Shown piece by piece: positions 1-33,824 of a stretch of 33,824 nucleotides of DNA. This DNA is from a virus. Within the stretch, counting starts at the first letter, position 1. Each line of letters begins with the position of its first letter. Position numbers and translations under genes: made by a program. The notes below the pieces were generated by a model. That model saw nothing but the letters and a program-made list of their open reading frames with translations, was not told where the DNA came from and ran no database searches. Location: positions 1-33,824 of the IMG/VR virus record IMGVR_UViG_3300036945_000648, one strand, 5' to 3'.

Positions 1-2
1 CT

Positions 3-3000
3 ACTTTTAGTTCTGTGTTTATGACTACATTTCCAAGAATGTATGCTCAAGAAATTAATAACTTTAAAGATTCTGGAGATGCATTAGCTGTCTCAACTTT
101 ACGTGCTGTAGCAGAAGCAGCTACAGAAAGTGTTGTACCACAAACTGAACTTTTTAAAACAGGCAGAACTTACGGCCCTTTAGATCCTATGTTTAAAAAA
201 CTAGGAGATGCTATGCCTTTTAGTTTTGACGTTCTTTCTAAAAAAGCAGATGTACTTCTTAGCTTACTTCCTGAAAATGCTGTAAGCAAAACTACAGCTG
301 CTTTAGCTTTATTGCCTACGCAAGCTAGAAAAATTGCTTCTGATGCATTCCAAGAAGGGTTTGTAGAAGAAGAACTCTCTTTGCTAGGAAACTATTTTGT
401 AGATAAGTACGCTAAAAGTTTAAACTTTGAGAGCCCAGAAGCTAATGAATTAACACTAGACAATGTTGTTGAGACTGGTTTGACAGGATTTATTCCTTCT
501 TTATTAATTGCTGGAGGAAATGAAGCTGTTACAGGCAACATTAAAAAAGAAAGATTAGACCAAGCTCGTTGGAATATGGCTAATAATCCAGCAACTTATA
601 AAGACTTAATTACTAAACAAGTAAACTCTGGGTCTTTATCTAAAGAAAAAGGAATACAAAGAATGGCACTAGTAGATAGTCTTAATAGAAGACTAGAATC
701 TATGTCAGAAATGTCTAATATTAAAAACCTTACAACTCTCTTAGACGATAAAGAAGCTCAACGTCAATACTTTCAAAATATATTAGCGCAAGAAGATTTA
801 CTAAGAGTAAATCGTCTTGAGTTAAACGCAGATCAACAAAAAACTTACGACACTTTACTAGAAAGAACTAATAAAGAGTTAGATTATACTCGTAAAAACA
901 TAGAAAAGTACACTAGCTTATCTAACTCAGAGAAACAAAATATAATTTCAAAAGTTTTTGATAGACACGCAGCTAGTCTTGAAAATCCTGATACTACTTT
1001 AGCAGAAGTTTTACATGCCGCTACTTATGCAAACAGACAAATTAACAACTTTAAGTCTTCTGATAAAAACTTTGAATTTGTACAACAACAGTATGAAAAG
1101 TATAGAGCAAAAGCAGAAGAAATTCTTGGAGAAAAAATAAGCTACTTTGAAGATCTCTTAGATAACAATCCAGAAGAAATTACTAACTTAGAACTTGCTT
1201 TAGCTCGTACTTCGTTCCTTCCGTTACTAGCTGAATTAAATTCTAACAAAGTTCCCTATAATCAAACATCTGTAGAAGGTCCAAAAGAAAACTTAGGACT
1301 TCTTGAAAAGATTGACTTAGAGTTAAAATCAAGACTTTCATTAACTCCAGACGAGTATACTGAGCAAGCTGTTAAAAATTTTAACAATCCTGAAACCAAA
1401 CGTTTACAACGTCAACAATTAACTCTTGCAGAATTATCTCCAGAAGAGCTAAAGTCAGGGCAACTTACTGAGGGAGCTCATACTCACCTAACTGATGGTG
1501 ACAGGATTTCTATGGCTGCTGCTTTAGAAAACCATTTAGAAGAAAAACAACAAGATCCTTCTAAACCTACTAGTTTAGAAACTTTCTTAGAAGTTGTACA
1601 TGCTAATGATTATGGAGTAGCTACAAACAACTTAACACCAGAACAGAAGACTAAAACTATTCGTGATCTAAATAAACATATTTTAGAAGCATACAACTCT
1701 CAAGAATCTAAAACTCCTATATCTTCGTTTAACCCCAACCAACCCGCTAATCCAGTAAAAAATACTGATTTTGTAGAACCTACTGCAGATGCACAAGACA
1801 TCATAGAATACCTAGGATTAGATCCTGAAAATACTTTTCCTATTAATGTATTAGTGTATACAGATGTAAATGCAAAAAACAGAGTAATTGATGAGATAGA
1901 AGAACCTCAAGATAAAGCTAACGATAGAATTGCTTTATTTGAGACAGTTTTAGCACAAGAAGATCCTTTAGATATTTATAGTGGGTTACTTGCTATGTAC
2001 CCAGAACAAGCTAAAAACATAGAACAGTTCTTTGCTACTTATGAAGATTCTCCGAATACTAACTTACTTCCTTTCTTAACTAAAAGTCAAGTATCACAGT
2101 TAACAGAAGTTTTAAACGAAAAGATTAAACCAGAAGAAGCTCCTAAAGAAACTGCTTCAGAGACCGATGCTAAAAAAGTTCAGACGGAAAAAAGAATTAC
2201 AAAAACAATATCTTCTGAAATTGTAGAAAAAGGTCCTCGTAAAGGTGAGACATATACTGTAACCCAAACTGACTATGTAGATACTATAGAAGGCGACGTC
2301 CGCATTGTAACCAAATATGAATCAAAGATTGGTAAAACCAGAGTATCATTAGGTGGTGGTTTACGAATGACTCTTAGAGAATTTAAGAAAGAATTTCCAT
2401 TAGATGAAGACTCAAAAGAATTATTGGAAGGTTTAGATGACGATTCAATCGTCACAGTGAGAAACGTAAAAAAGGTTTTTTCAAGCTCCCGATTTAAAAA
2501 TGTGGTGCACATTAACCACCCAGATTTAGATGAATTATATTTAACTTTTGAAAAAAATAATGCTAAATATAATGCAGAACTAGCTGCGTTAGAAAATCAA
2601 GTTAATCCTACAGAAGAAATTTCTCAAGCTACTTTTGAGGATGAAGTAACTGATGGTATTATTAAAGATCAAGAACTTTTAAGTCAAATTGAACAAGTTC
2701 CTGTTACTCCTAGAGACCTTTCTTTAAACATAGTATCCTTAGATAGAGAAAACGTACCTTTAACAGATGATGCAAGAACTGCTTTTGCCGTTAATGTTGT
2801 TAATGCATTTGATAATTTAAGAGAAAAACTTCCTGCTGTAAAACTTCGCATACAAGGAGCTATGGAAACTTATGCATATGTTTTATCCTCTGCAAAATTT
2901 GAAGCTCTTAAAACGCTTAAAAACAAGGCTGCGTTAACTCCTGAAGACGTAGCAACACTAAAATCCATCTTATCTTTAAATGGAGTGCCTTTTCATGAGA

Positions 3001-6000
3001 ACTCTTTCATTCAATATTTAATAGATAACCCTTCTGCAATAGGAACAGGAGTACTAAGCGTTCTTACAGACGAAGAAGGTAAAGTAATGTTGTTTGAGAA
3101 GAATGGTGTACCTAGTCAAGTAGGAACTCCTTTAATTTCTACTTTTAAAGTTTCTACATTAAAAGGACAGTTAAAAAATTTAGTAGATCAAATAAAAGCA
3201 AATCCTGAAACAGTTGCTACTGCAAACATTACAGGAACAGTTCCTGGAACTGATTTAGTGCCTATTAATCTTTCGTCAGTTAAAAACAAAACTAATTATT
3301 CGCTTAGAGTAATAGATAGTCCTACTGCAGATACTACAGGAATGTATACTTTATATCCAGGCAGAACTTATATTATTAACTCTAATAATTTCTTTAAACC
3401 TGCAACTGCAGTTACCTTACCTAAAGCAGATGGTCAGTTAGTTTTTAAATTAGTAGAAGCATTTAATAATGGAACTCTACCAAACGGATTACCTGAGAGT
3501 GTCGAGGACTTTTTAAGTTACTTGAGAACTTATCAACTGACTTCTTTTAAGTCAGAAAAGGCTGTTTATATTTTAGACAAAAACAAAGCAGGAGATAAGA
3601 TTGTATTTAAAAAGAAAAACATAGCAGGTAAATGGCAAACTGTATCTACAATTACGCCTAAAGTACAACAAGCTATTGTTGAATCTTTCAATGACGCTTA
3701 CAAGAACATTGTAGCTGATAGACTAAACTCTAATGATAGATACTATCCAACAAGACTAAACGCTAAAGGAGAAATAGAATTACTTCCTGCAACAACTTAT
3801 AGAGACTTTGTAATGAGTCCAGAGTTTGGAGCAACTTTTAGAGAAGAAGGTAACAGAACTTTGGGATTTGATACTCCACAAATTAATGCACCTTCTAGTA
3901 GTCAAGTCACTGTTTCTGAAGTACTTGAGAATATTCCAAGTCAAGAGACTCCTATTACAGAAGCTGAAAATATTCCTACTCCTGTACCTGTTGTTCAAGA
4001 AACTCCTTCAAATATTGACACAGAAAAAAGAAGTTTATCTGTTGAAAAAGAAGTTCTTGATTTAAATAGAATTTTACAAAATGGATCATTTCAAGTAGGA
4101 GATACTAATGTTAGAATTAAATTAGATCCTAATGGTAACTTTCTCGGATATGAAACTACTGATAGTTCTGGAAAAAAAGTTATTAAAAATGAAGAGAGAC
4201 CTAGTACTAAAGATGATATAAAAAATATTAATAAAAAAAGAGATGTTCTTCTAAAACAGTTAGAAATACTTAACTCTAATATTAGTAAACAATTAGATTA
4301 TTTATTACAGAAACTAGGTTCTGAAAACTTAGAAGAGTTTTTAAATAAATTTTCTTTTCCACAAAGAGGAGTTCTTCAGAATATTAATGAAAAAAATATT
4401 TCTGTATATTACTTAACCAATTTTGAAAGATTAAAAACTATTGAAAAGGAAATTAATGAAAAGTATAATGAAGAACTATCTGGAATAAAAACTCCTCAAG
4501 AGAATATACCTGAAGTAACTACAGAACAACCTGTTAAAAAGAGAAAGAGTATTGCAGAACTAAATCAAGCTACAGAAGTAGAACAAATAAAGGAGTCTCA
4601 GTTAAAAAGATCTAGACTTCTTGAAAATAAAATTACAGCTAAACAAAAAGCAAAAGCAAAAGCATGGGTAGAGAATCATCCTATATTTAAGAACACTTCT
4701 TTTATATTTGACCAAACTATTAATCATCCTGAAGCATATGCTGTATGGTCTAAAGCAGGTATTCAGTTATTTAACGGAGCTAATTGGGCAGAAGCATATC
4801 ATGAGTCATGGCATGAATTTACTCAACTTTACTTAACACCTGAACAAAAACAAGCGTTATATAAAGAAGCTGCTAAAATCTACGGTAACTTAATTCCTTT
4901 TGAATTAGAGGAAAAAATGGCAGAAGATTTTAGATTGTTTGCTTTAAGTGACGGTAAAGTATTTCCCGAAGCTATTAAGAAATCGCAAGAAACTAAAAAT
5001 ATTTTTGAGAAAATTTGGAACTTTATTACTAACTTGTTTTCAAACAAAAAAACTGTAGACTTCTACTTTAAACAATTGTACAAAGGAAATATTGCAAGCT
5101 ACAGAAGGTCTGAAGACAATATTCGTTTTACAGAATTATTTAGTAGAAAACTTTCTATTCTTTCTAACGAAGAACTAAAAACTTTTAGTTTTGTAGAGTC
5201 CGATAAAATAGTTAAACAGTTTGATTCTTTATTTACACACGTAGCTAATCAAATTACTAAAAGTGTAAATGGTTCTTTTGTTAACGTAGCAGTTAGTAAA
5301 GAAGTTATTCCTAAAGTATATGTAGGAATAAAAAGTATTATTGCACAGACATATAAAGAACTTCTTGTACTAGAGGAAGCAGGAGATATTACTGTAGAAT
5401 CTAAACTAGATTATTTAGACGACCTTTTAGACAATTTTGATACAGTATCCCAATTTCATATTCAAAATAGTTTAATCTTTGATGACAAAGTTAAAAGAGG
5501 TATTCAATTAGAAGTTTTAGAAGAAGAACAAGATGCTAATACAGAGTTAGGAAGTTTTGATAAAAGTATAAACGAAATTTCTCAAAAAGAACTTGCATCA
5601 AATCTTATCATAAGTGCTATTAGAACTTTACCAAAACACACTAAAGGAAACATTAATCCTGAAGTAGATTACATATTTGGAGTTCCTCAATTAGGAGATT
5701 TTGATACTAACTGGAATATTTTAAGAAGAAGTTTAGCAGGTTTAACTACCTACGAACAAATGTATAATAAATTAAAAGAGTTGACTAAAGACTACCCTCA
5801 GTTTAATTCTTTAATAAATTATCTTCCTGCTTCTATAGAACGTTTTAGTTCTCTTTCATTTAAAAATGAATTCTTTAATTTGTTTACTATGCCTTATATG
5901 GAAGGCTACACAACCAAAATAAACAAAGACGAGGCTGGGAATGTAACCGATGTTAAAGTACAGAAGTCTAGTTCTTTGGATGCAGTACGTCTTAAAAACT

Positions 6001-9000
6001 TATACGATGGAGAGTTTGGAATGACTCAAGGTTTATATAAAGTTATGAATCCTAATACAGGACTACAAGACTTAGATGTAGACGCATACTTCACTAGCAA
6101 CCCTTCTTTACCAACAGGACTAGGTCCACTTGCTACTAACGAAGAAAAGAGAGCAAGAGCAGGTCAACTAGTTAATTTGCTTAGACCTCTAGGATTTAAT
6201 TTATCTCAAGCTGCAGTAGACTCTATTCCTTTAGAAGATATGTCTGTTCTTGAAAGAAACGTAAATTTTATTAGAACTAAGTTAAAGTCTTTAGGAGAAA
6301 ATGGTACAGTTGGTAATCCTTTAAACCAATTATCTAGTCCTCACAAAGTAGATAAGGCGGTTATTAAGTCTGAAAACTCTGCAGTAAATTATTTCTTAAA
6401 TTTAGAAGTAAAAGCTAACCCAGAGTACATTGATGATATGAGAATGAATGCAGAAGGCTCTAGAGTTTGGTCTGTAAATCAACATACATTTATGTCAAGA
6501 GTAGCTAGTGCTTTAAATGACTACGAAACTTATCCAACTGCAAAAGACGTTTATAAAGCATTCCCTCAACTAGATCCTGAATACAATTCAAACACTATAG
6601 GTTCTTTTGTCCTTGAATATTTATTCGACAAAGAGGGAAATCGCATAACTGATTCTTATAACGGAGGAAAAGCAACTTACAGACAAGTAGAGTTAGCAAA
6701 CTTAGAAGGTATCAAGATAGAAGAAGAAGGTGAAAAAACTATCAACACTAACTACATTGATAAACATTTTGCTGAAGTAAACAGTTTCTTACAATCTGGA
6801 GTAGAAGAGATTAACCGTTTAAGTGGTAAATCTACTACAAGGTCTTTTGTTTTAGACTTAGGCTTAAGAAAATTTTTAGGAATGGATAAGCCAGCAAGTA
6901 AAGATGGTCAAGGACACATTCGCTTGTTTGAGCCTCAAATGAGACTTCTCTTCAAAGCTATCATGTCTGAAATCAAAATGACTAAAGAAATTGAAGATAA
7001 AATTGCTAATGGTCAAAAAGTCTACATTCATCCTAAAGTAAGTATTAGAGATTCTAAAGGAAGTCCTAAGTTAGGATACTTTGAAGACATCTTAAGTTCT
7101 GAACAACGTACAAAACTTTACAATGAGTTTAAAGACAAAGACGTAACTGATGAAAACGGAGAAAACATTTTAAATAAATTATTTGAAGAAGCTGTAGAAA
7201 AATATCCTATTGTTATTGAAATAGCTAAAAACTTTAATATATATTTTAATGGACAAGTTGATGTATCTCTTGGGTATTTTAAAGCTAAAAACCTAGATAC
7301 TATTCAGCCTGTTGATTTGTTTAAGTATCATTTTTATAGTTTCTTAAGTAGATTAGAACAACATAAATTATTCTACGGACATCCTTACTACTATAAAAAT
7401 GCTAAAGACATTGAGAAGCGTTTATCTGCTTGGAATGCATTTGGTAGTTATACTATGTTGGATCCTGCAAACACAGCTTTCTTACAAAACAAAGTATTTA
7501 CTCAAAGAGGGTCATTTATTAATTATGCTGAACAAAACAACATTCCTATTAATGAACAGAAAAATGATCTTTCAAAAGTTAATTATATTGTTTTAAAAGA
7601 CAACGCAGTTAAATCTAAAACAGCTTTAGAAAACAAAGAAGCTTACGGAGAATCTTTAGACGCTTACACTAACGATAAAAGCACTAAAACTCAAGATGCT
7701 GCTGCATTTATGACAGTAGATTTCTTTAAGAGATTTTACGCTTTATCTACAGGAATAACTCCTGAAATGGATCAGGAGATAGGTAGACAAAATAGAATTT
7801 ATCAAGCAATTTTAGACAATGATCAAGAGACTTTATCTAAAGAATTAAATACAAAAGCTTCTTATAAGTTTACTATCAAAAAGTTACAGTATGCAGGTTT
7901 TGCTAAAGGAGTAAATAACGAAGGTATTCCAGTATTCCACAAATACTCTGTTAAACCTATCTTACCTTCCGAAGCTGTTAACAATCCTGAACTATTAGCT
8001 ATTCTTCACAAGTTACATGCATCATCTGCTGATTATGCTGTATTCGAATCAGGTACTAAAATTGGAGAGACTATAGCACCTGTATCTTTATTTAAGAATG
8101 GAAAAGTAGATACTACTAATGTTCCTATTGGACAAATTGATATTAAACATTTAAAAGAACAAGTTTTAATTGAGAACAAAGAATCGTTTGAATCTGTATT
8201 TAGTACTCAGTTTAGATCTCTTCTTTATAAAGATGCTGAAGATGCAGAAGTATTAAAACTTTATGAAGCTTACAAATCTTACGTAAAAGAAATTGTAGAC
8301 TACGACAAAATTAACTATTTAGAAAACTTAAACGATAAAGATAAATTAGTTAACTTTCTTCTTAAAGAACTTGAGAAGAAAAACGCTTCTGAAGCTACCA
8401 AAGACTTAATCAAACTTAAGACTGATGGTTCTTTGATGTATATGCTAGATTCTATGGTTGACCGTACTGTAATGGAAAGTGCAATTGTATCTAGTGCTAA
8501 GCGTAAAATTATTCGTCAGAAGTTAAATGGTGCACAAAGAGTACAATATCCTGTATCTGTAGTAAGACCAGGAAGAACTCTTAACTATTATTCTTTGACT
8601 AAAGATGGAAAAAAAATCAATAAAGCAGAAGTTATTGTTTCATTTTCTAAAGGATATTATCCTCTCCTTAATTTAATATACGAAGGAAGCCCTCTAGGCG
8701 AACTAAATGCTAATGGTGAACCTACCAATCCTTTTGATGCTTTAACTCGCTTAAACGAGGCTTTAAAGAATCCTGCATTTGTTAAAGCAAATGAGAAAGC
8801 TCTTTCAATGGTAGCTATTCGTATTCCAGGACAAGGATACAACTCTATGGAGAACTTTACAGTAGTCGAATTCTTACCCGAAGAAAGTGGAGAGATTATC
8901 TTAGTTCCAGATGAAATGGTTGTTAAATCAGGTTCGGATTATGATATTGATAAATTATTTTGTTACGATCCTTACATCAAAGAAGATGGAACTGTTCCTT

Positions 9001-11525
9001 TAACTACTCAAACTGCTCAACAGTCTTTTGATAGAAAGAAAAAACTAACAGAAGATTACAAAGTTTTAAGTAGTGTTATTAATGAAACAAAGGAATTTAA
9101 AAATAGTCTTATTGCTCAACTAGAAAAAATTTTAACTAAGTACGGAGTAGATAAAAACAAAAAACTAAAAGAAGTTTATTCAGAACTAAGAGAGTTAAAA
9201 TCTCAACTTAGTAATGAAGTAGCTGAAGAAGAGTTGTCTGTTGATGCTTTGCAGAAGTTAAAAGACTATTTTAGCAAAGAAGTAACTGTACAAGAGTCTG
9301 AGCAGCAAAAACAAGTAGCTGAAGAAGTTAAAAAGATTCGGGAACAAGTTAAAAATTTACAAGAAGTTCTTAAAGAAACTTCTGGAACTAATATCTCTAG
9401 AGATCTTTATTTAGTATCGGAAGTATTTAAAAAACTATACGCAGATAAAAACGCAGTAAAAAATGAATTAGACGGTCTTAGAAAAACGCATGCTAACAAC
9501 TTAATATTCAATGTAGTAGATCGTTTAAGTCAGTCTGATATCTTCGATAGTTTGATTACTCCTAACTCGTCAGATATCATAAAAGGTTTGGCAAAAGAAT
9601 TTGGTACAATTGAGCCTAACACAAGTGCAACTTATACTAGTATCTTAAGTCCTATCTATCAACTGTATGTATTTAACTTAAACACTTATAAAAAGTCTTT
9701 AGGCGTAGGTGCTAAAATAAATACTTTCCACTCTTTAGTTCAAAAAGCTAAACTAAACTTAGAAAATAAATCAGCTAATAGATTATACATACTTCCTTCT
9801 AATAGAATAGATGGTAAAGTTTATTACTCTAGTATTTATGATGTCGATGGAAACTTAATCTCGCTTCTTAATGGCCAGATGATTTCTGCTCACGTAGATA
9901 TTGAAAAAGAAGACGAAGTAGCAAGAATATACTTTAATAACTTAATTACTCCAGTAGTTCTTTATACCGCTATTGCAGGAACTCCAATCTCTACTGTAAC
10001 AAGGTTGATTAACCAAAAGTATAAAAATGAACCAACAGATGAGAAATCTCAAAGATCTTCTATTGTTAGATATGGTTTAGGTACACCTGCTGAAGACATT
10101 CTACAAGAGATGATGTCAAACCCTGCTATTGCAAAATTAATTAAAGTAGGAAAATTTGGTATTAATGTTAAGAAAACGGTTGCTCAAGCTTTAAACTTGT
10201 TGACAAGCAAAACTACAGATGTAAAAGCTATTCAAGATTTCTTATTAACTGAAGAAACTCCTCTTGCAGATTTCTATAGATTTATGCAGTTTATGGAGTT
10301 TGAAGCTCAACAAAAACAACTTTCTACTTTATCGCTTAACACTGATTACCATACATTCTCTCCTCAAAACTTTGAGTCATTCAGAAGAGGTGCAGAAGAC
10401 TTACGTCAATTAAGAAAAGAAGAATACTTTAATAGAAGTGGAGTTGATTACATGATCTCTGAGACAGAGATTAGTCCTTTCCAAATTCAAGCAGACATCT
10501 TAGATAAGTTTGTAGAAGTAATGCCTATATCTGCTAATAGAAAATTAACAGACATTATCCTTACTATACATGCAGGTCTTAATAAAAAAGGCAGCAAAGT
10601 AGATTATGAGAAGTTTTCTCGTACTTTTAAAAACGATTTGCTTTATGCGTTGTTTGTTAATAGAGTTCCTGAATCTCAAGAATACGAACAGTACTTAATC
10701 AAGACTAACGAGAATAATGTTGTAAACATGCATAACTCCCTTAAGAGTCGTTTAGAGAAAAAAGGAATTGAGTCTAACAACGTAAGCTTTGATATGTTCA
10801 AACAGAACACCAACAATGAGTCTGCTTATATTAGAACAGGTTTATTACTTTCTTCTGTTGACTATTCTATCAATGTATACAAAGAAGCTTTTGAAGAAGG
10901 TTTGAGTTGGACTAATCCTACTCTTAACTTAGAGTCAGAAGAAGATATGCAGTTAGTAGAAGATATGCAAAAATTCTTCAAAGTATTTGCATATGCAGGT
11001 ATCTTAGGAACTCAGTTAAATAAAAAGATTGATTCTTACTTACCTTTAATTCCTGAGTCTATTTATACTTACTCTATGTCTCAAGTAGTAAACGAGTTTA
11101 AAAACGAGTTAGATACTGTTTCTGCAAAATTACTTGAAGAAGTAAGAAATACACTTGCTACTAAGCCTACAACACAAGAAGAAGACGTAGAAGATGCTTT
11201 AAACACTAAATTACTTTCTAGTTCTGATTTCTTAGGACAGTTTATTAATCGTTTCCAAGAAGTACATCCAGAGTTCTACAAAGTATTTAAAAATGTAAAC
11301 CCTGACTTAGCGTTCTTCAAAGACTATCGCTTAGACCAAGAAAACACTACTCCTACTAAAAAGAAAACAATAAAAGAAAATGTTCCTACTCCAACAGAGA
11401 CTAACGTATTGGAGTCAGTTCCAACGACTACTAAGTTAGTAACAGATATTGTTTCAGACCCTTTTAAGTCTGTAGAAGAAATTAATAGAGAACAAGAAAA
11501 TAACTGTATATCACCTAAAAATTAA
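3..11525 (+). CDS. Giant multi-domain virion protein: zincin peptidase motif plus crAss-like RNA polymerase active site (5' end outside window)
   Basis: The frame is open to the left edge, so the gene is 5'-partial; the GTG at 15 (used for numbering here) is only the first possible start. At least 3836 residues. An HESWH zincin motif lies at H1596-H1600, with acidic residues E1632-E1637 as candidate third zinc ligand. The RNA polymerase signature is a beta-prime-like double-psi barrel: RIPGQG, then FLP and VP strands, then GSDYDIDKL with D2975, D2977 and D2979 as the expected Mg-binding DxDxD loop. This lines up with cellular beta-prime (RAPTLH ... NADFDGD). A lysine in SGTKIGE (K2682) could belong to the first barrel; that is inference. 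A hydrophobic stretch near residue 155, a Pro/Thr/Ser-rich linker at about 1286-1336, a charged coiled-coil insertion after the catalytic loop and a Pro/Thr-rich tail separate the parts. In crAss-like phages such polymerases travel in the virion and transcribe early genes. The family call is strong; function of the N-terminal 1500 residues is unknown. Confidence 0.85.
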   Translation, partial: TFSSVFMTTFPRMYAQEINNFKDSGDALAVSTLRAVAEAATESVVPQTELFKTGRTYGPLDPMFKKLGDAMPFSFDVLSKKADVLLSLLPENAVSKTTAALALLPTQARKIASDAFQEGFVEEELSLLGNYFVDKYAKSLNFESPEANELTLDNVVETGLTGFIPSLLIAGGNEAVTGNIKKERLDQARWNMANNPATYKDLITKQVNSGSLSKEKGIQRMALVDSLNRRLESMSEMSNIKNLTTLLDDKEAQRQYFQNILAQEDLLRVNRLELNADQQKTYDTLLERTNKELDYTRKNIEKYTSLSNSEKQNIISKVFDRHAASLENPDTTLAEVLHAATYANRQINNFKSSDKNFEFVQQQYEKYRAKAEEILGEKISYFEDLLDNNPEEITNLELALARTSFLPLLAELNSNKVPYNQTSVEGPKENLGLLEKIDLELKSRLSLTPDEYTEQAVKNFNNPETKRLQRQQLTLAELSPEELKSGQLTEGAHTHLTDGDRISMAAALENHLEEKQQDPSKPTSLETFLEVVHANDYGVATNNLTPEQKTKTIRDLNKHILEAYNSQESKTPISSFNPNQPANPVKNTDFVEPTADAQDIIEYLGLDPENTFPINVLVYTDVNAKNRVIDEIEEPQDKANDRIALFETVLAQEDPLDIYSGLLAMYPEQAKNIEQFFATYEDSPNTNLLPFLTKSQVSQLTEVLNEKIKPEEAPKETASETDAKKVQTEKRITKTISSEIVEKGPRKGETYTVTQTDYVDTIEGDVRIVTKYESKIGKTRVSLGGGLRMTLREFKKEFPLDEDSKELLEGLDDDSIVTVRNVKKVFSSSRFKNVVHINHPDLDELYLTFEKNNAKYNAELAALENQVNPTEEISQATFEDEVTDGIIKDQELLSQIEQVPVTPRDLSLNIVSLDRENVPLTDDARTAFAVNVVNAFDNLREKLPAVKLRIQGAMETYAYVLSSAKFEALKTLKNKAALTPEDVATLKSILSLNGVPFHENSFIQYLIDNPSAIGTGVLSVLTDEEGKVMLFEKNGVPSQVGTPLISTFKVSTLKGQLKNLVDQIKANPETVATANITGTVPGTDLVPINLSSVKNKTNYSLRVIDSPTADTTGMYTLYPGRTYIINSNNFFKPATAVTLPKADGQLVFKLVEAFNNGTLPNGLPESVEDFLSYLRTYQLTSFKSEKAVYILDKNKAGDKIVFKKKNIAGKWQTVSTITPKVQQAIVESFNDAYKNIVADRLNSNDRYYPTRLNAKGEIELLPATTYRDFVMSPEFGATFREEGNRTLGFDTPQINAPSSSQVTVSEVLENIPSQETPITEAENIPTPVPVVQETPSNIDTEKRSLSVEKEVLDLNRILQNGSFQVGDTNVRIKLDPNGNFLGYETTDSSGKKVIKNEERPSTKDDIKNINKKRDVLLKQLEILNSNISKQLDYLLQKLGSENLEEFLNKFSFPQRGVLQNINEKNISVYYLTNFERLKTIEKEINEKYNEELSGIKTPQENIPEVTTEQPVKKRKSIAELNQATEVEQIKESQLKRSRLLENKITAKQKAKAKAWVENHPIFKNTSFIFDQTINHPEAYAVWSKAGIQLFNGANWAEAYHESWHEFTQLYLTPEQKQALYKEAAKIYGNLIPFELEEKMAEDFRLFALSDGKVFPEAIKKSQETKNIFEKIWNFITNLFSNKKTVDFYFKQLYKGNIASYRRSEDNIRFTELFSRKLSILSNEELKTFSFVESDKIVKQFDSLFTHVANQITKSVNGSFVNVAVSKEVIPKVYVGIKSIIAQTYKELLVLEEAGDITVESKLDYLDDLLDNFDTVSQFHIQNSLIFDDKVKRGIQLEVLEEEQDANTELGSFDKSINEISQKELASNLIISAIRTLPKHTKGNINPEVDYIFGVPQLGDFDTNWNILRRSLAGLTTYEQMYNKLKELTKDYPQFNSLINYLPASIERFSSLSFKNEFFNLFTMPYMEGYTTKINKDEAGNVTDVKVQKSSSLDAVRLKNLYDGEFGMTQGLYKVMNPNTGLQDLDVDAYFTSNPSLPTGLGPLATNEEKRARAGQLVNLLRPLGFNLSQAAVDSIPLEDMSVLERNVNFIRTKLKSLGENGTVGNPLNQLSSPHKVDKAVIKSENSAVNYFLNLEVKANPEYIDDMRMNAEGSRVWSVNQHTFMSRVASALNDYETYPTAKDVYKAFPQLDPEYNSNTIGSFVLEYLFDKEGNRITDSYNGGKATYRQVELANLEGIKIEEEGEKTINTNYIDKHFAEVNSFLQSGVEEINRLSGKSTTRSFVLDLGLRKFLGMDKPASKDGQGHIRLFEPQMRLLFKAIMSEIKMTKEIEDKIANGQKVYIHPKVSIRDSKGSPKLGYFEDILSSEQRTKLYNEFKDKDVTDENGENILNKLFEEAVEKYPIVIEIAKNFNIYFNGQVDVSLGYFKAKNLDTIQPVDLFKYHFYSFLSRLEQHKLFYGHPYYYKNAKDIEKRLSAWNAFGSYTMLDPANTAFLQNKVFTQRGSFINYAEQNNIPINEQKNDLSKVNYIVLKDNAVKSKTALENKEAYGESLDAYTNDKSTKTQDAAAFMTVDFFKRFYALSTGITPEMDQEIGRQNRIYQAILDNDQETLSKELNTKASYKFTIKKLQYAGFAKGVNNEGIPVFHKYSVKPILPSEAVNNPELLAILHKLHASSADYAVFESGTKIGETIAPVSLFKNGKVDTTNVPIGQIDIKHLKEQVLIENKESFESVFSTQFRSLLYKDAEDAEVLKLYEAYKSYVKEIVDYDKINYLENLNDKDKLVNFLLKELEKKNASEATKDLIKLKTDGSLMYMLDSMVDRTVMESAIVSSAKRKIIRQKLNGAQRVQYPVSVVRPGRTLNYYSLTKDGKKINKAEVIVSFSKGYYPLLNLIYEGSPLGELNANGEPTNPFDALTRLNEALKNPAFVKANEKALSMVAIRIPGQGYNSMENFTVVEFLPEESGEIILVPDEMVVKSGSDYDIDKLFCYDPYIKEDGTVPLTTQTAQQSFDRKKKLTEDYKVLSSVINETKEFKNSLIAQLEKILTKYGVDKNKKLKEVYSELRELKSQLSNEVAEEELSVDALQKLKDYFSKEVTVQESEQQKQVAEEVKKIREQVKNLQEVLKETSGTNISRDLYLVSEVFKKLYADKNAVKNELDGLRKTHANNLIFNVVDRLSQSDIFDSLITPNSSDIIKGLAKEFGTIEPNTSATYTSILSPIYQLYVFNLNTYKKSLGVGAKINTFHSLVQKAKLNLENKSANRLYILPSNRIDGKVYYSSIYDVDGNLISLLNGQMISAHVDIEKEDEVARIYFNNLITPVVLYTAIAGTPISTVTRLINQKYKNEPTDEKSQRSSIVRYGLGTPAEDILQEMMSNPAIAKLIKVGKFGINVKKTVAQALNLLTSKTTDVKAIQDFLLTEETPLADFYRFMQFMEFEAQQKQLSTLSLNTDYHTFSPQNFESFRRGAEDLRQLRKEEYFNRSGVDYMISETEISPFQIQADILDKFVEVMPISANRKLTDIILTIHAGLNKKGSKVDYEKFSRTFKNDLLYALFVNRVPESQEYEQYLIKTNENNVVNMHNSLKSRLEKKGIESNNVSFDMFKQNTNNESAYIRTGLLLSSVDYSINVYKEAFEEGLSWTNPTLNLESEEDMQLVEDMQKFFKVFAYAGILGTQLNKKIDSYLPLIPESIYTYSMSQVVNEFKNELDTVSAKLLEEVRNTLATKPTTQEEDVEDALNTKLLSSSDFLGQFINRFQEVHPEFYKVFKNVNPDLAFFKDYRLDQENTTPTKKKTIKENVPTPTETNVLESVPTTTKLVTDIVSDPFKSVEEINREQENNCISPKN

Positions 11526-11534
11526 AAACTAACT

Positions 11535-11542
11535 TATATTTG
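11535..11542 (+). promoter_or_regulatory. Possible Bacteroidota -7 box TATATTTG upstream of second giant gene
   Basis: TATATTTG fits TAnnTTTG and lies 5 nt before the ATG at 11548. No TTG/TTTG -33 element sits at the expected distance, so this is weak. If used, transcription would begin almost at the start codon and the message would be nearly leaderless. The sequence is AT-rich, so chance occurrence is plausible. Confidence 0.3.
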
Positions 11543-11547
11543 TAAAT

Positions 11548-14500
11548 ATGTTTTGCCCAAATCTATCAGATCCTGAAATAAAAAGAAAATTTGAATCGCT
11601 TAAAAGTGTTTATCCTGAAGGTGCTTATTACCTTTGGGATAAATACCAAGGAGAGGTTCCTGCTAAATACTATAACGTTCCTGCTAATGTATTAAGTACA
11701 TACCCAGCAAAATCATTAAATAAATTAACTTCTGAAGAACTTAAAACAGTTCAAAATACTATGGAAAATAAACTCTTAGTAGAAGAAGATTCTAACTTTA
11801 ATATAAAAGGAGGACAAGCGTATGTATATTTAAACTCGGAGGATGCAAGTAGAATGACATCTCTTTTAAATAAACACAAAGAATATCCAAAAGAGTTTAA
11901 AGTGACAAAGAAAGTTACTAAGTATAAAAGAGAAGGACTTAGCTTTGTAGGATATAATGAGTATAAAGATTTATTTTACGTAAAGTCTAATAATAATAAA
12001 AAATCTAACCTTTATAATATTATTGATGTAGAAACAGGAGAATTAATTGCGGAAAAAGTTAGAGTACTACATCTCACTAAAGATGCTAAGTCTCAAATTT
12101 CTAAAAATTATGGACTAGAGCATAATCCTACTAAAGTTTTTAACGCTAATAGAAGTATTGGATTTGCTTTATATAGACAGAAACCTTCTAAAGCTAAGTA
12201 TGTAGCTCAGGCTAAAAAGTATTTATATGATGCAATTAAGTTTTTAAATCCTTCTGAAAGTAATTTAAAAATTAATTTAAATCAAATTGAGAGTTTACTC
12301 GATAGTTTTCCTGAAGAGATGTGGGATTATATTAATACTACATATTCTCCTGAGGAAGAAACTAACGTAAATGCATCTATCTCTTTAAGTAATAAAGTTT
12401 TATTTAATTTACCTAAATTAGGGTTAATTACTGAAATTGAAAAATTAGTTGGTTTTCCTATTCTAAATGCGTCCTTTAAAAACTATGATAGATCAGGAAA
12501 GATTAGTAAAATATTAAGAGCTTCTTGGGGACAAACCGTTACTATAGACTCAAGTCTTACTAAAAAACAACTACGTGCTGCTATTGCATATTATTTAAAA
12601 CAACAAGAATACTTTAAACCAAGTTCTGAAGAAGAGAATGTTCGTAAATATGCTGAACATAATAACATTGATTTAGAAAAATTACAAAATTTAGTTTTTG
12701 GAAGTATTGAAGATGCTCTACAAAATATTGCTTGGAATATGTCAAATAATTCAGACACTATTGAAGTTTCTAAATGGAGAGAGTCTATTAGAAATTACGA
12801 TTGGCAAACTGTAGAATTATTTAGTAAGCCTTATACAGAATTTAATAAACTAGCCGCAGATAGGATTACAGAAAAGTTTAAAGATAAAAAGTTATCTAAC
12901 GGTATTTCCCACTTAGATTATTTTTTTACAGGTAATTTTAATTGGTTAAATATTAATTTTAATAATATTTCAGGAAATTACTACTTAAAAGATAATGAAA
13001 CACTTGCACCTGTAGGAGTAGCCTACCAAACTAAAGGATATATTGAGTTATTTCAAATGGCTAATTATAAAAGACCTAAGCCAGGAGAGCACTTTTTAAA
13101 AGAAGAGGAAGTTTTTAACAGACTAGCTGCTATTTTACATGAGCCTGTTCACGCTTTACATGCTTTATCTTTTGGAACCAAGGAAGAGCTAGCTCTTAGA
13201 GATTCTTTTGGCAAGTTAGCTAATACAGAATTTGGTAAACAAATGCTGTCTCAAGTATTTGGAGATCAATACAATAACAAGTCAATAACTCCTGATATTT
13301 TATATAAAGAGTTTACTGCTTTTGCAACTCAATTACTTCTTTATCCTAAAGAGTGGATTAATCAAACTGACCTACGAAGTAACGATATTTATGAATTTTT
13401 AGAAAAAGTACAAAATTTACAAGATAAAACTTATGTAGAGGTTGTCAAGTCTATAGAAAAAGTAGGAGAAGAAGAAACCATTATTAATAAAGAAGAACAA
13501 CTTAAACTGTCTTTTTTAGAAAAATTTTACAACTATATTGTTTCTGCCTTAAACAAAGTTATTCCTTTATCTAAAAAGTTTTTTAAACTTATTCCTGAAA
13601 CAAAGTTAGTATCTGAAAAAATAATAAATGATGTTTTTGCTGAGGTAGAACGTACAGAAGAACGTAATTTACCTTTACCTAAAGAACTTGTTAAAGCAAA
13701 AGAACAGTTTTTAGAAGCTATGGACGAATTTAAATCTGCTATCAACACTCTTATGCAGATAGATGGATCTTTGTTTTCTTCTAATAATGTTAATGAATTC
13801 TTTCAAAGAAACTCTTCATTTGCACAAGAAACAGGTAGAGTTAAAGAAGGAGTATCTGAAGTATTTGAATCTAATCCTGAGTTAGCTAACGTGGGTACAC
13901 CTCAACAATTCTCCCAGTACTTAGAGACTATTTTGCCTAATGCTACTATTCAGTATAGGGGGGACCAAAAAGGATTATCTCAATTTAGATATTCTACTCC
14001 TACAGAAGAGTCTAGAAGAACTGGTAACGTACATAAATTAGGTCCAGGAGTATATACTACAACAAGTCCACAAGAAGCCGATAAACACGCTAAGAATAAC
14101 AAAGGAGAAGTTTATCCTGTGCTAGTAAGTAAAGGTTTAACCTTTGATACTAGAATGGATTTCTTACAAGCAGTAGCAGATTCTTTAGGAACAGAAAATA
14201 TTCCAACAGAAGCTCAAGTAGAAAAGTTTGTAAAAGACCAACAAGACTTAGGTAACAGTATTACAGTTAAAGAGTTAAAAGAAACTGTTAGTGCTGTAAA
14301 AAACGCTATCCCTTTAAACACTTCTAAAGTCATAGAAGGATTTAAACAGTTTGTAGGTAGCAAAAGTAGTACTACCAATAATTTATTAGATGTTTATAAT
14401 AATGTTGATATTAGTAATGCTGAAAAGGAAGACTATAAGATAATAATTGACGATACACTTTATCTAGATAATACTGAATCTAAAGATTCTTACTTTGGAT

Positions 14501-17500
14501 ATTGGATGCCTATAATGTTAAATGGAAAAGACATAGGCAGAGTTCGCTTTGAACAAAAAGTTAATATAATTGAACAAGGAAAACCTGCTGTTAAAACATT
14601 TAGTCCTAACATTCAAATATACTCAGCTAAGCAATTAGGGCAAGAACAAGATAATCAAAAGAAAGGAATAGGTTCTAAGGTTCATATTGCACTTTATAAG
14701 TATGTAAAATCTTTGTATCCAAAGTATCCTTTTGTTTCAGATGTTCAGAATACTATAGCTGAAATGGGCTTATTAAAGTCTTTTGAAAGACAAGGTATTG
14801 TTACTCAAATAAATCCTATCGGAGAGATTAGTGAAAAATACGGTAACTACTCTGTACAAGAAGCTCCTTTTATATTTAACGACGACTATTTTCAACAAAC
14901 TAGCAGCCTTATATCCAATAATAAACCTTCAGAGAATGTAATGTATTCTCGTCCTGGTGCAAGGGAAGCTATTATAAGTGCATTACTAAATGAAGATAAG
15001 TTTAGAGATCTTTTAATCAAGACTACTTCATTAAAACTAGGAGGTAATCCAGTTACTAATAGAAATGTTGTTAAAGACTATGTATGGGAACATGTAAAAT
15101 CTAACCTAAACTATAACGGAAAGTTTACAATACAAGGAAATGTTATTAGTATTTTTCCTTCTGAAAATGTAGAAGATAAAGAACCTAAAGGTGTAGCAAG
15201 TACTTACGTTAGACAATTAAATAAAACTTACTTTTCTAACATACTTAATCCTTCCTTTCATTACAAGGAGATAGACGGTGTTCCTTCTATTGTTTATGAT
15301 CCTTCTAGGGCTTTACTTGATGTAGTTGCAGATGCAATAAACAGAGATCAAGCGAATGAAGCTATAATAACTAGAGAGATGGAAGCAGAAGTTGCTCTTC
15401 TTAATATTGCAGAAAACGCACGTGAAGAACATTTAGGAATGTTAGAAAAACTAGCAAGTGCAAATGAAGCTCTCATAGATGGAGAAGTATTTCCTTTAGA
15501 CAATTCCGTATTTGATTCTAGAATACAGTTAATGAGATGGACTTCAAGATCTACTACTCAGAGTCAAGCTAAAGTTCTTGATAAACTTGCTGAAAGATTT
15601 CCTGGAGTTACTTGGGAATGGGATACAACTATAGATACACCTGGTAAAGTAGATTTAAACTCAGGTAAAATTCTTTTAAACCCTTCTTTAGTTAACAGTG
15701 AAACTCCTTGGCATGAGTTTGGTCACATAGTAGTAAGGATGATTAAACAATCAAATCCTGAACTATTTGTACAACTTAGAGAAGATGTAATAAGACTTCA
15801 TCAATTAGCTCCTCACATATCTTCACAAGCTCACGTAGAAGAACTATATCCTGAATACATAGGAACAGATTTATTCTGGGAAGAAGCCATTGTAACAGAG
15901 TTAGGAAGACAGTCTGTAGATGTTTATGAAGCAGCTGGTGAATATAAAGAAAGCGAATCTCTTTACCAAAAGATAAAAAACTGGCTTAACAACTTGCTTA
16001 ATAACATGTTAGGTAAGAAAGCTAACTTAAGCAAAGTAACTACTATTGCTGACTTAGCTAATATATTAGGAGGTACTGAGACTAAGTTTGATAAATTTAA
16101 AAATCAAGAGACTGAGAATGCAGTAGGAGAATTTATGTTCTCTCGTATTCTTAACGACAGTCAAAGAGACCTACTTATTTCGCAAATCAAAACACCTGAT
16201 GGAACAACAGACTACACAGACTGGGGAACTAAGTTAAAAGACCTAACTTCTAAAATTGACATAGAAGAGTTTAGAAAACTAATCTACACAAACAAATTCT
16301 TAAATGTAGATAGCACAGTTTTAGATACAGCTAAGAGAGCTTTAAGTAGAATAGGTGATATTATTACAGCAGAAGACGTTGCTGAAGCTGTTTTAGACTT
16401 AGCAGAGTTCTATCAGTATGGAGCATTTTATTTAAGCCGTTTAGAGGCTAATATGAAAGGCATACAGGAAGAAAACAAGTTGCCTATAGCAAAACAACTT
16501 TCAATTTTTCATAACAGCTATAAACAAGCTTTAGCATTTGAGGCATACTTTAAAGAACTTCAAAAACTATTTAAAGTAGGTACTAATATCCCTACAAGTG
16601 CAGAAGAAAAAAGACTAACTAAGCAAGTAGATTTTTTAGCAAATGCTTACAATATAAATGCGGCTATTACTCAAATTAAAAAAGCTCACTTAGAAAGAAT
16701 TGAACAACCTGTAGCTAAAATTTTAGCGGACAATTTTAAAGAATCTACTGATAAACTTAGAAAGGATTTTAATAATGAGATTGAAAGACTTGAAAAATTA
16801 AACGCAAAAGGCAATTTTACCAAAAAGATTAAAAAGTTAGAAACCCAAAGAGACGAGTTACTAGCAAGTGAAGAAAACATTATTAAGTTTTTTAAAGAAA
16901 AAGTAAATGGAACTTGGTTGCCTCAAGGTCTTCAGTGGGCAGATACTAATATGACTAGTAATGATCCTGCTGTAAACTTAGTAGCTAACTTTATTAGTGA
17001 CATGATTAATGATGCTAGAGTAGAGTTAATTCCTGTAGCTAATCTTTGGCAAGGTTTAATGGATGAAGTAGCTCAAGCACAAGGTGATTTTGCTGGTACT
17101 TTTATTGACTCTAAAGATTTTTTTAAGCCTTTTTACAGAGTAGCTGAAGAATACGAAGTTATTGATGGAGAATTAGTTAAAGGTAAAAAAGTATTAGTTT
17201 TAAATACTCCTGCTAAAATTCAAGAGCTTCAAAATAAATTTACTGAACTTAATCATATAATTGCAACTTCTCAAGATGAACAAAAAAGAGATGAAGCAGA
17301 AGATGAATTAAAACGTCTTTACGAACAATATACAGAAAGACCTTTTACAGATGAATATTATGAGCTTCAAAAACTTCTGCCAGAAAAAGTACGTACTGTA
17401 AGACAAGAAAAATTTAACACTATTTTTGCTTTACATGAAACTTTGTTAATGGAAGATGATGCAAACTCTGCTCAAACTATTTACCGTCTTAAACTAGCTA

Positions 17501-20500
17501 ATAAAGAACTTTACGACTTAGAACGTTTATATGATGATTTAGGGAACCTTAAAACAGGAGAGGAAAGAGAGATAGCAGAATCTATTATTGAATGGAAAGA
17601 AGCTAGAAGAGAAGCTACTACAATTGAGTATGAAATTACTGAAGAAGCAAAAGGTACTTATGAAAGAGAACTTGCTAAACGCAAACTAATTAGAGACTCT
17701 AACTTGGCTAATGCAACTACTCAAGCAGATAAAGATGCAGCTATTGAATCCTATAATAACTGGACTTCTGTTTATAGTCGCACTGTATACTCTGAACAGT
17801 TTTATATAGAACGTGAAAGTGTGTTGTCTCAAATTCACAAATTATTAGGAAAATCTACAGATACACAAGTAGATCAACTTTATAAAGAAATTTTTAACGC
17901 TTTAAGAGGCCGTAAAGATAAAAACAATCAATACGATGCCAGAGATATTACTCCTGAATTTGCTCGTTCTCTTAAATTAAAAGAAGAAGCTATCGAAGTT
18001 GCTAAGAGAAGCATTAAAGGCTCTGGTTTAGGTGCTGTAGATAAAGAATATTTCTTTTCTTTACTTGAAGAGTTGGAAGATTTACAAACTTCTGTGCCTA
18101 CCGAACACTATAAAGACACTGTAGAAGCTATTCAAGCGGCTATAAGAACTCAAGTAATTAGTGAAACTCCTGAACTTGATACATTTTCTATAGAAAAACA
18201 AGTTACAGAAAGGTTTAAAAAGACTCCATGGTACATAGATAATCACATAGCTAAAGTTCGTTGGAACAAAGAGACTGAGGAAATGAATTCTGTTATGGAA
18301 CCAATCTTTATGTGGAGAGTAACAGTTCCTAAAAACCCTAACTATATTCTTAAAGAGCAACCTTCTTTTTATTGGTTTAAGGCTAAAGTAAATCCTAAGT
18401 TTAAAAACCCTAATTACAAACCAGGAGAAGTTACTTTCAAAGAAGTTACTGCAGGAGCTTATTATAATTCTGATTACGATCAATTAAGTCCTGCCCAAAA
18501 AACCGTACTGCAAAAAATTAGAGCAGCTCACTATGCAACTCAAGAAGGAATTTATACTAGAGATAAACTTTATGATAAAATTCCTGCATTAGAAAAATCT
18601 AAGGGAGAAATTGCTTTAGATGCAGTAAAATTAAGAAAAAATCCTTTAAAAGACAGTTTTGCTAAACTTAAAAATACACTAACTTTTAATACAGAAAACG
18701 ATCCTGACGCAGAGTCTGAAGGTATTGCAGATCAAAGTGATGTATTTGGTAACGAAATGAACAAGTCAGCAAGACGTTTATTTTTACGTTATAGTAGAGC
18801 TTTACCTATAGAAGAACAATCTTACGATATTATGGCTGCTTTAAGTTCTTATGCAGCTGCTGCTGTTAAGTTTAAAACTATAAGAAAATACCAATCTAGT
18901 TTATTAAGTACTGAAGAGGTTCTTAAACAGTTATCAGGTTCAGAAAGTACTCGTTCTAAACTTATCCAAAACATGATGGATAGGGTAGTTTATGGAAGAG
19001 GCAGAAACAAAATTAATTCAATCGGAGGTAAATTAGTAGCAACTACTGCTTCAGGAGTTTCTAAATTAGCATCAACTGCTGCTTTAGGACTAAACATAAA
19101 AGCTATTCCTAAGAACTGGTTTAATGGATATTTTACAAGTTGGACTCAAATGCAGTTTAATGGGTTAAGTAAAAATGATTTTGCAAAAGCTCACGTAGAT
19201 ACTACAAGATTAAGTCTGACTTATTTTACAGAGTTTGCTCAGTTTGGTAAAAAATCCCTTAAACTACAATTAGTTGATTACTTTGTAGGATTACAACATA
19301 ATCCTTTTGAAGATGCTAAAAATGTTTCTAACATAGGCTTAAGAAAGTATGGCAAGTTACCAAGAATAGTATCATCAATAAGAGGGTATTCAGAGTATGA
19401 TATTTCTTCAAATATTGTATTTGCTTTCTTAAACAAATATAGAGTTCTTCTTAAAGGGTCTACTCAAACTATTCCTCTTAAAGATGCATTTACTCAAAAA
19501 AACGGAGTAATTGTTTTAAGAGACGATGTAGATGTAAGTGAGGATTTTATAAAACACATAAGAAGAGAGATTCAACTTGCTAATATTAGATCTCAAGGTG
19601 CTTACGACGATGTTGCACAACCTGAATTAATTAAGTATACTGCTGCTAAAATGGCTTTATGGATGAAAAGGTTTATGGTTCAACATATCAAAACATACTA
19701 TGGAGGAAATACTATTCATTATGGAGCAGGTATTAGAACTGTAGGAGCTCATAGAGCACTTCTTAATGTAGTAAAAGATCTATATAGTACTAGAAGTTTT
19801 GCAGGAATTTCTGCTCATGACAAAGCAGGAATGCTTCAGTTAGGTAAAGCATATGCAGGATATATAATCTTAGCTAATATGATTAAAGCTATGTCTTTAA
19901 TTGGAAACTGTGAAGATGATGGTGTAGCTGATTGGAAAGATTATGTTTGTGCTCAATTAAAAAGTATTACATCAGAAGCTGAAGGTGTATTTACTGTTTG
20001 GGGAATGAATGAAGCTTTAAATACTTACTATCAAGAGAGGGCAAATAATATTTCTATAATTGAAAGAATAGGTTCCTCTATTGCAGGTCCATCAAGTGTA
20101 ATTTCTAAATGGTCAGATTCAGATTTATGGACTACAGATCCTTACTATAAGTATAAACCAAACTCAAGTAAAATTGATTGGGATAGAACACATCCTCTTC
20201 TTGCAGGTAAAGCTGGTTTACAAGTACTGGGCCTTAAAGTTTTAGGTGCTGCAGGTTTATCAATAGATCCTACTTCTATGGAATACGATAATAGAAGATT
20301 TAACGCTTATACTCCTAAAACTTATACTAAACAACTGACAACTGCATTTGACGAAGAGTATAAAGGAGTAAAAGAAATTTCTACAAGAACTCCAATAGGA
20401 CAAGTTAAAAAAGAACTTAAAAAAGAAACGTTAGAGATTAAGAGAAAAATATTATTAGCTCAAAAAAATAATGAAGATATTACTCCATTATTACAAGACC

Positions 20501-20649
20501 TAAGAACAGCTCAAGAAAATGCAATAAAGGCTGCTCAAAATATTAAAACTTCTAAGCCTAAGAAAGACTATTCAATCGACATACTTCCTACTCCTTTTTG
20601 GAAAAGAAAAGGGATGGATTTAGAAGAAATGGCGGATGATATAGAATAA
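11548..20649 (+). CDS. Giant polyvalent-type virion protein: two zincin motifs, ADP-ribosyltransferase-like and GNAT-like segments
   Basis: 3033 residues, starting 22 nt after the first giant gene and in a different frame. Visible in order: an N-terminal segment with the motif AYYLWDKYQGE; zincin motif HEPVH (H531-H535) with E588 as possible third ligand; an ART-like segment at about 795-880 (YRG at 803, GPGVYTTT at 832, E-V-Y-P at 854), resembling ARTs of phage polyvalent proteins; a GNAT-like segment at about 968-1115 with KKGIGSK (G1040) followed by the expected SD...L..S...G pattern; zincin motif HEFGH (H1389-H1393) with E1445/E1446; long charged coiled coils at about 1500-2200; and a C-terminal region (about 2400-3033) with hydrophobic stretches such as AGYIILANMIKAM. 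Likely packaged in the particle and delivered with the first giant protein, to modify or cleave host or phage proteins; this role is inferred from the polyvalent-protein literature. The ART and GNAT calls are motif-level and less certain than the zincins. Confidence 0.85.
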   Translation: MFCPNLSDPEIKRKFESLKSVYPEGAYYLWDKYQGEVPAKYYNVPANVLSTYPAKSLNKLTSEELKTVQNTMENKLLVEEDSNFNIKGGQAYVYLNSEDASRMTSLLNKHKEYPKEFKVTKKVTKYKREGLSFVGYNEYKDLFYVKSNNNKKSNLYNIIDVETGELIAEKVRVLHLTKDAKSQISKNYGLEHNPTKVFNANRSIGFALYRQKPSKAKYVAQAKKYLYDAIKFLNPSESNLKINLNQIESLLDSFPEEMWDYINTTYSPEEETNVNASISLSNKVLFNLPKLGLITEIEKLVGFPILNASFKNYDRSGKISKILRASWGQTVTIDSSLTKKQLRAAIAYYLKQQEYFKPSSEEENVRKYAEHNNIDLEKLQNLVFGSIEDALQNIAWNMSNNSDTIEVSKWRESIRNYDWQTVELFSKPYTEFNKLAADRITEKFKDKKLSNGISHLDYFFTGNFNWLNINFNNISGNYYLKDNETLAPVGVAYQTKGYIELFQMANYKRPKPGEHFLKEEEVFNRLAAILHEPVHALHALSFGTKEELALRDSFGKLANTEFGKQMLSQVFGDQYNNKSITPDILYKEFTAFATQLLLYPKEWINQTDLRSNDIYEFLEKVQNLQDKTYVEVVKSIEKVGEEETIINKEEQLKLSFLEKFYNYIVSALNKVIPLSKKFFKLIPETKLVSEKIINDVFAEVERTEERNLPLPKELVKAKEQFLEAMDEFKSAINTLMQIDGSLFSSNNVNEFFQRNSSFAQETGRVKEGVSEVFESNPELANVGTPQQFSQYLETILPNATIQYRGDQKGLSQFRYSTPTEESRRTGNVHKLGPGVYTTTSPQEADKHAKNNKGEVYPVLVSKGLTFDTRMDFLQAVADSLGTENIPTEAQVEKFVKDQQDLGNSITVKELKETVSAVKNAIPLNTSKVIEGFKQFVGSKSSTTNNLLDVYNNVDISNAEKEDYKIIIDDTLYLDNTESKDSYFGYWMPIMLNGKDIGRVRFEQKVNIIEQGKPAVKTFSPNIQIYSAKQLGQEQDNQKKGIGSKVHIALYKYVKSLYPKYPFVSDVQNTIAEMGLLKSFERQGIVTQINPIGEISEKYGNYSVQEAPFIFNDDYFQQTSSLISNNKPSENVMYSRPGAREAIISALLNEDKFRDLLIKTTSLKLGGNPVTNRNVVKDYVWEHVKSNLNYNGKFTIQGNVISIFPSENVEDKEPKGVASTYVRQLNKTYFSNILNPSFHYKEIDGVPSIVYDPSRALLDVVADAINRDQANEAIITREMEAEVALLNIAENAREEHLGMLEKLASANEALIDGEVFPLDNSVFDSRIQLMRWTSRSTTQSQAKVLDKLAERFPGVTWEWDTTIDTPGKVDLNSGKILLNPSLVNSETPWHEFGHIVVRMIKQSNPELFVQLREDVIRLHQLAPHISSQAHVEELYPEYIGTDLFWEEAIVTELGRQSVDVYEAAGEYKESESLYQKIKNWLNNLLNNMLGKKANLSKVTTIADLANILGGTETKFDKFKNQETENAVGEFMFSRILNDSQRDLLISQIKTPDGTTDYTDWGTKLKDLTSKIDIEEFRKLIYTNKFLNVDSTVLDTAKRALSRIGDIITAEDVAEAVLDLAEFYQYGAFYLSRLEANMKGIQEENKLPIAKQLSIFHNSYKQALAFEAYFKELQKLFKVGTNIPTSAEEKRLTKQVDFLANAYNINAAITQIKKAHLERIEQPVAKILADNFKESTDKLRKDFNNEIERLEKLNAKGNFTKKIKKLETQRDELLASEENIIKFFKEKVNGTWLPQGLQWADTNMTSNDPAVNLVANFISDMINDARVELIPVANLWQGLMDEVAQAQGDFAGTFIDSKDFFKPFYRVAEEYEVIDGELVKGKKVLVLNTPAKIQELQNKFTELNHIIATSQDEQKRDEAEDELKRLYEQYTERPFTDEYYELQKLLPEKVRTVRQEKFNTIFALHETLLMEDDANSAQTIYRLKLANKELYDLERLYDDLGNLKTGEEREIAESIIEWKEARREATTIEYEITEEAKGTYERELAKRKLIRDSNLANATTQADKDAAIESYNNWTSVYSRTVYSEQFYIERESVLSQIHKLLGKSTDTQVDQLYKEIFNALRGRKDKNNQYDARDITPEFARSLKLKEEAIEVAKRSIKGSGLGAVDKEYFFSLLEELEDLQTSVPTEHYKDTVEAIQAAIRTQVISETPELDTFSIEKQVTERFKKTPWYIDNHIAKVRWNKETEEMNSVMEPIFMWRVTVPKNPNYILKEQPSFYWFKAKVNPKFKNPNYKPGEVTFKEVTAGAYYNSDYDQLSPAQKTVLQKIRAAHYATQEGIYTRDKLYDKIPALEKSKGEIALDAVKLRKNPLKDSFAKLKNTLTFNTENDPDAESEGIADQSDVFGNEMNKSARRLFLRYSRALPIEEQSYDIMAALSSYAAAAVKFKTIRKYQSSLLSTEEVLKQLSGSESTRSKLIQNMMDRVVYGRGRNKINSIGGKLVATTASGVSKLASTAALGLNIKAIPKNWFNGYFTSWTQMQFNGLSKNDFAKAHVDTTRLSLTYFTEFAQFGKKSLKLQLVDYFVGLQHNPFEDAKNVSNIGLRKYGKLPRIVSSIRGYSEYDISSNIVFAFLNKYRVLLKGSTQTIPLKDAFTQKNGVIVLRDDVDVSEDFIKHIRREIQLANIRSQGAYDDVAQPELIKYTAAKMALWMKRFMVQHIKTYYGGNTIHYGAGIRTVGAHRALLNVVKDLYSTRSFAGISAHDKAGMLQLGKAYAGYIILANMIKAMSLIGNCEDDGVADWKDYVCAQLKSITSEAEGVFTVWGMNEALNTYYQERANNISIIERIGSSIAGPSSVISKWSDSDLWTTDPYYKYKPNSSKIDWDRTHPLLAGKAGLQVLGLKVLGAAGLSIDPTSMEYDNRRFNAYTPKTYTKQLTTAFDEEYKGVKEISTRTPIGQVKKELKKETLEIKRKILLAQKNNEDITPLLQDLRTAQENAIKAAQNIKTSKPKKDYSIDILPTPFWKRKGMDLEEMADDIE

Positions 20650-20656
20650 TTAACTC

Positions 20657-20686
20657 TTGACTTTATTTTTTATTAAATTATTTTTG
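20657..20686 (+). promoter_or_regulatory. Bacteroidota-type promoter for tail-fibre block
   Basis: TTG at 20657-20659, a 19-nt spacer, then TATTTTTG at 20679-20686, matching TTG-N19-TAnnTTTG. It lies in the 64-nt gap between the second giant gene and the ATG at 20714. The predicted transcription start is near 20692, leaving a short leader of roughly 20 nt. It would let tail and lysis genes be expressed separately from the giant genes. Confidence 0.65.
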
Positions 20687-20713
20687 TAACATATTAATTA
20701 ACTTTATAATAAA

Positions 20714-21259
20714 ATGGGAACTCCACTAACAGGAACTTCAGTATCAAGTTCGTATTCAGGCCTTTTAAAAATAGGCGACAACTCTGCAATTAGCACAACT
20801 ATTAAGCAGTTAAGTGATGGTGCTGGTAATGACATTAATATTTGGTTAGAACAGAATTATATTGAGTTTCGTCAATATTTAAACGTTTCTCCTGTAACTT
20901 CTAACGGAATAGCTCAAATTACTTTTAGAACCTACTCTCCTTTAAATCCTGGAACTCAAAACGCTTATATTTCAGTAGCTTCAGATGCTGTATCTGGAGG
21001 GGCTAGTGTAAGTTCTATGCAAGTAGGATCTGAATTAGATCAACTTGTCTTAGCTGTTGATGGATCTAGAAGAGGTACTAACTATTTAAATCGTCTTTCA
21101 GGAGTAATTTATTGTTCAGCTGCAGGTATTATTTTACCTAGTCAAAGTGTTCCTGCTTTACCTACTTTAAGCTCTAATGATAGAGGCTTAGTAGTATTTG
21201 ATACTAATGTAAGTAAGTTTAGAGGCTGGACTGGTTCTGCTTGGGTAGATTTCCATTAA
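20714..21259 (+). CDS. Tail fibre-like protein
   Basis: 181 residues, rich in Ser, Thr, Gly and Asn, with no membrane segment or signal peptide. The C-terminus (about 155-181) has the sequence RGLVVFDTNVSKFRGWTGSA followed by an aromatic end. This 'GLVxFxTxxxKFxGWxGSAW' pattern is common at the ends of phage fibre and appendage proteins in Bacteroidota phages. The residues before it include a 'GVIYCSAAGIILPS' beta-type stretch. It is the first gene after the promoter at 20657-20686 and is followed 18 nt later by another short structural-type gene. Likely part of the distal tail or receptor-binding apparatus. The tail-fibre call rests on composition, the C-terminal pattern and the neighbours. 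Confidence 0.65.
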   Translation: MGTPLTGTSVSSSYSGLLKIGDNSAISTTIKQLSDGAGNDINIWLEQNYIEFRQYLNVSPVTSNGIAQITFRTYSPLNPGTQNAYISVASDAVSGGASVSSMQVGSELDQLVLAVDGSRRGTNYLNRLSGVIYCSAAGIILPSQSVPALPTLSSNDRGLVVFDTNVSKFRGWTGSAWVDFH

Positions 21260-21277
21260 TCTTTAATATTTTAAGAC

Positions 21278-21586
21278 ATGGGAATGGAAAATAATGACTT
21301 GTTCAGAGAACAAGCAAAAAGACTACGTCATATAGATGACCACACAGCACTTGCTGTAGGTTCTGAAGGCTTTAAAGTATTTGCAATTGGAACTTACACA
21401 GATTTAAATAAAAGTGCTTTAGTAGTTAGAGAAGATACAGTATTTACCGCTTTTAAGGTAGGAACTGTAGATGTTATGACTAAATATGGAATTACAGGTG
21501 TAACTTTTAAAGCAGGAGAATATCTTCCTGGCGGAGGTTGTATTACTGCATTTACTATTAGTTCAGGAAGTGTAATAGCTTACTAA
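21278..21586 (+). CDS. Small beta-rich putative tail/appendage protein
   Basis: 102 residues; two near-adjacent ATGs (21278 and 21284) could start it, and the first is taken here. After a charged helical N-terminus (EQAKRLRHIDDH) the rest looks beta-rich: alternating hydrophobic strands, a glycine turn (YLPGGG) and a final ITAFTISSGSVIAY strand. Similar short proteins with this 'F..ITLTSGSVIAY'-like ending sit among fibre genes of Bacteroidota phages, so a small structural or appendage role is inferred. The next gene starts one base after its stop codon, which suggests translational coupling. No enzyme motif is visible. Confidence 0.55.
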   Translation: MGMENNDLFREQAKRLRHIDDHTALAVGSEGFKVFAIGTYTDLNKSALVVREDTVFTAFKVGTVDVMTKYGITGVTFKAGEYLPGGGCITAFTISSGSVIAY

Positions 21587-21587
21587 T

Positions 21588-23180
21588 ATGATTGGTATCG
21601 GTATTGGATTAAGACATTATAGACTAAAAGACAGTATGGACGCAGATCCAGATTATCTGTCATTCTATAATAGAGTAGTTTCTGCAGGAGGCTTTTTAAC
21701 TACTACCGAACAAATAGCTACTAATCAACTTGTTAAAAGTATGAAAGATTACGGCATTTGGTCAAGTATGAAAGCTATTTATCCTATGGTTGGATCAAGT
21801 GCAGCAGCTTGTGCACAAAACTTAAAGAGCACTAATTTTACAGGTACGTTTACAAGCGGATGGACGTTTGCGTATTCAGGTGCAACGCCAAACGGTATAA
21901 ATGCGTATATGAATACTGGCTATGAACAAAGTGTAAACGGATCTTTAAATAATGTACATATTTCCTACTATTCAAGAACAAATTTAACTGGTGGTGGAAA
22001 TATTGGTTCTTTTGTTCTGACTCCAACTCCATCCTTTACCCACCTTTATGCACAATATGTAGACGGTAAAGCTTATTTAGGCTTAAATAGTACAGAAGCA
22101 AGTACTCCAAACTCTACTGCTTTTGGCCTTTATATAGGCTCTCGTATTAATAGTAGTAGTATAAAATTATATAAAAACAATACAACTTTACTTATTGCCA
22201 CACAAACCTCAGTATCTTTACCTTCAGGATTTGTTTCTATAGGAGCAACAAGAAATGGGCTTAATGGTACTTTTGATTATGGAAAGTTAGAATGTGCTTT
22301 TGCTTCAATAGGTGAAGGACTAACAGATACTCAAGCATCTGATTTGTACACAGCAATACAAGAATTTCAAACGACTTTATTTCGTACTTTAAATCCTCAA
22401 TCAGTAAGCGATGCAGACGCTCAAGCATACATTAATCGTGTTTACACCGCAGGAGGAATATTAACAAACAAAGAAGCAGCTGCAGTAAATCAATTAGTAA
22501 TTGATATGAAGTCTGCAAATATTTGGTCTTCAATGAAAGCAGTGTACCCAATGGTAGGTAGCTCAGCTGCATCTTGTGCACAGAATTTAAAAAGTAGTTC
22601 TTTTACTGGCACATTTACTAGTGGTTGGACTTTTAATTCAACAGGAGCAACTCCAAATGGTACAAGTGCTTATATGGATACAAATATAATTCCAGCTAGT
22701 CATTTGTCTTTAAATAGTGTACATTTTTCTAATTACCTACCTAATTTTGTTACTGAAAATAGATGCCAAATAGGATGTACAGATGCTGCACCTCCAAATA
22801 AAGCATTATATGCTTACTATAGATATGATAATACGCTTGGCTCGTTAATAAATGTTAATAACTCAACACTTAATGCGTTTATAAATAGTGATCAAACAAC
22901 AAATAGTGGTATGAGAATTGTTTCAAGAACAAGTAGTACACTAATTAGAAGTTATGTAAATAATACTTCATCTTACTCATCAAATGCAGTTAGTACTGGC
23001 TTAAGTAGTTTTAAAATAGTAGTAAGTGCAAGAAATCTTGCAAATTCTATAGGAGATTTTTCGTCCCTTAAACAATCATTTGTATCTATAGGCGATGGTT
23101 TATCAGATACACAAGCACTTGATTTATATAATGCAGTGCAGACCTTCCAAACAACTCTTAATCGTCAAGTTGCCCCATAA
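21588..23180 (+). CDS. Duplicated-domain putative tail/receptor-binding protein
   Basis: 530 residues built from two tandem copies of one ~250-residue unit. Unit 1 (about 21-266) and unit 2 (about 276-526) both run: NRV..AGG.LT, NQLV..MK..(G/N)IWSSMKA(I/V)YPMVGSSAA.CAQNLK, FTGTFTSGWTF...GATPNG..AYM(N/D)T, then a variable beta-rich core, then F(A/V)SIG(E/D)GL(S/T)DTQA.DLY.A.Q.FQTTL.R. The core between the conserved ends differs strongly, as expected for a surface-exposed binding face; a concanavalin/LamG-like sandwich fold is possible but not shown. It sits between fibre-type genes, so a role in host recognition is likely. The N-terminal glycine/isoleucine stretch (MIGIGIGL) may be an attachment segment. 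No signal peptide. Confidence 0.6.
   Translation: MIGIGIGLRHYRLKDSMDADPDYLSFYNRVVSAGGFLTTTEQIATNQLVKSMKDYGIWSSMKAIYPMVGSSAAACAQNLKSTNFTGTFTSGWTFAYSGATPNGINAYMNTGYEQSVNGSLNNVHISYYSRTNLTGGGNIGSFVLTPTPSFTHLYAQYVDGKAYLGLNSTEASTPNSTAFGLYIGSRINSSSIKLYKNNTTLLIATQTSVSLPSGFVSIGATRNGLNGTFDYGKLECAFASIGEGLTDTQASDLYTAIQEFQTTLFRTLNPQSVSDADAQAYINRVYTAGGILTNKEAAAVNQLVIDMKSANIWSSMKAVYPMVGSSAASCAQNLKSSSFTGTFTSGWTFNSTGATPNGTSAYMDTNIIPASHLSLNSVHFSNYLPNFVTENRCQIGCTDAAPPNKALYAYYRYDNTLGSLINVNNSTLNAFINSDQTTNSGMRIVSRTSSTLIRSYVNNTSSYSSNAVSTGLSSFKIVVSARNLANSIGDFSSLKQSFVSIGDGLSDTQALDLYNAVQTFQTTLNRQVAP
21648..22385 (+). repeat. First copy of tandem ~250-codon repeat in tail protein
   Basis: In-frame repeat unit whose ends are conserved with the unit at 22413-23165 (offset 765 nt at the front, 780 nt at the back). 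The DNA is much less similar than the protein. This copy uses acg, gcg, ccg-like and cgg-containing codons around 21841-21910 where copy 2 uses the A/T-ending codons typical of the genome. Confidence 0.8.
22413..23165 (+). repeat. Second copy of tandem ~250-codon repeat in tail protein
   Basis: In-frame partner of the repeat at 21648-22385. The conserved first ~85 codons and last ~35 codons flank a divergent middle. Synonymous differences dominate the conserved parts, indicating an old duplication or recombination with a related gene rather than a recent copy. Confidence 0.8.
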
Positions 23181-23182
23181 TT

Positions 23183-23404
23183 ATGATAGGATATCAATTA
23201 ACCCCCGAACAGTATGACCAAGTACAAGGTCAATTTTACACCCCTTATATGTTTTTTAACTGTGTGCAAGACATTAATGATGCATGGTTTTTATTTTTAT
23301 CTGACGAAGATAAAATGCAAATTCAAGGTACTGAATGGTCTTGGATTTTAAGTTTAGACAAAGCAGAGTATATTCCTAAACCAACATCAGAATTATTACA
23401 ATAA
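23183..23404 (+). CDS. Small uncharacterised protein downstream of tail gene
   Basis: 73 residues, acidic and rich in aromatic residues (YTPYMFFNCVQDINDAWFLF, then WSWILSL). It starts 2 nt after the preceding stop codon, so it is almost certainly co-translated with the duplicated tail protein. The pattern 'L..EQ...........CVQDINGxWF.FLS.ED' looks like a small family that accompanies fibre genes in Bacteroidota phages, but I cannot name a function. A fibre chaperone or minor appendage protein is possible. No membrane segment is evident. Confidence 0.55.
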   Translation: MIGYQLTPEQYDQVQGQFYTPYMFFNCVQDINDAWFLFLSDEDKMQIQGTEWSWILSLDKAEYIPKPTSELLQ

Positions 23405-23428
23405 TATTAAAATATAGTAATATAACAA

Positions 23429-23457
23429 GTGTAATAACTTTAATGAACTTATTATAC
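23429..23457 (+). other. Weak hairpin in the 67-nt gap before the holin gene
   Basis: GTGTAATAA at 23429-23437 can pair with TTATTATAC at 23449-23457 (9 bp including one G-U) around an 11-nt loop. There is no T-run after it, so it is not a convincing terminator. It could act in RNA processing or lysis-gene timing, or be chance in AT-rich DNA. The gap 23405-23471 contains nothing else I can identify. Confidence 0.25.
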
Positions 23458-23471
23458 CAAATACTACTTAA

Positions 23472-23876
23472 ATGAAGACATCATCAATTTTATACGTGAC
23501 TACTACTTTTTTTGCTTTTATTGGAAGCTATTTTATGCATTTAACTGCAGATAATGCAGAACAATATTTAGCTATGGTCTCAGTCATCTTTATTGATGGC
23601 TTTTTTGGTATTTGGGCTGGAACAAAAACAGAAGGTTTTAGAACATATAAAGCTCTTAAAGTCCTTCAAACTTTAGTTGTTTGGATTCTTATGCTAACTG
23701 GAGTTTTAATGATTGAGAAAGGTTTTCAAGGAACATCATGGTTAAGTGAGACGGTTTGTGCTCCTTTTATTTTATTCCAACTTATGTCTGCTTTAAAGAA
23801 TGCAGAAAGAGCTGGCTTAGTTAAGAACGAACTTCTTACTATTATTTTAGATAAAATCGATCAACATAAATCATAA
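23472..23876 (+). CDS. Putative holin (inner-membrane lysis protein)
   Basis: 134 residues with four predicted hydrophobic segments: about 5-24 (ILYVTTTFFAFIGSYFMHL), 33-52 (MVSVIFIDGFFGIWAG), 70-86 (LVVWILMLTGVLMI) and 92-112 (ETVCAPFILFQLMSALK). The D-G-F-F-G-I-W-A-G-T-K pattern in segment 2 resembles the 'D..tGi.aA.k' motif of the phage_holin_4 family, and the C-terminal tail is charged. A holin would form lesions in the cytoplasmic membrane to trigger lysis. The lysis-type genes downstream (spanin-like pair, cell-wall enzyme) support this, although a tail-fibre gene lies between. The family assignment is by pattern only. Confidence 0.7.
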   Translation: MKTSSILYVTTTFFAFIGSYFMHLTADNAEQYLAMVSVIFIDGFFGIWAGTKTEGFRTYKALKVLQTLVVWILMLTGVLMIEKGFQGTSWLSETVCAPFILFQLMSALKNAERAGLVKNELLTIILDKIDQHKS

Positions 23877-23879
23877 TTT

Positions 23880-24677
23880 ATGAAAAAAACTGACTTATAT
23901 TTAAAACCAGGAACATACATAAAATCTAACACAGCTGATGGAGAAATTCAAGGAATATCTCTAGAGGATTTTGTTGTAAATGTCATAAACAATCCTACTT
24001 GTTGTGCTAAAATACTTCAAACATCAGGAGTTTCTACAAATTTAATCCCTTCTATAGATAATGTATATACATTAGGAAGTTCTGAGAATAGATGGAAAAC
24101 TTTGTATCTTGGAGAAGGTACTTTGTATATTACAGATACAGTAACAGGTCTTAATGCAGCTTTAACTGTAACTGATGGTACTTTGTTTGTAAATGGAGTA
24201 TCTTTAATGTCCGTAGCTGGTCTTAAGTTTGCAGATAATACAATTCAAACTACAGCATTTAATCCAATACGAACATCTTTTAATCCACGATTTGAAGATG
24301 CTACAGGAACAACAGCTGGAATATCTGCAAGAGCATCTTATACACTTGTAGGTAAGCTTTGTTATTTTAGAGTTTATGTAGATTTTACAAATTGTACTAA
24401 TTTTGGAACTGGTCAATATCAAATTACACTTCCATTTAGATCTGTTGAAACAATGAGACAAGGTGGTGGTACTTTCCATTTATCAAATCCATCAGGCACT
24501 GTTGATGGAACATTATACCACATAGCTGGTATCACAGATATCGCAGTAAGTGATACTATTCATAAATTTTATTATTCAGGAGGTACAACAGATGTAGCTT
24601 GGAAAAATAATACACCTGTAGCAATTACAGCTACAAATACTCACTTTGATATATCAGGTGTATACGAGATTGTTTAA
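23880..24677 (+). CDS. Tail fibre protein with beta-sandwich C-terminal domain
   Basis: 265 residues, starting 3 nt after the holin stop. The middle contains the classic fibre pattern NVYTLGSSENRWKTLYLGEG (about 61-80), followed by short beta-repeat strands (LNAALTVTDGTLFVNG) and FADNTIQTTAF, another motif seen at the shaft-to-tip transition of phage fibres. The C-terminal ~130 residues (from about 137) are beta-rich with VGKLCYFRVYVDF and FGTGQYQITLPF; this 'G.l.yF.v.vdFTn.tnfGtGqY..tLPF' pattern looks like a receptor-binding tip domain. It likely acts in host recognition. Its position between holin and spanin-like genes suggests tail and lysis genes share one late transcript. Confidence 0.75.
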   Translation: MKKTDLYLKPGTYIKSNTADGEIQGISLEDFVVNVINNPTCCAKILQTSGVSTNLIPSIDNVYTLGSSENRWKTLYLGEGTLYITDTVTGLNAALTVTDGTLFVNGVSLMSVAGLKFADNTIQTTAFNPIRTSFNPRFEDATGTTAGISARASYTLVGKLCYFRVYVDFTNCTNFGTGQYQITLPFRSVETMRQGGGTFHLSNPSGTVDGTLYHIAGITDIAVSDTIHKFYYSGGTTDVAWKNNTPVAITATNTHFDISGVYEIV

Positions 24678-24689
24678 TTAATATAAATC

Positions 24690-25040
24690 ATGAAAGACTT
24701 CATTAAAAATTTCTTAAAAGAGTTAGTTACTATTCTAGTAATTGTTATTGTTTTTAATTGGATGTTTTCTTTTTTTGAAGGAAAATTTGGAAACAATTCT
24801 AAAAATTCTTTTGATTCTACTGTTCTTAAAAAACTAGATTCTATACAAAAACAAACAAATATTTTGAAATCTCACATAGATTCTATAAATTTGTTGAAAA
24901 AAGAACAACTAAATGTTTATTATAAAACTAAATGGAAATATGATACGCTTAAAATCACTATTGATACTATGCATCCTTTGGATGCCACTAAGCTCTTATT
25001 GTCAAAGTCTAGACAGCTTACCAATAAAGGAATTGAATAA
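24690..25040 (+). CDS. Small inner-membrane protein, i-spanin-like
   Basis: 116 residues: a short cytoplasmic N-terminus, one transmembrane helix at about 10-30 (LVTILVIVIVFNWMFSFF), then a charged periplasmic segment with coiled-coil character (LKKLDSIQKQTNIL ... SHIDSINLLKKEQ). This N-in, single-helix, coiled-coil layout is that of i-spanins (Rz-like). Its last 101 nt overlap the next gene in another frame, as in Rz/Rz1 pairs. A signal-anchored protein of other function (for example an anti-holin) cannot be excluded. Confidence 0.6.
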   Translation: MKDFIKNFLKELVTILVIVIVFNWMFSFFEGKFGNNSKNSFDSTVLKKLDSIQKQTNILKSHIDSINLLKKEQLNVYYKTKWKYDTLKITIDTMHPLDATKLLLSKSRQLTNKGIE

Positions 25041-25287
25041 CGAATTTCTTAAGGGTATTTCAGCTAGAGAAAGATTGCATTACTTAAAAAACGTGGTAAA
25101 GTTGGATAGTCTCCAACTTTCTTTGTATAATGACAGTCTGATTCCTGCTTACCACAGAGCTTTTAATGAGAGTAAAAAAGAAATTGTTAAATTAAACACT
25201 ACTATTCAAGAAAAAAACTACCTAATCCAAGTATACAGATACTCTGTAATTGTTTTATCTGTACTTTGTGTGGGACTAATCTTTTAA
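24940..25287 (+). CDS. Small envelope protein with N-terminal signal and C-terminal membrane helix, spanin-like
   Basis: 115 residues from the ATG at 24940; an ATG at 24913 would add 9 residues before the signal. The N-terminus is a signal sequence (MIRLKSLLILCILWMPLSSYC) whose hydrophobic core ends at a cysteine, but Tyr at -1 makes a poor lipobox. A charged central region (about 25-95) with heptad-like leucines follows, then a C-terminal membrane helix (YSVIVLSVLCVGLIF). A signal or lipid anchor at the N-terminus plus a C-terminal inner-membrane helix is the topology of unimolecular spanins such as T1 gp11. Overlap with the preceding spanin-like gene makes a two-gene spanin system equally possible. 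Both fit a last-step lysis role that disrupts the outer membrane. Confidence 0.6.
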   Translation: MIRLKSLLILCILWMPLSSYCQSLDSLPIKELNNEFLKGISARERLHYLKNVVKLDSLQLSLYNDSLIPAYHRAFNESKKEIVKLNTTIQEKNYLIQVYRYSVIVLSVLCVGLIF

Positions 25288-25289
25288 AT

Positions 25290-26603
25290 ATGACACTATC
25301 TCCAAGAGAACTCATTATTTTGTTTTTTAAACAAAATCCTGACACCCAAGAAAAAGCTATTGATTTAGCTAATCAGTTTAATTACAGACCAGAACTTTCT
25401 AATGAAAAAAGAGCTAAAGCTGTAAGAGACCTAAGAAGAGTAGCTAGAGGAACAAGAGGTTCTAAAGTAGAACATAAACCTATCACAAGTAGAATTAAAG
25501 ACTTTTCTTACAAAGAAAACCTAGATAAAGGAACTTTAGAAGTATCTTCTATTCTTTCTGATGAACCAAGATCTCCTCAAGAAATTATTGACATTCATAA
25601 AGTAGATGAATCTGTTTGGAAACTTTCTCAGTATTGGAGTAAAGAAAAATCTAGTGGTTGGCAAGTTTCTGCAATGTTTGTACAAAAAAACACAGGAGAA
25701 CTTACTCATGAAGACTTATTAGAAGGTTTATCTAAAACTTTAGTAACTGACAATATTGTTCCTTATGTAACAATCAAACAAGAGTCTAATAAAAAAGCTT
25801 TATTTGTTTACCTAAGTGATAAACATATTGGTGCTATGACTAAAGAAGACGCTATGTATGATAACGTTTATAACAGAGCAGTATTTAGACAACGTTTAAG
25901 CCAAGTCTACACTAAGATTTTAGAATCAGTAGAATTGTTTGGAGTATTTGAAGACATTTTTATTTGTGATTTAGGAGATTCTATGGATGGATGGAGTGGT
26001 TACACTACTAGAGGAGGACATAAACTTCCTCAAAACATGGACAACAAAGAAGCTTTTAATACTTATGTGTTTGAACATAAGATCTTTTTTGATAATCTTA
26101 TGCGTTCAGGTTTTTCTAATAACTACCATGCAGTAATGCAAACAAATGATAATCACTCGGATTCTTTTGGTTACATTGCAAACCAAGCTCTTAAACTTTA
26201 CTTAGAAACAGCTTATCCAGGAATACAAATTCAATTAATGACTAAATTTTTAGAACACATTAAATATGGTTTACATACAATTATCCTTACTCATGGAAAA
26301 GATTCTGAAGATCTTAAACATGGTCTTCCCCTTCAGCTAACTCCGAAAGCAGAAAACTTTTTAGAAAAATACATTCGCTATCATAAGATAGATGCAGATC
26401 AACCTATACATATTATTAAAGGAGATTTGCATGCAGAAAGCCAACAAGTTGCTTATTCTTTTAGATATCGTAACGTTCTTTCAATGTACGGAGCTTCTAA
26501 ATGGATAATGAATAACTTTGGACCTAGTCATGCAGGTGTATCATTTGACGTTTACAATAAAAACTCTAAAGGAGTTTACTCATTCTATCACCTTTTTAAC
26601 TAA
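25290..26603 (+). CDS. Calcineurin-like metallophosphoesterase with N-terminal extension
   Basis: 438 residues from the ATG at 25290, two bases after the previous stop; upstream TTG in the same frame is inside the previous gene and less likely. Residues 1-50 are helical and basic (AKAVRDLRRVARGTRG), possibly nucleic-acid binding. The catalytic core shows all five metallophosphoesterase blocks in altered form: SDKHIG (D177, H179), GDSMDG (D230, D233), NDNHS (N288, H289), THGKD (H335) and GDLHAE (D379, H381). The usual GN(H/D) and GHxH blocks appear as DNH and GDLH. Such enzymes use two metal ions to cleave phosphoesters; a nuclease or DNA-repair role (SbcD-like) fits a phage but the substrate cannot be read from sequence. 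Its location within lysis genes is unusual. Confidence 0.75.
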   Translation: MTLSPRELIILFFKQNPDTQEKAIDLANQFNYRPELSNEKRAKAVRDLRRVARGTRGSKVEHKPITSRIKDFSYKENLDKGTLEVSSILSDEPRSPQEIIDIHKVDESVWKLSQYWSKEKSSGWQVSAMFVQKNTGELTHEDLLEGLSKTLVTDNIVPYVTIKQESNKKALFVYLSDKHIGAMTKEDAMYDNVYNRAVFRQRLSQVYTKILESVELFGVFEDIFICDLGDSMDGWSGYTTRGGHKLPQNMDNKEAFNTYVFEHKIFFDNLMRSGFSNNYHAVMQTNDNHSDSFGYIANQALKLYLETAYPGIQIQLMTKFLEHIKYGLHTIILTHGKDSEDLKHGLPLQLTPKAENFLEKYIRYHKIDADQPIHIIKGDLHAESQQVAYSFRYRNVLSMYGASKWIMNNFGPSHAGVSFDVYNKNSKGVYSFYHLFN

Positions 26604-26607
26604 AACT

Positions 26608-26814
26608 ATGGATATTTTGCATTCAGTTAATGAGTTTTTCTTAGCTAGTCGCAAAGAAGGGTTAGGAGTTTACCCTAATGCGATTTTAGTGACGTCTGAG
26701 CAACTTAAAAGATTTACAGAAGATTATCCTTTAGGAATAAAAATAGAAGCCATACACGGCTTAAAAGTAATTTTAACTGATTATATTGAAGAACCAAGAC
26801 TACTTAAATTATGA
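26608..26814 (+). CDS. Small uncharacterised protein coupled to lysis enzyme gene
   Basis: 68 residues from the ATG at 26608; an in-frame ATG at 26518 lies inside the phosphoesterase gene and is less likely. The sequence MDILHSVNEFFLASRKEG ... PNAILVTSEQLKRF ... GLKVILTDYIEEPRLL looks like a compact alpha/beta protein without membrane segments. It overlaps the next gene by four bases (ATGA), a translational-coupling arrangement. I do not recognise the family; it could assist or regulate the neighbouring cell-wall enzyme, or be a small virion or regulatory protein. Confidence 0.55.
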   Translation: MDILHSVNEFFLASRKEGLGVYPNAILVTSEQLKRFTEDYPLGIKIEAIHGLKVILTDYIEEPRLLKL

Positions 26815-27431
26815 AATACATTCAAGATTTTTTAAACAAACAAGGCTACCAATTACAACCAGACGGCATTATTGGTAAAAACACTTTTGACGCTGCAGAA
26901 AACTACGTAAGAAAAACTTGCTTAGCAAACAAATTTACAGTCCCTGAAAAAGGAATTGTTTATGTAAGAACAGATGAAAAATTAACAGACACATTTGATG
27001 ATTTTGGTTGTTTATTTGTGGGAGGTAAGTTAGTTAAAATTTTTAGGGCATCTACTACTGCAGGTTCTTATTATGTAAAAAACCCAATCACTTATGGAGG
27101 TATTACAGGAACTGCTATTACAGTAGCTCCTCAACAAGTGAAAGGCTCACATGAGTTTAAGACTTCAGGAAACTGGAAATCTTTATGGCTAGGGGCTCCT
27201 TATTTTGCACAAGTACTTTCTGTTAAAATCTATAGGGACGGTAACAAAGACACCAACATAGATAAAGCTATTATTAAAAGTGGTTTATTTGGTATCAACT
27301 TGCATAGAGCAGGATTAGGTTCTATTATAGACCGATGGAGTGCAGGATGTAATGTATGTCCTGACAAAGAATGGTACGAAGTTGTAAGTTACTTTACAGC
27401 AGGCGAAAGAATAGATTATACTATTATCTAG
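26811..27431 (+). CDS. Putative cell-wall lysis enzyme: peptidoglycan-binding domain plus L,D-transpeptidase-like active site
   Basis: 206 residues. The N-terminus (about 1-35) matches a PG_binding_1 repeat: IQDFLNKQGYQLQPDGIIGKNT, with the typical 'lQ..L...Gy....DGi.G..T..A' pattern. The remaining ~150 residues end in H165-R-A-G, then S177-A-G-C180-N, the H..G...S.GC signature of L,D-transpeptidase/YkuD-like enzymes that act on peptidoglycan peptide stems through a cysteine. No lysozyme or amidase motif is visible. Its position after holin and spanin-like genes makes it the endolysin candidate. The stop is TAG, and the next gene begins in the same frame after one sense codon. No signal peptide, so release would depend on the holin. 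Confidence 0.65.
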   Translation: MKYIQDFLNKQGYQLQPDGIIGKNTFDAAENYVRKTCLANKFTVPEKGIVYVRTDEKLTDTFDDFGCLFVGGKLVKIFRASTTAGSYYVKNPITYGGITGTAITVAPQQVKGSHEFKTSGNWKSLWLGAPYFAQVLSVKIYRDGNKDTNIDKAIIKSGLFGINLHRAGLGSIIDRWSAGCNVCPDKEWYEVVSYFTAGERIDYTII

Positions 27432-27434
27432 TTT

Positions 27435-28115
27435 ATGGAAATTCCTAAAGAAGATATTTTTAAAGCCAAAAGGAAGCCTAAAGGCCCTATTTCTTTTAAA
27501 CTTAACTTAAACGAAGAACAAAAAGAAGCTAAAAGAATTATTCTAAACAACCCTATTACAGTTCTTTTAGGTAATGCAGGTAGTGGAAAAACTCTTACTG
27601 CTACTCAAGTAGCTTTAGATCAACTGTTTAATAGAGAAGTAGATAAAATTGTTATCACTAGACCTACAGTAACAGAAGAAGAGTTAGGGTTTCTTCCAGG
27701 AGACATTAGTGAAAAAATGGATCCTTGGTTACAACCTATCTACCAAAACTTTTATGCTCTTTACGGAAAAGACAAAATAGAAAAAGAAATTTCTGAAGGT
27801 AATATAGAAATTTTGCCTATGAGTTATATTAGAGGAATTACTTTTGTTAATACTTTTGTAATAGCAGATGAAGTACAAAACTTAACACATACTCAAATGG
27901 AAGCGTTATTAGGTCGTTTAGGACAAGGTTCTAAAATGGTACTTTGCGGAGACATTGCACAAATAGATTTAAAAAGTAAAAAAAGTAGTGGTCTTAGTTT
28001 CTTAAGAAGAGTAGAAGAACAAGTAGAAGGCTTCAAAGTAGTTACTTTAAAACAAAATCATCGTCATGACATAGTACAACCAATACTAGACGTCTATAAA
28101 TTATATGCAGACTAA
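27435..28115 (+). CDS. phoH: PhoH-like ATPase
   Basis: 226 residues. Walker A is GNAGSGKT (46-53, K52). ITRPTVTEEELGFLPGD, the PhoH-family segment after Walker A, follows at about 76-92. Walker B is VIADEVQN (D145, E146), and CGDIAQIDL with a final NHRHD arginine/histidine segment completes the helicase-superfamily-like core. PhoH proteins are RNA-associated ATPases, and phage versions are very common, but their role in infection is not settled. The length is near that of the core domain with no extra KH or PIN domain. It is the last gene of the plus-strand block and runs into the bidirectional terminator at 28119-28147. Confidence 0.92.
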   Translation: MEIPKEDIFKAKRKPKGPISFKLNLNEEQKEAKRIILNNPITVLLGNAGSGKTLTATQVALDQLFNREVDKIVITRPTVTEEELGFLPGDISEKMDPWLQPIYQNFYALYGKDKIEKEISEGNIEILPMSYIRGITFVNTFVIADEVQNLTHTQMEALLGRLGQGSKMVLCGDIAQIDLKSKKSSGLSFLRRVEEQVEGFKVVTLKQNHRHDIVQPILDVYKLYAD

Positions 28116-28118
28116 ATA

Positions 28119-28147
28119 AAAAAGGGAGATTATTAGTCTCCCTTTTT
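28119..28147 (+). terminator. Bidirectional intrinsic terminator between convergent blocks
   Basis: An 11-bp perfect stem, AAAAAGGGAGA (28119-28129) with TCTCCCTTTTT (28137-28147), around a 7-nt loop. It carries a T-run on the plus strand and an A-run that becomes a T-run on the minus strand. It lies 4 nt after the phoH stop and 22 nt beyond the end of the opposing gene, so it can end transcription from both sides. Confidence 0.9.
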
Positions 28148-28168
28148 CTTTTTAAACAGTTTAATAAC

Positions 28169-28516
28169 TTAAAGTTTGCTTTTAAGAAAGTCTTTCTTTC
28201 TCTTGCATTCAGCAGCTAATTCAAATTTTTCATTTTCGATAGCCCAAGAGATTTCTTGGTCTAAATCTTCAATAATAGATTGGATAGCTTCTTTCCACAC
28301 ACTATTAGAGATTTCTGACTCTTCTGGAAATTTCTTAACTTCTACAGTTACTGTAGTATTACCTGTTTGATAAACTTTAGTAGTTAATGTAAAGTCCTTA
28401 AACTCTTCAGTTTTTTCGCTAATTAAATTTTCATTAGAAAAGCTTAAAACTTTAGCAGTTTTTTTAGGCTCAGACATACTCTTTAAAAAATCAAAGAAAT
28501 TTTTTAAATCGTCCAT
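28169..28516 (-). CDS. Small protein with C-terminal UVR-like motif
   Basis: 115 residues, last gene of the minus-strand early block. The C-terminus (about 84-113) reads DLDQEISWAIENEKFELAAE followed by CKRKKDFL, matching the UVR motif (helix-turn-helix hairpin with 'A.....(D/E)FE.AA..RD.I..L') of UvrB, UvrC, McsA and ClpC, in which it mediates protein-protein contacts. The upstream part is beta-rich (TTKVYQTGNTTVTVEVKKF) and not recognised. It overlaps the preceding gene by 13 nt, and a strong Shine-Dalgarno-like AGGAGG precedes the ATG. Binding of a host UvrB- or Clp-type partner is possible but unproven. Confidence 0.65.
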   Translation of the reverse strand: MDDLKNFFDFLKSMSEPKKTAKVLSFSNENLISEKTEEFKDFTLTTKVYQTGNTTVTVEVKKFPEESEISNSVWKEAIQSIIEDLDQEISWAIENEKFELAAECKRKKDFLKSKL

Positions 28517-28833
28517 GTAGGTCCTCCTGTTAATTTAAAGAATTCATTAATTTCTGCTAATACAGTTAACTCAATAACAATAGGCTCGCTAGTAATTTCA
28601 AATTTAGAAATCTTTACTGGCTCTTTTTGTTTTGTTACTGGATTAATTTTGTACTGGTAGTCTGTAGGATTCATTTTGTCTGCAGAATTTTTAAGTACTA
28701 CAGCTAATTTTTTGTCTACAGGATACGTTAAAAGAACAGAATCTAGGTCAAATGAATAACCTGTCTCAATCAACATGTCAACTTCGTCTTCATGCTGTGT
28801 TTTTGTTACTTGTGTATAATAGAATTGTTTCAT
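28504..28833 (-). CDS. Uncharacterised early protein
   Basis: 109 residues, beta-rich in appearance (MKQFYYTQVTK ... FDLDSVLLTYPVDKKLAVVL ... VKISKFEITSEPIVIELTVL), with a terminal GGPTWTI. No catalytic motif, signal or membrane helix is visible. It shares one base with the stop of the preceding gene (TAATG junction) and overlaps the UVR-motif gene by 13 nt, so it belongs to a tightly packed operon with the co-chaperonin and deaminase genes. Function unknown. Confidence 0.6.
   Translation of the reverse strand: MKQFYYTQVTKTQHEDEVDMLIETGYSFDLDSVLLTYPVDKKLAVVLKNSADKMNPTDYQYKINPVTKQKEPVKISKFEITSEPIVIELTVLAEINEFFKLTGGPTWTI
28523..28528 (-). promoter_or_regulatory. Shine-Dalgarno-like AGGAGG before the UVR-motif gene
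   Basis: AGGAGG on the minus strand, 6 nt before the ATG at 28516. It also encodes part of the GGP residues of the overlapping upstream gene, so it may be coincidental. I saw no comparable site before other genes in the window, consistent with the weak use of such sites in Bacteroidota. Confidence 0.4.
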
Positions 28834-29063
28834 TAGTTTATGTTTTCAGGATTTTGGGGAATAACTTGTTTAACTGCAATATGAAATCTTAAAGTTAAAA
28901 TTTGAAGATAAGAAACCATAATAGGATATTGAGTACTTAACAAATCTTGTTCTATACGAGACAAATCTTCAAATGCTTCACTCTCTAAAAAAGATCCTAA
29001 TTTATTAGTCTTCTCTTGAAGTTCTTCAATCTCTACAGCTAATCTATCTATAAAAGTACTCAT
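28833..29063 (-). CDS. Small helical uncharacterised early protein
   Basis: 76 residues from the ATG at 29063; a TTG two codons upstream is possible but the ATG forms a TAATG junction with the stop of the preceding gene. The sequence (FIDRLAVEIEELQEKTNKLG ... FEDLSRIEQDLLSTQYPIMV ... LRFHIAVK) is almost entirely helical with heptad spacing, suggesting a coiled-coil hairpin. Proteins with 'F..RL..E..EL..K..KL..F' starts of this length are frequent in phages of Bacteroidota and others, without a defined function as far as I know. Function unknown. Confidence 0.65.
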   Translation of the reverse strand: MSTFIDRLAVEIEELQEKTNKLGSFLESEAFEDLSRIEQDLLSTQYPIMVSYLQILTLRFHIAVKQVIPQNPENIN

Positions 29064-29347
29064 TACCAAATGATGTCGATATCCTGTTCTCGAATTAATA
29101 ATTTAGGTTCACCTTCAATCTCAAGAATTTGTGCATTCTGTAAGTAGTAAGGAGAAACATAAACTAAATCTCCTGCTACTAGATTTTCTACAGCAGTTCC
29201 TACTGCAAATACTTTAATTTCATTGAATTTTTTAAGTTGCTCTTCGTCAAAAGCTTTTTTGTCTTCTGGGCTCAGTTGAATAACTGGTTCTTGAATGTCG
29301 GGTTGGTTTAATAAAACTCTACTCCCTCTTAGTTTAAATTTTGTCAT
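29063..29347 (-). CDS. GroES-like co-chaperonin
   Basis: 94 residues. It begins with the GroES-type strand FKLRGSRVLLNQP (compare 'RPLHDRVIVKR') and ends with VFAVGTAVENLVAGDLVYVS, a variable turn, then KLLIREQDIDIIW, which parallels the 'vlavG......vGD.V.......e.lim.E.DIla' core and C-terminus of GroES. An acidic insertion (QLSPEDKKAFDEEQLKK) lies at about 24-44, where the mobile loop or extra elements of phage co-chaperonins such as T4 gp31 occur. It would cap host GroEL to fold phage proteins, in the cytoplasm. Lower sequence identity makes other small beta-barrel folds possible. It is coupled to the next gene by TAATG and lies 4 nt after the deaminase gene. Confidence 0.7.
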   Translation of the reverse strand: MTKFKLRGSRVLLNQPDIQEPVIQLSPEDKKAFDEEQLKKFNEIKVFAVGTAVENLVAGDLVYVSPYYLQNAQILEIEGEPKLLIREQDIDIIW

Positions 29348-29351
29348 ATGA

Positions 29352-29807
29352 TTAATTAATTAGGGTTTCTGCTTTAATGACTTCTACTCCACAATCTTGT
29401 AGGAATTTAGTTCCTTTAGAGTCTCTATAGTCATTTATGTAAATAAATCTTGTTATACCGCTTTGTACTATAATTTTAGCACAGTGTATACAACAAGAGT
29501 GAGTACAATACAATGTTGCACCTTCTGTAGAAATAGGGCTTTTACAAGCTTTAGTGATTGCGTTAGATTCTGCATGTAAAACTTCGTCAAGGCTAACTAA
29601 TTGACCATCAACTTCGATTTCACAAACATTAGGCCTTCCCTTAGCCGTTCCATTAAATCCGAAAGAAATAATGTTTCCATCTTTCTCTATTAATGCTCCT
29701 ACTTGTAGTCTAACACAATAAGATTCTAATGCTATTCTTTTTACTAAGTCTAAGTAAAGAGAACATCTGTCTTTTTTTAAACTACCTTCTGTTAAATATT
29801 TGTCCAT
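29352..29807 (-). CDS. dCMP deaminase-like zinc enzyme
   Basis: 151 residues. The zinc deaminase motif is complete: H78-A-E80 (HAESNAI) with E80 as proton shuttle, and THSCCIHC with C106 and C109 as zinc ligands; the usual Pro of PCxxC is replaced by Cys105. RLQVGALI with GFNGT upstream and the YRDSKGTKFLQDCGVEV end are those of the dCMP deaminase/ComEB family. It would convert dCMP to dUMP for dTTP synthesis, fitting an AT-rich genome. It is the first gene of a minus-strand operon with a good divergent promoter (29837-29868). A cytidine-type deaminase of other specificity cannot be excluded. Confidence 0.88.
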   Translation of the reverse strand: MDKYLTEGSLKKDRCSLYLDLVKRIALESYCVRLQVGALIEKDGNIISFGFNGTAKGRPNVCEIEVDGQLVSLDEVLHAESNAITKACKSPISTEGATLYCTHSCCIHCAKIIVQSGITRFIYINDYRDSKGTKFLQDCGVEVIKAETLIN

Positions 29808-29830
29808 TTAAAATATTTTTTCTATATTTG
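29799..29830 (+). promoter_or_regulatory. Promoter for gene at 29851
   Basis: TTTG at 29799-29802, a 20-nt spacer, then TATATTTG at 29823-29830, an excellent match to the Bacteroidota TTTG/TAnnTTTG promoter. The ATG at 29851 is 20 nt downstream. Its -33 box lies across the start of the deaminase gene on the other strand. Confidence 0.8.
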
Positions 29831-29844
29831 CCACTACAAATATA
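29823..29844. repeat. Perfect inverted repeat formed by the two -7 boxes
   Basis: TATATTTG, the 6-nt spacer CCACTA, then CAAATATA: an 8-bp perfect palindrome created by back-to-back promoter elements. It could also serve as an operator for a dimeric regulator. Two polymerases could hardly occupy it at once. Confidence 0.85.
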
Positions 29845-29868
29845 TATATTATGTCTGAACAAAACAAA
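29837..29868 (-). promoter_or_regulatory. Promoter for the deaminase-led minus-strand operon
   Basis: On the minus strand TTTG (29868-29865), a 20-nt spacer and TATATTTG (29844-29837) mirror the plus-strand promoter exactly. The ATG of the deaminase gene is at 29807. Its -33 box lies inside the first codons of the gene at 29851. Confidence 0.8.
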
Positions 29869-30144
29869 CCAAATCAGAGTACAGTGTACTGGAATCCTGA
29901 TGTAGAAGTTGTATTAAGAGGTGCTGAATTAGCTGCTTTATTTCAAATTGTTGATTTACAAGAAGTTAATATGGCACAAATTCCATTGTCTACTTTAGCT
30001 AGTATTTTTGGCTTAGGTACACAAGTAAAAAACACTATTGTAGAACGTATGAACCAACAAGGTTTATTATTCACTGAACCTAGTGAAGTATCTACAGTAG
30101 CTGAAGATAACAATAGTTCAACTCCTTTCGAAGTAGTAAAGTAA
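29851..30144 (+). CDS. Small uncharacterised protein in its own transcription unit
   Basis: 97 residues, acidic overall. A polar N-terminus is followed by YWNPDVEVVLRGAELAALFQ, a helical centre (LSTLASIFGLGTQVKNTIVE) and a low-complexity acidic/Ser tail. The 'W.P......L.G.El..l' pattern is similar, from memory, to small proteins common in phages of Bacteroidota; function unknown. It is the only plus-strand gene inside the minus-strand block and has its own strong promoter (29799-29830) and its own terminator (30186-30210), the layout expected for an abundantly or separately regulated early product. No membrane or enzyme motif. Confidence 0.7.
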   Translation: MSEQNKPNQSTVYWNPDVEVVLRGAELAALFQIVDLQEVNMAQIPLSTLASIFGLGTQVKNTIVERMNQQGLLFTEPSEVSTVAEDNNSSTPFEVVK

Positions 30145-30185
30145 AAAAAAGAAATTAAAACAAAGCAATTAGTTTAAATTGGGAT

Positions 30186-30210
30186 AAAAGGGAGTGATTA
30201 GCTCCCTTTT
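30186..30210 (+). terminator. Bidirectional intrinsic terminator
   Basis: Stem AAAAGGGAG (30186-30194) with CTCCCTTTT (30202-30210), a 7-nt loop, T-run continuing to 30213. It ends the single-gene unit at 29851-30144 and, read the other way, the minus-strand genes from 30198 up. The stop codon of the opposing gene (30198-30200) lies within the loop. Confidence 0.85.
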
Positions 30211-30632
30211 TTTATTGTTAAATGTTCTGAAAAACGATAAATTTCTTTAGACAAATCAAAATAAACGTCACTAAAGTTTACATCTTTTATTACTTCTTTA
30301 AATTCTTCGCTAAAGTCTGTAAATTGATTTTGTTTAAAACGTACTATATCTATTCCGTACAAAGGATTAATACTAAATACATACATTTTTAAACCCTCAA
30401 CCTCGTACCAATCGTAAAAAGACACAAAATTTGCAAGTTTTCTTTCAAACTCTAAAAAATTTGCACTAAGGTTAGGCTTAAAAAGGTAAAATAAACAATT
30501 CTCATACTTATGTTTGTGTCCATAATCGTCTATATAAACGTTTATTAGACCATAATTTCTAAGCATAGGAAAAGATTGTTTCTTAAAAACAACAGGAGAT
30601 AAGATTTTTGCAGTAGTTGTTAACTCTGTCAT
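30198..30632 (-). CDS. Uncharacterised early protein
   Basis: 144 residues, rich in aromatic residues (FLEFERKLANFVSFYDWYEV, KMYVFSINPLYGIDIVRF). It looks like a mixed alpha/beta soluble protein; no catalytic motif, signal or membrane segment is apparent. The start codon overlaps the stop of the nuclease gene (ATGA), so it is probably translated with it and might act with it in DNA processing. Its last codons run into the terminator stem. I do not recognise the family. Confidence 0.65.
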   Translation of the reverse strand: MTELTTTAKILSPVVFKKQSFPMLRNYGLINVYIDDYGHKHKYENCLFYLFKPNLSANFLEFERKLANFVSFYDWYEVEGLKMYVFSINPLYGIDIVRFKQNQFTDFSEEFKEVIKDVNFSDVYFDLSKEIYRFSEHLTIKKGS

Positions 30633-31600
30633 ATTTGTCTTACTCCTTCGTTCTTATAGTCTTCCATTCTGTAATCCCAAAGATCGTTATCTGTATGCCA
30701 TTTATAACGTTCAATTGCTTGTTTAAAGCCTTCATAGTATCTTCCGTCTACTTCTCCGCCAAATTGTCCTACTTCAAGCGTTTTATCGCTGACTTCGTAA
30801 GTTAAAGGGGTTCCTGAAAATTTTTGACTTTCTACAATAAACCTAAAAGGTTTTAATATAGGAGTATTATCTTCACAATAATCTCTTAGTTCTGTTTGGG
30901 TTAATCCGTAGAAATAAAAAGCTGCTTGAAAATCATACCTATGTTTATAGAAAGTAAAATTCCAAAAGTTGATAGAAGTCCCTGTAGTTTTAATATCTAT
31001 TGGAAATAGTTCGTTAGTAACTCTGTCATAACAAAGAACATCTAATAATCCTTTACACTCAACTCCATCGTAAGTAAACCTAACACTTACTTGAAAATGC
31101 ACTAAAAAACGGTCACTATTTACTAGATATTTTGCAGTATACGGATTTTCTGTTAAGCTTTTTTTAATTAATTGAATACTGTTAAACTGGGTAGGGCTTA
31201 TTACAGTCTTTCCTTCTGCTGCAATTAGTTCATCGTAGTAAGGTTTACCTTCTGTTTTAAATCTTTCTTTAACTTTCTCTAGGGTATCTCGCTTAAATCC
31301 TACTGTAGAATAAGCGATATCTTCTGCGTTACTGTTATTACGATTAATAAAAAGATACCATACATAATCTCCCATTTGAGCTGTAGGTCTTTCTACTGTA
31401 GCCATAAAGAATTTCTGTTCAAAAGAATCATCTCCTTGAGTAATTAATAAATCAACTCCATCTCCTATTGTAATAGCTTCTGAAGTTTCGTCTTCGTCTG
31501 AGAATCCTGGATCTAAGAAGTTTTTAGGATGTCCTAATATTCTTTTTAATCTGCTTTGACTTAAAGCATTACTGTCTAAGTAACTTTGGTCTGTAATCAT
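30629..31600 (-). CDS. PD-(D/E)XK nuclease (Cas4/RecB/exonuclease VIII-like)
   Basis: 323 residues. The nuclease core is visible: GDGVDLLI (about 47-54, helix with the first acidic region), CKGLLDVL with D187, then PIDIKTTG with D202 and K204 forming the D-x-K catalytic motif, and RYDFQAAFYFYG with the Q225xxxY229 motif of RecB-type exonucleases. The N-terminus (YLDSNALSQSRLKRILG.P..F) is the typical 'alS.s.l......p..f' opening of phage PDDEXK exonucleases. It would degrade or process DNA ends in replication or recombination; such genes are common in crAss-like phages. It is coupled by ATGA to genes on both sides. Confidence 0.88.
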   Translation of the reverse strand: MITDQSYLDSNALSQSRLKRILGHPKNFLDPGFSDEDETSEAITIGDGVDLLITQGDDSFEQKFFMATVERPTAQMGDYVWYLFINRNNSNAEDIAYSTVGFKRDTLEKVKERFKTEGKPYYDELIAAEGKTVISPTQFNSIQLIKKSLTENPYTAKYLVNSDRFLVHFQVSVRFTYDGVECKGLLDVLCYDRVTNELFPIDIKTTGTSINFWNFTFYKHRYDFQAAFYFYGLTQTELRDYCEDNTPILKPFRFIVESQKFSGTPLTYEVSDKTLEVGQFGGEVDGRYYEGFKQAIERYKWHTDNDLWDYRMEDYKNEGVRQI

Positions 31601-31782
31601 TTTTTAAATTGTATTAAAAGAGTAAAATAAAGCCATCCTATATGGATGTGTACACTGTCTCTAGTAGTTCTAGAATATCCTATTAAAGGAGTTAAATAAA
31701 AGTAAATATAAGGATGGTTTCTTTGTCCGTATTTCTTTTGGAAGAAATTATAGCCTTTAAGGCTTACTTTGTTGTAGGTCAT
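31597..31782 (-). CDS. Small uncharacterised gene between diphosphohydrolase and nuclease
   Basis: 61 residues, basic and aromatic (NFFQKKYGQRNHPYIYFYLT ... HIGWLYFTLLIQFKK). It overlaps the preceding gene by 26 nt and the nuclease gene by the 4-nt ATGA junction; without it there would be a 156-nt gap in a tightly packed operon, which argues that it is real. The stretch YIYFYLTPLIGY and the end WLYFTLLIQF are mildly hydrophobic but not clear membrane helices. No family is recognised. Confidence 0.5.
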   Translation of the reverse strand: MTYNKVSLKGYNFFQKKYGQRNHPYIYFYLTPLIGYSRTTRDSVHIHIGWLYFTLLIQFKK

Positions 31783-32203
31783 TAAATTCAGGTTTATTTT
31801 TTAAAACATAAGCTAAAAACATAGCATTACACTGGATATGTCCTACGTGTTCGCACATTGATTCTTCATCTACAAATTCTCCATTCATTAGTTTAAAAGT
31901 ATGTCTTAACATGCTTTCGATAATTTGACTAGCAGGCATTCCAGCTCGCCAATTATCTCGGGAATATTTCTTAGCACCATACTCTAGCACTCTTACCATA
32001 GGTTCTAAAGATTGAAAATCTACTAAAGACCATTGTACTTTACCTTCATTGTAGCGAAGTGCTTGAAACTTTTTTAATTCTTGTAGTCCTTCTTCAAAAG
32101 AATCTAAAGTTTTAGTACCGTCAGTTATAGTGTAAGGATTTTTAGTGGTTAAAGGTGCATCGCTTATTTGTAAGCGGTTGTTTAATTCTTCTATTTTGTT
32201 CAT
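31757..32203 (-). CDS. dATP/dGTP diphosphohydrolase-like protein (MazG/MazZ-type fold)
   Basis: 148 residues. From about 49 on it follows the dATP/dGTP diphosphohydrolase N-terminal family: LRYNEGKVQWSL, LEPMVRVLEYGAKKYSRDNW (E67, E74), ESMLRHTFKLMNGE (H101), DEESMCEHVGHIQCNAMFL (E114/E115, H119, H122, N126). These E, D, H and N residues are the expected metal and phosphate ligands of an all-alpha nucleotide pyrophosphohydrolase. It would lower specific dNTPs or dampen alarmone-like nucleotides; MazZ relatives remove dATP or dGTP in phages with 2-aminoadenine DNA, but no partner synthetase (PurZ) is seen here. It works alongside the dCMP deaminase in nucleotide metabolism. Confidence 0.75.
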   Translation of the reverse strand: MNKIEELNNRLQISDAPLTTKNPYTITDGTKTLDSFEEGLQELKKFQALRYNEGKVQWSLVDFQSLEPMVRVLEYGAKKYSRDNWRAGMPASQIIESMLRHTFKLMNGEFVDEESMCEHVGHIQCNAMFLAYVLKNKPEFNDLQQSKP

Positions 32204-32219
32204 TGTTTAATTTTTTAAA

Positions 32220-32657
32220 TTAAGGAGTAGGTACTTCTACTCCTAGGATTTCACTTGCAAAATTAATAACTTTTTCTATGAAAATTCTAACTTCGTCTTT
32301 TTTTCCTTTAGATAAAGAGAGATGAATTTTTGTAAATTTATCTCCATACCTTACCTCTTCAAAGAAAAAACGATCTTTAAGAATCCACATTACTTCTTCT
32401 TTAGTAAAAGAAGTTCCTTCTAAATCCTCTAAAGCAGCTTTAATTATGGGAAGTACCACACCATAAAAATAAGCTAATTGAGGATTAGTTTTTTTAGCAT
32501 CTACTCTTGTTATAGAAATTTCTACGTCAGTACTATTATCACTGTTTAAAACTTCTTTAAAGTAAGTCTGCATAAGGTCTGAATCTCCTTTTAAGTAGAC
32601 TTTACCGTCTATGTTAAGATTTAGAGTTGCTGGTAAATAAATTCTATTGACTGACAT
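32220..32657 (-). CDS. Uncharacterised protein, possibly NinB-like recombination factor
   Basis: 145 residues. Features: a basic N-terminal strand region, RVDAKKTNPQLAYFYGVVLP (about 51-70), ILKDRFFF, then LSLSKGKKDEVRIFIEKV and a final ASEILGVEVPTP. The 'k...Q..yfyg.v.p.....l........eev...lk..f......................f...v..fa...lg..vp.p' layout recalls NinB-type recombination-mediator proteins and similar small proteins in phages, in which a Q-x-x-Y/W segment is conserved; this is a weak resemblance. It sits beside nucleotide-metabolism and nuclease genes, compatible with a DNA-processing role. It overlaps the preceding gene by 14 nt. Confidence 0.6.
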   Translation of the reverse strand: MSVNRIYLPATLNLNIDGKVYLKGDSDLMQTYFKEVLNSDNSTDVEISITRVDAKKTNPQLAYFYGVVLPIIKAALEDLEGTSFTKEEVMWILKDRFFFEEVRYGDKFTKIHLSLSKGKKDEVRIFIEKVINFASEILGVEVPTP

Positions 32658-32913
32658 TTTGTTTTTCTAATTGTTCAAGTACTTGAAAAGCTAACTCTTC
32701 TTCACTGTCTATGAAACTTGTAGGCACTCTTCTTTTTGCAAAGATGTTATCTAAAGTTTTAATAAAATGAGAATTTTTAGCTTTTGCTTCGTTGATTGCT
32801 TTTTTTAATTCAGGAGTTACAAACTCCCTAATAAACATGTATTGTGTGTTAAGAGCCTTAGCTAATAAGTAAGCTCTTCTAATATCTGTTAATTCTTGTT
32901 CTTCTTTTGTCAT
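32644..32913 (-). CDS. Small helical uncharacterised protein
   Basis: 89 residues, highly charged and predicted helical (EEQELTDIRRAYLLAKALN, ELKKAINEAKAKN, EELAFQVLEQLEKQN). No motif, signal or membrane segment. It ends with TAG, overlaps the downstream gene by 14 nt and starts 13 nt after the radical SAM gene. Function unknown. Confidence 0.6.
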   Translation of the reverse strand: MTKEEQELTDIRRAYLLAKALNTQYMFIREFVTPELKKAINEAKAKNSHFIKTLDNIFAKRRVPTSFIDSEEELAFQVLEQLEKQNVSQ

Positions 32914-32926
32914 ACTATTTTACTGT

Positions 32927-33790
32927 TTAAAAAATGTATCTTATTGTGTTCCAAGGGATTATCTGATCATGTAGTTCAGTCCATTGTTTAATGTATTCTT
33001 TTTTTAAGTCATGTTTGTAGCGAATATTTTCACCTCCATATTGACTTATTTTGTTTTCTTGTATTTCTGGTTTCCATAAAAGATGCTCTCCTTTAAGTCC
33101 ATACATTAAATTGTAATCGTGTTTACCTTTGTTATGGGTAAGAAAAATAACTTCTGCTTTAACTAAGTCTTTGTGTTTAACGTGCTCTTCTACTTGCTTA
33201 AATAAATATTCGTAGTGTTCTAGCCATCTATCATGTACTATTACAGGAGAAAAGTTTATGTGAACATCATAACCAGCTTCTATAAACCTATCTATTGCTT
33301 TTATACGATCAAGAATAGGGCTAGTATTAGGCTCTAATAAGTCTGAGTAATGTTGTGGCATTAAAGAAAACCTAATTCTAACTTTACTTTTTGCATTGTA
33401 ACTAAGTAATTTGTCATTTACATATTTAGTAGCAAATGAAGCCATAGCTCTAGGATGGTCTTTAAAAAAGTCAAAGATGTATTCCCAAGGATAATATCTA
33501 AGATGTAAAGCAAAATCTTCGTTACAAGAAATGTCATAAGTTACATACTCATCGTGAGTTTGGTTAGGTTTATCTACTACGGCAAACATTGCATGATTAT
33601 TAATTGCTGTTAATATATCATTAATGTTAGTAGCTACTGTCAAACCTTCAGGCTGATGACGCTTCATATAACAGTAAGAACACTGGTATAAACAGCCATA
33701 ACCAAAAGACGGACTAATAAAATCAGTCGATCTACCTGAAGGTCTAATAGTAAAGGTTTTTCTTTTTACTTCTGTTATCATTTTTTCCAT
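32927..33790 (-). CDS. Radical SAM protein, spore photoproduct lyase-like
   Basis: 287 residues from the ATG at 33790; ATG at 33781 and TTG at 33805 are alternatives, and an in-frame stop at 33815-33817 limits the gene. The N-terminus has SPSFGYGC33xxxC37xxC40 (GCLYQCSYCYMKRHQ), a canonical radical SAM CxxxCxxC cluster with the aromatic residues that bind SAM. Downstream, IRFSLMPQ, AIDRFIEAGYDVHINFSPVI and YGGENIRYK follow the spore photoproduct lyase (SplB) family. SplB repairs UV thymine dimers in spores; a phage version could repair UV damage in its AT-rich DNA, though other substrates are possible. It is the most upstream visible gene of the minus-strand block; its promoter may lie beyond the right edge. 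Confidence 0.8.
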   Translation of the reverse strand: MEKMITEVKRKTFTIRPSGRSTDFISPSFGYGCLYQCSYCYMKRHQPEGLTVATNINDILTAINNHAMFAVVDKPNQTHDEYVTYDISCNEDFALHLRYYPWEYIFDFFKDHPRAMASFATKYVNDKLLSYNAKSKVRIRFSLMPQHYSDLLEPNTSPILDRIKAIDRFIEAGYDVHINFSPVIVHDRWLEHYEYLFKQVEEHVKHKDLVKAEVIFLTHNKGKHDYNLMYGLKGEHLLWKPEIQENKISQYGGENIRYKHDLKKEYIKQWTELHDQIIPWNTIRYIF

Positions 33791-33824
33791 TTTGTGGAAA
33801 TGCAAGGGTCTGCTTTAAGAGGAA

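Follow-up and report, generated by a model that had tools for sequence, protein, structure and literature searches.

P0001, the 3033-residue product of a gene at 11548..20649 (+) in the window (the whole stretch of 33,824 nucleotides that was analysed), is probably a virion cargo protein of a crAss-like phage, with exchangeable host-modifying enzymes held in a swap slot. The first-pass annotation had described it as a packaged multi-effector, and both homology and genomic position appear to support that reading. Beyond it, we describe here a mobile module, a linker-bounded swap slot and a rule for the placement of terminal cysteines.

Genomic context and overall architecture

The P0001 reading frame starts with ATG and contains three cysteines in total. 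It lies beside a virion polymerase, as had been claimed: directly upstream is the gene for a crAss-type DxDxD RNA polymerase (3..11525, +), of 3840 residues and with its 5' end off the contig, which was recognised by tblastn and a motif scan. This polymerase has its DxDxD motif (SGSDYDIDKL) at residue 2979 and a zincin-like HESWH at residue 1600, and in tblastn it aligns, with E-values down to 4e-14, to proteins from the polymerase region of named crAss-like phages, several of which are annotated as putative RNA polymerase. A relative of 118 kb, G001, has both giant genes in the same order and a terminase with ~25% identity to crAss-like phage terminases. The polymerase homology of the window, taken with the gene order and terminase of G001, leads us to classify the window as belonging to a divergent crAss-like phage.

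In the closest relative found, G026, the polymerase is 47% identical and the backbone of P0001 is matched at 33% identity over residues 1101-2967, and what is one protein in the window is encoded by three genes. GIY-YIG homing-endonuclease genes (L087:7387-8031 and 8813-9478, -) lie between the separate GNAT, ART and backbone genes of G026. By alignment, the long backbone of P0001 is kept in this closest relative and partly in others. P0001 has no sequence match among named phages (tblastn); what it has in common with crAss001 gp49 and phi14:2 gp076 is position, and like them it would be the last protein of a block headed by the polymerase. Models of anti-phage defence proteins (PADLOC) also give no match.

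P0001 does contain the two HExxH motifs noted at first pass (HEPVH, residue 531; HEFGH, residue 1389), compared with a mean of 0.03 in shuffles of the same composition. A motif scan finds the first in six of six homologues and the second in all except L010; scans of the full protein and of segments against Pfam give no zincin match. The further claim that these zincins are duplicated is unsupported, since nothing marks the two domains as duplicates of each other and their contexts are unrelated. The sequence around the second zincin-like domain (15472..16092, +, with HEFGH at 15712-15726) is 29-35% identical in L002, L014 and L017, and the domain falls inside the 33% match to G026. A long charged middle region (16225..18267, +), probably helical as judged from its sequence only, is part of the backbone common to G026 at 33%. 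The C-terminal region (18568..20649, +), which lacks a cysteine at its tip and would be the last car of the chain described below, had been called hydrophobic. Weakly hydrophobic stretches are indeed present, but the Kyte-Doolittle maximum is just 1.3 (19 residues, near 2768 and 2884), and because this peak is so weak there is no clear membrane span.

Other genes in the window include a PhoH ATPase (27435-28115, +) and a dCMP/cytidine deaminase (29352-29807, -), both identified with Pfam, and a spore-photoproduct-lyase-like ORF of radical-SAM type, recognised by eye (32927-33805, -). A 530-residue ORF (21588-23180, +) has two similar halves in which YNRVVSAGG...SSMKAIYPMVGSS is repeated; it matches PHROG 17104, a family without a function, and is possibly a tail or fibre-type protein.

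Terminal cysteines of the cargo proteins

The polymerase has only two cysteines, one of which, Cys3835 of 3840 (11505..11507, +), is at its C-terminal tip, and P0001 has Cys3 at its N-terminal tip (11554..11556, +) within an MFC start that is also found in G026. The same pattern is seen wherever two cargo proteins meet: a cysteine falls within the final 12 residues of the upstream protein and another within residues 2-7 of the protein downstream. A C-terminal tip cysteine is present in all 29 upstream junction proteins (29/29, 0.43 expected) and an N-terminal one in all 42 downstream proteins (42/42, 0.32 expected), with none at the outer ends of cargo chains; these counts come from a hand-entered table, the expectation is that of random placement of the same cysteines, and the place of each protein in its chain follows annotation for the named phages and, for the others, partly the cysteine pattern itself. 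The rule was formed on IMG/VR contigs and then tested on named phages, where crAss001, phi14:2 and ten others (five subfamilies, Steigviridae and Suoliviridae) all obey it; it holds even when the first cargo gene is on the opposite strand. The tip cysteines at the crAss001 junctions are gp47 Cys2339 and gp50 Cys5, then gp50 Cys2404 and gp49 Cys5. In several cargo proteins of 1300-2300 residues the tip cysteine is the only one, and among comparison ORFs of 150-1000 residues 3.8% and 10.6% have a tip cysteine. The three gene products of G026 have the ends MFC...QCS, MSC...RVC and MAC..., and the two GIY-YIG ORFs between them have no tips. Exceptions to the rule are L084 and L099, with split cargo genes, in which the genes that carry linker L1 (see below) look broken or interrupted.

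The rule suggests an end-to-end coupling of the injected proteins, as between the cars of a train. We put at about even the chance that crassvirus cargo proteins are joined by disulfides between their terminal cysteines into one ordered chain in the oxidised virion, for example gp47-gp50-gp49 in crAss001. Such a covalent chain would be threaded through the narrow tail and would come apart in the reducing cytoplasm of the host, and the splitting or fusion of a cargo gene would be harmless provided that each new end acquires a cysteine. For the window itself, more speculatively, Cys3 of P0001 might pair with polymerase Cys3835 in the oxidised virion, a pairing that might fix the order in which the cargo leaves, with release in the reducing cytoplasm.

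Structural work on crAss001 (PMC10172136) places gp47, gp49 and gp50 in the virion and describes disulfides that link tail proteins, as well as tail constrictions under 50 Å through which the cargo must pass partially unfolded; packing and contacts among the cargo proteins are given there as the probable determinants of extrusion order. The word 'cysteine' is absent from that paper. A disulfide-linked chain would fit all of these observations. The tip cysteines might instead be tags for metal binding, capsid docking or scaffold binding, a reading that deserves serious weight although we think it somewhat improbable. An inter-cargo disulfide is reported neither here nor in the literature searched, and terminal tags could serve for docking to the portal. 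Docking would, however, have no need of the pairing that is observed, in which tips are confined to the junctions between cargo proteins and the new ends created by gene splitting in G026 bear new tips.

In Escherichia phage N4 (L117) the proteins gp50, gp51 and gp52 have zero cysteines in ~4300 residues and, unlike the cargo of the window, no tips. The N4 virion polymerase is of a different kind from the crAss-type enzyme. The absence of cysteine from the ejected N4 proteins implies that ejected phage proteins may avoid cysteine in general, with the tips being special to crassviruses.

Ferritin-like ORFs (Dps-type, Pfam Ferritin) are found within the cargo block at L099:8091-8582 and L093:11185-11685, and a YkuD L,D-transpeptidase ORF (L099:10336-12225) is located directly behind an L1-bearing gene; none of these has terminal cysteines. 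Small ORFs annotated as thioredoxin or thiol-disulfide isomerase are located not far from the polymerase block in cr128_1 (L109:7788-8033) and cr111_1 (L113:25535-25804), and would be suggestive if the cargo is coupled by disulfides.

The ART and GNAT domains

The letters that had been read as ART-like (YRG, GPGVYTTT and EVYP) are found within about residues 803-860, inside a cassette that spans residues 789-937 (13912..14358, +). The segment alone matches ART-PolyVal (PF18760) with an E-value of 4e-4 and 21.6 bits, below the curated cut-off of 31.2 bits, and the full-length protein likewise gives only a sub-threshold match to this family. Homologous cassettes lend support: ART-PolyVal matches eight of 11 of them, with a best E-value of 4.4e-12, and the window segment is 24-32% identical to the cassettes with which it aligns. 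The window segment is absent from the matches of a leave-one-out ART profile, so that the ART assignment rests on the Pfam match, the aligned cassettes and the place of the segment between linkers. There is also a weak match to diphtheria toxin (E 0.6). Of the matches listed for a structural model of both cassettes, a single one falls on the ART part: 6kyf, titled 'an anti-CRISPR protein' (Z 6.0, rmsd 4.2, 101 residues), which we take to be AcrIF11, an ADP-ribosyltransferase; middling Z values may arise by chance. Residues 789-937 are described here as a putative ART domain, supported by sequence comparison.

The GNAT cassette (residues 963-1112; 14434..14883, +) is found by profile. Window residues 978-1105 score 45.1 bits, with an E-value of 6e-13, against a profile built from nine other cassettes, and when the window is included in the profile its best matches in the PDB are acetyltransferases, with a top E-value of 0.0026. 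The KKGIGSK letters that had been noted are present near residue 1038 and align with the NKGYG of the other cassettes, at the position of the acetyl-CoA loop (Q/RxxGxG/A-like). In an AlphaFold model of both cassettes, for which the mean pLDDT is 55 and the structural comparison covered well only model residues 171-324 (the GNAT part), residues 963-1112 match mainly acetyltransferases (best Z 8.2 over 125 residues, rmsd 3.5). The window cassette appears, from the profile matches, this low-confidence model and the aligned loop, to have both a GNAT fold and an acetyl-CoA loop.

P0001 could be mainly a polymerase subunit or an ejection-channel protein, in which ART and GNAT are minor or decayed passengers. 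The annotation of crAss001 gp49 as a putative RNA-polymerase subunit favours such a role, as does the conservation of the backbone outside the two cassettes (33% over 1101-2967). We nevertheless think this unlikely as a full account, because the domains in the slot stay open and retain their family motifs in many unrelated phages, and a role for the backbone is in any case compatible with one for its passengers.

A mobile module upstream of the slot

Residues 50-764 of P0001 (11695..13839, +) form a module of ~715 residues that contains the first HExxH motif (HEPVH, 13138-13152) and is defined by its homologues and by comparison with G026. Scans match residues 55-781 at 58-71% identity in five other contigs; in these pairs the polymerases, where present, are only 23-31% identical and the remainder of the P0001-type protein is mostly at or below about 35%, with the near-identical L014 and L015 excepted. 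G026 is without the module, and there the equivalent of window residue 49 joins that of residue 765 directly. The direct junction of the flanks in G026 indicates that the module has been gained or lost whole, as a block. Recent transfer of the module was considered and is unsupported, since its synonymous sites, unlike those of the linkers, are saturated (codon identity 0.604 against 0.59 expected); this implies either an old transfer or strong constraint. An AlphaFold model based on six sequences, with a pLDDT of 39.6, is unusable for assigning a fold, and a profile of the module finds no relative in the PDB.

The swap slot and its linkers

Sequence comparison shows the stretch that follows residue 764 to be a swap slot, in which the enzyme domains differ between phages and are bounded by short linkers. 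The usual layout is L1, slot 1, L2 (ITPQQKQQALQLYSQYLD), slot 2 and L3 (SKQDIEGFKEFV). In the window the linkers are degenerate copies: slot 1 is empty, and L2 is degenerate and fused to the ART domain, which is followed by L3 and then by GNAT. The window version of L1, VKEGVSEVFESNPELAN (residues 765-781; 13840..13890, +), was recognised from the consensus of 51 contigs; in L002, at the edge of the slot, L1 reads IKPGVQELFDSNPELANQVYEALGF. The L2 remnant, TPQQFSQYLETILPN (13897..13941, +), can be aligned to (I)TPQQKQQA..YSQYLDTIFPDS in other cassettes, and L3, NTSKVIEGFKQFVG (14317..14358, +), matches the L3 that closes the cassette on its downstream side in relatives. Beyond the module the order of the domains differs, with ART then GNAT in the window and GNAT then ART in L002, and in L014, L015 and L017 the module runs almost straight into the second zincin. 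In L010 a PD-(D/E)xK-like stretch recognised by eye (L010:3366-4290; VETKIVNEVYGYAGTIDFLAI..ILDWKS) replaces ART and GNAT.

A single query with the ART and GNAT stretch of the window found no relatives, but the linker pattern did. When a degenerate DNA pattern for L1 was used to search for virus contigs, it found 51, and exactly one copy of L1 is present per record in 30 of 30 records. The 50 slot-1 inserts fall into 28 unrelated clusters, the largest of which, with 12 members, is GNAT-like; the domains that follow the main linker include GNATs, kinases, NADAR, ParB-like, 2H and peptidases. For example inserts, Pfam matches above the cut-off are ART-PolyVal (41.9 bits in L051; cut-off 31.2), AAA_33 (62.6) and Zeta toxin (33.6), and sub-threshold matches are to NADAR, ParB, 2H/tRNA-ligase-type and SprT-like families. 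Of 20 regions inspected, 19 have L1 either in the polymerase gene itself (four cases) or in a gene just downstream of it, with a small ferritin-like ORF in between in one of the 19; in the twentieth no polymerase was detected. A 2H-phosphoesterase-like domain follows L1 in the polymerase protein of G004, between the same linkers, and L1 in this polymerase gene is 82% identical in DNA to that of the window over 51 bp and 91.6% identical over an 83-bp stretch to that in the cargo gene of G001.

The linkers are conserved at the DNA level. Where the amino acid is the same, codon identity is 0.842 for L1 (0.541 expected) and 0.779 for L2 (0.581 expected), the expected values being derived from flanking codon usage and the ~715-residue module serving as the control. 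Comparison of 1060 pairs whose flanks are unrelated shows identity climbing from ~0.32 to 0.74-0.97 across an L1 island of ~75 bp and then dropping again. The similarity of the linkers looks to be one of related DNA, and conservation at synonymous sites together with the ~75-bp island is what the movement of cassettes through recombination within linkers would be expected to leave.

Linkers L1, L2 and L3 might alternatively be cleavage sites, at which the zincins would cut the giant protein and free single effectors. Zincin processing has been proposed for polyvalent proteins (PMC5512222), zincin-like motifs are present in P0001 and most of its relatives, and the linkers are conserved peptides that separate enzyme domains. 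We consider this explanation improbable, since a role for the peptide alone fails to explain the conservation of synonymous sites (0.84 against 0.54) and G026 already has the same pieces as separate genes; linker cleavage and cassette exchange could nonetheless both hold. That the linker is a functional DNA site, such as a packaging, origin or homing-endonuclease site, that merely chances to sit in the gene would fit the DNA-level conservation, the single copy per record and the GIY-YIG genes that flank the G026 cassettes, but is very unlikely given the codon pattern common to L1 and L2, a peptide unmatched in 50,697 named phage records, which argues that the linker is not a general crassvirus site, and the restriction of GIY-YIG genes to 11 of 32 records, with one inside a cassette only in G026.

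The scarcity of GIY-YIG homing endonucleases also led us to reject them as a general engine of cassette exchange. A bacterial origin of the linker was likewise set aside, the only three GTDB species-genome contigs that carry it being titled as MAGs or as an isolate bin of an uncultured lineage. A text search of the literature for the linker peptide gave chance matches only.

Relationship to known systems and implications

Giant virion proteins grouped around the polymerase, with the same pattern of terminal cysteines as in the window, are found as gp47-gp50-gp49 in crAss001 and gp078-gp077-gp076 in phi14:2. The phi14:2 proteins gp076-gp078, of the same position class, are listed as virion proteins by MS/MS. 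The window proteins differ from these cargo proteins in being longer and in having the ~715-residue module and the linker-bounded ART and GNAT cassettes.

P0001 also resembles the polyvalent proteins, which have several enzyme domains per polypeptide, including zincin plus ART, and are encoded near virion genes (PMC5512222). At least two effector-type domains in a single phage polypeptide characterise that class, and P0001 has ART, GNAT and zincin-like motifs. Crass-like phages and linkers have zero occurrences each in the main text of that paper, which describes the N4 virion RNA polymerase gp50 as giant, injected and zincin-fused, and T4 Alt as a head-packaged ART (PMC5512222). Polymorphic toxin systems similarly swap their toxin modules by recombination (PMC3482391); in P0001, by contrast, the variable domains are internal, have linkers on both sides and belong to a virion-type protein of a phage. 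Neither the linker-bounded slot nor the terminal-cysteine rule was found in the literature searched, which took in few subscription journals. By analogy with these systems, P0001 seems to belong with the crassvirus cargo proteins and to work like a polyvalent protein.

We envisage that P0001 is packed in the capsid and ejected together with the polymerase. Once in the host cytoplasm, the ART and GNAT domains would draw on NAD+ and acetyl-CoA to modify proteins of the host or of defence systems, and the presence of different enzymes in the same slot would meet different hosts and defences.

What had been a vague multi-effector can now be given as a named locus, with one swap slot per phage adjoining the virion polymerase, and the linker DNA provides a handle with which uncultivated phages can be searched for new enzymes directed against hosts or their defences. 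Since crAss001 and phi14:2 obey the tip rule, the question raised in PMC10172136 of how crassviruses order megadalton cargo and thread it through tail constrictions under 50 Å becomes testable. Enzymes carried in the swap slot of crAss-like phages would come into play as soon as infection begins.
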